Assembly: GCA_029961685.1 (NCBI GenBank)
Contig: JARWKL010000011.1
Span: forward strand, 7,380,501-7,444,500
Source: Aristolochia californica
Lineage: Eukaryota; Streptophyta; Magnoliopsida; Piperales; Aristolochiaceae
Length of the DNA: 64,000 bases
Reading direction: 5' to 3'
Shown here: piece after piece, positions 1-64,000 of the stretch
How the letters are laid out: each line of letters begins with the position of its first letter
Numbering within the stretch: the stretch's first letter is position 1
Notes under the pieces: generated by a model
What the model saw: the letters and a program-made list of their open reading frames with translations, nothing else
Told to the model about the DNA's origin: nothing
Database searches by the model: none
Program-made: the position numbers and the translations under genes

Positions 1-711
1 ATTCCATATAGAAGAGGATATATGAAAGAAAAATTGTTGTTGTTGCCTCATCTTGATTCCTTTAGAAACCATAATTGCACCAACTGTGTTTTTGGTTCTT
101 GTTATCATGACCACTTATCTCGTATCTTCTCTTCTTAGATGTGTTAGGAATTAAATGCCCTAATTCTAAACTAACGAGAACAATAATACTAATCGTAGAA
201 GAAAGGAAAAGCAAGCACGAAAACAAACAACAAGATTTATACAAGTTCGCCTCAAGGTGAGACTACGTTTTGTCTTCTACTGCTGTAGTAATCCACTATG
301 AATATGAAGTAGTTTACAAAATAAATCTCACACTTACAGGTGTTTCTCTCTAACCTCTCTGGCTGCAACTCGAGATGCTCCTTAGATTAAGATGATAAAA
401 CCCTAATAGTAGCGCCCCTCGATTATAAAGAGAAAATTAAGACAACCGTGATACAAGAGTAAAATTCCCAACTGCCCTTAATGAAACAATGATCAATATA
501 TAATGGATCGAACGGGGGCTCCGCCCCCACACCTCTGCAAGGGGGGCTTCCCACTCCCCTTCCAACCCCCACGACGACCTTACCGTGAAGGTCTATCCTC
601 AACTCAGCATAAGGCAATAATTAGGCTCCACAACTTAACAAGATGAGCATAGGCTTGTTCCATCATAGGAAATGGTTGCAATTGTAGCACTTCACTTCGA
701 ATTTTCTCTAG
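1..711. other. Unassigned sequence, probably LTR-element debris
   Basis: No coding region is recognised. The stretch lies directly downstream (minus sense) of a gag fragment, so it may be the 3' part or LTR of that element. It contains a G/C-rich block near 508-580 unlike the A/T-rich surroundings. No terminal repeat or target duplication could be defined. Confidence 0.3.
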
Positions 712-1301
712 TCAATCATGCAACCCATCAAGAAAAGTATAAAGTCTATCTTCTTGTAAGATGGAGTTATATTTAGATATATGGATCTCACACTCCATCA
801 GGTTAGGTCGACGAAAATCAATTTCCCTCCATAAGCCTTGTAGATCATTGTAATATTTTTCAATAGATGCTCCTGCTTGCCTCATTCTAGTCACCTGTCT
901 TTTTAAATCATATAATTGGGACACATTAGTGCCATCATAAAAGGTTATGGAAATAGAATTCCATACCATTTTTGTAGTTGGAAATTGAATAAAATTGTTA
1001 TTCAGGGATGGATCCATCGAGTTGAATAGTCATCCTTTCACAATTGCATTTTCGGTTCTCCATTTTCAAAATTATGGGTCTATCGGTTAAGGCAATGGAA
1101 AATATCCATTAATTTATCCCAATTTGTCTTTGCCCGAGATATATATCTCAACAATTTGGGACCATAATGCATAATTAGTTCCGCCCAACTTGACACCGAT
1201 TGTGGAGTAGAAGAGTCAAAGCTTGGAGGAGGAATATGTGTTTGAGTCAAGACTTGCACTATGCTTATCGTCATGTCCTCAATGTTAAAGTTTGTGCTCA
1301 T
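712..1301 (-). mobile_element. Ty1/copia-type gag fragment, frameshifted
   Basis: Two minus-strand reading frames lie end to end: 1301-1080 (73 aa, N-terminal, starting MSTNFNIEDM) and 1017-712 (101 aa). The second has the layout of the copia gag (UBN2-type) domain: a W-x-SI start, an LYDLKRQVTRMRQ helix, a KYYNDLQGLWREID core and a terminal YTFLDGL. These families package element RNA into virus-like particles. The two parts are in different frames separated by about 60 bp, so the gene is broken. No protease, integrase or reverse transcriptase follows within 711 bp, so this is a gag-only remnant or a non-autonomous element. The family assignment is by motif pattern. Confidence 0.6.
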
Positions 1302-1689
1302 TTTTTCCCTTTAACCTAGAATAAGCTCTATTCCCTTGCCTAGTAAAATATACGAATACTAAATAAAAAAAAATAGTAGAAGATGTGTGACTTAAAGTGA
1401 GGAGGGCTAGGAGTCATTCTGAAAGAAAATACCAATTATGTCAAAATCGAGGATGTAGAGATAGTATAACAGGATGGCTTGCTTTGAAAGGAAGTTTGAA
1501 AAAAATACACTTGCACAGTGAGGACTATTGCGCGTTTTGAAGGAGTCTTTTCACATGTTCTATTCCAGAAAAAAAGGCTACCAATCGAAACCTCCTTGGA
1601 TGCAGACCAGAGTCCTCGATGATCAGCTTCCTCAGGAGAAAAGAGGGTAGAGGGGGATGAGTCTCCATTTCATAGCTATGGCCGCAACC

Positions 1690-2128
1690 ATGAAGAAGAA
1701 CCCGAGGGTCACCAACTCCCGTCATAAGTGTCGGGAGGCTCACTTCTTGGTTTCGTCCAACGTCCACTAGATCCTGATGAGTGCACCCCTCTCTACTGAC
1801 CTCTAGAACAAGTACAACATCATATCTATGCCCATGCACAAGAACGATGAAGTCCAGGTGATGCAAGAAACCTTCAAAGGGTGTGAGGGAAAGGTTGTCC
1901 ATATTTACCGTAGGAGGTGGGTCATCCATGTCAAGAGGATCACTTGAAAGAAATTACATGGTTCCATCGTCAATGTCGATATTCACCCTTCAAAAGTCAT
2001 AATAACTAAACTCAAGCTCGACAAGGATTAGAAGGCACTTATTGAGGAGAAGGCCAAGGATTGGGCTTCTAACAAAGGCAAAGGCAAGTTCTCAGTGGAG
2101 GAAGTTGTTGCTGTAGTACCCTCTCTAG
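1690..2128 (+). pseudogene. RPL26: 60S ribosomal protein L26 (uL24) pseudogene
   Basis: The plus-strand frame from ATG 1690 reads MKKNPRVTNSRHKCREAHF, then [54 protein letters not shown] and a lysine-rich tail. This is the full order of eukaryotic L26, a KOW-domain protein at the exit-tunnel side of the large subunit. The frame is kept throughout, but four in-frame stops interrupt it at codons 27, 39, 86 and 114 (1768, 1804, 1945, 2029). Length to the end of homology is about 146 codons, as expected for the family. There are no introns, so it may be a retrocopy; some plant L26 genes may lack coding introns anyway. It lies antisense between a minus-strand primer-binding site (2484-2495) and a minus-strand gag (712-1301), which raises the possibility that it sits inside that element. 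A long minus-strand frame at 1525-1929 is its shadow. Confidence 0.85.
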
Positions 2129-2483
2129 TGTCGAGATATGTTTTGGTGAGACGTAGGAGGAAGTCAGGTTGGCGAGTGTTCAAATGGAAAGAGGTCGGTT
2201 GGGTCTCCATGTTGTTGCCTCTTGTCTAGGCCAATGAAAAACGTGTGGAGATACTTTGAGGTTTGGAGGACAATCGTGAAAATGGAGAGATTTTGCTAAC
2301 GACTCTAAACTGGAGATTTCGCCAATGATGGCATTTGGTTTGGCAAAGCGTATGCGCTTTGGAGGACAATAGAATGCCGAGAAGTGTCTTTCAAAGATCA
2401 CATAAAAGGATGAAGAGAAGATAGAAAATGATCAGAGGATGAAGATGAAGATGAAGACGATTTCCTCATCCTCTCTGTAGCCT

Positions 2484-2502
2484 GCTTTGATACCATAATA
2501 AA
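2484..2502 (-). mobile_element. LTR/primer-binding-site junction of a minus-strand LTR element
   Basis: The reverse complement reads TGGTATCAAAGCAGG, one base from the standard plant primer site TGGTATCAGAGC that pairs with initiator tRNA-Met. The LTR it belongs to would extend to higher coordinates from about 2496, and the internal region towards 1301. The far LTR edge could not be fixed. Confidence 0.5.
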
Positions 2503-3050
2503 ATAGAGTATCGATTTTATCTCTTCCAAATGAATTTCTCTTTGATTTACAATGTAAATATAGTACAACACAAGGAGAGAATTTGGAAGATCACAAACTG
2601 CTCTTCCTGATTTCATGGACGATCCATGACAGAAGGAAACAACTCATACTACCTTAAACAAGCTTTCCTTCTTTTGTAGCTCACACTAACACACTATAGC
2701 CTATATCATTTAAAAAACAAGGCTTTCTTAATTTCTTCATATAAATTATATTTTAACTTTCAATATTCTAAAGGAAGACCTTCGTAGGGTGAGCAGTAGT
2801 TTGAAAGGTTGAGGTGAGAGTGGTAATAGGAATTTCCTTTCGGTATAATTTTTAATTGCAGAAAAGAATAGAAACATGGTCGGTGATCGATAAGAGTACT
2901 CTATATATAATCATGAAAGGGTTTGAGCTCAAGACTCAGGCCAAACAACTTAAAACACATGCCCATTCAATAATTCATCAATTGTTTCACTATTTAGTGT
3001 AATAAACAATGCAGTAAACAACTTTTTAATTAGTGTTCGAGTTAAGCTTC
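2503..3050. other. Probable LTR remnant, no gene seen
   Basis: This is A/T-rich sequence next to the minus-strand primer site at 2484-2495. It is the expected place for that element's 5' LTR, but no matching partner repeat or TG...CA boundary was identified. No coding region is supported. Confidence 0.3.
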
Positions 3051-3622
3051 TATTGGGGGGGGGGAGGGGGGGGTTAGTCCCCCAAATGGATTTTTGAAGT
3101 TCAAGTTCATGTCCAACATGAAGATCATGTCAGTCATGTACATGAAGATCATTTTTGCATTTGGTGTTAGTGTTGATGCCTTCATGTACAGGAAAATAGT
3201 TTCCAGTGAATAGTGCCCACTCATTAAAAAAAATATAAAAAACAAGAGAATGCCTAAACCTGTAAAATACACTTATAATTACAACATAATCATCGAACCC
3301 CAAATTAGGTAAAACAATCATTATTACTACACAAATAACTTATTTAATGTATAATTAAAATATATTAATATATTTATTAATTGACTTAGATATGTTATTG
3401 TGCATTAATATGGTAATTACGTGAGCCAATGAAATACACACATGATTAATTACAAGTAATAAATAAATAACGTTATAAATAACAAAAATGAAAGTAATAT
3501 GTTTAGAAATTAATTTATTAATAACATATGATATACTATAGCCTAAAAATGAATGATTTAAGAGAAAAATTGATCTAATCATAACTTTAATACACTATAT
3601 ATTTGTGCGTAATATTACGACT
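3051..3622. mobile_element. Possible PIF/Harbinger terminus, cut by the gap
   Basis: A G-run leads into GGGGGGTTAGTC at about 3067-3078, followed by a region rich in AAGTTCAAGTTCATGT and AAGATCATG and then a very A/T-rich tail. The order resembles the ends of the two Harbinger elements in this window (25357 and 54088). The other end would lie in or beyond the N gap. It could be chance similarity around a homopolymer. Confidence 0.3.
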
Positions 3623-3722
3623 NNNNNNNNNNNNNNNNNNNNNNNNNNNNNNNNNNNNNNNNNNNNNNNNNNNNNNNNNNNNNNNNNNNNNNNNNNNNNN
3701 NNNNNNNNNNNNNNNNNNNNNN
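3623..3722. other. Assembly gap of 100 Ns
   Basis: Exactly 100 N characters occur here, the usual placeholder for a scaffold join of unknown length. Reading frames across it are meaningless. Confidence 0.99.
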
Positions 3723-4672
3723 GGGAAAACCCAGGTAGATCCGATAATGTCTTGTTGCTGTCTAGACCTTTCAGTCTTCTCCTTGGTTGTTTTCTAAAGG
3801 ATGGAAAGCAGGTCAATACAATGAACTTAAAGGGAGGTTGGGAACTAAAATATAAAAGTTTGAATGAGCCAGTTTGTAGGAGCTGGTCTAGTTTCCTAAC
3901 TAATTGCAATTGATGGATGTGAAAGTGTCTGTCATTGAGCAGCCAATAAAGTATTTCTATTAGCAGGAGTGAGGTAAGACTCCCAAGTCAAATGCCCATG
4001 AGGCCTTAGCTGGTTCTTTCGTTTCCTTGTACTATCCTTTGTCTCTTCTTCACAATTCTTTGCATGGTAACAAAAGCCCCATCAGCCGCTCAATATTGTA
4101 AACCCTAATAATATTTTTCAGACCTCGCGTCCTGCCAGTTGCCTTACAAGAAGACAGTTTTTTAATTCTACAGGTCGTTTGTGATTGTTAAACGGAAGCC
4201 TCCCTTTCCTTGGCCACATCGTTGCTTGCAGAAGGTAGTCTGACGACAGGTCTAGTTTGTTTTTCTGTACATGTGTGAAAGTCGGTGGGAGGGGATGTGA
4301 TAATGCAAAACTAATGCATTGTAATTAACTTAGTAGAGAACTAGAGCATTATCCAGAGTATCCCATGATAATAGGAGTAACTGTTTTATACCAACTTTGT
4401 TGTAGCAGTGGACATAGCCTTGTACTTAGCCTTTACTACTTGACTGCAAATAATTTGTAGTTTGTGGCTTACCAATCAATAGATTTGACTGGTCAAGTAA
4501 TCCATTGCATATTTCTATTATGATAAATGACTAGCAGAACTTGCAATTTGTATCTATATTCTTGGAAAATATTGTATCAAGCCCAACTCTTTGATATATA
4601 TGAAAATGGCATGCCAACAATGATTTTAGATCCTACATAAACACATAATCCTTGCCACTCAAAAGGATGTCA
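3723..4672. other. Unassigned intergenic sequence
   Basis: No protein family, LTR pair or structured RNA could be recognised on either strand. Base composition is ordinary. Confidence 0.4.
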
Positions 4673-4915
4673 CACTACGAGAAAAAAACTTGTTCCCGGC
4701 AGAAGCTCTCCGAGTGAAATTTAGCTTTTCACTGGTGGAAGTTAAAAAAAAATATTTTACATAACTTCAAATTTGCACCAATAGGTTTCCAGCAAGAGAA
4801 GTTCAAATTTGTTGATAACATCCAATTTTACAACCATAGAAGTCATTACTCTATTGGCAGAAAACTATTCAATTTCAGCACTCATTTTGGTCTTTAGAGC
4901 AAGAGTTTTAAAGTG
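4673..4915 (+). mobile_element. CACTA-type transposon end (truncated)
   Basis: The sequence starts CACTACGAGAAAAAAAC, one base from the consensus CACTACAAGAAAA of plant CACTA (En/Spm) terminal inverted repeats. It is followed by subterminal sequence with imperfect repeats of the type AGAAGTTCAAATTTG. No matching inverted end (TTTTCTTGTAGTG-like) was found downstream, so the element is truncated, probably at the C/CT-rich tract. Confidence 0.5.
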
Positions 4916-4917
4916 CT

Positions 4918-4941
4918 CCCCCCCCCCCCCGGGCCCCTCCG

Positions 4942-4985
<44 letters not shown>
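4918..4985 (+). repeat. Poly-C tract and (CT)n microsatellite
   Basis: A run of 13 C at 4918-4930 is followed after a short C-rich linker by about 20 CT dinucleotides. Length calls in such tracts are unreliable. Confidence 0.9.
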
Positions 4986-4987
<2 letters not shown>

Positions 4988-5354
4988 GTTCCATCTCATA
5001 CGCTAAGAGAATCCCTAAAATCTCTTTTGACCTCATAGTTCAAAAGTTATCATTCTCACATATGGTGGTCTTCCTCATGTCTCATGACTTTGGAAGTGCC
5101 TTGAGAAGCTTGTCATTTTATCTATAGAGGAAGATATCCTCTCTTAGAATGTCCAATTCATTTATTATATGAAGAAACCTAGAGGTAATCTCAGCTATTG
5201 ATTCACTCGATTTAATTATAGAGTCCTTGATTCTATGGTCGTTTTAAATATAGTCCTTCATTCTCATAGTCCCTTCATATGTGACCTCAAGTTGTCCCAT
5301 ATTTCTTTGGTGGTCTTACATGTGGAGACAGTTGGCTTCGGTGGCTTGTCTCGA

Positions 5355-5381
5355 GGGGGGGGGGGGGGGGGGGGGGGGGGG
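5355..5381 (+). repeat. 27-bp G homopolymer
   Basis: This is an uninterrupted G run, flanked by further G-rich sequence to about 5395. The antisense proline-rich frame over it is an artefact of the homopolymer. Confidence 0.9.
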
Positions 5382-5544
5382 TTGGGGGAAGGGGGAATTG
5401 AGAATTTTAGGTTAAAACTAAGTAGTATGCGTAGCCAATTACTACGCATTAACTTCTCTAAGTGTGGTTTGGTGGGGTATTTATAACTTTCCCAACTCAA
5501 ACTACACAGTTTTTGCCCATGTGCAAAAATCAGAACGGTGATTG

Positions 5545-5985
5545 ATCGATCATTGTAAAGTGATTGATTGATCAATCGATCTAAATGGCTCATTTTTTTT
5601 GTCAGGATGTGACTTATTGATGAATGGACTGATCGATCAACAAGTTAGTCTTGGTTCAAAAATTTAAGTTGGTCGATCATTACCAGGGGATGATCGATCG
5701 ATCAAAATTTCCTCTAGCAGTGCAATACAAGTATGATCGATCATGCTTTATGTCCCTGGCTGGCAAGATTCTATCTGATCGATAAATTTTGGTGGGATGA
5801 TAAATCATTCCATATTAATTTTTATGTCTGGATAGTATTGATCAATCAACCCAAATGGGGTGACCGATCATGCTTTATAGCATGAAATGGCCATATTCTG
5901 GATGATCGATCAGTTGACTATGGTTGATCAATCATGCTTTACAGTCTTGGCATGCACACTTTTGGATGATCAATCAATGGCAAAG
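5545..5985 (+). repeat. Cluster of dispersed GATCGATCA motifs
   Basis: About a dozen copies of TGATCGATCA or variants (GATCAATCA, GATCGATAA) occur at irregular spacings of about 20-60 bp, several followed by TGCTTTA. Similar clusters occur at 22500-22900 (opposite orientation) and 34970-35370 (same orientation). They are probably a diverged tandem repeat within an LTR. Confidence 0.8.
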
Positions 5986-6090
5986 GCTGATCGATCATTC
6001 TAGTGCCAGTTTAAGAAAATTGACTTTTAAAGCATGGAAATGATTGAATCTAAGTTCTCTAACATGTTTTAGAAGCTGTGTATGATATTT

Positions 6091-8449
6091 TGTTGGAAGA
6101 TGGACTCAAGCCCACACGACCATGGAAGGCCCACACGTCCAAAAGAGGTGAAAGATGGGCTCAAATCCATAGACTAAAGAGAAGGCCCACATGTGCAAGA
6201 GTGGTGGCATGATGGTAAATAAAGAGATCTCATAAAGAAGACATTGATGTAATTAGTTTAAGTTTTAGGGGCATAATTATAATATTATAGTTTTATTCAT
6301 CTGTAAATAGAGCTTCAGGGGGAGGGTTAGGACACAAGTCCATAACCTCTTTCTTCCTCCTATTTTCTCCCCAACATGCCTTCTCTCCTTTTCTCCTTGA
6401 GCTAATCCATGAAGTCTCCTTTTTCTTTGTTCATATTGCTTATTCGGTTTCTCTGGTTGATTATATCTCTCTTTAGTTTCTGATGATGTTAGCCTCGACG
6501 CTGAGAACTGCAAGGTTCTCATTAACATTGAGCAGCAAAGCCTTGACAATGCCCAATGTGTCCACAACCACTTCACTAAGCGCCTTGAGGAGGTTGGTGT
6601 TGGTGACCAAGTTCACATGTTTGGGTATGCTACTGATGAGACCCCTGAATTGATGCCCCTCAACCATGTTCTTGCCACCAAGCTAGGTGCTCGTTTGACC
6701 AAGGTCCACAAGAACGACACCTACTCTTGGCTTCGTCCCCATGGTAAGACCCAGGTCACTGTGGGAATACCTCAATGACAATGGGGCCATGGTACCCATT
6801 ATAGTCCACATTGTCCTAACTCTCTGCATATTACTGATTTTCTATTAACCAACGCGTAGGCAAAACCGGCCTGGAAAGTTTCCTTTCATTCTCTACTGCA
6901 TTGATTTATTTCTGGAAGTCTTTTGATGGTTTGTCTCCTCTGGTCCAACCTGGTTTAGCTGCCGGTTCTCTCCTCATATTTGAATATTTTTGTTGCCTAA
7001 TTTTCGGTGAATATCCTTGGTATTTGATCGTCTCTTTGTTGGCATTACATTCCGGTGTTGTTTCTAATTTCGGAAAAATTCTTTGCCAGATTGTTGTTGA
7101 GGATTATGTACGATGCTGATTTCTCGGATTATCTCACAACTGGCTGACTGCTCTTATTTCTGAGTTTTTGGTCACTGATTAGTTCCCGAGTGACAACCCC
7201 GTTGCTATTGCCAGAGACAACAACAACACCAAAACTCTGCCAAGTTCTACTTCTAGTTTCTTTTATTGCTTGATGGGAGAGAAGAAACGTGGCGTTATTA
7301 TTGGGTGTGAGTAGATTATCTTTCCAAGTTACTGCCTGGTTCTGCTGTCGCACTAGCATCACAAGGAAGATGAAGATAAACTCTCTAATTTAATTGCCAC
7401 ACCAGACTCAGGCCAAATCAACTTGGGCCGATTTAATCAGTATTCTGTTTGTTATTCTGTCAGGTTTAACGGAGTCAACTCGGTCCGGGTCACCCTAACT
7501 CGGCCATCTCAACCTGATCTCTTGACTTGACATGACTCATTTATTGACTCAGATTATTATCTTTAAAAATGTACAACTTATTATTCGGTTAGCATATTAT
7601 TTGGTACACAACTTTCTGATGGATTCACATCGAATTATTTCATGTGTCCTTTTTAAGGACTTTCATTATTATCTTTCGGTATTCCCTTTACCCTCTTATT
7701 ATTTGTTAAAATCACTTTTGAGCAATGCATATAGACCCACTACCTACAAAGGATAGGAGTGTGCCCAACATCCAACGTGAGCCACGTCTATTATTCACTC
7801 AAAAGTTTTTTTGGGCTACCCTTAGAAAGTGAGTAGACTCTGTGCCCCATAGTTGGGCTACTTTTTCGCCTTTGAAATTGAACAGAGAGTATTTCAGACT
7901 ATGACCATTTTGATTGGTGTATGGAGCTTTGTCATATAGCTAGGAGTGATTTTTTGTCCTACCATTATTATGCCAACTTGGTCTCTTTGTAAAGAACAAA
8001 GAGATCACCAGCTTGAGGGGGAGTGTTGGAAGATATGACGGACTGCCATTTTATATGGGTAGATCCTATTCACCATTTACAGCAAGTTGGACGTTTATGA
8101 TATAATCTCACCCCAAGCTTGAGAGGGAATGTTGGAAGATGGGCTCAAGTCCACACGTCCAAAAGAGGTGGAAGATGGGTTCAAGCCCAATGACCAAGGA
8201 GAAGGCCCACACGTCCAAGAGTGGTGGCATGATGGTAAATAAATAGTCCTCTAAAAAATAGCATTGATGTAATTAGTTTAAGTTTTAGGGGCATAATTGT
8301 AATATTTTAGTTTTATTCATATATAAATAGAGCTTCAGGGGAAGGGTTAGGACACAAGTCCATAACCTCTTTCTTCCTCCTATTTTCTCTCCTACATGCC
8401 TTCTCTCCTTTTCTCCATGAGCTAATCCATTGAGTCCTGAAAATCAACA
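6091..8449 (+). mobile_element. Non-autonomous LTR element A1 carrying a captured gene fragment
   Basis: Two direct repeats bound the element. The 5' LTR at 6091-about 6417 starts TGTTGGAAGATGGACTCAAG; the 3' LTR at 8130-8449 starts TGTTGGAAGATGGGCTCAAG and ends GAAAATCAACA. They match closely along their length, and the 5' copy has lost its last 20 or so bases. The 3' LTR is preceded by the purine tract AAGCTTGAGAGGGAA. A second tract with an LTR-like start (GCTTGAGGGGGAGTGTTGG) lies about 106 bp upstream at 8011. The internal region holds no retroviral genes, only an S-adenosylmethionine synthetase fragment and noncoding sequence related to the other non-autonomous elements here. No target duplication is visible, consistent with edge loss at the 5' LTR. 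Confidence 0.75.
6482..6820 (+). pseudogene. S-adenosylmethionine synthetase fragment inside an LTR element
   Basis: The frame from 6482 reads [20 protein letters not shown], then [45 protein letters not shown] and [13 protein letters not shown]. This is the N-terminal to central part (about 112 of some 393 residues) of plant S-adenosylmethionine synthetase, which makes SAM from methionine and ATP. A single extra base near 6763 shifts the frame; beyond it [12 protein letters not shown] continues in the next frame. The ATP-binding motif GAGDQG reads GVGDQV. Both ends are missing and the fragment lies between the LTRs of A1 on the same strand, so it looks like a captured cDNA piece. Many plant SAMS genes have no coding introns, so the lack of introns alone does not prove RNA origin. 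Confidence 0.9.
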
Positions 8450-8800
8450 TGTGTCCGTGTAATGAGTATCCTAAAGCTCCACTCATAACATTGTACCTTA
8501 AATGAAGGAATTAGGAAAGCTTTCTTACATTTTTGATTGAGTTTTGATATACATCAATGACACTTAAACTCTAGTTTTCACAATGTTTTCTTCTCCATGG
8601 GTGCTTCTTCAAGAGATGTCCTTCAATGTTGTTTGATGTCTTGTGTAGGCTTGATTGTTTTGAAGCTTTAGACCTTGAGATGCTTTGTCTCTTGAAGGTA
8701 GAGTATTTGAAATACTTAGTTTGTAAATTTTCAGCTCTATTAAGTTTTGTCATCATCAAAATCAATAAGGGAGTCAACCTAAGGTAAAGAATCTCCCCTT

Positions 8801-9041
8801 TTTTTATGATAACCAAATCTAACTTGGAAAAAATAAAGATATGTGCATTCCCTAAGGTTTGGAGCTAAGTTAAGTATGAAATTTTGACAAATGCTCCCTC
8901 TTAATCCTTGCATAGTATGTTTAAGTCATTTAAGTTTCAATTTGCAATTTTTAGAGCGCTTAGGTCCATGTTCTATTTTTCCATCCTTTTATCCCCCTTT
9001 TTGTCCTACTCAAAAAGATATTGAAAGAGAAACATGTGAAT
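8801..9041. other. Short unassigned A/T-rich stretch
   Basis: This is spacer between the putative SIRE-like LTR start and the LTR of element A2. No gene or repeat is recognised. Confidence 0.35.
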
Positions 9042-10790
9042 TGTTGATTTTCAGGACTCCATGGATTTAGCTCATGGAGAAAAAGAGAGAGGGACTCATT
9101 GAGAGAAAACAAGAGGAAGAAGAGGTTATGGACTTATTTCCTAACCCTTCCCCTGAAGCTCAATTTATAGATTAATCAAACTACAATATTACAATTATAA
9201 CTCTGGAACTTTAACCTAATTACATCAATCATGATTATCCAAATCTACATAAACCAAGGGAAGATAAATCAATTACATTAATCTAAGAAGATTTGCCAAA
9301 TCTTCCAACTCATTTGGTAAGGATTCCAGCTCGTGTGATGACTCATCATGCCACCTCACGTGATCATGGGGGTCCATATCTTATGGGCTTGGGCCCATCT
9401 TCCAACACTCTTGGATATGTGGGCCTTCCTTGGTCGTGTGGGCTTGGGTCCATCTTCCAACACTCCCCCTCAAGCTGGGGGTGAGAGAATATCATGAACT
9501 CTCAGTTTGCGGCAAATGGTGTGTATATGATATTCTCGTATAAAATGGTTGTCCTCCATACCTTCCTACACTCCCCCTCATGCTGGTGGTCTCTTCCATG
9601 AAACCCAACTGGCATAAAATAAGTGAGAGTAAAATCACTCCAAGCGGTATGACGTTGCTCCATACTCCAGTCATAACCCATGTTAGATGTAGGGTACAAT
9701 CCTATTTTCTGTATAGAGTGGGTCTATACACAATGCTCAGAAGTGTAATAAAACTCCCCCATCACCATGTCTAAACCCTAGACATCGACTCTCAAGTGAT
9801 AGGAGTAATAAATGCCATTTAAGGGGGGTAACCGGTAATTACCCGAAAGATAATATTCTGGTACCACATTGGCTTTTGTCATCCATTAGAATAGCCAATG
9901 CTGATAAAAATCAGCAAGTGAGAAGTCCTTCAATAATAATATCTTACCCAAATAGACACAATAGCAGTAGCTAAAATGGGTCTGGACCCATATAACATGA
10001 ACCAAAATAATAAAAAACCTTGTAAAAGGACCCATGAAATAATCTGATGCGAGTATCTTCACCAAATAATATGTTGACTAAGGAATATGTTGCGAATACC
10101 TCAAAATAATAATCCAGCCGGAGAAAAAGAACCGAGTCGTGCTGAGACAAATACTAGATCGATATATCTGAGTCGCGGGAAAAATAGGTATAAACCTTGT
10201 GACCCAGACCCATATAACTTAGATAGGAAAAAATTGGGCCGAGTAACGTTGACCTAGACTCGAGTTGACTCATTGAGTTGACCCGGGCCAAGTTGACTCG
10301 GTTGACTTGACCCACTGGGTTAACGTAAGCGGAACAGAATGCGTCAATGCCTGCCCGTTGGGTTAATCTGGTGAAAATAGATAACTCTCAGGTCGGATCT
10401 CAATCAGAACAGACTCGGCCCGGTGCTGGTTTAATTTTTGCTAACTTAGGAAAAATGAAATCGGCAGTCATCTTCCTCATGGTGCCTGACTCCGTAGGAC
10501 AATAGACTGCAACAATAATCTCCCTCTCGGCTTCCCTTTTATTTCCACAGTGGATGATTTTTTGGATAATTACCCGACAGAGAGAGGATTCAAAACCACA
10601 GTAACGTCTTTCGAAGAAGAAACAATGATGAACTCAAAAGATTTCTATAGCCAGGAAGATACCCGGACTGACAGCAATAGATATGATTCTATCTTTGGAA
10701 GATACGAATTCTATACTTTCAGAAAAAAATAAGAGATAGCAATGAGCAATAGCAGAGATCTAGAGACAAACAGTAAAAAAATCCAGGAAA
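9042..10790 (-). mobile_element. Non-autonomous LTR element A2 (one LTR plus internal part)
   Basis: An LTR spans 9042-9462: the minus strand starts TGTTGGAAGATGGACCCAAG and ends GAAAATCAACA, the same ends as A1. Next to it the internal side carries CTCCCCCTCAAGCTGGGG (polypurine tract in minus sense), and a second copy, CTCCCCCTCATGCTGG, about 110 bp further in. The internal sequence to about 10790 is noncoding. It includes a block with repeated 'gttgac' and 'ccgggt' words at 10240-10420 and the near-palindrome TTTTTGCTAACTTAGGAAAAA at 10436. The 5' LTR was not found, so the element is truncated or interrupted near 10790. Confidence 0.6.
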
Positions 10791-12607
10791 GTCAATCACG
10801 ATCTGCTAATCACCTGTGGAGTTTTTGGATCCCTCCTACCACTCCTTATCCACTTGTGCCCTTCAATGTTGATATTACTCAACCCCCTGAAGCATAGGCC
10901 ACCACCTTACCTATGGAATTTTTGGATCCACCCGAGGTAAGTCTTTCCCTTCCTTTGTTTGGTCTAGAATTTGATAATTGGCCTATTGCTTTAAAATATG
11001 AACGATGTTCCTGTACTACTTCTCACCCTATCTCCAACTATATGTCTCACCATCGTTTGTCTTCCAATTGCTCTCAGTTCCTTGCATCTTTTTCTTCTAC
11101 TTCAACTCCTCTGTCCTATCATGAGACCATGAAGCTTCCAGGATGGAAGGCGACTATGGATGAGGAAATGCACGCCTTCTATGAGAATCAAACTTGTTAC
11201 TTAGCATCGTTCCCAAAAGGAAAAAAACTGGTCGGTTGTAAATGAGTTTTTTCGGTTAAACATAACCCGGATGGGTCTGTTGCTCCCCTTAAAGCCCGAC
11301 TCGTTGCTAAAGGATACAATCAGTGTTATGGGGTGGACTATGAGAGACCTTCTCTCCTATTGCCAAGTTAAATTCAGTATGTATCCTCTTATCTCTTGCT
11401 GCAAACTCATCATGTCACGTATATCAACTTGATACAAAGAATTCCTTCTTAAATGGTGATATACACGAGGAAATTTATATGGTTCAACCACTTGGTTATG
11501 TGGTTGAGAGGGAGTCGGTATGCTGGTTACAAAAATCCTTATATGGGCTTAAACAGTTCCCTCGGGCTTGGTTTTCATCGGTGCTCGCTAGATTATTCGA
11601 TATATTTTAAAGATACCATCAAGAAAAACTATTATTAGTTGTATATGTTGATGGCATTATCTTAACCGGCGATGATGCACATAGCATACAAGAAGTGAAA
11701 AACATGATATGTCAAGAATTCAAAACTAAAGATCTGGGACTGCATAATTATTTTTTGGGCATAGAAGTTCTTCAATCCGAACATGGGATAATATTGTCTC
11801 AATGAAAATATTTCTTGGATCTCCTCAAAGAAACAAAAATGAACAGGTGTTGACCAATTGACACACTTATGGATACAAATGTAAAATTATGTGCAACGAC
11901 TAGAGAAGATATTGATATTGGCAAATATCAAAGACAAGTGGGCAAATTGATCTATCTCGCGGTAACTAGACCAAACATATCATATGTTGTAGGTGTGGTG
12001 AGTCAATTCATGAATAAACCACAACTTACCCACTGGTAGGTCTTGGAGAGAATATTACGATACCTGAAAGGAGCTCCGGGAAGAGGAATACTTTATAAAA
12101 AACATGGGCACTTCATCATGGAAGGTTTCTCAGATGCAGATTACACTGGATCACCTGATGATAGGAAGTCTACGTTTGGATATTTCACTCGTGTTGGAGG
12201 GAACTTGGTTACATGGAAAAGTAAGAACCAAAATGTGGTTGCAAGATCTAGCGCTGAAGCAGAATACAGAGCTATGGCCCACACAGTTAGTGAAATCTTA
12301 TGGATCAGGACCCTTCTTACTGAATTAGGATTTTATAAAGGAGGTGTCATGGGTCTACATTGTGATAACCAAGCAGTCATTCATATTACTTCAAATCCAA
12401 TCTTCCATGAAAGGACTAAACACATTGAGGTGGATTGCTACTTTATACTGGATAAATTTCAAGCAGGTATAATCTCCCTCAAACATGTTTCATCTCAAGA
12501 GCAAATAGTAGATATCCTTACTAAACTAGTTACATCTAAAATCCTATCCTTTATATGTGGCAAGTTGGGTATCTATGATGTTCTTTCTTCTCCAGCTTGA
12601 GGGGGAG
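10791..12607 (+). mobile_element. Ty1/copia pol remnant (reverse transcriptase and RNase H), element F
   Basis: Degenerate frames read the C-terminal half of copia pol. A pre-RT stretch (MKLPGWKATMDEEM) lies near 11130-11180. Reverse transcriptase pieces such as QLDTKNSFLNGDIHEEIYM and YGLKQFPRAWF lie around 11430-11570. VYVDGIILTGDD lies at about 11640-11680. A 185-aa open frame at 12043-12597 covers RNase H: FSDADYTGSPDDRKSTFGY, ARSSAEAEYRAMA and CDNQAVIHI supply the acidic catalytic residues. The RT motif is YVDG rather than YVDD, which loses a catalytic aspartate, and several stops and shifts interrupt the first half. Gag, protease and integrase are absent. The purine tract GCTTGAGGGGGAG follows immediately, then the 3' LTR. 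Confidence 0.85.
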
Positions 12608-12898
12608 TGTTGGAAGATGGGCTCAAGCCCACAAGTTCAAGGCTAGTAAGCCCACACGTCTAAAAGGTGGCATATGGGTAAAATAGGATGTTTTTCTTAA
12701 AGATGGCATAAAAATGTAAATACTTGATCTTTTTATGTCTCTTCTTTTATAAAGTTGTAGCCCTAAAGGCATTGTAAAGCTATAAATAAAGGCATTGGCT
12801 AAGAGGTAGAGCATTGGAACTCTCTCCTTTGTTGGTTCATATCTTCTCCATCTCTTCTTCTTCCTCTTCTTCTTCTTAGTTAATCTAAGTCCTCAACA
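12608..12898 (+). repeat. 3' LTR of copia element F
   Basis: The LTR starts TGTTGGAAGATGGGCTCAAG directly after the purine tract and ends CCTCAACA, with TG...CA termini (291 bp). A TATAAATAAAGG-like box lies near 12781. The start is nearly identical to the LTRs of the non-autonomous elements A1, A2 and B2, so F may represent the coding partner of those families. Confidence 0.75.
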
Positions 12899-12967
12899 TG
12901 GGATCCTAAATTCTACAGATTGCTTCTTGATTCGAGTTATCAATTAGTTTGATGATGAGGGTCTTGA

Positions 12968-13480
12968 ATGTTTCATCAATTGAGGTTAAAAAATGGAGCC
13001 AAAAGGAGATCAATATAGTCTATCTTCACTGAGTGGTTAGAACTGGTTATAAAGCAGGCAAACTTAAGTTAGCTATGAATTATGACTATGTCAAAGATTA
13101 TGAGTTTGATGCAATCTTTGATGTAGATTTTCAACCAAACCCAGATTTCCTAAAGCAAACAGTGCCTCATTTTAAGGTAATTTGATTGAAAAACCACTCC
13201 TAGTGAAGACTATTTTAGTGGTATTTTTTCTTATTTGTAGTAATTCCTTATTTTATTGGCCAAAACAAGATAATCCAGAATTGGGCCTGGTTCAGGCTCA
13301 ATGGGCATTTGTTAACAAGGATGTGAACCTATTAACTCGTGTCCAAAACATTAACTTGTGCTTCTACTTTGAGGTGGAGCAATAGGTTAACGGGGTCTTC
13401 CTTAACTTCTTTTGCTTCCATGGAACCATTGGTGTTTGGAAGATTAAAGCATTGGAGGAATCATGTGGTTGGCTTGAGAG
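12968..13480 (+). pseudogene. CSLA (glucomannan 4-beta-mannosyltransferase) pseudogene, 5' part
   Basis: The plus strand reads a diverged cellulose-synthase-like A core: [20 protein letters not shown], then [58 protein letters not shown] and [17 protein letters not shown] enzymes are Golgi GT2 mannosyltransferases that make hemicellulose backbones. The catalytic DxD region is present as FDVDFQP. A GT...AG intron-like gap (about 13177-13269) lies between HFK and NPELG, where an intron is plausible, so this is genomic rather than a processed copy. A stop replaces Gln at 13384 (EQ*VNG), and another lies near 13030. The N-terminal part is missing; the LTR of element F ends at 12898. The exon breaks off at 13480 where element B1 is inserted and resumes at 21030. 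Confidence 0.88.
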
Positions 13481-15553
13481 TGTTGAAACTTAGGATTCCA
13501 TGATGTATAATCAAAGTAGAAGGGGATGAAGGGGTGAGAAGAAGAAGAAGAGTTATGGAGAGAAGGTTTTAAGAGGAGAAGAGGAAGAGAGACGAATTTG
13601 AAGAAAAGAAGAGGAAGAATGGGGTAATGGATTTAGTCCAAACCCTCCCCCTTAAGCTCTATTTATAAATGATAAAAATACTAATATTAAAATTATACTC
13701 TTCACCCTAGTAAGAGTGAAGAAGAGAGAAAACATTAACTAATTATATCAATGACACTCTAATTACATAATATCTTCCAATAGTCCCCCTCAAACTGCGA
13801 GGTAATGGCAGTGATCCCAGCTTGAAATAGATAAATATAGATGTAGTAATAATCTCCTTCATCACAATGTCCCAAGAATAAGTATGAAACTGGCACAAAC
13901 TCTCAAAGGGTAGAAATGGGTGATAACACATAAGTCAAAACCAACCTCAAATGATTTCGAACAAATATAGTGATAATAATCACTAAAGTGGGTGATGCCT
14001 ATCATTCACAAGACGACGATAAAAAATCCAAAGGTATCAATAAAAAGTTTCAATGGACATAAAAACCCAAGGGTAACCATATATAAAAAGGACCAACCAT
14101 AGCAATGCACCAAAAAAGGTTGGCCAAAGTGGGTAAAAGAGAGTCAAATAAAGGATATTAGGAGAAAGACTATCAAATAATAAAAGGGTAATGGGGAATC
14201 AATAGGAAGATAAGATGAAGAAGTTGGGGCCATCATGTGTTTTATGCTATGAAGTAACTCAAATTCTTTATTATATGAACCATTGCCGATAACAATCAGG
14301 AAATAATGATCCCAAGGCAAGCAACCAAGGAGTTCTTCTTCAATAATATTGTCTCAATCAAAGAGACACAATAACATCTACAATAATGGGCTAATGCCCA
14401 TATAATACATACCAAATATGTTGTTATATAGCAGTGGATAACTGATAATAGTAACATTCCTTAAGAGTAATATGGACACATGAAGCAGTCCATCCTTGAA
14501 TAAGGAAGATGTGCACCAAGTAATAAGCTGAAACCAAGTAATAAGTTGCCAATAAGTTGAACCATGTGTTATTAATCTTCTAAAAAAAGAATAATTGAAC
14601 TGAGCGATGTTGGTTCTGACAATAGCTACAAGGTCTTCTAAAAAACAAAGAAGAGTGAATAAAGATGTTGCTTTCATGCTTATTGCATCGGTGATTAATT
14701 CAGACACCAAATAGAGAGCTAGCCATATTAAACCAACTAATTAGCAGCCAATGACACAATTGTCCTATTTCTGAATATGATCCACACTTAGAGATGTAAT
14801 TACAGAATGAAATCGATTCAGAAAGGCGAGATAAAAAACCGAAGGCAAAGCTTGAGGCTAAACCAATTATAGCTTGAAAGGATTTCACCGAGTGATAGGT
14901 TGAGCGAGGCTGCTCACTTCATAAGGGGATAAGCACACCGAGTGCTGATCCTACATGTTGTTAATATGCTACAAGGATTTTTCATAACCAGAGAAGAAGC
15001 ACACGTCTTGAATATGATCCTTGCATAGATACTTCTATAATTTGCAATATTAAATTAAGTAACTACTTTTCTTGGAAGCCATAATTCAAAATGAGTACAC
15101 TTCTTCTCTTTGACAAATAAATCGTGGATTTTTTTTTTAAAATAAGATGATCTTCTAAAGATTATTTTCAGATATATTTAATTAAAAAAAAAGAAAATTT
15201 CCAAGGGTAGATCATGAGATACTTTCCTGACAATGTTGATCAATAATAGCAACTCAAAAGTGAAGCAAAAAAATTGGTTTAAATTCGGATCTTCACATGC
15301 AACAAGATACCAGCATGACCTTTGTGTTGAAATGCAAATATGAAAGAGTCTTACATGACTCTCATAATAAGAAATCTTACAGAGCCAAGGAGGTCTCACA
15401 GAAGAGTTTCATTTTAAAGGTATTTTAGTTATGATAGTCTTCTATTTATGTTGAGTTATTTAATTATGCTAGGACTTATGTTTAAGTGTTAGAGTTTAGG
15501 TATAATTGGTACAAGGGTATTTTAATTGTAATTGTACTCTACAAATTTCCTAT

Positions 15554-18248
15554 TGTTGGAAGATAAGCTCAAGCCCACACGACCAAAAAAGGCCCACAAG
15601 ATGGGCCCAAGTACATTAGAAGTAGGACCCACAATGATTACCATGAGCTGACATCTTTATCACATCAGTTGGAAGATCAAGAAGGACTCACAAAAGTATC
15701 TTTATCTTAGGGTCATGACCAAGAAGAGTTTTAGTTTGAGTTATGTTTGTCTTTTATCTACATTGAGTTATTTAATTAAGATAGGAGTTATCTTTAAGTG
15801 TTAGAGTTTGGGTGTAATTGGGACGAAGGAAGTTTTATAGTAATAAGACTCTACTACCTTCCTCTATTATAAATAGAGGTTCATATACATTGATTATAAT
15901 AAGTCAATGAAGTTTTTCTCTTTTAAATAAATTCAACATGGTATCAGAGCAGGTTCTGTGAGTTGACTTGGTTAACTCACAGAGGTAATCTGATCCTTTT
16001 CTCTAAACCCTAAACCCTAAGTCTAGGTTCGTAGTTATTTTTTTTAGTCCCTATACCCATAGTTTTATTTGTTTTTTTTAAGTCTATAAGAAGTTTTTAA
16101 TATTTAAAATTATATATTGACGGAAATATATTTGAGTCTACTTTCTAAATAAAAATAATTTGTTCTAATCGGAGTTATCTATAAAGAGATGTCGATATTT
16201 TAATGAGCAAAGGTCAGATTGAAAAAGCGTTCGAGCAGCAGCAACAATCTTCAGATTCTGAGGTATTTTTTGCTGTCAAGAGCTAGAATTTATATGGAGA
16301 AATATATATTAAAAGAAATATCTGTAATTCTATTCATTTACTATTCAATCAATTTTTCATCTGAGTTATCTACAAAGAGAAATCGACATTTGAAGTAGGA
16401 AAGGTTAGATTGAAAAAGAGGTTCGAGTGGCAATAGAAAGCCTCAACTTCCAAGGTATTTTATGCTATCAAGAGAGAGACGTTATATGGATAATTATATA
16501 TCAAAAGAAACATACGTAAGTCTATTTTATTCCCTATTCAACCAATTCTCGTTATGATTTTTTTTATAAATAGATATTGATCTTGGAAGAGTCAATGGTC
16601 ATTCTGGAAAAAATAGGAGAAACAAAACTTAGTTCGGCTATATGACTAAGACCGAAATATATTAGATTATTTATCTTCTGATAATTATATTTTATGAAGT
16701 TAAGTTATACTTGGATTAAAGGTATTTAAACCTACTTTTAGATGGAGAAAATTTTATGTCAATCTGATCTATATTCAAATAAATATTCGTATTGGAGGAA
16801 TCAAAGGTCATGCTGGTATTCTGTTACATTGAAAATCCAAATTTAAGTCGATTGTTTTGTGTCACTTTTTGAGTTGATATATTAGGAAAATATCTCACTT
16901 ATCCCTGGTTTGAGAGCTTATTTATACATCTCTATTATTTTGGCCCATTGTTACATCTATGATTATAGGTTCAAGCCAAGATCACTGCCATTACCTCCCA
17001 GCTTGAGGGGGAGAAGTAGATGTACAAGAAAGAGGTATTTTATTTCATATGTTGTTAATACGTTTATGTGACCAAAATATTCAAGAAAGGGGGATCACAA
17101 AAGATGAATCTTGTGCATCTAAAAAGAAATTTTTATATCGGATTATTTCATGGCTTCTTGTTATATGTGTTGGAAGATGGTCATGTTATATACAGTTGCT
17201 GCTATTATGTTTCTTTGGGGACATTATTATTGAAGAAGAGGTGGCCTTATATCATCATTTATTTTACCCCGTAAAAAAATATCATGGTTGGGAAACCATG
17301 ACGGAGGATACCCTATCAAAAAATATCACAATTGGGAAACCATGATGGGCCCTGTAAAAAAAAAAAAATATCACGGTTGGGAAACCATGACGGAGGATAC
17401 CTTGTCAAAAAAATATCACGGTTGGAAAACCATGATAGGCCCTGTCAAAAAATATCATGGTCGGAAACCATGACAAAGGGACTTATTATTACATCAATGT
17501 CATCCTCCCCCCCTCCCCTCACACCCCAGTAATGGCTTTTATGACTCCTACCACTTGAGAGTCGTTATCCTGTGGAGGGACACGGTGATGGACATTTCAG
17601 AGCAATGCCGATAGAAGACGAAGTGTGTCCTACATCCAGCATTAGGACTGGAGTATGAAGCAATGACTTACCGGCTAGGAGTGATTTTTACTCTCGTTAT
17701 ATTATGCCAGCAAGGCCTCATGGAAGGACGCAACAACGTGAGGGGGATGTTAGAAGATGAAGGCATATTGGAAGATGTGCCATTTAAGACAAAAATATTC
17801 TATACAACATTTGTAGCAAGTTGGGAGTTCATGTTGTTCTCTCACCCCCAGCTTGAGTAGGAGTATTGGAAAATAAGCTCAAGTCCAAACGACCAAAGAA
17901 GGCCCACAAGATTGGCCCAAGCATAAAAGAAGTAGGACCCACAATGATTACCATGAGCTGGCATCTTTATCACATCAGTTGGAAGATCAGGAAGGACTCA
18001 CAAAAGTATCTTTATCTTAGGGTCACGACCAAGAAGAGTTTTAGTTTGAGTTATGTTTGTCTTTTATCTACATTGAGTTATTTAATTAAGATAGGAGTTA
18101 TCTTTAAGTGTTAGAGTTTGGGTGTAATTGGGACAAAGGTATTTTTATTGTAATAGGACTCTACTACCTTCCTCTATTATAAATAAAGATTCATGTACAC
18201 TGATTATAACAAGTCAATGAAGTTTTTCTCTTTTACATAAATTCAACA
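15554..18248 (+). mobile_element. Non-autonomous LTR element D1 nested in the 5' LTR of C1
   Basis: Two 385-bp LTRs occur at 15554-15938 and 17864-18248; the 5' copy starts TGTTGGAAGATAAGCTCAAG and both end ATTCAACA. The 3' copy begins TATTGG (a TG-to-TA change). The primer site TGGTATCAGAGC is at 15939 and the purine tract AGCTTGAGTAGGAG ends at 17863. The flanks CCTAT and CATCT are probably decayed copies of CCTCT, which is present at this point of the intact C-family LTRs (CTTTCCTCTATTATAAAT). The internal region is noncoding and contains the hairpin repeats at 17281-17474. Confidence 0.9.
17281..17474 (+). repeat. Five tandem hairpin-forming repeats in D1
   Basis: Units start at 17281, 17325, 17370, 17415 and 17454 (spacing 44, 45, 45 and 39 bp). 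Each has the form ATCAYGGTTGGGAAACCATGA, in which TCATGGTT and AACCATGA can pair. Linkers alternate between 'cggaggatacc' and 'gggccctgt' types, so the repeat may have grown as a two-unit module. Confidence 0.85.
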
Positions 18249-21029
18249 CATCTATTATAAATAGGGGTTCATGTACTCTGATTGCATCAAGTCAATGAAG
18301 TTTTTCTATTTTTCATAAATTTAACATGGTATTAGAGCAGGTTCTGTGAGTTGATTATGTCACAGAGATAATCTGATCCTTTTTTGTCTATTATCTCTAG
18401 AATTTTAGGTTTGTCTCTATTTTTTTTCTCTTTTTAGTCCATATACCTGTTATTTGATTTGCATTTTCACCTCTATAATAATCTTTTAATACTGCATATT
18501 ATATATTTAAAGAAATATATTCGAGTCTACTTTCCAATGCAAAAGGAATTTTGGAAATCAGAGTTTTCTGCAAAAATAAATTGATATTTTAATCAGCATA
18601 GGTTAGATTGCAAGAGAGGTTCGAGCAGTCACGAAAAGATTCAACTTCCAAACTATTTATACTATAAGAACGAGACTTTATATGAAGAATTATATATCAA
18701 AAGAAAGATATGTAAGTCTATTTCTTACCTATTTAACCAATTCTCAATCTGATTTTTTATATAGAGATATTGATCTTGGAAGAGTCAATGGTTATGCTGG
18801 CAACAGGAGAAAGAGTACTTAGTTCGGCTAGATTATAGAAACGAAAATCTATTAGATTATTTATCTCAAACGAAGTATATTTTATGAAGAGAAGTTATAC
18901 TTGGATGAAAGTTATTTAAGTCTAGTTTCATAAGGAGATATTTTCATGTCAATATGATCTATATTTAAGGATATATTCACATTGGAAGAATCAAAGGTCA
19001 TGCAGGTATCTGGTTGCATTGAAACATCCAAATTTAAGCTGAATTTTTTGCATCACTTTTTGAGTTGCTGTTATTGAAAAAAAATATTAGGAAAATATCT
19101 CACTTACCCCTTTTTGTCGGTTACCTTTCTCATACCATAATGTTTTGACTCTCACATACCCCTTTGGGCTAACTTCTTGTGTGTTTCTTTAATTGGTTTA
19201 CCTTTTTAAATATATGGGTGTTTTAAGTCCATTGAGACTTTTTATTGGTACCCTTGGGTTTTTTTATCATCGTCTTGTGAATGACATGTATTACCCACTT
19301 TAGTAATTATTACCACTATATTTTTTTGAAATCCTTTGAGTTTAGTTTCGACTTATGTTTTATCACCAATTTCTACCTTTTGAGAGTGTGTCCAGTTTCA
19401 TACTTATCCTTGGGACACTATGATGGAGGAGATTATTACTACATCTATATTATTTGTTTCAAACTGAGATCATTGTCATTACCTTCCTAGCTTGAGGGGA
19501 AGAAGTTGAAGAAAAATTACAATAAATAGGTATTTTATTTCATATGTTGTGGTAATTTATATCTGACCAAAATATTCAAGAAAGGGAAGGCACAAAAGAC
19601 GAAGTTTTGCATCCATGAAGAATTGTATTTGTGAAGATTTTTTCTTTAGCAAAAGAAAATTGAAGACCAAGAATCCTTTTCATTGCAAGCTGAAGTTAAC
19701 AACTCCAGCTTGAGGGGGAGTGTTGCAGAGCAAATATGGAAGAGTCCTGCATGACTCTCACAATAAGAAGTCTTACAGAGCCAAGGAGGTCTCACAGAAG
19801 AGTTTCAGTTTAAAGGAATTTTAGTTAAGTTAGTCTTTTATTTATGTTGAGTTATTTAATTATGCTAGGACTTATCTTTAAGTGTTAGAGTTTGGGTGTA
19901 ATTGGAACAAGAATATTTTAATTGTAATTAGACTCTACTACTTTCCTCTGTTATAAATAGGAGTTCATGTACTCTGATTACATCAAGTCAATTAAGTTTT
20001 TTTCTCTTTTCCATAAATTCAACACTTTGATTCTTCGAATGTTGATATCTCCTTAAATATAGATCAGATTGACATGAAATTTTGTCCTTATGAAACTAGA
20101 CTTAAATAAATTTTATCCAATTATAAATTCTCTTAATAAAATATACTTATTTTGAGAAAAATAATCTGATAAATTTTAGACTCTATAATCTGGCTAAATT
20201 AAGTACTCTATCTTCTTTGGCCAGCATGACCATTGACTCTCCCTAGATCTATATCTCCATATAAAAAACTCATATTGAGAATTGGTTGAATAGGTAATAA
20301 AATATACTTACATATCTTTATTTTTATATATGATTCTTTGTATAAATTCTTGTTCTTGATGGCATAAAATGGTTCCAAAGTTGAAGCTTTTTGCTGTTGC
20401 ACGAAACTTTTCTACTGCTTGACGTTTACTACTTCCGATGTCAATTTAATTTTCTAGAAAAATCCGATTTGAACGATTCTTTTTTGAATTGGAAGACTAG
20501 AATATCTTTCTAACGGTATATAATATACTATATGAAACATGCAGTAATAGAGTTAAAATGTCTAATGAAAAATAATAATTGGGAAAGAAGACAAAGAAAA
20601 ACGAGCTCTTGTTTCTTTTTCGTTTTCTTCTGCCCCCCTTTCTTCTCCAGTTTCTTCTCCCTTTCCATTTCAGATATTTTTCCGCTCTAATACCATGTTG
20701 AAACTTAGGATTCCATGATATATAATCACAGTAGAAGAGGATTAAGGGGTGAGAAGAAGAAGATGAATTGTGGAGAGAAGGTTTTAGGAGGAGAAGAGGA
20801 AGAGTGGGGAATTTGGAGAAAAAAAGATGAAGAGTGGCAAATTAGGATAAAATAAGAGGAAGAATAAGGTAATGGATTTAGACCAAACCCTCCCCCTTAA
20901 GCTCTATTTATAAATGATAAAAATACCAATATTATAATTATACCCTTCACCCTAGTATGTGTGAAGAAAAAACATAAAACATAAACTAATTATATCAATG
21001 ATAATCTAATTACATCACATCTTCCAATA

Positions 21030-21760
21030 GAGAGTATTGCTGAGGATATGGATTTAGCTATCTGTGTCCGTCTTAATGGTTGGAAATTCATCTCCATTGA
21101 TGATGTCAAGGTACAACATACTTTTTTTTTAATGTGATGAGCAATTTTTTCATAAAGTAATTCCATAACCTCTAACAAGGTTAGGATAAAAACTATCAAA
21201 AGTAACATGACCAACTCAATGAGATTGATTTGCAGGTTCTCTGTGATGTTCCCAAGATCTCATTCTTCTGTTTTTTCTCTTAAGATAGCTAATACTGCCT
21301 TTTTACTCCTTCACGTTATTTTGCATAATTCTTCTGCTAACCATGTTTGTCTTGGGTAATCTGCTATGTTGTTTGTGTCCTACTTAAACATTCTTATTGC
21401 TCCTAATTATTTCCCCTCTATTGTGCCCTACCTTCTATTCGAAAACAATGTGTTAGTAACCAAATTTAATGTCGTGCCTGGATAATTACAATCGGGTGGT
21501 TCATATGAGTGGATTGTGACCAAAAAGGCTGGTAGATCTTCTGGTTCAGATTTGATCACTGTTGTTGAATGAGAATTGAAGACTATTGCCCATTCCCATC
21601 TTTGCAAGGAGCTTAAAAAAAGTGAGCTATCTGAGCTAAACATATTGAAGGAACACCAAGTAGCACCACCACTTGGGGAAAGGATAAAAAAAAACTATAG
21701 ATAGGAGCTTTGTTTGGCATTTTTGTTACTCATTGCATAATCTACAAAAACAAGGAGTCT
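21030..21760 (+). pseudogene. CSLA pseudogene, 3' part
   Basis: After the GAGAG duplication the CSLA frame resumes: IAEDMDLAICVRLNGWKF, then ISIDDVK and a GT...AG intron-like interval (21111-21235). Further on, FLNI-like [20 protein letters not shown], then YEWIVTKKAGRSSGSDL, ELKKSELSELNILKEHQ and the terminal ELCLAFLLLIA can be read. This is the C-terminal half of a CSLA mannan synthase, including membrane segments. The segment with the Q-x-x-R-W catalytic motif is missing between the intron and the membrane region, and several stops occur (for example before LQSGG and in the final helix). A tandem duplication then repeats the last coding stretch. Together with 12968-13480 it is one decayed gene split by B1. 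Confidence 0.85.
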
Positions 21761-22165
21761 TTAGCATCGTACAGAAAAATACCTGAATAATCTATGAAAT
21801 AATTATAAAAATAAGATGAAGGACATCGACGATAAGATGCATTGGTTCTTTCAGCAGATGCAGATTTTGAGTCATCTTCATAAGGATCTTCAAAAAGTGA
21901 GCTATTTGAGCCAAACATATTGATGGAACACCAAATAGCACCACGACCTACAGAAAAGATTAAAAAAAAAAAACTATAGAAAGGAGCTTTGTTTGGCATT
22001 TTTGTTACTCATTTCATAATCTACAAAATGAGGAGTCTTTGGCATCATACTAAAAAACACCTGAATAATCTATGAAATAATTATAAAAATAAGATGAAGG
22101 GCATTGAGTATAAGATGCATTGGTTATTTCAACAGATGTAGATTTCGAGTCATACTCTTCTAGAT
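21616..22165 (+). repeat. Tandem duplication of about 275 bp over the CSLA 3' end
   Basis: The block beginning near AAAAAGTGAGCTATCTGAGC at 21616 recurs at 21891, with matching order through GGAGCTTTGTTTGGCATTTT, ACCTGAATAATCTATG and AAGATGCATTGGTT. The copies differ by scattered substitutions and small indels, so it is not recent. It duplicates the last CSLA coding stretch and 3' flank. Confidence 0.85.
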
Positions 22166-23480
22166 CCCGTCACATATGGTGTATAGGTTTTTATTATTTT
22201 TATATAATTTTGACAAAATCATCGCCAGACCTCATACTAAAAAAAAATCAAGTCATCTTGAAGTACCTATAAAAGAAACTTGAAGATTTTAAGAACAAGA
22301 GCCAAAACAAAAAAATCTAGCTTTGCAAGAGGATAGCCAACCAAAATTTCTCTTCTAAAGTATATGCAAGCATTAAAATTTTAGTACATCCAATTCTTCT
22401 AAATGTATCAATGATGCACACAAATATTTTGAAAACTTTAATTCTCTTAGAAAGACTTAAATCATACTCAAAAATCAATTTTGCACATTAGCAGTAGGCA
22501 TGACTAATCATTTCTACAAGAGCTTGATCAATTATCAAGAATGCAACTTGGTAGACATTACAATGCATGATCGATTATCCGGTATAAGCAAGATTGATCA
22601 TCCGGTATAAGCATGATTGATCATCTTGCATAGGCATGATCAATCATCCCAAAGGCATGATCGATTACCCATTGAAGCATGTTGATCATACAGAACACTG
22701 TTTGACCAGTTCTATAAAATATGATCGATCAATCCGATGGGGCATGATTAATCAAAAAGTTTTTACAAAAGTTGAAAACTTATTTATTAATACCTTGATT
22801 GGTCATTGGGTTTAGGGAAATTAAAAAAAATATGGACATTGTACATAATTGATCAATCATAACTTTTCGTTGATTGATCAATATTTTTTAAATATTTTGA
22901 AAATAGGTTATACCTTATGTTTGAACCAAATGATAAATATGGAACAATACGTTCATAACTTGATGCTTGAACCCTCGATATTCATGGCGTAGACTTCAAA
23001 GACTTCCACTAGAATAGTATATGTCGAAGAAGATCAAGAATTTTGGATTTTCATAGTTGATGTCGTTTAATTTTGATGAATCAATGATCACTACAACAGA
23101 GTAGCTAATTAATTTTGTATATGAACCTTTTGTATTATACATTTTTTGAAAGTTTTGTTTTTCACTAAAACTAAAGAATCGATTTAGCATTCCCTTTAGT
23201 AAAGTATATATATATATATATATAAATATTGAGGGTCACATACTTGGAAACAGAAATCTTTGCTAACCAAATTATAGGTCCATTAAGATAGATGATATAA
23301 TAAAATAAAATTTAAAAATTATATTATACCATTATCTAATATATAATGATGTTTATAATAGGAGATTTATGCATATAATATTTATTTTTATAATTGTGTT
23401 ACTAAATAAAACATTTCCAGTTTTAGGTTTTTAAAGGGGCATTTTTGTGAAAATGAGAAACAAGCCTTCCATAAACAGCC
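22166..23480. other. Unassigned A/T-rich region with a GATCGATCA-type cluster
   Basis: No gene is seen. Between about 22500 and 22900, motifs such as GCATGATCGATTA and GCATGATTGATCATC recur; they are the reverse complement of the cluster at 5545-5985, so this is probably a remnant of the same LTR family on the other strand. A (TA)n run lies at 23205-23224. Confidence 0.5.
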
Positions 23481-23494
23481 AGCGCACTCGATCC

Positions 23495-23506
23495 AATATA
23501 TAAACT
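23495..23506 (+). promoter_or_regulatory. Putative TATA box of the ATL gene
   Basis: AATATATAAACT lies 375 bp upstream of the ATL start codon and is followed by a pyrimidine-rich leader with CT and T tracts. Plant TATA boxes usually lie about 30 bp before the cap site, so the leader would be about 340-350 nt. No direct evidence of the cap site exists. Confidence 0.45.
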
Positions 23507-23599
23507 TCCAAACCAGGCATCTTTATCTATAAAACAGTAAAAGACACTTCTAGACGAGAGTGGAGATCCAAAAGAAACCCCATTTCTCTTTTGGAAAAG

Positions 23600-23695
23600 A
23601 TGCCTTTTTGTGCTAGAACTCTTGGAGCTGCTCTCTCTGCGGAAGATTTACACCTACCGCAAGTAATAAGAAAACGCGAGAAGGTGCTTCTGTGA
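23600..23695 (+). promoter_or_regulatory. Upstream ORF (31 codons) in the ATL leader
   Basis: ATG at 23600 opens a frame MPFCARTLGAALSAEDLHLP... ending at TGA 23693-23695, 185 bp before the main ATG. If the leader starts near the TATA box at 23497, this uORF would be in the mRNA and could reduce main-frame translation. It may instead be removed by a leader intron (GTAATA occurs at about 23662). Confidence 0.4.
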
Positions 23696-23880
23696 CCTGT
23701 TTGAAAAATCCGAACTTCCTATAAAACTTTTTTTTTTGCTTTCTTGTCTTTCTTCATCTTTCCGACCGTGTAATACTTAGCTACAGACTAAAGTGGGCAT
23801 CTGCATCAGCGCACCCTCAGTTCCCTTTTTACTATCCATCGGTTCTCTCCGTCTTCAGCCCTCTGCAAAATTCACAAAAC

Positions 23881-24489
23881 ATGATTCGACGTTTATCGGA
23901 CGAAGATTCTATGGGTAGTGAGGCTCCCTGTTCGTATCCACCAGGCAATCGCATCTCCCACCAAAGGTCGTCGACGGCGACTAACTTCGACTACTCCATG
24001 GTAATCACCATTATCGTTCTACTCACCGCGCTTTTCTTCATGGCTTTTTTCTCCGTGTATATCCGCCGCTTTGCTGACCAGAACGCCATCGACATCGCCG
24101 ACCGCCACCGCCGCATCCTCCTCCGGGATCACACCCTCTACTCCTCAGCACCATCGACTTCATTCTCCATGCCCCATGGCGGCATCGGTCCCGAGGTCGT
24201 CCGCGCCCTCCCGGTTTTCGCCTTCAACGCCCAGCAGTCCTTTGACGAGTGCGCCGTCTGCCTCGCCGAGTTCGAGCCCCAGGAAAAGCTCAAGATGATT
24301 CCTGCATGTGGGCATTACTTCCATCCCCATTGCATCGATAGGTGGCTCTCCGCGCGGTGCTCCTGTCCACTCTGCCGCTCGACGAAGCTGTTTCTACCCT
24401 TGCCGAAGGCTTCGGCGGAGCTTCGTTTGGATGTGATCGATGAAATGCCGCTGAGGGAATTGGGGGATGGCGGCAGAGAGTGCGGATGA
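23881..24489 (+). CDS. ATL-type RING-H2 finger E3 ubiquitin ligase
   Basis: This is an intact single-exon gene of 202 codons, typical of the plant ATL family of membrane-anchored E3 ligases that pass ubiquitin from E2 enzymes to targets, often in stress or defence responses. A hydrophobic segment (about residues 39-61, MVITIIVLLTALFF...) would anchor it. A GLD-like region (GIGPEVVRALPVFAF, 101-115) precedes the RING. The eight zinc ligands have exact RING-H2 spacing: C124, C127, C143, H145, H148, C151, C162, C165, with Trp155 and Pro163 of the E2-binding face present. The main ATG follows a CT-rich leader and a possible TATA box at 23497. GC content is far higher than in the surrounding DNA. 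The C-terminus after the RING is short (37 aa). The subfamily and target are unknown. Confidence 0.95.
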   Translation: MIRRLSDEDSMGSEAPCSYPPGNRISHQRSSTATNFDYSMVITIIVLLTALFFMAFFSVYIRRFADQNAIDIADRHRRILLRDHTLYSSAPSTSFSMPHGGIGPEVVRALPVFAFNAQQSFDECAVCLAEFEPQEKLKMIPACGHYFHPHCIDRWLSARCSCPLCRSTKLFLPLPKASAELRLDVIDEMPLRELGDGGRECG

Positions 24490-25137
24490 GGGATTGTGGG
24501 CGTTGGACGGATCCGCAGCTTTTATGTGATGGTTGTGATAACTTAAGAGCAGTTCGCACGTCCAAAATTGGACGTCTTACAATGCACAGAGTAAGCTTAT
24601 CTAAGATATAATTTTCCGTTTTTTGTAAGAAAGACGCATAAACAGGCAACCACGTCATTGCCAGTTCTTTGGATCGATACAAATACAGCCTTACCCGAGT
24701 CTCTAACGTGGAAGAACTGAAAATTACATCTGAGATTTCGTTGAAAAATGGGATTACTAACTGAAGGATCGGATCCAGGATAATATTCAAAACTTGAGAT
24801 CATTCAAATTCTAGCTGGATATCCAGATCCAAAATAAAAAGTTTCAACTTCAGAATCGTCGACCCCCATTACTTCACCTGTCCCATCTCAGTTCTCTCTT
24901 TATTTATTCATCCTCGATTCTCCCTCTCTGAATATCGGTATCTCCTTCTTTCTCCCTCAACCATCCCATTTCTTTTCTATTTTTCCAGTCGGATGATCAA
25001 ACGTCACTTCTTTCTCCCCCACCCTCAATACGAGTTTATTTTGTACTGTAGCACGCCAACTGATACTCAAAACAGTAGGCCAGTGTTTCTAATTTCGACG
25101 TCCTCAACATCCTAAGTGGGCTCAATAGTTGGGAATT
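24490..25137. other. ATL 3' flank and unassigned sequence
   Basis: No coding region is supported. AAATAAAAAG near 24830 could be part of a polyadenylation region but is 340 bp past the stop. The minus-strand frame over 24290-24790 is a shadow of ATL and its flank. Confidence 0.4.
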
Positions 25138-25181
25138 TGCTCTCTCTCTCTCTCTCTCAATAGTTGGGAATTTGCTCTCTC

Positions 25182-25212
<31 letters not shown>

Positions 25213-25216
25213 TCTC
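25138..25216 (+). repeat. (CT)n microsatellite with duplicated flank
   Basis: Two CT tracts are separated by a repeated unit: CAATAGTTGGGAATTTGCT occurs at about 25121 and again at about 25158, each followed by CT repeats. This points to slippage or unequal duplication. Confidence 0.85.
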
Positions 25217-25356
25217 TCTCCCATACTAAAAGTTATTTGGTACGAAAATCATGATCGAATGGCTAGGATGGCTGTGATAGTCATTGATCGGGCGGTTGAG
25301 ATAGGTATTAATCATGATTGGATGGCTGATATAGTGTTTCGCATGTTTTCCACTAA

Positions 25357-26750
25357 AGGGGGGTTAGTCAACAAACTGGAAATTTGATCTTCATCTTCGA
25401 AATGGGTATCAGTGTAGACAAGTTCATGTTCGAAATCTTCGAAATAGGGTGTTAGTGTGGACAAGTTCATCTTCATCTTCGAAATTTAAAACCATTTATT
25501 TTATTAATTAAAAAATAAGTTAATTAAACCAAGTGTTTGAGTTAACAATATTTTAATTACCACTATTAAATCACTAATACAATAGAGTAAATAAAAAATA
25601 AATATGATTAATGAATAAAAAATTATTATATTAATAACATAAGATAGATTTTTTACACGGTATTAATTAATAATATATTTTCACAAAATTAAAAGTAATT
25701 AATTAATAAAATACATATTTTAATTATATTTTATTTACCAGAGACTTAAACATGAAGTTTAATATAGTAATAAAATTGATATAGTGCTGGGTTGCGTCAG
25801 GCGCTGAACCGGCTCCACATTAATTTTTTCCTAACTTAGGAAAATCAAAATTTCCAACAATGTCTTCTTCCCACGGCGCCAAAAAACCAGAGATCACGAC
25901 GAACATAGAAAATCAATCCAAGCAGCTAATCAAGTTCCAATCGAATGTACGGAGTAGATCAATACGACTTGTCCTCAAACTCGAAAGTAGGGTCTGTATG
26001 CCGACGTCTCCACCTGTGCCCAAGTAGCATCCATGATAGCTATGTCCACCCTTTGGACGCTCAAAACTGGAGCTTATTTTATTTTATTTTGTTTTATTTT
26101 TAGTTGGCCCGATCTGAGTTGGACTGGGTTGACTCGGTTCAATAAGCCCGGTCAGGCGCGCGACGCAGCGTACTGTGCTGATTAAATTTTCCTAACTTAG
26201 GAAAATTTTAATCGGAAGCCTCTTCCTCCTTCTGCAGAAATTTCGCCGGCGGAGTCTCCTGCTTCTCCGGTGGCGAATCGCAGCCCATTGGGGCTTCGCC
26301 GTGTGAAGAGTTTCCGAGACAGAGGGCTCTCAGAATCCTATTAAGCTTTGTTTCTCAGCCCCTCGGAATAGAGAACCCTTGCGGAAATTTCGCCGACGGA
26401 GTCTCCTGCTTCTCCGATGGCGAATCGCAGTCCATTGGGGCTTTGCCGCTTGGAGAGTTTCCAAGACAGAGGGTGGGAGAGAGGGAGGAAAAAAAAGAAA
26501 CGAGGACGCACGAGAGAGGGGGTGCGAGGAGAGAGGGGAAAAAAAATAGGAGCCCACGCGCTTCCTTCATCTCAAAGAAGATCAAATATGACCTTCTTTG
26601 AGATGAAGAATTTTAAACCATGGAGATGAAACACCGCTTCATCCCCTGCATCCAGATGAAATGTCATCTGCGCTCCACTAACGACTTTACCTGTTGAAGG
26701 GCGTCATGCGGTTGAAGATCATCTCAGACTTCAAGTTGACTAACCCCCCC
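25357..26750 (-). mobile_element. Non-autonomous PIF/Harbinger element (1.4 kb)
   Basis: Terminal inverted repeats: left AGGGGGGTTAGTCAAC, right GTTGACTAACCCCCCC, flanked on both sides by TAA (25354-25356 and 26751-26753), the 3-bp target typical of PIF/Harbinger. The left 450 bp is the reverse complement of 53640-54075 of the larger Harbinger element (same GATCTTCATCTTCGAAAT words and A/T-rich block). The right end matches the start of that element at 49720 (TTGAAG...GAGATGATCTT), so this is an internally altered relative in the opposite orientation. No transposase remains. The interior holds two copies of the palindromic motif CCTAACTTAGG found in LTR elements, a tandem repeat (26237-26472) and a 13-bp-arm hairpin near 26570-26607. 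Confidence 0.88.
26237..26472 (+). repeat. Direct repeat of about 90 bp in the Harbinger derivative
   Basis: GAAATTTCGCCGGCGGAGTC at 26237 recurs as GAAATTTCGCCGACGGAGTC at 26384, and both continue through TGGCGAATCGCAG and GAGTTTCC. The offset is 147 bp. The G/C-rich, exon-like composition suggests captured gene leader sequence, but no protein family was recognised. Confidence 0.8.
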
Positions 26751-26753
26751 TAA

Positions 26754-29700
26754 ATGACTTTTCGTATTGGATCAACCCTCTATATATTGGGTTTTAAATT
26801 TTGTATACTAAATTTTGGATTTTTTAAATACAAAATATCTTTGATTACTTGTATAACCATGATTTTTTGGCTATAGATTCCTCTTTGTATTTGTCTTATT
26901 CTTGAAATTCTTCTTTACTTAGAATATTATTGGAAAATTTTATTTTAGATTTTTTTTTAAATTGGTTGTCCATCTCTTTCCTAAGGTTACAAACAAAAAT
27001 AGGCATTAAACTGTGGTCTGGTGCTGCATGTCCAAGTTTGGTTTGGTTTACAACTCAACATGAATACTTGTTTTTCAATCAAGCACTATCAACTCACAAC
27101 AAAACCCTATAAACTAAATGGAATATGATTTCAGAATAAAATTAAGGTAAGTTCTACACAAAGAAATAAAATTTAATTCTATGAAAAAGAAGTTGTGAAA
27201 TCGAAGAAGCTGCAAATGAAAAGTTGGAATGAAAAGGGTATTTATAGGAGGCTTCTTTACTGCATAATGTCTAGATTAGTAAGTTTTAGTATAATTGGGA
27301 CATAGATAATTTAGTTAGAATTAGAAGTTTTTCTACATGTCCAAATAGTGTTTGGCTTGGATTTGGTTTCTGCTGGATAATATGAGTATTTGACTTGAAA
27401 GTACCTTCTTATATTTCAACTTGGGAGAATTTTTCATATTTTATTAATGATCTCCTCTGCCAGCTAAACAACAAAGTCTCCTACTTATTCACATGTCTAA
27501 ATCTGTTATTATCCTTCAACAATTATAGGTTTACATCTTTGGATTGGTGTATGATCTGCAATAGTTCCTCTAATGTTCTTTATTGTTGAAGTTTTTGCTT
27601 TTATGTCTGTGTTGTCATCTAGAAGTTGAAAGCTAAATTAAGGCACATCTAGAAGTTGAAAGCTAAATTAATGCATAGTATACACATCTAGAAGTTCTTC
27701 AATGAAAGTCCTTTGTTAGCCTAACTCTACTCCTACACATTGATTTCTTTCCTCTACTCTTAGGTCTTGTTTGTGCCTTTTCAAGGAAAGGCTAGAAAGA
27801 CATTTCTAGTAAAAATACATGTCCAAGGACCATTAGATCCTCATGTTTCCTAAAAATATTTTTCTAGCTAGGAATTTTAATGAGAAAAATCATATAATTT
27901 TTTAGGTAAAATTTTCCAACAATGATGGACCAGAAAACCATATGGAAAAAATTTTAATAAGTATTTGACAATTGATGTTGTAATACGGTCAACACAAGAT
28001 AATTTTTCATAGTAATTTTGTATTTATTTTACTAAAAATTTATTAGATAAGTATGGTAATGTCAGAGTTGGTGTCATATATACTCAAGGCTAGGTGTAAA
28101 ACCTCTAATAGTACTTCTTTGGTTGGTTATGTTCTTCATCACTTTTAAACCTACACACCCATTACCCATGGGAACACTTTGTGACATGCCTTATCTAAAA
28201 AATTGAAGGGTCTAGGCGAGTTTTTGCTACTGTAAAAAGAAATATGTCTGACTAGAGTCGATGAGCATAACATTCTACTTTGCCACCAGTTTAGTCACAG
28301 CAAGGGATTGGAACATGTTAGAAATCAGAAAAGTGTCAAGTTCTTGTGTCAATGCTTGGTAGATGTAGATTTTCTCTGTCTAGAGTATGGGGTATGTTAT
28401 AGGGTTAGGAGTGATATTTTTTTTCTCATGGACAAGTTGGCTTGGATTGTTGGTTGGCTAGTTCATGACTAGTTGGGTCTTTTGTTGTCTTGGATCCAAG
28501 CTCGATGGGGGGAAGTAGGTGGATATGCTCAAAGGAAATTTCTAGCAGCACGTTTGTCTAACTGGCTTAAGGACTGTTTGAATGCTACGCTAGATAAGGG
28601 ACAAGAAGCTCAAGCCAAAGCATCACACTTGACCTAAAACACCCATTCAACTGGACAAGAGAGAAAAAGCTCTTGAGAAGCAACCATCCAAGGCAATGCT
28701 AAATGGCCCAAAAGAACACTCAATATAGGAAACAAGTAAAGCCCATCTGACCAAACAAAATGAAGATAATTGTCTGATCAATAAAAGATAAAACTCTTAG
28801 TTACCCCATCAATGAAAAAAGAGAAAAAAGGAGAAAACAAGCACAATGAAGTAGTTCAACCGATCGGGTAGACTTAGGCCGTTTGCCTCGTGTAAAGAAA
28901 AACCATCGAAAGCATCCATTCAAGAAATTGTTGGGAACAACCATGCCATAGGAAGCCAAAATTTTCCACTCAAACCAAGTTTTACAGAAAAAACATCCAC
29001 TACAATCTTACTACACTTTCTAAGCTTTAAAAACTTTACTCAAAAAAGCCACTATACCAAAAGTTAATAGTGGTTTATAATCACTATTTCATATTGCTAC
29101 TTTACTTCTAGGGAACTCTTGCCCAGGAATTAAAAGATACACTATGAAAAGCCAAATGACAACTATAACTTACAACTACATAGGGTCAATTTTAATATCT
29201 GCCCAAACACTTCGAGACTTATGGTCAACAACCCTAGGTACACGCACCTAGACCCAAAATGGATTCTTTACAATATACTATAAGTTAATCTAGTTTGAGT
29301 GACTCATGCTCACGGATTACTTGCTATACAATTTTCACAAATATCTCTTAATAGGTAGATATAAAATTTTCAAGCAATAACAGTTATATTGCCCTGAAAA
29401 AAACCTTTTGAAAGCAAAGAACTTAGTGTGTAACTTACTAAGTTAGAAAATGAGGTGAAGTCCTTAATATATGAGAGTTCTTCACAAAAAGGAAAATGAT
29501 AAACTTACTTCCAATTGTGAAAAGTTGAATGTCTATGATGAGTTGAGAAATGAGTATGAAAATGAATGTAAAACGATATTAACGCTCCAATAAGAAACTG
29601 AGACATTGAAGTCCCAAAAATGGTTGGCTGAAAGAAAAGTCATAGAATTTTCTCATGCCTTACAAAAAGTTTCTCTAAAGAAGCCTACTATCCAAGGAAA

Positions 29701-31003
29701 TTCTTGACTTGGAGAAAAGACGAAAAGAAACGTTGGATGCCTTGGTCACCATGCATATGAAAGCTTAGTAATAAAATCTGATCTAAAGGGGGTAAAACAA
29801 GTTTAATACCTAAGGGTAGACTAAACTTGACCTCAATTATGAGGGCAATGAAATACAAAGAAATTTGGTTACCCAAAATCACTAGATCTCTTATTAGCTT
29901 GAGGTACTTGACTTGTAAATATCAAGGGAATAAACAAGTCAATTTAGGAGACATTGATCAGTTCTATTTGGCTTAAGATTCATCACACATACAATATAGT
30001 GATCATAAGAGGTGTACAGACAGAAACTTTAAAACTCACAAACCCTCAATCAAAATTTATGATTTTTCTTATACTTTATATAATTTGTATGTGCAAATCA
30101 ATGGCCTTTGTAATTTTGAAATTGAAGATTCATGATTATGATGTTGTAACCAATATAGATTGAGATCTTTAAGGGTCCTAGCTACTTCATAAGTGAGCAG
30201 TATCTCCAAGCTCAAACCTTGGTTCCTAAAATTATAATATCTATTAAGCTAAGAAATTTGACCAATGGGGTGATGGTCTTCCTGGAGATAATTATTACAA
30301 TCTAGTTATTGGGACCTAGATCTTAAATCAACTTAAAGCAAGTTAGATTAATTATTTGTGCTTATTTTAATTTTTTATTCCATAATGGTTAAATTGTTTG
30401 TAGCATTATTTTAGATTGCTAGTGTTGGCATACAAAGGACCTGGTCTGCCAAATGGGGTGACCTTTCACAGTACGATAAAACAAAAGAAAATAACAAGTG
30501 ATTTTTAGGTCCTATCTCTAATAACCCTCTGATTCGATCTCTAAAACAAATTTAGACCACCAAATTAGTTTAGTTATTTTTTTTTATATCTCTTGTATTT
30601 CCACTTGATGTTTGAATGAAGATTTTGATTGCACGCTTACATATAGCGAATTTGAGTTGTGACAAATTAACAATATAAATGATTTGCTTGTTGTCACTCC
30701 AAAGAAGAAATTTGGTAAAGTATTAGTGCTCTAACAATCCGACCTCTAAGATTTCTATTTTGGCCTTCCTCATCTTTGTACTCTCTCTCGCTCCCTCAAA
30801 TGGGAAATGGGGTTACTATTAATAGAGGGGTGGGTGCAACCACTCGACCTTTCTCTCCTTCATCCTCTCTTCCCTTGAGATCGAGACATGTGGTAAAGCT
30901 AAGTCTTTTGCCACGTGTTAGATGATGTCACCCATGTTATGCCACATGGAGCTCCTATTAGCACCATGTGTCACTTATGTGCCAACTCTGCTTATATGGC
31001 ACT
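26754..31003. other. Gene-poor region, nothing recognised apart from a small repeat
   Basis: No protein family, LTR pair or TIR could be identified on either strand over 4.2 kb. Long frames are short and A/T-driven. At 27616-27695 a 30-bp unit (CATCTAGAAGTTGAAAGCTA...) occurs two and a half times. Around 29850-29890 a phrase resembling the WVPK linker of copia polyproteins (EIWLPKITRS) hints at old retroelement debris. Confidence 0.45.
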
Positions 31004-33111
31004 TGTTGAAGAGAAAATATAAATGAGTCTTACATGACTCTCACAATAAGAAATCTTGTAGAGCCAAAATTATTATGGAAAGAGGTCTCACAGAAGAGTT
31101 TATGTTTAAAGGTGTTTTAGTTATGTTAGTCTTCTATTTGTGTTGATTTATTTAATTATGCTAGGACTTATCTTTAAGTGTTAGAGTTTGGGTGTAATTG
31201 GGATAAGGGTAGTTTAATTGTAATTGGATTCTACTACTTTCCTCTATTATAAATAGGGGTTCATATACTCTGATTACATCAAGTTTATGAAGTACTTCTC
31301 TTTTATATAAATTCAACATGGCATCAGAGTAGATTCTGTGAGTTGATTTGGTCAACCCAAAAAGTTACTGTGATTCTTTTATGATCTACATCTCTAGCAG
31401 TGTAGGTTTGTATCTATCTTTTTTTTTTTCTCTTTTCAGTCCCTATACCCATTGTTTGCTACTGTTTCCACCTCTATACTGAGTTTTTAATATTGCATAT
31501 TATATATTGATGGAGTTTTATTATGAGAATCAACTTCTTCTCTATTTTGTTTACTACTGCCTCACTATTCTATTTCCAGGAGTTTCTGGTTCATCGTTGA
31601 TGGGAGTTACTGATTATCTCGCTGGATTATTTCCTCCATGGAGAAGAGAGGTTTATCGCTCCGTTCGGAAGTGCCATTGAAGAAGAAACTTTGTTCTGGA
31701 AACTTGATCTTGATCTTACTACAATTTTTTTGGAAACTCCTCTGATTGCCAACTTTGGTTCATTGTTGTGTGGACGTGTCTGTTACAATCTATTGTTGTG
31801 TGTTTTATTTCTGGAAGTCTTCCAAAAAGTCTTCCATATTGATCATATTTGATACCCAATGATCCAACCTAGCCTTATCTGCTAACATCTGATTGGCATC
31901 TGCTCTCATCTGAGCTAGCACAGAATCTGCTCTCGTATTCTTATTGCGGATGGTTTGATTTATTTCAGAAAGTTTCCTTTGTTGTTGCTTCTCTGAGAAT
32001 CTCTGGTTCGGTTGTTGTCTCTCTACTGGTTCGACCGAGTTAATCTACCGGATCTTCTATTTTTGGAAGTTGTTGATCACAACCACTTGCTGGTTTCAGA
32101 AATTCCTCTCGTCATCTTGTTGGAGTTTCGTTGTTCGTTGTTATCTCTAGTTCATAAGTGATATGCTCTGTGTTGTTCCGCTATCCTCGGTAATCTGGTA
32201 ATCACTAGCGATGCTTCGGGAAGACGAATACATCTATCTACCGGTGATTTGTTTTAGGCGCTATTGATTTTCCTTTTCAAAAATATTTGCCTGAGGCGGA
32301 TCCGCAACGATCTCTTCCTATGGTTTGTTTTTTGTTCTGCTTTGTTCAAAAGAAAGGAAGACGACTTGCTATCGCGGGGAGGAAGACGACTGCTGATTTA
32401 ATTTTTCCTAAGTTAGAAAAAATTAAACCAGTGCCGTTGGATGACTCTGCTAAGTCCTTTTTCTGTCTCGGCTCATTGGATTATTTCCTCTACCAAGAAC
32501 TCTGTTTTCGCCGAGTTATTTGACCTTATTGGTTCTCACCGATAAACTTCTGTAAACTTGCTTTGTTACTCGATATCCAACCAACTGTTTATAATCCTTC
32601 GCTCACTGCTGCCTCTGCCAAATCGTTACTGAGCTATCTCTGCCAAAAATCACAGTCCCGTTGTCGTTGTTGGAGAAGACGACACTTTTGGAGTTTTTGA
32701 ATCTCTTCCGACGTGTCGACAATAGGAGTTTGATCTTGCTGGTGCACCGCCGTACTATTTGGAAACCAAACAAGAAGAAATTTAGCTCGAGGGGGAGTGT
32801 TGAAGAGCAAATATGAAGGAGTCTTACATGACTCTCAGAATAAGAAGTCTTATAAAGCCAAAATTATTATGGAAGGAGGTCTCACATAAGATTTTTTTTG
32901 TTTAAAGGTATTTTGGTTATGTTAGTCTTCTATTTATTTTGAGTTATTTAATTATGCTAGGACTTATTAAGTGTTAGAGTTTGGATGTAATTGAGACACT
33001 GGTAGTTTAATTATAATTAGACTCTACTACTTTCCTCTATTAGAAATAGGGGTTCAAGTACTTTGATTATATTGAGTTAATGAAATATTTCTCTTTTTTA
33101 TAAGTTCAACA
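31004..33111 (+). mobile_element. Non-autonomous LTR element C2
   Basis: LTRs at 31004-31318 (315 bp) and 32798-33111 (314 bp) start TGTTGAAGAGMAAATAT and end TTCAACA. The target duplication GCACT is perfect (30999-31003 and 33112-33116). The primer site TGGCATCAGAG follows at 31319 and the purine tract CTCGAGGGGGAG ends at 32797. The 1.48-kb internal region has no retroviral coding capacity. It contains TTTTTCCTAAGTTAGAAAAA near 32400, a motif shared with A2 and the Harbinger derivative. It belongs to the same family as C1. Confidence 0.93.
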
Positions 33112-33116
33112 GCACT

Positions 33117-34640
33117 TAAGTGGCATCCATTTGGCATATGTTTCTAATTTGATTTTGGTGGTAGCCTAGTACAACTGACATCATCTTGACCATCAATCAA
33201 GCTTTGATCTCGATAATCGTTCCAAATTTTGATCGAAGCTTTGATGTTGACAATTGAATTTTTTTTACTAGACCTCTATGCTTTGGTAGTAAAAAAATTG
33301 ATTTTGACCATCGTTCAACCTATGATCAATTTCCTTCAATTTGGATCGTCAATCGATGTCAATGACCTAGACCGTCGATCAAGGTTTCTATTTTGGTGAT
33401 CTAATTTTTATGCCTACAGATGCCCCCTTGGAGACTTCACTCTTGGAGTAGATGGGCAAGTCTTCAAGTGCATTTCTCTTTCATTTTTATATATTTTTAT
33501 ATATTCTATTGTTTTTCTTTCTGTTTTGAAGTGGGTCTGACCTGCCTGTACCTAATTACTTTTATAGGGAGAAATTTTTTGATTCATTGTTTGCATGAAG
33601 ACCAAAGTGAGCCTGAAGTAGATAAGAAAAGAATGAGGAATCCAAAAGTGAGAAGAATTTCTTCGTCCCATATATGATCAATGTACTTAATAAACTTAAA
33701 AATCAAAGATGATGAGGGACCCGACAATGGGTTAATCTCATTAAACCTGAAATTCGATGTTTGCAACGAAAAAAAGGACTAAGGCCCAGAAACTCTTTCC
33801 AGACTTAAATTTGAATGTCAAATTCTTCGATAAATCTTCAAATCGTAATAGGACTCTTTTGCTCAGTTTTCTTCACATCTCTTCCATAAACTAAATCACA
33901 TTATTCACTTGAAACTTGTTGAAACCATTATTGGTGCTACTGTTGTTCATTCATTGCCACTTCACCCAGGTAAGCTTCTTTTTCTTCTTCTTCTTTTTTT
34001 CTGGTTTTGTTTTGTTTTCTTTCTTCCTCCTATTTCTCTTGCTTTCTCTGTTTTGCTTTTCAATTTCTTCATTTTTCTTCTTTCTCCCGTTTTTCTTTTT
34101 CCTCTCTTAGTCTTCCACTCTTCTCTTTTTTTTTTTTTTTTTTTTTTTTTGTTGTTGCTTCTCTTTCCTCCCAGATTTCTCCTTCCACTTTCTTCTTCTT
34201 TCAATTTTATTTTTTATTTTTGTGGCTTTTTTCCCTTTCTTCTTGGCTTCTCCTTCTTTGGACCAGGTGGATTTTCGGGGGGTTGGTTTTAATTAAGCTT
34301 TTATAATTTAAAACATGTGCCAATTTGAAATTTAAAGCAAATATAAATATAACATGCACACATCACAACTAACATAAAATTGATTTCTCATTGGTGTTTC
34401 CCTAGTGTTATTGGAAAATTCCACTAATTTGCTTTATCACCTAGAATTTAAACAAAAGCGATTTCGACACTCTTTTAAGCTACATGTATGTATGCTCATG
34501 CTCAAATACACGATTATAATAATCTCCCCAGAGATTTTCAGCTACATTATGTCTCTAGCAAGCTCTTCTACATAGAATTAAAGGTCCTAGATCAACCAAT
34601 GAATACAAATGTAAAAATATAAAAGAAAGAAAATCTTATA
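33117..34640. other. Unassigned region with a pyrimidine-rich block
   Basis: No gene is recognised. From about 33970 to 34260 the plus strand is almost all T and C, with a T-run near 34128-34150; the phenylalanine-rich frames there are composition artefacts. CCTACAGATGCCCCC at about 33413 resembles phrases in plant retroelements but was not placed in one. Confidence 0.45.
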
Positions 34641-34649
34641 CTCTTGTAA

Positions 34650-35800
34650 TTTATGGAGAGACAACCTTCTCTTTTGGAATTTTCAATTATCCAATTTTGA
34701 AGCATGAATGAAGATGATTTTGGAGATTGATTTGTAATGTCATGCAAGAAGAAATTTGAGAATAGTAGGAATTTTGTATAGTCTCTAGCTCTTATCTCTC
34801 AAAATTGATTTTGAAGTGGATTTCAAATATGAAAGGCTTTAGATACGGCAAGTTTGAAAAGAAATGATTAGTAGTTGTGCTAAGGCACGTTTGGTGGGGT
34901 GGGTATTTATAAGAAAAGTGATTATCAATTAATTGTGTGTAACGACTTTCTTTATGTCAAACTTTAGGTTGATTAATCGATCAATTGATTGATCAATGCT
35001 GATTAGCATATTAGAAAATTTAAGTTGATCAATCATTCTGCCCCAACTGGCTGTGCAAAACTATGTATGATCGATCAATGGCTTGTGTCTGATCAATCTT
35101 GCACTGTGTCCCTTGTTGGTATACTTCTGTATGATCGGCTGATGTTGTAGGTACGATAGATCATGCTTTACAATTTTTAAAAGCCTTGATAAAATTGATT
35201 GATGAATCCAAAGGGATTGATCCTTCATACTTTATAACACATTCTGGTCAAGTTTTGTCTAATCGGTGAATCGCCTTGATTGATCAATCATGCTTTATAT
35301 AGGCAGCCATTTTGTATTCTAGATGATCGATCATTGGTAGGTAATGATCGATCATGTAAAAGAATTTTCAAATCTAGGCTTCAAAGCATGATAAAAAATT
35401 CTCCTAAGTGGTCCTAATATGTTTAAAACTTGGATATGCATCAACAAAACATATTTTGAATGCAATATGCCCTACAACTCCAAAAAGTTTATTTGTACCT
35501 CAATTTTAAAGATTTGGGGCTGATATCTCGCATGGTTAGAGTTATCAAAGATTTTGAGACAATTAGGACTCTAATCTTCCATTCTTCAATTCTTCACGTA
35601 AGGGTGCTTATTAAAGATGACTTGACACACCGATGGAGCTTGAGGTCTTGAGATGTAGATGTCTGTTCTTTTGCAAAGATCTTGATTTTTGTGTTTCTTA
35701 AAAGAAAAACTTTTGAAATACTAAATTTACAATTATTAGCTTGATTAAATTTTGTTATCGTCAAAACATTGATGAGATTCAACTCTAGGTCAATAATTTT
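34650..35800 (-). mobile_element. SIRE-like copia LTR with GATCGATCA motifs (second copy)
   Basis: This region runs parallel to 5500-8800: GATCAATCATGCTTTA-type motifs at 34970-35370, a shared stretch ending in a CTAATATGTTT-like phrase, and TTAAATTTTGTTATCGTCAAAAC followed by the C-rich TTTTCCCATTTTTTATGA at the right end (G-rich tract in minus sense). No partner LTR or coding region was found, so it may be a solo LTR. Edges are approximate. Confidence 0.4.
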
Positions 35801-36148
35801 CCCATTTTTTATGATTGCAAAACCTAACATAGAAAAACTAAAATAAAAGACCTAAAGGCATGGGAGCATAAAAAAATTGATTGAATTCAAGTTTTGGAAT
35901 GAACTCCCAATAAATCTATGCATATATAATTTAAAATTTTTAGTTTTGTCATAGTTGTTCTTTCTCCCCCTTTTCGTCATAAGCAAGACGAATATGCAAG
36001 ATATGAACAAAGTGGCTCATAGGCCATTCATTTCATAAAATATCAGTCGATTAAAAATTTTATTTGACTATAAAATGTTAATACGTTGATTATAAAATAT
36101 CAACTCTAGGTCAACCTAAAACTAGTCGGTTAGGCTGGACCTAAAACT

Positions 36149-36259
36149 CAGTTGGAGGAGGAGGTCAACATAGCAGAGGATAGTATAGAGGATTGACCAA
36201 AGCTCTAATTGGTCCTCCTTTATACTATCCTCAGCCATGTTGACCTCCTCCTCCAACTG
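36149..36259. repeat. Inverted repeat with about 45-bp arms
   Basis: The left arm 36149-36192 starts CAGTTGGAGGAGGAGGTCAA; the right arm 36213-36259 ends with its complement TTGACCTCCTCCTCCAACTG. The arms match over nearly their full length with a few mismatches, and the loop is about 20 bp. In minus sense the right arm reads EQLEEEVNMAED, so it may come from a gag-like or coiled-coil coding stretch. Confidence 0.85.
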
Positions 36260-37265
36260 CTCCTTGAATCGCCAGAGTTGTTCAGATGAAGAGGAGGCGG
36301 TGTCGGTTCGCTTCCTCTTGATGAACTCATGCTGATCTCCTTGAGGTCAATCCGTGCTAGGCTCGTCTCATGAGCCTTCTACAAGTTCCTTGATCATTTC
36401 ACAATGTGCTACAAAGGAGGAGGCATCTTGAATCTCTCAAAGAGAAACATCTCTCCAAGTAAGGGTATAATTTTTTCCTTTCTTTTTATGCATTTGTGAA
36501 AGGTTCATCTAAAACATGTCAATCTAGATAGAAAGGTCTAACTATAGTTAGAATCTAGCAACAATCTCTTAGGGAGATTGATATTGTGTAAAGTTGTGTA
36601 TTGAGCTACATGTGGCCAAAGAGAGTTAGACTCTCTTTTGTAATTTTTCAGCTATTAGAGCACTAGGTAGAATTTTACACAATATTATAGTTCGTTTGCT
36701 ACTTAATGTGAAATAACACTTTACACAAATAACCGTTCTACCACAATGAAAATACAAGGAACTTTATAGTGATTCACAACCCAAACTTAGGTGGTTAATT
36801 CACACCTAGTATGTTTGCAATGCATAGCTGAATTTACTATGTCAACAACTAAAAGACATCTACATCAATAAGGACACAAATGATAATTGCCCATAAAGGG
36901 ACCAACAACAACTTACAAGTTTACCAAAGCCTAGATGTACAAAGAGATTTTCAACACCTCAACTACAACCACAAAGATTTTCCAAAGGAATTTAGTTAAA
37001 GGTTAGGTCTTATCTCCACCAGGTTTGACTTAGTACTTGCAAGGGTTACAATTTAATTCAATACAATGCCTCTTTGGCTGATTTTACAATGTAAAACAAC
37101 CATAAAAACTACACCTAATCTTATATGCCTAATCTATGTGGGAAGGAGTTCAATTATCCTTTTTATGATGATTTTAAAAATCAAAGCTCATATGTAAACT
37201 TAGGAATGGTTTTTAAATCAAGGGATTCTTTTCAAGCAACTCTAAGTTGAATCGAACAAGCTCAA

Positions 37266-37391
37266 TCAATGAAATCAATGAGTGATTTGACACTAAGATT
37301 GCACAAGTTCAACCAAACAAGACCAAGATCAATGAAATCAATGAGTGACTTGACACTAAGATTGCTCAAGTTCAACAAAACAAGACCAAGC
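37266..37391 (+). repeat. 63-bp tandem repeat, two copies
   Basis: TCAATGAAATCAATGAGTGA at 37266 recurs at 37329, each followed by TTGACACTAAGATTGC and CAAGTTCAAC. The copies are about 95% alike by eye. Confidence 0.85.
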
Positions 37392-38124
37392 ACATTCAAA
37401 AAGTTTCAAAGAACAAGCTCATGTTTACTTAGGTTTTAAAATGGAGCCCAATTGGCCTATCAATGTGTAAATGTCTCTCAAATAATTTTTTGTAGAATGT
37501 ACAAAATTATTTTAAAGTAAAAGAAGAATTATTGTAGCAAAAAATAGAGTTAAATGAAAACTAAATGTAAAGTATAAACACTGAAATGCTTAGCTCTTTC
37601 TAAAAGTGAGACAATAAACCCTTCAATTCTGAGATGCAAACTCTACAATTGATTTTGAAGCTAGGAAATCATCCTGAGCATGTTTTGGGTTCAACATTAT
37701 CTGTCACTTCCCCTAGATCAATTGATATTTATCCTTCTACCTCAAAACTTGATTGATAAAAGGCAACAAAATAGATTACCCTGTGTCCAGTTAATATATG
37801 AAATTACAAATACATAGCTTAGAAAGTAAATCTGAGTTTTTATGTTGTCAGGATCATCTGAGGTGCTCCAAACGAGCTTCTTTGAGTAGAAGAGTGAACA
37901 CCAGAGGGAAAAAACCTATTTACACATAACGTGTTCTGTAAAATTGCAGAAACTGTCCAGCAACATGTATTGGATAAGATCATTGAGGAAAACAGGAAAC
38001 CAGAGCAAAGTTGGAAATAAGCTGCAATTGCATGGTGGTCATACCTCAAGCCATAAAACTCAGAAAAAAGAAGAGTTTCATCTTCATGAAGCCTATAAAT
38101 AAAAGCTACCTACAAAGGCACAAG

Positions 38125-38160
38125 TTACAGTTTCCGTTGTCTTAATGTCATATACAAGCC
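38125..38160 (-). CDS. LUT1: LUT1-like cytochrome P450 (CYP97C), last exon
   Basis: On the minus strand an acceptor (TATTCTTGCAG) is followed by 12 codons reading GLYMTLRQRKL and a stop. This is the expected C-terminus after ...GATIHTTN in CYP97C enzymes. The upstream exon ends exactly on a codon boundary (ACC AAT then GT), so the two join in phase. The 9-kb intron between them (38161-47143) contains copia element E. CYP97C1 (LUT1) hydroxylates the epsilon ring of carotenoids in plastids on the way to lutein. The exon is short, but its match in phase, sequence and position makes chance unlikely. The 3' UTR should extend towards 37850; no clear polyadenylation signal was seen. Confidence 0.8.
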   Translation of the reverse strand, partial: GLYMTLRQRKL

Positions 38161-39545
38161 CTGCAAGAATACAACTTCTGTTAAAAAGATAAATTGATCG
38201 TAGATTCGATATTATATACGGAAAATGACTATCATGGCACGATCCAATATCTGGTTTGGTATTATCATTCCATTATAAATCAAATATAATATCACAATCA
38301 TGTCAATTTCACATATATGCTCTTTCTTGGGTAGCTGGAACCAAGACGAAGATAGTTTGCAATCCTGACAATTGCTAAATGAAAAAGAAAAATAACAACT
38401 ATTTATTCTTAACAATATCAAAAGTGAGTTACCCAAACATTAAAGAAACAAAGTGCACACTACCTACATAATTTCACAGTTACAGTTTTCCTCATCTATA
38501 AAACCATTGCAGTGCTTCCGGTCTGTGCAAAACTCTTAACAGGGGAAATTTCTCTATAAATATTTTCAGGAAGTAAAATGCCAAAATACACTTGACAAAG
38601 AAAAAGAACTTGTAAATGTCGCCACATGGACTAAAATGTCAACATTATACCATAACCTCATGCTCATGTTTTCACTGCATGAATTTCTAGAAAATCCTAG
38701 CAGATTTAAAAACACTACGAACTCCAGGAATGGAACTATTAAAGATGATAACTGTTAAAATACCAGTTCAGAGGTATTTTGGTCATTTCACATACACAGA
38801 TTATTCTCAGTTTAGTCTTATTAGATAGATGCCTTCATTCAGTTCCGAGTTGTATCTTATGAGGTATAGTTAATTTTGCAACTAATGGCATTTTTGTCCG
38901 TTTATATAAATATCATTTATGTGAGTAATTACAAGAGGGGAGCTCGTGCTTTCAGGCATGCACTCCAATGCAGCCATTCTCAATGTCTCTCAATTTCTTT
39001 CATCTCTTTCTCTCAAATCTTCTCTAGTTTATTTCTTTTCAAGGTATCAGAGCTATAAAAGACCAATGGGTAGAAGTTCCACAAATCTGAGCCTCTCTTA
39101 ACTCTATTGAAGGTACTCCAAGAAATTTCTGAATTGGTCAGTTAAAAATCAAATGTTATTCCTTTTCTTCCTGCCATAACCTCTTTGGTAGATGGCCTAT
39201 GCAATTGAGTAGCCCTTATGTTCTACTGCCCTAGAAGGGTCCCTACTTGAAGCCCTAGAGGTATATCTACCTGTGCACCCCCATCCAAGACATGTGTCAT
39301 CCTGTTTGCCTGCGTCATCCTACTTGCAGCATGTGTAATTGATTTCTCTCAAGCCTATGTGCTGATTTGAAAGTTGATTGAGCATTGCTGACTGAATTGT
39401 GTTTTTGGAGGTGGAGTTTTTGCCCTAATTTCGAAATTGTGGAGCCCACTTGACCTGCACATGTTGAAATTTATCTGGATACTTGTCTGTTGAGTTTAAA
39501 GAGCATCTCTTTGAATAGAATTGTGGATTTTTATTGTGTGAATTC

Positions 39546-40460
39546 ATGGCAGAATCTAGTGCACCTACTCCTGCCCTTCAACCTATTGAGAATTCAGACA
39601 GTAGAAATTCTCAACATTTCCAGATTACATCCATTAGATTGAATGGATCCAATTACATGAATTGGTCAAGGTCAATACTTATGTTCTTGAAGGCTAGAAA
39701 GATGGCTATGTATATTAGAGATGATCCTCTTTTTCTTATGAGTGAAGATTGGGAAGCTGAAGATAACTAAGTCATGGCTTGGTTGGTGACTAGTACCAAG
39801 TCATGTTTTAGTGACCAGATCTTGAACTGTGGGACAGCCAAGGAGATGTGGACGATGCTGGCCACTATTTAGTATCAGGAGAGCAACTTGTCTTGCATTT
39901 ATAAGTTATATGTTCGATACTTCAACATGAAGAGGAGTCACAGATCACTTAATCATTACTTTACAAAGATGAGGAGTCTTCCTCAGAAGATCAGTACGTT
40001 CCATTCCTTCACTATGAGTGTAGAAAGAGAAAAATCAGATTCAGGTTGCAAAGTTTTTAGGACTGGGAACTAAATATAATACTATTAGGACCCAATTGTT
40101 GGACAATGATGATGTAACCACTTTAGAACAAGCCTTTAACAGAGTTATTTGAGTAGGAGTTGTAGTTGGTAAATCTGAAAAGGATAACAAGATGTCAGCT
40201 GCAACTGCACTCAATCTTCATTCATCATTCAGTAAGTCTGAGGGTAGAGGCTGAGGTAACAGTAGTAGTGGTCGAGGGAGAGATTTCTCTACATGTGGCC
40301 ATGGTCGGAATGATAAAGGGGATCGGAAATGCATTCACTGTGGTTAATCACACCATTCTTATGACAAATGGTGGGAGAAATTTTGTAAGGCCCACTGGAA
40401 ACTCCACAATCACAGATAGGGATCCTACCTCCTACTCTGGTCCACAAAATGAGATTCAGT
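39546..40460 (+). pseudogene. gag region of copia E (broken)
   Basis: ATG 39546 opens MAESSAPTPALQPI..., then FQITSIRLNGSNYMNWSRS (DUF4219-like start), a stop at 39768, then a UBN2-type core (CGTAKEMWTMLATI, LYVRYFNMKRSHRSLNHYF) and a zinc knuckle phrase RKCIHCG...SHHSYDK near 40325-40365. Several stops and frameshifts split it. The copia gag forms the particle shell, and the knuckle binds element RNA. Confidence 0.8.
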
Positions 40461-40733
40461 AGCTACTACAAAGACTTAGTCAATTGACCACTACATCTAC
40501 CACCTCATCTACAGTTGAACCTGATCCATCTTCCTCAATGATTGCCACAATGGTAAGCACAGATATGCCAAGCACTGCATGTGCCCCATTCTCCTTCCTA
40601 AAATCATAGATTCAAGGACCTCTTCTCATATGTCAGGTATGTTCTCCCTGTTTCAGTTTATTCATCATTCTCACCCATATCGCTAAGTTACTTTAGTTGA
40701 TGGTTCCATCCCCCGAATTTAGGGCGAGGGTAT

Positions 40734-43700
40734 TGTTGAAACTTAAGATTCCATGATGTATATCACAATAGAAGAGAATTAAGGGGTAAGAAGAAAAAGA
40801 AGAAGAGTTGTGGAGAGAGGGTTTTAGAAGGAGAAGAGGAAGAGTGACAAATTTGGAAAAAAAAGGAGGCAAAATAGGGTAATGGACTTATCCAAACCCT
40901 CCCCCTTAAGTTGTATTTATAGTTATCAAAAGTACTAATATTACATCAATACCTTTCACCCTAGTAAGAGTGAATAAGAGACATAAATCATAAACTAATT
41001 ACATCAATACCATCTTTATGAGATGACTCTTTATTTACCATCATGCCACCACTGTGTGGGCTTGTGGGCATTTTCCTTGGTATGTGGGCTTGAGCCCATC
41101 TTTCACACACTTGGACGTGTGGGTTTGGGCCCATCTTCCAACACTCCCCCTCAAGCTGGGGGTAAGAGAACATCATGAATACCCAGCTTGCTGCAAATGG
41201 TGTATAGGATCTTCTCATATAAAGTGGCAATTCACCATATCTTCCAACACTCCCCCTCAAACTGGTGATCTCTTTGTTCTTTTCCAAGAAACCCAGGTGG
41301 CATAATATAAGAGAGAGTAAAATCACTCCTAGCCGTAAGACATCACTCCATACTCCAGTCAAATGGTCATAGTCAAAAATACTTTCCGCTCAATTTCACA
41401 TGCAAAAAAGTAGCCCTACTGTGGGGCACAAAGTTTACCCATAGCTTAAAAAACACCTCATGCGTGAATAATAGACTTGACTCACACTGGATGTTGAGCA
41501 CACTCATATCCTCTATAGGTAATGGGTCTACAAGCATTGCTCAAAAGTGTAGTAATAAACTCCTCCATCATGGTCTCCCAACACAAGACACCGACTCTCA
41601 AATGGTAGGAGTCAAACTGCCAAATATGGGGGTAATGGGGAATCACTGGAAGATAATATGTTGGGGTCACCATGTGCTTTCTTCTTCATTAAAATAACCA
41701 ATGTTGACAACGATCAACAACTAAAAAGTTCATCCTCAATAATAATATCTCAGTCAAAGAGACATAATAGCAGTAGCGGTAATGAGGCAATGCCCAAATA
41801 ACACATACCAAATAGGCAGTTATATAGCACCGGATAACCAATAGGTAGTAAAAATCTTTTTTTTTTTTTTTTAATGAGTAAAAGTCTTTAAGAGCAATAA
41901 GGACACATAAGATAATCTATAGCAAGTCCATCCTTGAATAAGGAAGCTATGCACCAAGTAATAAGTTGAGGATAATCCAAGGTAATAATCAAGTCGGAGT
42001 CAAACCGGTGGCAGATAGTAGCTTTGACAGTGAGTAAGTAAATCAAGTCGAGTCATAGATTGCCAATAATAAGTTGAACCAAGTGTTGTTAGATAATCAA
42101 TAAATCAAACAATCTCCAATGTGCTCATCCTTCATACTTCTCCTTATATTCTCCCCCTCAAGCTGGGAGATAATGTCAATGATCCCAACTTGAAGTCAAC
42201 AAATATTTTGTAAGCTCAAGTGTTAATCCACCTCTTGTATGATCAAGGAAAAGAAGACTAGTATCAACAACTTCACTAGCTCAAATATTGTAAACCATGT
42301 AACTCAAGCTAAGCCAAATATTTCAATATTTTCTTGCCTGAATTTTTTAAGCAATGATACAAATCAAATTCTTTGTAATCTTTCAAAATACCAACAAAAT
42401 CTCACAAAATACATGGCTAGAAAAATCTTCTAAGTAAGGTAGTTTCCTCCTTCAATTGGTGCCAACTTAGCAATCAAAGAAGACATATTTCCTTGCCTTT
42501 TTTTCTCTCTTGAAATCTTTAGGCAAGGCAATCTTTGACAAATAAATCAAGGAAAGTTTCTGAAAATAAGATGATCTTCTAAAGATTCTTTCCAGATATT
42601 GTTAGTTAACAAGCAAAAACTCTCCAATTGTAGATCATGAGATATTTTCCTGATATTATTGATTAATAACAGCAACTCAAAAAGTGAAGCAAAAGATTCG
42701 GCTTAAATCCGGATTTTCGCATGCAATAGTATACCAACATGACCTTTGATTCTTCAATGTAAATATCTCTTTAAATATAGATCAGATTGATGAAATTTTC
42801 CCCTTCTGAAACTAGACTTAAATATCTTTCAACCAAGTATAACTTCTCTTCATAAAATATACTTCTTTTGAGATAAATAATCTGATAGATTTCGAACTCT
42901 ATAATCTGGCCGAACAGAGTACTCTTTCTTCTTTGGTCAGCATGACCATTTGACTCTTCCGTGATTGATTTCTCCATCTATAAAACTCAGAATGAGAATT
43001 AGTTGAATAGGTAAGAAAATATATTTACAGATCTTTCTTTTGATATATAATTTTTCATATAAAGTCTCGTTCTTGATGGCATAAAACGGCTCAAAAGTTG
43101 AAGTTTTCAATTGTTGCATGAAACTTTTCTGCTATTTTACCTTTGCTGCTTTAGATGTCGATTTCTTTTTTTCTAGAAAAATCTGATTTTAACGACTCTT
43201 TTTGAGTTGGAAACTAGACTCAAATAGCTTTCCAACGCTATATAATTTTCTATGTGAAAAATACGGCAAGAGAGAAACATCCAATGAAATATAGACATTG
43301 AGAAATAAGACTTAAAGGAAAAAAGAGAAACTCCTCTTTTTTCTTTTTCTTTTTCATCTTCTTCTTCTTCCTCCCTTTCTTCTCCATCTTCTTCTCCTTT
43401 TACTTCTCATATAATTTTCCGCTCTGATAACATGTTGAAACTTAGGATTCTATGATGTATAATCACTATAAAAGAGGATTAATGAGTGAGAAGAAGAAAA
43501 AGAGTTGTGGAGAGAAAGTTTTAGGAGGAGAAGAAGAAGAGTGACGAATTTGGAGAAAAGAGGAGGAAGAATAGGATAATGGACTTATCCAAACCCTCCC
43601 CCTTAAGTTGTATTTATAGGTATCAAAAATACTAATATTACAAGAATACCCTTCACCCTAATATGAGTTAATAAGAGATATAAATCATAAACTAATTACA

Positions 43701-43845
43701 TTAGTGTCACTTTTTATTTACCATCATGCCACCATTGTGTGGACCTATGGGTCTTCTCCTTAGTTTGTGGGCTTGAGCCCATCTTCCACACACTTGGATG
43801 TGTGGGCCTTCGTTGGTCATGTGGGTTTGGGCCCATCTTCCAACA
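40734..43845 (-). mobile_element. Non-autonomous LTR element B2 nested in copia E
   Basis: LTRs at 40734-41143 (3', 410 bp) and 43433-43845 (5', 413 bp). In minus sense they start TGTTGGAAGATGGGCCCAAA and end like B1 (...TTTCAACA). The primer site (minus TGTTATCAGAGCGG) is at 43421-43432 and the purine tract (plus CTCCCCCTCAAGCTGGGG) at 41144-41161, with a second tract-plus-LTR-start copy about 110 bp further in. The internal 2.3 kb has no coding signal. The flanks GGTAT and AGTAC differ by two transitions, a decayed target duplication. The host copia phrase GEG... on the left continues as SVLFVLNFPINLLF on the right. Confidence 0.88.
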
Positions 43846-46680
43846 AGTACTATACATACAAGCTCTTAGATGTCCTTGATCTCGGTTCTCTTTGTTCTAA
43901 ACTTTCCTATTAACCTCCTATTTGTGAGCAATATAACTAATTCTTTAAATTGTTCAATAACTTTTCTCCCACGTCTTGTGTTTTTTAGGACTTGCAGAAG
44001 AAGAGGACGATTGGTTCTGGGCATGAGAAGGAAGAGTTCCATCTGTTTGATGATGTTTCTATTCCCAAAGGTACGGCGCTTACCACTGAAGACTCCCCAT
44101 GCTTATGGCACCTATGTTTGGGGCATCCATCCCCAATCAAGTTATGTCAATATTTCCAATCTTTTCCATCTGATATCTCCTTTGAGTGTGAGTCCTGTCA
44201 ACTAGGGAAACATCGTCGAGCTTGTTTCCTTGTTATTACTAGTTGTATTTCTCGTATGTTTGAATTAGTACAACCTAATGTATGGGTTCCATGTCGGATT
44301 CCTAGCCCATTTGATGTCAAGTATTTTATTTCTTTTGTAGATGATTTCGGTCATGTTACTTGGGGGTATCTCCTATGGGAGAAAACCATATTATTTAATG
44401 TATTCTTGATTTTTTAAGGAAATAAATAATCATTTTGATGCTTGTATTCATATTTTCCATACTAATAATGGACTAGAGTATTTCAATAAAAAAATTGCAT
44501 CTTTCTGTGCTTCACAAGGTATTACTCATTAGCTATATTGCATCTATTCTCGCCAACAAAATGGGGTTTTTGAACACAAAACAGATATCTTCTTGCAGTT
44601 ACTCGGACTTTACTATTACACATGAATTTTCCAAAATCTTTTTGGCGAAATGAAGTATTAACTTCATGTTAATTAATCGTATGTCTTCATTTGTTGTGTG
44701 GTCATATTTCGATGCAAGTTTTAAAATCTTACTGCAATTGTTTGATGTTCTTCCTCAGATCTTTGGATGTACATGTTTTGTGCATTTTTTTTGTTATTCT
44801 TCAGATAAACTGTCCCTTCGATTTGTTAAGCGTATTTTTCTGGGGTATTCACATAATAAAAAAGGGTATCAATGTTATTATTTTATTCGACGTAAAACAT
44901 ATGTGTCTTCTGATATAATATTCTTTGAGCATTCTCCATATTTTCCATCTTCTGTTGAGTCTCCTTCGTCTTCTAGTGCTTCTATGGATAGTCTTGTTCC
45001 TATAACAATTTTGGATACACCAGTCACAAGTCCTTCACCTCTTCAAATCTACAATCAATGCCCTCACCATGTGTTGACATAACCTATAAGCTCTCTCCAT
45101 CAGACCAGCCACCTTCCTCCTTGCTTGCAGAACCAGCTCCTTCTGATTTGGATTTACCTATAAGCCTCCAAAAAGGTAAACGGTCATGTACCTCTCATCC
45201 CACTTCACAATATGTGTCCTTTGATTTTTATCCCCATCCCATTAGTCATTTGTCATGTCTTTGTATACGCCCATTGATCCTCATTCAATGCAGAATGTTT
45301 TGTGTTTGCCTGAGTGAAAATAAGCTATGAATGATGAGATGAGTGCCTTGATATCTAAGAAAAAGTGGAGTCTCTATGATCCACCTGCAGGGGCAGCTAT
45401 TGTGGGGTGTCGTTGAGTGTATACCATCAAGTATAAAATTGATGAAATTATTGAATGGTAAAAGCAAAATTGGTGGGAAAGGAGTATTCACAAACTATTG
45501 TTGATGTATTTGAGACTCTCCTATGGCAATCAATAAAGGTGGCAACTTTTTCAACTGGATGTGAAAAATGTCTTCTCATATGGTGATTTAAAAGAAGAGG
45601 TATATATGGAGCATCTTGGGTATGTTTCTCAAGGAGAGACGGGGAAGGTATGCTGGTTAAAGAAGGCTATCTATGGAATTAAAAAAAGTCCAAGGCATAG
45701 TTTGAAAAGTTTAACAATGTTGTGAGGCAATTTTGCTTCTATAGAAGTCATTGTGATCATTCTACATTCATGCTTAACAGGAAGATTGCAATGGTTGTAT
45801 TGGTTATATATGTTGATGGTATTATATAGTCCAGGGATGATTTGGAAGCAATTGAACAAGTAAACAAAGATTTGACCGCTCTCTTCTAAACAAAAGATTT
45901 GGGAACCTGAAGTACTTCCCTGGCATTGAAGTTGCTCGCATTAAGCAAGGTATTGTTTTCTCTCAGAGAAAGTATATATTGGATATGCAGCAAGAATATG
46001 GTCTATTAGGTGCAAAATTAGCAGACACGTCGATGGAGATCAGCACTAATCTTCATGACACTCAAAGGCCGATATATCTTGTGGGAATTGTTAGTTAGTT
46101 CATCAAAAGCCCAAAGAAAGTACACCTAGAAGCTGCCTAGAGAATTTTGAAATACTTGAAGGGTGCTCTGGAAAAGGTTTGTTGATTACTCGTAATAACC
46201 AAATGAATGTGGTGGGTTATTTTGATGCAAGTTATGTTGGATTTAAGATGGATAGAAGATCTATTTCTGCCTATTGCTTTGTAGGGGGTAACTTAGTAAG
46301 TTTTGAAAACAAGAAATAGACAGTTGTGGCTAAATCCAATGCAGAAGTTGATATAGGGCAATGGCCCATACAAATAGTGAGCTTATGTGGGTTAAATTTG
46401 TTCTTCTTGTGTTTGGGTTTTGTAATCCAGAACCTATGGTTATGAAGTGTGACAATCAGGCTACTATTTTCATTGCAAGTAATCCAGTATTCCACAAGAT
46501 AACTAAACATATAGAATTTAATTGTCATTTTACCAAAGATGCAGTTATGCAAGGAGGCAGTTGGCCCATATGTGAAGTCGTCAAACCAAGTAAGAAATGT
46601 GTTTAGAAAGTCACTGGGAAGATGTGAACACTTGATATTTTGTGTCAAACTGAAATTGTTTGATATTTACTCCCCAGCTT
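43846..46680 (+). pseudogene. pol region of copia E (protease end to RNase H, broken)
   Basis: In order: protease tail and GAG-pre-integrase (LWHLCLGHPSPIKLCQYF with ECESCQLGKHRR, giving the H...H...C-x2-C zinc site, about 44090-44220); integrase core fragments (FVDDFGHVTW near 44335); a linker rich in Ser and Pro; RT pieces (QLDVKN...GDLKEEVYMEHLGYV, YGIKKSPR, VIYVDGII) at 45540-45830; and RNase H (YFDASYVGFKMDRRS, CDNQATIFIASNPVFH) at 46215-46500. Many stops and shifts are present, so no functional polyprotein is possible. The RT motif is YVDG, as in element F. Confidence 0.85.
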
Positions 46681-47143
46681 GAAGAGGAGAGTTAAAATAC
46701 CAATTCAGGGAGTTTTTTTTTAATTTAACATACACAGATTATTCTCAGCTTAATCTTATTAGATAGATGCCTTCATTCAGTACTTATGTTTCAAGTTTCA
46801 TTTAATCTAAGTTGAATTGTATGATGTTATAGTAGATTTTGTAACTAGGGGATAAATATGACTTAAATGAGTAAGTAAAAGAAGGGAGCTCATGCTTTTC
46901 AGGCACACACTCCAACGCAGCTTTGGCTGCTTCTCCCTTTCTCAGTTTCTCTCAATTTCTTCCCTCTCTTTCTCTCAAACCTTCTCTAGTTTTTCTTTTC
47001 TATAACAATAAGCAAAATAGAGATCAAAAGACATTGAAGGATATTAAGTTCTTCATAAAATCACCATAGAATAATATCCATGCACATGGGGTGGGTCTTG
47101 AAATCCACATCAGTGATTGCATTTAGGAGTTCTAAGTGCTTAC

Positions 47144-47306
47144 ATTGGTTGTATGAATAGTAGCTCCAGTCGTCATGCGAATGTCTTGCTCAGCGACAAG
47201 CTCGAAATTCAAATGTTGTAAAAAAATTGCAAGTGATACAACTGCTTCCAGCATGGCAAACTGATCACCCACACATTTACGGGGTCCTCCACTGAAAGGG
47301 ATGAAT
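47144..47306 (-). CDS. LUT1: LUT1-like cytochrome P450 (CYP97C), penultimate exon
   Basis: The minus-strand exon is bounded by an acceptor (TTTTTATGTAG) and a donor (GTAAGC). It reads [39 protein letters not shown] and [18 protein letters not shown] is the P450 haem-binding motif with the axial cysteine intact. The combination with NETNTDF in the previous exon and GLYM in the next fits CYP97C (carotenoid epsilon-hydroxylase) better than CYP97A or CYP97B. It joins the neighbouring exons in phase with no stops, so the gene may be functional, although the 5' exons are not seen in this window. Confidence 0.93.
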
Positions 47307-47424
47307 CTACATAAAAATTTCACAACTTAAAATCTGATACAAAAAATATAAAACATATATATTTTGTGGTGTACACACAAATACATGTTGACAGAGAGAG
47401 AGAGCTTTGCTGATGAAACCATAC

Positions 47425-47507
47425 CTGAAATCAGTATTTGTCTCATTTGGCACTGGTCTGTCCAGGTCAAACCTCTCTGGAATGAACTCTTCCGCTCTCT
47501 CCCATAC
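47425..47507 (-). CDS. LUT1: LUT1-like cytochrome P450 (CYP97C), antepenultimate exon
   Basis: The minus strand reads [20 protein letters not shown] then NETNTDFR, with a donor GTATGG after DFR (split codon AG|A). EEFIPERF carries the P450 PERF motif that packs against the haem region. The upstream boundary is uncertain: an AG just before GTATGGGAG (47508) would start the exon at VW, while TACTGTTAG at 47522 would add about 14 bases. No earlier LUT1 exon was found to its right; that side fills with retroelements to the window end, so the remaining exons either lie beyond a very large intron or are lost. Confidence 0.88.
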
Positions 47508-47521
47508 CTTCACAGCACAAT

Positions 47522-48180
47522 CTAACAGTAAGATAAAAAAGCAGAAACTGAAGAAAACATATGGCATACTTCAGAAAAAAATAAATGGATAGGGAAACAT
47601 TTAACTATATAGTCTCTGTAAAATCTGTCATTGAGTCATTGAACTGCCTCTGTGTTTATAAACTTGAGAAGTAACAAGAACAAGTCAATGACTGCTTCCT
47701 GTGAGTTAAAAATTTTTGGGATGTGTTTCTCTCCAAGATCTTGTTGTAGGAAATCTGTTTACTTCAATATTGTCTTTGTATTTCCTGAAATTTCACAATT
47801 TAAAAGAAATGGTCAATAGCAATTTGAACCTGATTATCTTGCAAGAGAGGTAGCAACTGCAAGAGAAGGAACCAACAGGGATGAAAGGCAATCGGCAGGC
47901 AGGGCTCTAGAGTGGCTTGCCAGACATCATGACTCCTAGAGAGCAACCAGTATGCTGAGTGGAGAAATGTCCTTATCTTCAGAGTGTCTACATCGGGAAT
48001 CAAGAAGAATCTCAGACAGGGATGCGGCAGGGAAAGGTTGGCAGTCCATAAGAGATGACTGGTGAAACTCAATTAGGTCTATCGAAGAGCAGTGAGAATG
48101 GATCTGATATAATTGACACTCTCAGTTACCACGAAATGAGGTGATTGAGAGATCGTATCAAAGATTTATCAGTATTTTGT
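47522..48180. other. LUT1 intron or flank, nothing else recognised
   Basis: No upstream P450 exon can be read here on the minus strand. A minus frame at 47800-48072 has no family match. The copia fragment begins about 48200-48400. Confidence 0.4.
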
Positions 48181-49483
48181 TTGATGATTTAGATGGATTT
48201 AAGTTTGTCTATAATAAAAGTCGCCTCTCAAGACCAGTACCAATGCTCAAACTGGACAGGAAATTAAAATTTTCTTCTGGAGGAAAATTGAGGGACAACT
48301 CATATATGCCAAATTCATAGGTTAAGAGTGGTCGGGCAATCGGAGCAGTTATAATTCCAGGAAGTGTTAGAGGCCTTGCCAGAGATTCTTCTACTCGAGG
48401 ACGTGGACATGGTGATAGGAAGTGTATCCATTGTGGTCAAATTAATCATTTTTCAAACAAGTGCTAGGAGAAGTTAGAATTCTAGTGTGACATAAAAAGA
48501 GTCTATAGCCTATACCGATGCTCAAGAAGAGATTTAACAGCTTCTACAATGACAAAGACAATTGACTGCTACACTCGCACCCTCTACTTTCAATTTCTCT
48601 TCCACTGCAAGTGTCACCATGGCAAGCACAGGTGTGCAAACACTAAAGTGTCTCATTCTTCCTCCTAGATCATTCATGCAGGAGCGTTCACACACATTTG
48701 AGGTATGTCCAGCTTATTTAATTCTATTACCCCATCTCAGTCTTACCATACTGTTACATTGGCTAGTGGCTCCACCTCCCCTATTCAGGGGAGGTACTAT
48801 TCATACTACATATCACATGTCGAATTCTGTTTGATTTGTTTGCCATTTTCCTATGAATCTGCTATCTATAAGCAATATTACCAAGTCTTTAAGTTGTTTA
48901 CAACATTTTTTTCCAGCTTCATACGTCTTTGAAGATTTGTAGACAAAAAGTATGATTGGTTTGAGGCATGAGAATGGTGAGCTCTACATTTTGGATGATG
49001 TTTCTCTTCCAAAGGCAGTAGCTTGTGCAACAAATGATTTCCTGTATTTGTGACACCTACACTTGGGACATCCATCACTAGCTAAGCTACATATATCTTT
49101 TCTTCTTTGCTAGTTGATCTTTTTTGAGTGTGAATCATGTCAACAAGGAAACCATCGTCAAGCTAGCTTTCAACAAGTCCAAGTCACATTTCAAAAAAAA
49201 GAAGTTCAAGTCATAGTTCTCAAGTCTTTTTAAGTTAGTCCATTCTAATGTATGGGGTTTGTGTCCAGTACCTAGTTATTTTAGTTTTAAATACTGTCTC
49301 ATTTATTGATGATTTTGTTTAGCTAGAATTTTGAGCATAGCGACACAAATATCATCAAAAGAAGGTTTGGTTGTTAAACTTAGAATTTGTGTTTTGGCTA
49401 CATAAAGGTATGTCTGTAAATTAGCCAAACAAATTGCTTTACTAGCTCCTCTCTATTTCTTAAATTGCGCTGTTTGTGGAATA
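48181..49483 (+). mobile_element. Ty1/copia gag-protease-pre-integrase fragment H
   Basis: Degenerate plus-strand frames read a zinc knuckle (HGDRKCIHCGQINHFSNKC, C-x2-C-x4-H-x4-C intact, about 48405-48470), a protease stretch (GMSSLFNSITPSQSYHTVTL...GSTSPIQG, about 48700-48790), pre-integrase remnants and LVHSNVWGLCPVPS (integrase start, about 49230-49280). It resembles copia E closely in motif order and wording. Both ends are missing. It sits next to the LUT1 exons, in the opposite orientation. Confidence 0.75.
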
Positions 49484-49506
49484 TGGTTGAGTTAATTTTC
49501 ACTCTT

Positions 49507-49719
49507 TCAAGAATCCTCAAAACTGAGCAAAGTATTCATTAAGGTTGCCTTCATGTATTGTATTGTACATTGCCTAAAATACTTCAAAGAGTCTTTGGTG
49601 ACTTTCAGAACCAAATAAAGTTTAGCACAAGTGTCCCATATCACTTCAGTAGTTTCCAAGTGAACAACATTGTTGGCTACAGATTCTTCCATGCTATTAA
49701 TCATCCAATTGATGACTAA
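49507..49719 (-). mobile_element. Copia gag fragment G, downstream half
   Basis: The minus strand reads VINWMINSMEESVANNVVHL, then ETTEVIWDTCAKLY and a coiled stretch to a stop at 49507. It is the direct continuation of the half at 54089-54303; the Harbinger-type element lies between. The gag phrase ...KEDTL / VINWMINSM is restored when the element and one TTA are removed, which is good evidence for the insertion boundaries. Confidence 0.75.
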
Positions 49720-49883
49720 GGGGGGGTTAGTCAATTTGAAGGACGAGATGATCTTGCTGGAAAGCCAATATACTCTAGGAGGATGGTTCTGTTTCATGGA
49801 GAAAAAGAAAAAAACACTTTTTTGTGTTAAGTCACTCTGGAAAGCCAATATACTCTAGAGTGATGCGACGTTGGGAGCTGCGA

Positions 49884-52524
49884 GGGGAATCGTCCGTCCT
49901 CCAACCAAAGACGACGCCGACGCCGACGGCAAAGACGATGCCGAAGAAGTCGAAGGTAAGGTTGTCGACGGCGGAAAACATTCCCAATCGAGTGAAAGAG
50001 GATGGAGATCCCAACCAAGTGGAGGAAGATGGTGACGGAGAATGGCACATGGCAAGAGGCCGGAATTCCGGGAAAAAAGAAAAACGAAAGGAAGAAGAAA
50101 TAGCGTGGGTCGTCGGAAATTCAGAAATCTCGCTGGAACTCAAACCAGGGAGAACCGAAAAGGTGATACGAATTACAGCGAAAAATGGAAATAAGCAATC
50201 TTTCATCTCAATACCGTTGGCCGCAGCCTTGGATTTCGCAGTTTGTCTCGTAGATGAAGAAATGTTGCAAGTTCCTCGGCTTCGAGAGATTAGAATCGGA
50301 GAGCTCTCTTTCTCCGTTTCGGTTTTTTGACAAAGAGGAACGAGGACGTTGAAAGTCGTCCAAAGCAGAGGTATGTTGATAATGGCCCGAGTGTACCTCC
50401 CCGAAAAATTTTGCACATCCTTCTGTTGGAAAGTTTTGAGAGAAAAACTACTAAGCTTCATCCCATCGAAATCGCCCTTGAGACCCCCATCCATTCATCC
50501 CGTCCCTCCCGAAAAAGACAACCTTCAGTTCCCCCCTCTCTCATCTCAGAAATCCATCCCACCTTCGAATATCTTGATTCCGTCAGGCCAGAAATCCCTC
50601 CCCCCAAAAACCAAAATATTGTCATACATTTGCCCTCTGACTTCTTCTCGACCGGATGTAAAGCTTTAAAATCAGCCCTCAAGGTGAAGACCAAGTCCGT
50701 CAAATGGACAAATGAGACCCTCGCGTACTGGTTTCGGGATAAAATCTACATCGACTACCTCCAGAAAATCTCCTGGTTGAGCCCTCGACAGTGGCTGGTC
50801 TTTCTTAACTCGTGGGAGGAGGTGAAGATAGCCCTCGACGAAAGCTTTTGGGAGGCCGAAACTGAGATAACGGTGTCGGAATGGGAGGAAACCCCCAGGA
50901 ATCTTCCCCTCAGACAATGGATATCCGTCAAGGGACTTCCAATAGAATTGTGGTTGAAGGAGGTCCTACGACGAGTATTCTGTGCTTTTGGAACCATCAT
51001 AAGATGGGACAACGACACGATGGAGAAAAAGAAATTGGACATCGCCAAGGCGTTCGTTACCCCAAACACGGGTTGGCCTGAATCTCTCTTCACGGAGTTA
51101 ATTTTTGGCGGCGATTTCGTATGGCTTGAGGTGTCTTTCAGAGCCATGGAGATCCTGCGACTGCCGGAGCTTCGCCGGACTCAAAGGAGACGAGCTACTC
51201 TGGAGGCCAACTCACCCCCAAACTGAGTCAACACGGTCTTTAACTCATCGGATTCAGGTGAGTCAACCTCTTTACCGAGTTCTGGATTGAACTCGGGCTC
51301 AAATTCAAAATCGTGGGGAAGTATTTCGAAACGAGATGACAGCTCGCTTTTCGAAATACAAAAGGTGTTTCAAATCCAGGGAATCTTAGACCCGAGTCCC
51401 GATGACTCCAGCAAGGGCCCGTCAACGATACATCTTGAAAAATACTCCCGGTGTACTCCAAGCGAGGGACTGCGTCTTCCCAAAAACTCCTGCGCAAGCC
51501 TCCAGACACCGATGAAGGCGACTAAAATAAACGAAGCACCCCTCCTCGAGGTGTCATCTGCCATCTCTAAATCAAAATCAAGGACTGACGGTGAAAATCG
51601 GGAGGACGAAGTCCACACATCTTCCGGTTCGTAGTGCAAAGAAGGGAGTCTCCAAAAAGACGATCTGAAGCCCCATCCAGGTACGATTTTCGAAAATCTG
51701 ACTCAGTCAATTTCAAAGGAGTTTTCTTCGAACAGTGCAGATAGACCGTCTACAGGAGCAACACCGAAGGGTGTTCACTTTTTTCAAGGCAGTTTTCAAA
51801 TTGTATAGCAGAAAATCCAAATACTGCTTCAGGAACCCCCCTCTCAACTTTCTCAAACCCCCACACCTCTACCCCTTGTACGCCTACCCCCATCTACTCG
51901 AGCCCAGAAATACTGCAAGCCACACTACCCTCCTCCTCTGCTTCCCTATCCCACGGCTCCAACTCCCAAGGAAACCACCCCTCAATTAGTGCAACCCTAC
52001 CTCTCCCCCAGAAAAGTCCTCTCGATCCCCCATCCTTTTCCTCAACCCGCCACTAGAATCTTCATTCTCGAGATCAGCACCGCTCACAACAAAATTCTAA
52101 TTATGATCTCGAGCATACACTCCAAAACATACAATCTAGCCAACCTAGCAAATTCACTACTCCCAAAACCATAAATGAAAACTGTCAAGTGACATCTCTC
52201 TTTTCGGATATCCCGGACACCACTGGATTGGGAATAACAGAGCCTGCTCACTTACCCCCTCAGCAAGAAACAGACACTAATGCCTCCAGAATTCCAACGC
52301 CGGCCAATCTCCACAATCAGGACAGCCCAGTTACTCCCCAAACCCCTCTCTCTCCTGGTAGACCTAGCCGTGTGGTCAAGGCACTCCAAGTGGAAAGGCA
52401 CAAATATGATGCGGAATCTTGGCAGCAAATGATGGATTTGGCCCATCTTATGGGAGCAATTTTTAGAGGCCCGTTACCTGGAGACAGAAATGCATCCGGA
52501 GTCATCAAGTATGGTAATAAATGA
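49884..52524 (+). pseudogene. LINE ORF1 (DUF4283-type), frameshifted
   Basis: Frames at 49824-50330, 50327-51226 and 52189-52524 read in series as a plant L1-type ORF1. The middle one contains the DUF4283-like core: TLAYWFRDKIYIDYLQKISW, WLVFLNSWEEVKIALDESFW, LPLRQWISVKGLPIELW and IIRWDNDTM. ORF1 proteins bind LINE RNA. The last part ends YGNK and its TGA overlaps the ORF2 ATG (ATGA at 52521-52524), a common bicistronic layout. The parts between 51226 and 52189 are interrupted by stops. The composition is richer in G+C than neighbouring DNA. Confidence 0.75.
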
Positions 52525-53016
52525 TCGTGCTTTCCTGGAATGTTCGAGGAATTGGGGCTTTCCGGAAGAGGGGATTGATCTCTAATTTTATTTCGCAATT
52601 CAAGCCTTCCATTGCGATCCTCCAAGAAACAAAGTGTCAAGAGATGTCCGATGCTATCGTCAAAGAGCTTTGGTCCAATTCTTCTATTAAGTGGGTGGTT
52701 GTCAATGCTGAGGGTAACTCGGGAGGTATCCTAGTCGCTTGGGACTCGACGCTCTTGACATCCTTGAAAGTATTTGAAGGCCGTTTCTCTTTGGATCTGT
52801 AGTTTAGAGACCTCTCCTTGGGCAAAATCTGGTGTGTAGGGGGTATATATGGTCTGACCAGATACCGTGAGCGTGGCTTATTTTGGGAAGAACTCAGTAA
52901 TCTCTGCCAGTCCTGGAGACTTCCATGGCTCTTCGCTGGTGATTTCAATGCCATTCGATACTGCGGTGAGAAGAAACCGCCGGCTAATCGCATTTCTGCT
53001 TCTATGCGTGGTTTCA
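52521..53016 (+). pseudogene. LINE ORF2, endonuclease part only
   Basis: ATG 52521 opens MIVLSWNVRGIGAFRKRGLI, then AILQETKCQ, GNSGGILVAWD, a stop at 52801, IWCVGGIYG and LFAGDFNAIRYCGEKKP. NVRG, QETK and GDFN are the conserved blocks of the apurinic-type endonuclease that nicks target DNA for LINE insertion. The sequence stops after SASMRGF near 53016, before the end of the endonuclease domain; the reverse transcriptase is absent. Downstream, the sequence switches to a Harbinger transposase. Confidence 0.88.
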
Positions 53017-53019
53017 AAT

Positions 53020-53499
53020 CTTCCGGGATTTTTGGCTCCATATCGAGGAACCCGATATCATCTGCAAGAATTTGGAGATAATATTCCTAGAAATGAAAAA
53101 GAATTATTCAACCGAAGACATTCATCTTTACGAAATATTATTGAGCGAACTTTTGGTGCTTTAAAAGCTTGATTTCAAATGTTAAAAGGCACTCCTCCAT
53201 TTTCTTTTAAGATCCAGGTGAAAATTGTACATGCTTGTTGCATATTGCACAATTATATACGTGCAGAAGATTATGATGATATATTTGAAGATGAAGATGA
53301 TGATTCGGGTGGCGAGCTCGGTGGAGGAGGTGATGCGGTCCAATTAGGTGCAATGGATGATACAGATAGCGATGATTGCGATGATCTTGAGGATGTGGGT
53401 AGCCAAGTAACAAGCATTCGAAAGCAGAGTGCATTAGAATCCACAAGAGCCGCACAATTTCGAGATGCCATATCGACTTCCATGTGGAACGATAAATGA
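53020..53499 (+). pseudogene. PIF/Harbinger transposase C-terminal fragment
   Basis: The plus strand reads FLAPYRGTRYHLQEFG, RNEKELFNRRHSSLRNIIER, TFGALKA (stop), FQMLKGTPPFSFKIQVKIV and ACCILHNYIRAEDYDD, then an acidic tail to 53499. This is the end of the DDE_4-type nuclease; the glutamate in NIIERTFG matches the third catalytic residue. The single stop (TGA at 53170) sits where Arg is usual (KxRF), consistent with a CGA-to-TGA change. The catalytic Asp residues and the N-terminus are missing. The second frame after the stop is open to TGA 53497. Confidence 0.88.
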
Positions 53500-54088
53500 T
53501 GGTTTACTCTTATTACTTTTGAACATGCGTCATTTATATGTACTAAACTTGTAAATTGTTGATTTTAATATTAAAGGCACGAACTCGTTATTTGAATAAT
53601 TTTTTTTAGGTTATTTTCAAAGTTGTATATGTATTTATTTATTATTTTTTTATTTTTATTACTATATTAAACTTCATATTTAAGTCTCTAGTAAATAAAA
53701 TATAATTAAAGTATGCATTTGATTAATTAATTACTTTTAATTTTGTCAAAATATATTATTAATTAATACCATGCAAATCTATCTTATGTTATTAATATAA
53801 TACTTTTTATTCATTAATCATAATTTTTTTTATTTACTCTATTGTATTAGTGATTTAATAGTGGTAATTAAAATATTATTAACTCAAGCACTTGGTTTAA
53901 TTAACTTATTTTTATAATTAACAAAATCAATGGTTTTAAATTTCGAAGATGAAGATGAAGTTGTCCACACTAACACCCTATTTCGAAAATTTTGAAGATG
54001 AAATTGTCCACACTAACACCCATTTCGAAGATGAAGATGAAGATCAAATTTCCAGTTTGTTGACTAACCCCCCCCCCCCCCCCCCACC
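53500..54088 (+). other. Harbinger 3' region and terminal repeat
   Basis: This is A/T-rich noncoding sequence with GAAGATGAAGATGAAG words close to the terminus and the end GACTAACC plus about 19 C. The block 53640-54075 is shared, reversed, with 25357-25790. The C-run length is unlikely to be exact. Confidence 0.75.
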
Positions 54089-54303
54089 TAAAGTATCTTC
54101 CTTGAGCCACTTCTTGTAGATGGCATCTTCCTCATCAGTAAGGGGAGGAGATTTGGTAAGGTGATCAACGGTCACAGAAAATAAAAAACCTCTTGATGGA
54201 CTAGGACCAAGATGCATGATTAGAGACTCCTTTTAATGGCACTGTAGTAATTTCAGAAAATAAGTTTCCCAACCTCATAGGAGGGAGAAGAGTTCTCAGC
54301 CAT
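54089..54303 (-). mobile_element. Copia gag fragment G, upstream half
   Basis: From ATG (minus, 54303) the frame reads MAENSSPSYEVGKLIF and, after a shift, SRGFLFSVTVDHLTKSPPLT and EEDAIYKKWLKEDTL. This N-terminal copia gag pattern leads directly into VINWMINSM at 49719 once the inserted element is removed. The start context and a stop near 54255 show it is broken. Confidence 0.7.
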
Positions 54304-55050
54304 AATGAGTCAATTAGGAACCAAAACAAAAAGATTGATTTATATGTTCTCAATGACAATGAGAAATGAAAAGTTACTATAAAGATGACTACTTATGAGA
54401 AACTTTCATCAACTAAGCCCAGAATTAATGTGCAAACTTAAGAGGTTTGTCTGAAGGAAACTGAAAAAAAAGGAGAAACATGTAGAGAGAGAAATTGAGA
54501 AATTGAAGAAAGGGAAAAAGTGAGAGGAGAGTCTCTGAATTACTCTCCTTGGGATCGTGCACAACCCCATCTTTTATTCACTTAAGTAAGAGACAATTAC
54601 AAATATACCCTTATTTACTTACATTTCACTTAAACCCTTATATTTCTCAATATACATATGCAAATTACACCAAATTTGAAGTATAAGTAGATCTAAACAT
54701 GCTGAACAATATAATGTCTACTCCAAAAATTACAACTAATGTAAAATAACGAAACTACCCTTCAGCAGATTTTCTAACAGAAAAAAATACCAATCTGGAT
54801 TTATTCTCAAAGGATTAAAGAGGAACTAGTTTGATGAGCCTAAAATAAGGAACAACTGCAATCTCTCCATGCACATAAATTTCAAAAATAAGGCTTCAAA
54901 CCCTCAATTAGGTGGGTTTCACTAATTGGAAAAATTTAGAGAACATCAAGTAGACCAAAAATTTAAGGTATGAAATCAAGGAGGAATGCTTGGTTTTTTA
55001 ACGGCAATCCAACGAATCTAACTATGCAATGAACAGCATAGTTTTAAAGA
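54304..55050. other. Probable leader/LTR of copia G and unassigned sequence
   Basis: This should be the 5' side of the minus-strand copia G. The minus strand has a TATA-like AATAAAAGATGGGG phrase near 54565 and a run of AG-rich sequence, but no primer site or LTR end was recognised. Confidence 0.35.
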
Positions 55051-55051
55051 A

Positions 55052-55690
55052 GAACGAAATTGCTCTTGCAAGGTTGTTTCATGGGATGTAATATGCATGG
55101 GAGAAGACTGAATTATGCATGGGAGAGTTAAAAAAACCATTAAAGATCTTGTTGTTTTTCCAGGTATAAAAATCAAAAGTTATCTTAAGAGAGAAGATGG
55201 CAACTCATGAATTGTGGCAGCAGAATATCTTGAGTTCTCCTCTTGTTGTAGCAGCTATGTGATGACTTCCCATTCATCAAAAGTATTAACTCCTACTCTA
55301 GTACCATGTTAAATTCTAGGGCCTCAACTCATAAATTCTTCAGTTAGGTAAGAAGGAGAGTAAGAAGAAGGAACAACGAAATTGCTCTTGCAATGGTTGT
55401 TTCATGGGATGTAATATGCATGAGAGAAGACTGAATTATGCATGGAAGAGTTAAAAAAAACATTAAAGATCTTGTTGTTTTTCCAGGTATAAAAATCAAA
55501 AGTTATCTTAAGAGAGAAGATGGCAACTCATGAATTGTGGCAGCAGAATATCTTGAGTTCTCCTCTTGTTGTAGCAGCTATGTGATGACTTCCCATACAT
55601 CAAAAGTATTAACACCTACTCTAGTACCATGTTAAATTCTAGGGCCTCAACTCATAAATTCTTCGGTTAGGTAAGAAGGAGAGTAAGAGA
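55052..55690 (-). repeat. Tandem duplication (322-bp unit) spanning an LTR/primer-site junction
   Basis: The segment 55052-55373 is repeated at 55374-55690: GAACGAAATTGCTCTTGCAA, GGTATAAAAATCAAAAGTTA, CATGAATTGTGGCAGCAG and TAGTACCATGTTAAATTCTA occur in each. In minus sense TTTAACATGGTACTAGAG looks like an LTR end followed by a primer site close to TGGTATCAGAG, so each unit holds an LTR edge plus adjacent leader. The right-hand unit continues into more LTR-like sequence to about 55920. Confidence 0.8.
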
Positions 55691-55929
55691 GAAGAAGAAG
55701 AAGGAAGAAAGCAAGAAGGAGAAGAAGCTTGTCTAGGAGTATGGAGGCTAGACATGAGGAGAAAGCTAGGAGAGAAAGAGAGCTCCACCTTAGGGCATAC
55801 AAGAGCTCCTCTCCTTCATCTTATTTATAATAAAAACCTTGACATAATTACAACTCTGTCCTTCAGCAATAATTAATAAGAAAAACTAGATAACTAAAGC
55901 TGAATACATGACTACTTGTATCACTTATT

Positions 55930-56560
55930 TATGTAGATCATATTATATTATCTGGAAGTAATAAAAAAGGAATCCAACAGGTGAAAAAACATCTCACTAA
56001 ACATTTTCAGACTTAAAGAGTTAGGGTCACTAAAGTATTTTATGGGCATTGAGGTTGCGAGGAGTGAAGTAGAAATTGTATTAACTCAATAGAAATATGT
56101 GATAGATATGCTCCAAGAGTAGGGATTACCAGGGCAAAGCGTTACAAAAAGCCCTACAAAATTTGGTCATAACCTCCATGAAGATGATAGTAGATTGTGT
56201 ATCAGAAGGCTGGTAGGTAAGCTTATTTATGGTACTATCACATGTCCAAATATATCATAGTCAGCCAATTCATGGAATGTCCCCATAAAATTCATTAGAA
56301 AGCAACCCAGAGGATATTACGATACTTGAAGGGAGCACCTGAGGCATACTCAAACGCGAATTATGCTGGGTCAAAATTGGATAGAAAATCTACTGCTAGA
56401 TATTGTGTTTTTGTTGGCAAAAACTTGGTAGCTGGGAGAGTAGAAAACAAAATGCGGTAGCTCACTCAAGTACAGAAGCTCAATACCGAGGAATGGCGCA
56501 TACAATAAGTGAACTTATGTGAGTCAGATCAGTTTTACTAGAAATGAATTTTATTACTAT
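55930..56560 (+). mobile_element. Ty1/copia RT-RNase H fragment I
   Basis: Degenerate plus frames read LGSLKYFMGIEVARSEVE, KYVIDMLQE, LVGKLIYGTITCPN, SQFMECPHK and ATQRILRYLKGAPE, then the RNase H phrases NYAGSKLDRKSTARYCVFVG and AHTISEL-like AHTISELM. Stops are frequent. Both ends are missing; it abuts the LTR starting at about 56582. Confidence 0.8.
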
Positions 56561-56581
56561 AGAAACCATGAATATGCACTA

Positions 56582-56980
56582 TGTTATGCATACAATAACA
56601 TTATTATTTTAATTATTTTTTCTTTAATTTACTTTATTTATTTCAGTTTTAGGCCATAGGAGTATTTTTGGAATATTTTATGTATAGGGGTATTTTTGTA
56701 ATATTTTATCTTAAACCCTAACAAGGTGAACCCTATTTAAGGGGTAAGAGTAATGAGAAAAGAGAAGCATTGATTTAAGGTTAATTTTAGGTTAAACAGG
56801 CTTGGAGCTCTCCTTGACGAGTTCTAGGGTTTTCAAGCTTCTCTTTGGCTTGATCTTCGTCTTCCTCTCCATATCTTCCTACAATTCCACATAGTATCCC
56901 TACAATAACCTGTGGCAGATCCAGGACCGTAACAACGAATCCTTGTGGCAGATCTGGGACCGTAACAACTGGTATCAGAG
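56582..56980 (+). mobile_element. 5' LTR and primer site of LTR element J
   Basis: An LTR-like block starts TGTTATGCATACAATAAC at 56582 and ends ...CCGTAACAAC next to the primer site TGGTATCAGAG at 56970-56980. It contains a CCCTATTTAAGGGG promoter-like stretch (about 56730) and two copies of TGTGGCAGATC(C/T)(A/G)GGACCGT near 56911 and 56945. The 3' LTR was not found before 64000. The start is inferred from the TG dinucleotide and from where the copia fragment ends. Confidence 0.55.
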
Positions 56981-56990
56981 TAGGAACACA

Positions 56991-57305
56991 ATGGGCTATT
57001 CATCTTCCCCAGAAGAATGGATTGTTTTGGACAAGGTACACAATTCAATAGAAAAACTATTGGAAAAATTATGCAAAGAACCGGGAGAAATATGCGCAGG
57101 GTATGCATCTTCCACAGGGTATCAATCTTCCATTGGAAGTTCTACAAGGGAGCCATGCGTTGCCGCGGAGAAGGTCATACAACCACACACGGCTGCGGAG
57201 AAGGTCATACGACCACGCGCGGCCGCGGAGAAGGTCATACGACCTAAATTCTCCAAACACAAAAAATCCACAGAACGAGAGGCAAGAGAACACTCAAACA
57301 AATAG
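56991..57305 (+). CDS. Hypothetical ORF of element J with a 10-residue repeat
   Basis: ATG 56991, just after the primer site, opens 104 codons (MGYSSSPEEWIVLDKVHNSI..., LEKLCKEPGEICAGY...). No family was recognised. The second half contains three copies of a 30-bp, 10-residue unit, AAEKVI(Q/R)P plus two variable residues, at 57160-57244. It ends in a basic KFSKHKKSTEREAREHSNK tail. Position would suit a gag or leader peptide, but no gag motif is visible. Stops follow before the hAT insertion at 57409. Confidence 0.4.
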   Translation: MGYSSSPEEWIVLDKVHNSIEKLLEKLCKEPGEICAGYASSTGYQSSIGSSTREPCVAAEKVIQPHTAAEKVIRPRAAAEKVIRPKFSKHKKSTEREAREHSNK

Positions 57306-57815
57306 AAGAAATATGAAATTCGAGAGTTCTTTGTCTCGGAAAAGCTCCCCAAACTTCCGAAATCTGACGGCGGGGACACCGATTTTTTGAAATCGGAAGG
57401 GTATTCAGTAGGGGTGGCATCGAGCTGAGCCGAGCCCGAACCTGCTTATGTTCGAGCCGAGCTTGATTTAAATATTTCGAGCCGAGCCTCGTCTCAAGCC
57501 TAAAATTGTTATCGAGCTCGAGGCCAACGAGTTTGAGTCGAGCTTCGAGCTGAGCTCGAGCCTCAACATACATTTAAAACTTTTCAAAAAATATATATCG
57601 AATAAAATGTATATAAAATTATGCATACATTTTACATAAAATTGGGCATGACCTCTACATAAAATTGGGTATAACCTATATATATTATACATGTATAAGA
57701 TTGGGCATAACCTCTACTTAAAATTGAGCATAATCTATGTATATAATACTTGTATAAAATTCGGCATGACCTCTACTTAATATTGGGCATAATCAATATA
57801 CATAATACCTGCATA

Positions 57816-57990
57816 AACACTCCATAAAAACTCCATAAAATTGTCTATATATTCCATAAACACTCCATGAAATTGTTTATACACTCCATAAAATAGTCTA
57901 AACACTCCATGAAATTGTTTATACACTCCATAAAATAGTCTAAACACTCCATGAAATTGTTTATACACTCCATAAAATAGTCTAACCACT
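57816..57990 (+). repeat. 42-bp tandem repeats in the hAT element
   Basis: CACTCCATGAAATTGTTTAT starts at 57861, 57903 and 57945, alternating with CACTCCATAAAATAGTCTAA, so the 42-bp unit is itself two related 21-bp halves. A degenerate half precedes it from 57816. Just upstream (57600-57800) a looser repeat of about 60-70 bp with 'aaaattgggcata' words occurs. Confidence 0.88.
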
Positions 57991-58097
57991 CCATACACTG
58001 CATAACATTATAAATAAACTCCATACAATAATCAAACACAACAAAATTAAATAAAATATCACTATAAATTTACAATCACCCAAATAAAAACTATAAA

Positions 58098-59370
58098 TCC
58101 TTTAAATAAAATCATATTACTATTAGATACTTACTAGAAAATTACAAGAAATATTTTAAATTTTTCTTAGGAAAGTTAAATGGACCTCTTATTGCCTTTT
58201 CTAAGGAAATAAATAAAAATTAATAATTAATCTAATATATTATTATACTTATCGATAAATTTTTAATCACATAAAATGTCAAACACAAAATTGTTATGAA
58301 AATTGTCTCATGCTCAAAGTATTATATCATCAACTGTCAAATACTTATTCAAAAATTTTCTATATGGTTTTCTAACCATCTTGGCAAGAAAATCTTACGT
58401 AGAAAATTATATGGATTTTTAAAAATAATTTATAATTAGAAAAATATTTTGAAAAAACATGAGGGACTAATGGTCCCTATATTTCTACTAAAAATGTCTT
58501 TTCAATATTTATTGAAAAAACCACTAATAGTCTCTAGAAACGTATTTCTACTAAAATATCTTTTCAATTTCTTTAAGAGCCATGAGGAAGGGACAGAGTT
58601 TTTTTTTTTTCCTTGTTTATGATCTCGCACGTAGGGCTGGCTTTGAATAAATTATATATAAAACTATGCATACATTTTTAAAAAGTATAATGATAGGGGA
58701 TTAAAATTTTAAAAAAGGATTAAAAATGCACTTATATTAATTTTATTTACTCCAATTGTTGTCTAGCTTGTTTTGTAATTTTTGAATCTGGCCACAATTT
58801 AATATGGCCTCCTTAGTGCCCTAGATGAAAATTTATATTCTAGGAAAAACTAAAAATATTTTTCTTATGATACATATTCCCAAAAAAACCTTTAAATAAA
58901 ATCTTATTACTATTAGTGACTTATTAGAAAATTACAAGAAATATTTTAAAATTTTCTTAGAAAAGTTAAATGGAACTTTTATTGCCTCTTCTAGGGAAAT
59001 AAATAAAAATTAATAATCAATCTAATATATTATTATACTTATCGATAAATTTTTAATTAAATAAAATATCAAACACAAAATTGCAATGAAAATTGCTTCA
59101 TGCTAAAAGTATTACAGCATCAACTGTTAAATACTTATTCAAAAATTTTCTATACAATTTTCTACCCCATCTTGGTACGAAAATCTTACTTAGAAAATTA
59201 TATGATTTTTAATAAAAAAATTCAATTAGAAAAATGTTCAAAAAAAACATGAGACACTAATAGTTTATAGAAACTTATTTCTATAAAATTTATTTTTAAT
59301 TTTTTTGAGAGCTATGAGGAAGAGTTTAAGGAATTTTTTTTTTTTTTTTTTTTTTTACTTTATGATCTCG
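58098..59370 (+). repeat. Direct duplication within the hAT element (offset 790 bp)
   Basis: The block 58098-about 58635 (TTTAAATAAAATCATATTAC..., ATTACAAGAAATATTTTAAA, TTATACTTATCGATAAAT) recurs at 58888-about 59370 with about 90% similarity by eye. It ends at a T-run followed by TTTATGATCTCG in both copies. The segment between, 58636-58887, is single copy. Confidence 0.88.
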
Positions 59371-59953
59371 AACATGTGAAATCATCTTCGCGCGGGGGAG
59401 GGGGGAGATTATTTCTGCCCTAATTTCTCCCCTGAACTTAGGTTCTGGTTTTCCGCCACGGAAGGAAGGAGGTTACGGCGCCGGGGAGGGCAGGAGGTTA
59501 CGGCGCCGGGGATGACAGCTGCGACGGAGGCGGTGGCGACGGCGATGGAAGCGGCAGTGACAGAAGCGGCAGCGACAGAAACAGAGGCGACGGCAAGGAG
59601 ATGAAGAAATCGAACGGACGGCCACAAAGGCGGCCGGCGAGCAGCTGCGACGGCAGTAGAGACGGCCGGCGAATAGCTGCGACGGCGGTAGAGGCGGCGA
59701 CAACAGCCGACAGGAGGGGCTCGGCGGTGATGAGGGGAGGAAAAAAATTTCCTCCCCTCGCTCTCAATCCCGCTCCCGATCCGGATACTGATCCGACTCA
59801 CCTCAAGCCGGCTCGCTAGCCGACAAACCGAACCTGGCTTTGATCGAGTTCGGCTCGTTAAGGTAAACGAGCCAATTTCGGTGCTCGAGCTCGATAGATA
59901 ACGAATCGAACCGAGCCGAGCTGACTCGGTTCAAAGCCACCCCTAGTATTCAG

Positions 59954-60689
59954 CACACCCTTCGTCGGAAAATCCAGAATGGGGTTCGGCATCAAATCCT
60001 TTGCCAATGGACGTCGTACGTCTTTCCGAACCGAAGAAGCAGGGAAATCCAAAGCCGAACAACGGGGAAGTGATACAACTCCGAACAGGGGAAATTCCAA
60101 AATCGTCGGCACTAGACGATTTGGGAGCGACCTCAATTCCGAAATTGGGTACAAGGGAAATCTCCGAGCAGGAACATCACGCGCAAAAAACCCGAGCAGG
60201 GCAATGGGTCCCAGAAATTCCAAACTCTAACCACTTCTGCTCATGGCAAGCAAATCTTCCGGCGACTGTTCCGACCAGGACATAAGCGGCGAAGGCCCAA
60301 AGGGCTGCTGTTCGCCACCGAAAACTGAGGAGGAGGCGCCGTCGGAAACAAGTCCGGTGGGATTTAACTTCTGGCCACCACCTCTCCGTCACAATCTCTC
60401 TCTCGGCAGTCCAGTGGGGCACCATCTTCAACGCAATTTTTAGGTCAAAACGAGTTTTTCAGGGCGTTGATGTGGCTCAAAGGGGCTGAGCAGCAGCAAC
60501 GCTGCTTGAAAATTCGAGACGAAGGATCTCTGTTTTGTGATGCAGAGAAACAATGCTCAATTGAGAGAATTTCGGATTGGGGGTATGCAGTTCGAGATGA
60601 AATTTTTCGGAGGATGTCGGGATCCATAAAAAAAAAAATTTGGGGACCTCTGAATTTTTTTTTTCTGGTGGCTATGTTTTGCTGTTGAT
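59954..60689 (+). other. Continuation of element J, no recognised gene
   Basis: After the hAT target duplication the sequence interrupted at 57408 resumes. It has above-average G+C and several short plus frames (for example MASKSSGDCSDQDISGEGPK at 60243), none with a family match. It leads without a visible break into the PABP-like fragment. Confidence 0.4.
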
Positions 60690-60944
60690 GAGCACAGTCA
60701 CTATGTGTGGGTTCGTTGCTCAATTGACACGGTGAGGCTGTTTAATTTTTCTATTAACGAGACCCCCAGCAGTGTGAATGTCTCGTATATGTTTGTGCTT
60801 AATGGGATGCTCTTGCATGATAAGCATGTTAAATTTGAGAGGGCAGCATTTGCTTCTCTAGCTGTTGAGGGGCTTAATTTTTTGGGTCCTATGTCTGTAG
60901 TCATGCGTGAAGGAGATGGGAATTCAAAATATTTTGGTTTTGTT
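60690..60944 (+). pseudogene. Poly(A)-binding protein-like fragment, before the TRIM insertion
   Basis: A plus frame reads DTVRLFNFS, LNGMLLHDKHV, then SVVMREGDGNSKYFGFV. LNGMLLxDKxV is characteristic of the end of PABP RRM2, and VVMREGDGxSKxFGFV matches RRM3 with its RNP1 (K-x-F-G-F-V). PABPs bind mRNA poly(A) tails in the cytoplasm. Parts between the two phrases are deleted. The frame is cut after FGFV by the TRIM array and continues as DFENAE at 61520. No introns are present. Confidence 0.72.
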
Positions 60945-61516
60945 TGTCAAAGTGGTTCCATCCACTCTTGTATGCGGTAGCTTTCCGCACCTAACAGATC
61001 GGTCTTTTGGGTGTATTGGCTAGCCGTTGTCATGGTATCCGAGCTGGGCACGCCATGTCCCGTGTTCGAATCCCGTGAGAAGCGGTCAAGAATGGGCGGG
61101 GTGGGTGTTAGAGTGGTTCCGTCCACTCTTGTATGCGGTAGCTTTCCGCACCTTACAGATCGGTCTTTTGGGTGTATTGGCTAGCCGTTGTCATGGTATT
61201 AGAGCTGGGCACTCCACATCCCGCGTTCGAATCCCATGAGAGGCGATCAAGAATGGGCGGGGTGGGTGTCAGAGTGGTTCCGTCCACTCTTGTAGGCAGT
61301 AGCTTTCCGCACGTAACAGATCGGTCTGTTGGGTGTATTGGCTAACCGCTATCATGGTATCAGAGCTGGGCACGCCACGTCCCGCGTTCGAATCCCGTGA
61401 GAGGCGGTCAAGAATGGGCGGGGAAGGTGTCAGAGTGGTTTCGTCCACTCTTGTATGCGGTAGCTTTCCGCACCTAACAGATCGATCCGTTGAGTTGTAT
61501 TGGCTAGCCGTTGTCA
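60945..61516 (+). mobile_element. Tandem array of a miniature LTR retrotransposon (TRIM)
   Basis: Four LTR copies start at 60945, 61106, 61267 and 61428 (88, 88, 88 and 89 bp; TGTTAGAGTGGTTCCGTCCA... GCCGTTGTCA), separated by three 73-bp internal regions. The period is exactly 161 bp. Each internal starts directly with a primer site (TGGTATCAGAGC or one-base variants) and ends in a purine tract (GGGCGGGGTGGG or similar). The target duplication TTGTT is perfect at 60940-60944 and 61517-61521. Removing array and duplication restores FGFV-DFENAE of the PABP fragment. Total 572 bp; a single LTR-internal-LTR unit would be 249 bp. Each internal also has GTTCGAATCCC, like a tRNA B box. Confidence 0.95.
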
Positions 61517-61990
61517 TTGTTGACTTTGAGAATGCAGAAGTATGTATTAGCTTTGTTTCTATTGCTAAGAATACATGCGTGGTGAATGAATACAGCAGCA
61601 GTATGGCTGTTTCGGGTAATTTTTACAGCCGTAACAGTTCATTTAAAAAAGTTGTGTTAATTTTTTTGGATGAATTGTATGATGCTCGACCATTGTTTGT
61701 CATAATTTTTCAACCTGGTGTGCCTTTTGGTGATGAACATTTGAAGAAACTATTTGGTGGGTGTGGAAACATAACATGCGCTGTACTAATGAGAGAAGGG
61801 GATGGAAAATCCAAATGTTTTGGATTTGTTACCTTTGAGAGTAGTGTTGTATATAATGATAAGAATGCATGCGTGTTAAATGATTATTGTATTCGAGTTG
61901 AACCTAATGTTGGGTATGCGGAGAAAGAGGAATCAGTGCTGCATGTTTCTGCTATTAGAAGTGCCTCAGTTGAGAATGCAGAAATGAGGT
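61517..61990 (+). pseudogene. Poly(A)-binding protein-like fragment, after the TRIM insertion
   Basis: The frame continues DFENAE and, after unrelated-looking sequence, reads FGDEHLKKLFGGCGNITCAV and LMREGDGKSKCFGFVTFE: again the RNP2-to-RNP1 part of PABP RRM3. It therefore repeats the piece found before the TRIM, so the PABP-derived material is internally duplicated. An open frame spans 61333-62007, but its first part is TRIM sequence. It then runs into the malate dehydrogenase fragment. Confidence 0.72.
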
Positions 61991-62390
61991 GCAGCTCAAC
62001 CAACTAGGAATTTCAGTGGACTTAAAGCAGCAACAAGTGTGAACAGTGAATCCGAGATGTCCTTCTTGGGAAAGGAGAGCAGTGCTGCACTTCAACATTC
62101 CATTGTTGTAAAATTGGCAAAACAAAATTATACATTTGACTATCATCTGCAGCCTCGAGCCTCAGGTTTCAAAGTGGCCATTCTAGGTGCTGCCGGTGGA
62201 ATTGGACAGCCCCTTGCCCTTCTGTTCAAAATGTCACCTTTGGTTTCAGCTCTCCATCTTTATGCTATTGCACATGTTAAAGGTGTTGCTGCTGATCTCA
62301 GCCACTGCAATACGCCGTCTGACATCCTTGATTTTACTGGTCCTGCTGAATTAGCAAACTCATTGAAAGGAGTGGATGCTGTGTTCATCC
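61991..62390 (+). pseudogene. NAD-dependent malate dehydrogenase fragment (plastid type)
   Basis: The plus frame reads [20 protein letters not shown] and GKESSAALQ (transit-peptide-like), then [64 protein letters not shown] and VFIP. This is the first third of an organellar NAD-MDH; the Rossmann GAAGGIGQP nucleotide-binding loop is intact. The [10 protein letters not shown] and DFTGP...ELAN wording fits the plastid isoform best. It breaks off before the catalytic Arg/His residues and passes without a stop into unrelated sequence. There are no introns. Confidence 0.88.
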
Positions 62391-62525
62391 CTTATGTGAG
62401 GAATGCCCAGAAGCATTCAGCAAGGGATATGGAATTAGAGGGACAGTTTGCTGACATGATATTCAGATTCTGCTCAGATTTTGGGAATGAAGCAACTGCT
62501 TCTAATGCAGCCAAGTACCAGAAAG
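62391..62525 (+). other. Linker of unknown origin in the mosaic
   Basis: The frame stays open from the MDH part: [20 protein letters not shown], then a stretch with [15 protein letters not shown]. No family was recognised; it may be a fifth captured fragment. Confidence 0.5.
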
Positions 62526-62690
62526 TTTCTGAACAGCTTCAGCCTCAAATGGAACAAGATTTTAATATTGGATCCCCAGTCAGCGCCAATATTATCCCAC
62601 ATGCTGTCTCATGGTTTATGGGAGCGGCTGTTCAGGGTGACGAGTTTGATGATATAGAAGGGGATGAGGATGTAGATGATGCAGATGTTG
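62526..62690 (+). pseudogene. NAP1 (nucleosome assembly protein 1) fragment
   Basis: In the same open frame: [40 protein letters not shown] and an acidic run [16 protein letters not shown]. The phrase Q-MEQD-IGS...[12 protein letters not shown] followed by an acidic tail is the signature of the C-terminal end of plant NAP1 histone chaperones. Only about 55 residues are present. The acidic tail merges into the pyrophosphatase phrase (ADLVGKVER). Confidence 0.82.
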
Positions 62691-63870
62691 ATGCTGATCT
62701 TGTTGGAAAAGTTGAGAGACACATTCCTGAGGTTGACCCAAGAAATCCTGCTGTGATTGCTGACATTGTTGGTGATAATGTTGGAGATATTGCTGGAATG
62801 GGCTCTGATCTTTTTGGCTCGTATGCTGAAGCTTCCTGTGCTGCCCTCGTTGTGGCATCAATCTTTTTTTTTTGGTATTAACCCTGAATTGACTGCAATA
62901 CTATATCCCCTCCTCATTAGTTCTTTGGGTATTGTCGTCTGTTTAATCACTACCCTCTTTGCTACTGATTTCTTTGAAATCAAAGCAGTGAAAGACATTG
63001 AACCTTCTTTGAAGAAGCAGCTCAACATTTCCACTGCTCTCATGTCTGTTGGTATTGCTATTGTTAGCTGGATTGGCCTGCCATGGTCCTTTACAATCTA
63101 TAATTTTGGAGCCCAGAAGGTTGTGAAGAACTGGGAGTTGTTCTTCTGTGTTGCTGTTAGTCTGTGGGCTGGACTAGTCATTGGGCTTGTAACTGAATAC
63201 TACACCAGTAATGGTTACAGCCCTGTGCAAGATGTTGCTGATTCCTGCAGGACAGGAGCTGCGACAAATGTGATCTTTGGGCTGGCTTTGGGATATAAGT
63301 CTGTTATTATTTCCATTTTTGCAATTACAGTCAGCATTTTTGTCAGTTTTAGTCTTGCTGCTATGTATGGTTTTGCAGTGGCTGCTCTTGGGATGCTGAG
63401 CACCATCACCACTGGGTTGGCAATTGATGCATATGGACCCATGAGTAACAATGCCGGAGGTATTGCTGAGATGGCGGGCATGAGCCACAGGATACATGAG
63501 AGAACCGACGCCCTTGTTGCTGCTGGAAACACTACTGCTGCTATTGGAAAGGGCTTTGCGATTGGTTCAGCCGCCTTGGTGTCTTTAGCTCTTTTTTATG
63601 CTTTTGTGAGCCGTGCAATTTCAACAGTGGATGTTTTGACACCTAAAGTCTTCATTGGGTTGACTGTGGGTGCAATGCTTCCATTCTGGTTTTCAGCCAT
63701 GACCATGAACAGTGTGGTAAGTGCTGCTGAATCTTCTCAATCCCAGGGGGCTGGTCATGATGTTGTGGCTGCCATGCGGGCAGAGTGTAGGCAGTGCCAT
63801 CCAGGACTGAGGGCAGGCAGAGATGCTGCTTAGGGCGATGTAGCGAGATTCGGCACGCATTCCTACATTT
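62690..63870 (+). pseudogene. Vacuolar H+-pyrophosphatase (type I) retro-fragment
   Basis: Reads [40 protein letters not shown] and [16 protein letters not shown]. After a frameshift in a T-run (about 62868-62876) it continues [46 protein letters not shown]-like [89 protein letters not shown] and [20 protein letters not shown]. This is about 330-370 of some 765 residues of plant V-PPase, a multi-span tonoplast pump driven by PPi. The metal site D-x3-D-x3-D is present as DIVGDNVGD. There are no introns, although V-PPase genes have several, so it derives from mRNA. Homology fades after 63720 (VRRQ...PGL-like trace to 63870). Confidence 0.95.
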
Positions 63871-64000
63871 GACCATAAAAAAAAAAAGGTTCTAGAGTGA
63901 ACGCTTCAGTTTTAGGCTTTCGGAGGGCAGACATAGCTATCGCTGATGTTAATTGGGAACAGGTGGAGACGTAGGCATACAGGCCCTACTTCCGAGCTTG
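63871..64000. other. Window end, unassigned
   Basis: A short A-run (63878-63888) follows the end of recognisable V-PPase homology. No LTR matching 56582 was found here. Confidence 0.4.

Follow-up and report, generated by a model that had tools for sequence, protein, structure and literature searches.

How do pieces of several host genes come to lie head to tail, on one strand, inside a plant retroelement? The question is raised by a 64,000-nucleotide stretch of the Aristolochia californica genome (the window), in which at least four host-mRNA-derived pieces are joined in this way on the plus strand of a decayed Aristolochia retroelement. Their order is two degenerate PABP-type RRM copies, plastid MDH, a PABP-like piece, a linker, NAP1 and V-PPase; we refer to the pieces behind the RRM copies as cargo. 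At odds slightly better than even (probability about 0.55), we read the locus as a non-autonomous LTR retroelement of Aristolochia with cDNA pieces of several host mRNAs, built by template switching of reverse transcriptase.

LTR-element sequence on both sides of the block

The LTR and primer site predicted upstream are both present. The LTR (56582–56967, plus strand) is 386 bp long, has the form TGTTA...TAACA and is followed after 2 nt by the primer-binding site TGGTATCAGAGT (56970–56981, plus strand), which has one mismatch to TGGTATCAGAGC and which we take to be of the initiator-Met type. The LTR turned up only once in the window, the best other match being 66 AT-rich columns (E = 4e-5). 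The leader that follows (56990–57400, plus strand), which we presume to be gag-like, has no recognised domain; its open reading frame (56895–57302) gave a sub-threshold match to IMUP (E = 0.015). Across the three reading frames of the 5′ internal part (56895–57302, 59947–60282 and 60368–60685), no gag or pol domain exceeded the cut-off, and we therefore call the element non-autonomous, which is a recognised state.

Internal sequence of the element occurs on both sides of the block. Ahead of it, 60284–60356 (plus strand) resembles a doubled stretch on the minus strand (26382–26451 and 26246–26301) at 73–78% over 59–73 columns, with E values of 3e-8 to 6e-7 against a 6-kb subject and 8e-7 against the whole window. 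Behind it, 63872–64000 (plus strand) is 3′ internal element sequence homologous to 26104–25976 on the minus strand (129 columns, 73.6%, E = 1.4e-21 against a 6-kb subject; 98-bp core, 80.6%, E = 1.2e-18 against the whole window). This other copy has no RRM and cargo block, and runs on as TTGAGGACAAGT. The window, which ends at 64000, contains one LTR and no target duplication of the element; any 3′ LTR, and a polypurine tract before it, would lie farther on.

The LTR element seems to have inserted into a degenerate Ty1-copia RT/RNase H remnant (55912–56581, plus strand). Two stretches of the remnant match Pfam RVT_2 (55912–56013, E = 6.6e-5; 55985–56089, E = 0.037), both below the curated cut-off, and four further pieces have no Pfam match; the RNase H-like reading of the translation is our assumption.

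Composition of the mosaic

The original prediction began the mosaic with PABP RRM pieces. PABP-like RRM sequence is indeed found at 61303–62004 (E = 3.7e-14; E = 3.8e-9 in a second search), but it is no clean copy: two degenerate PABP-derived RRM copies together span 60798–61980 on the plus strand, and a TRIM array lies inside the first. The left part of copy A (60798–60944, plus strand) resembles the end of PABP RRM2 joined to the RRM3 core (tblastn with the PABP P0145, 42.9% over 77 columns, E = 6.4e-5). Its right part (61522–61599, plus strand; DFENAEVCIS...) is 57.7% alike over 26 columns to the A. californica protein P0146 (E = 2.6e-4). By itself, copy A (60654–60977) has no match in Pfam or PDB; it is identified by tblastn with P0145, at the E value above, and with P0146 (E = 2e-4). 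Copy B (61693–61980, plus strand; Pfam RRM_1, E = 3.5e-7) includes a tail common to P0146 and a further protein, P0153, to which it is 52% alike over 107 columns and 56% over 75 columns, respectively.

An intact RNA-binding fold of copy B is not supported by its predicted structure, in which mean pLDDT is 52.6, 15 of 101 residues reach 70 and residues 56–101 fall below 50. Its RNP1 block is more alike than the surroundings when compared with P0153 (15/15 versus 25/46, p = 0.001) and less clearly so with P0146 (13/16 versus 37/65, p = 0.09); the two proteins behave similarly towards each other (12/15 versus 46/89, p = 0.05), as does the comparison with the PABPs P0145 (15/16 versus 12/22, p = 0.01) and P0143 (14/16 versus 11/21, p = 0.04). 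The control, P0145 compared with P0143, tends in this direction too (15/16 versus 480/629, p = 0.14). These alignments are only suggestive of selective RNP1 conservation, and RNP1 is in any case well conserved among PABPs.

The first cargo piece (61981–62392, plus strand; E = 9.4e-34) comprises part of the transit peptide and the N-terminal NAD domain of plastid NAD-MDH, with 117 of 129 positions identical to A. californica P0023. The plastid MDH N-terminus had been predicted correctly, but its placement had not: the piece starts at 61981, in the frame of the RRM, and a small indel then shifts the frame. Residues on which all or nearly all of the 120 MDHs listed agree are missing from it, and the piece looks unconstrained.

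What had been called an unplaced linker falls into two parts. Its first 19–23 residues (62393–62461, plus strand) resemble the PABP segment after RRM3, with identities of 10/19 to 12/23; the score was reached by 0 of 3,000 shuffles with P0143, 1 of 3,000 with P0144 and 5 of 3,000 with P0145, and a PDB search of this piece gave no match. The rest (62462–62530, plus strand) still has no match, its best PDB score being to designed proteins (E = 0.066), beside a weak NAP1-like AKYQK match (p = 0.05). Next comes a C-terminal piece of NAP1 (62531–62680, plus strand, right border approximate), found at E = 3.4e-6 and E = 7.1e-15 with 31 of 46 residues identical; its Pfam match (E = 8.9e-6) is below the cut-off of that family.

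The longest piece is the middle of V-PPase (62681–63728, plus strand, left border approximate), identical to the Vigna protein in 53 of 57 and 239 of 288 columns (E = 1.8e-28 and 5.8e-148). It covers about 345 of 766 residues, or about 1 kb, without an intron, and a T10 run (62864–62873) is the site of its single frame shift. The V-PPase gene of Boehmeria, a comparison gene rather than the parent gene of this host, is described as having eight exons and seven introns (PMC11332915). An unassigned tail (63729–63872, plus strand), of which 40 residues were searched, ends the cargo; all its PDB matches have E values of at least 0.5.

One strand and one frame

The predicted series on the plus strand is thus recovered, with PABP-like RRM, MDH, NAP1 and V-PPase all matched and in order. 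The open frame said to run through several of them (62039–62881) is real and slightly longer, at 61988–62881; frame shifts lie inside the MDH and V-PPase pieces. All four joins are in frame, RRM to MDH in phase 1 and MDH to PABP, NAP1 and V-PPase in phase 2. Four in-phase joins would arise by chance in about 1 of 81 cases, a figure to be read with the caveat that the open frame is the reason the stretch was noticed. With the same caveat, the frames strengthen the idea that the locus once encoded a fusion protein.

No second copy of the cargo was found in the window. A search with the 297-residue frame gave no chimeric relative among the 120 matches listed of 6,863 (7,994 candidates scored), all 120 of which carry both MDH Pfam domains. 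One match with apparently wider query cover, P0117, is itself an MDH, and the added part of its alignment is weak.

Related proteins with other cargo

Two of 12 matches in the protein search, P0146 and P0153, are predicted A. californica 'uncharacterized proteins' in which an unusual RRM-derived segment is followed by different host pieces. Both are gene predictions, known here as proteins alone. Beyond the RRM segment, P0153 contains aspartate carbamoyltransferase (PDB E = 5.7e-16) and a TOM1-like VHS piece (E = 4.4e-35), and P0146 a piece with weak likeness to HSP70 (Pfam E = 0.0075, below cut-off; PDB E = 0.028). In the alignment, the common part is the RRM segment with its tail, and the domains behind it differ in each.

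The RRM parts are 52–56% alike between copies, whereas MDH in the cargo agrees with a host gene at 91% of positions, which points to two ages, an old RRM and younger cargo. Judged from these sequences, the locus looks like one member of an element family with an old common RRM segment and variable younger cargo, and P0146 and P0153 presumably stem from the same family. This is the addition to the original prediction: the RRM would be an older segment common to other chimeras, and only the remainder variable cargo.

Origin of the mosaic

The proposal that the mosaic was templated by RNA is supported by about 1 kb of intronless V-PPase and by four in-frame joins on one strand, placed between a 5′ LTR with its primer site and 3′ element sequence. 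In the process that we favour, the lineage would first have taken part of a PABP mRNA, the RRM region; relatives share this segment, which diverged afterwards. Later, host mRNAs would also have been packaged in particles, where reverse transcriptase may have changed template repeatedly, appending plastid MDH, the second PABP piece, NAP1 and V-PPase to the RRM part with the reading frame kept and over one or more rounds. Other members of the family would have taken other mRNAs, namely aspartate carbamoyltransferase with the TOM1-like piece and probably HSP70. The template switches, the role of the LTR element as vehicle and this order of events are what we infer.

The serious rival is suggested by a perfect 15-bp direct repeat, CCAT followed by A11, that brackets the RRM and cargo block (60624–60638 and 63873–63887, plus strand). 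Such a repeat is what an independent insertion leaves, and the block could be a separate chimeric retroposon, made when a LINE reverse transcriptase jumped from one mRNA to another in target-primed reverse transcription, and inserted into the LTR element with a 15-bp target duplication; the related piece near 26 kb, without the block, fits this history too. However, no separate poly(A) tail precedes the right repeat, and the A-rich sequence that precedes 63900 has an aligned, likewise A-rich counterpart in the other copy and may be the element's own. CCAT, moreover, is common to two of the four plus-strand A-runs of at least 10 and was noticed post hoc. We hold a LINE-type origin to be rather unlikely, although it comes well ahead of the remaining rivals. 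Much less plausible is the chance arrival, side by side, of independent processed pseudogenes, even though the pieces are unequally diverged (MDH 91%, NAP1 67%, second PABP piece about 52%). They share one strand and join in frame four times, no A-run of at least 7 lies between them, and none of the four single pieces tested has a direct repeat of at least 7 bp within about 25 bp of both borders, the longest near any being 6 bp. Among 44 direct-repeat families in 61900–63900, mostly imperfect, none of the 20 listed reads as the duplication of a single piece. Under template switching, the greater divergence of NAP1 and the second PABP piece than of MDH may mean that the cargo was acquired in more than one event.

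Serial gene pieces on one strand are typical of Helitrons, and a Helitron or Pack-type element could have captured genomic or retrogene pieces at the DNA level. We consider this improbable: the V-PPase piece runs for about 1 kb without an intron, the terminal inverted repeats found belong to a hAT-like insertion (57409–59945) rather than to the block, and inspection by eye revealed no Helitron ends at its borders. Only a little more credible is that Aristolochia has a host gene family encoding chimeric RRM proteins, which an element later carried along, with the LTR incidental. P0146 and P0153 are entered as host proteins, yet in the alignment their common part is the RRM segment and tail, with differing domains behind, and the MDH cargo lacks residues that vary little or not at all among the 120 MDHs listed.

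A bolder extension of template switching is that the Aristolochia family adopted the PABP RRM as its own RNA-binding protein, bringing polyadenylated host mRNAs into particles and leading to frequent switching and repeated in-frame fusions of host genes. We regard this as a long shot; a literature search on PABP-type RRMs in retrotransposons returned nothing related.

Comparison with known elements

The nearest parallel is maize Bs1, an LTR element described in a review as carrying pieces of three host genes fused into a chimeric gene (PMC13317346). Several host-gene pieces likewise form a chimera here, where the window holds one LTR; the differences are the source mRNAs, at least four, one of which (PABP) supplied an old common segment, and the related chimeras, whose cargo is not the same. 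Host-gene pieces inside LTR elements are also reported from maize; under the conditions of that survey, none of 425 gene-carrying elements combined two or more genes (PMC2774510). Abnormal template switching of Veju and BARE-2 likewise takes place between packaged RNAs, but the partner there is given as an unknown sequence or another element (PMC13317346), in contrast to the several host mRNAs proposed here. If there is indeed a family with different cargo in each copy behind the RRM, the rate, template choice and join chemistry of reverse-transcriptase switching would become measurable in a plant lineage, and the family would give rise to new fusion genes.

Later insertions

Two further elements are later arrivals. 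The hAT-like insertion at 57409–59945 has the terminal inverted repeat TAGGGGTGGC and an 8-bp duplication, GTATTCAG, at 57401–57408 and 59946–59953; from the repeat and the duplication length we presume that it belongs to the hAT superfamily. Inside RRM copy A, at 60945–61516 (plus strand), four LTRs of 88–89 bp alternate with three internal segments of 73 bp, each with a primer site at its start, between 5-bp TTGTT duplications (60940–60944 and 61517–61521). Rfam and ARAGORN found nothing in the window, including the repeats that bear TGGTATCAGAGC and GTTCGAATCC, which we read as TRIM units instead. All features of a tandemly arrayed TRIM are present, namely at least three LTRs alternating with internal segments, a primer site and a target duplication. 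The array has the architecture described for such elements (PMC4717578), a likeness that bears on this later insertion and not on the mosaic.

Composition of the mosaic

As originally predicted, pieces of host genes follow one another on one strand, with matches to a PABP-type RRM, MDH, NAP1 and V-PPase in that order. The RRM part comprises two degenerate segments of the PABP RRM3 type on the plus strand: copy A (60798–61599), found by tblastn with a PABP (P0145) and a predicted Aristolochia californica protein (P0146), and copy B (61693–61980). Copy B has its best solved-structure match in polyadenylate-binding protein 6r5k (E = 3.7e-14) and matches the NCBIfam PABP (E = 3.8e-9) and Pfam RRM_1 (E = 3.5e-7) profiles; copy A, searched alone, matched nothing in Pfam or PDB.

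The cargo begins with MDH (61981–62392), which is identical at 117 of 129 residues to the A. californica plastid MDH P0023; among the 120 matches listed, the best from outside Aristolochia reach 78%. The linker behind it, previously unplaced, is now placed in part. Its first stretch (62393–62461) is a second PABP-like piece according to a shuffle test, in which 0, 1 and 5 of 3000 shuffled versions of the linker scored as high as the linker itself against the PABPs P0143, P0144 and P0145, respectively; the other 69 bp, next to NAP1, are still without an assigned source. An exact 10-bp repeat, TTGCTGACAT, occurs at the end of the PABP-like piece (62448–62457) and in V-PPase (62757–62766); it may indicate where, within the linker, a template switch took place. 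The NAP1 C terminus (31/46 to the NAP1 protein P0001) has two top matches, both from A. californica, and is followed by V-PPase (identical to the Vigna protein in 53/57 and 239/288 columns) and by 144 bp without an assigned source, which end the cargo.

A probable family of chimeras with a common RRM segment

A joined sequence typed from the window translations returned 12 proteins in a protein search (E up to 10). Pfam RRM domains are present in ten, all of which were taken as PABPs; the name polyadenylate-binding protein is given to five of these. The remaining two, P0146 (432 aa) and P0153 (264 aa), are A. californica ‘uncharacterized proteins’, gene predictions known from protein sequence alone. 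Both contain stretches of the window that are missing from the two PABPs aligned alongside (P0145 and P0143): FENAEVC(I/R)S is common to copy A and both predictions, LNDY to copy B and P0146, and SASVE to copy B and P0153. Copy B is 52% like P0146 over 107 columns and 56% like P0153 over 75 columns.

Behind this segment, P0153 has 84 residues resembling aspartate carbamoyltransferase (E = 5.7e-16) and 74 resembling TOM1 (E = 4.4e-35), with a 12-residue overlap, and the HSP70 match of P0146 is weak (Pfam E = 0.0075; PDB E = 0.028); P0146 also has stretches that read like HSP70-17. One segment is thus common to three chimeras with different cargo. Bs1 is described as carrying pieces of three genes (PMC13317346). 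Among 425 LTR elements with captured genes surveyed in maize, none was found to have more than one gene under the conditions of that study (PMC2774510). For rice and sorghum, 672 and 1343 captured genes have been listed (PMC3726574), a survey in which we noted no count of multi-gene elements. We found no report of a capture family bearing a PABP RRM in the literature searched, mostly outside the subscription journals.

The RNP1 block is more conserved than the sequence around it; the difference is clear in the comparison with P0153 and only marginal in the other two within the family, and PABPs show the same lean. For copy B, structure modelling gave a poor result (mean pLDDT 52.6). It is possible that the RRM part encodes a working RNA-binding protein. 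In the MDH cargo, substitutions are evenly spread (4/53 in the transit part, 8/76 in the mature part), unlike those of the MDHs P0043 (22 and 10) and P0053 (23 and 7); the Aristolochia paralogue P0024 is even too (4 and 6). At three of the changed sites, 120, 119 and 119 of the 120 MDHs listed have the residue that was replaced here, and two other changes are to residues that occur in other MDHs. Given the even spread and the changes at near-invariant sites, the MDH cargo looks, from these alignments, free of constraint as an enzyme.

Origin and vehicle

Plastid MDH genes are intronless in some plants, so the absence of introns from the MDH cargo carries little weight. The V-PPase piece is intron-free over about 45% of the protein; a Boehmeria V-PPase gene is described with eight exons (PMC11332915). 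The reading frame is kept at all four joins. Where RRM meets MDH, the residues EM agree with MDH and in part with the RRM side; where NAP1 meets V-PPase, DV agrees with both. Judged from residues rather than parental DNA, both are compatible with microhomology. Separate flanking duplications for each piece, a check proposed with the original prediction, did not appear: around single pieces we found no repeats >6 bp and no A-runs of at least 7. The lack of introns, the single strand, the in-frame joins and the lack of poly(A) or duplications between pieces, together with an old common segment followed by differing younger cargo, point to template switching, in which reverse transcriptase would have moved among host mRNAs and fused the pieces.

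The surroundings bear on the vehicle. An LTR (56582–56967) with the ends TGTTA and TAACA breaks a degenerate copia remnant at 56581; the RVT_2 matches of the remnant (E = 6.6e-5 and 0.037) are both below the cut-off, and four further pieces searched gave no domain matches. The primer site TGGTATCAGAGT lies two bases after the LTR. The leader region 3′ of the primer site, interrupted by a later hAT-like insertion (57409–59945), is followed by further internal sequence, CCAT with A11, the RRM part, the cargo, a second CCAT with A11 and a 129-column stretch. The window stops upstream of any 3′ LTR position. The 129-column stretch is 73.6% alike to 26104–25976 on the other strand (80.6% in a 98-bp core), where a short 5′ internal match (59–73 columns; 26246–26301) lies only 141 bp away, and the block is therefore absent from this second copy.

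A 15-bp direct repeat on both sides of the block would suit a LINE-type insertion, a serious rival that we consider less likely and that is weakened because the second copy, too, has an A-rich stretch ahead of the 3′ part. An LTR element, which would have carried the mosaic, is favoured as the vehicle because LTR, primer site and 3′ element sequence surround the block. The related element piece as a whole (25976–26451, minus strand) lacks RRM and cargo and has a doubled internal stretch.

Later insertions and other repeats

The hAT-like insertion (57401–59953 with its duplications) is 2537 bp long, with the TIR TAGGGGTGGC, an 8-bp duplication, GTATTCAG, and an internal near-duplication (58095–58515 and 58885–59308, 85.5%). 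Copy A is itself interrupted at 60945–61516 by what is, by its sequence organization, a very small, tandemly arrayed TRIM: four LTRs of 88–89 bp and three 73-bp internals, with TTGTT on each side, all three internals beginning with the primer site TGGTATCAGAGC (at most one mismatch). The array matches the architecture described earlier for tandemly arrayed TRIMs (PMC4717578).

Related short repeats cluster at 15556–15938, 17866–18248, 19720–20024, 31004–31318, 32798–33111 and 40734–43806. A 383-bp stretch occurs twice among them at 94%, with a perfect TGGTATCAGAGC at 15939 directly after the first copy, and the cluster may represent a further family of non-autonomous LTR elements, arranged in tandem. 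An inverted pair of AT-rich repeats of about 420 bp (25358–25775 and 53654–54073; 92% alike) is possibly a MITE. The open frame at 23725–24486, whose motif resembles that of a RING-H2 (ATL-type) E3 ligase, is apparently a host gene, and the translation of 50294–53480 presumably represents LINE-like frames and, after them, the end of a PIF/Harbinger-like transposase.
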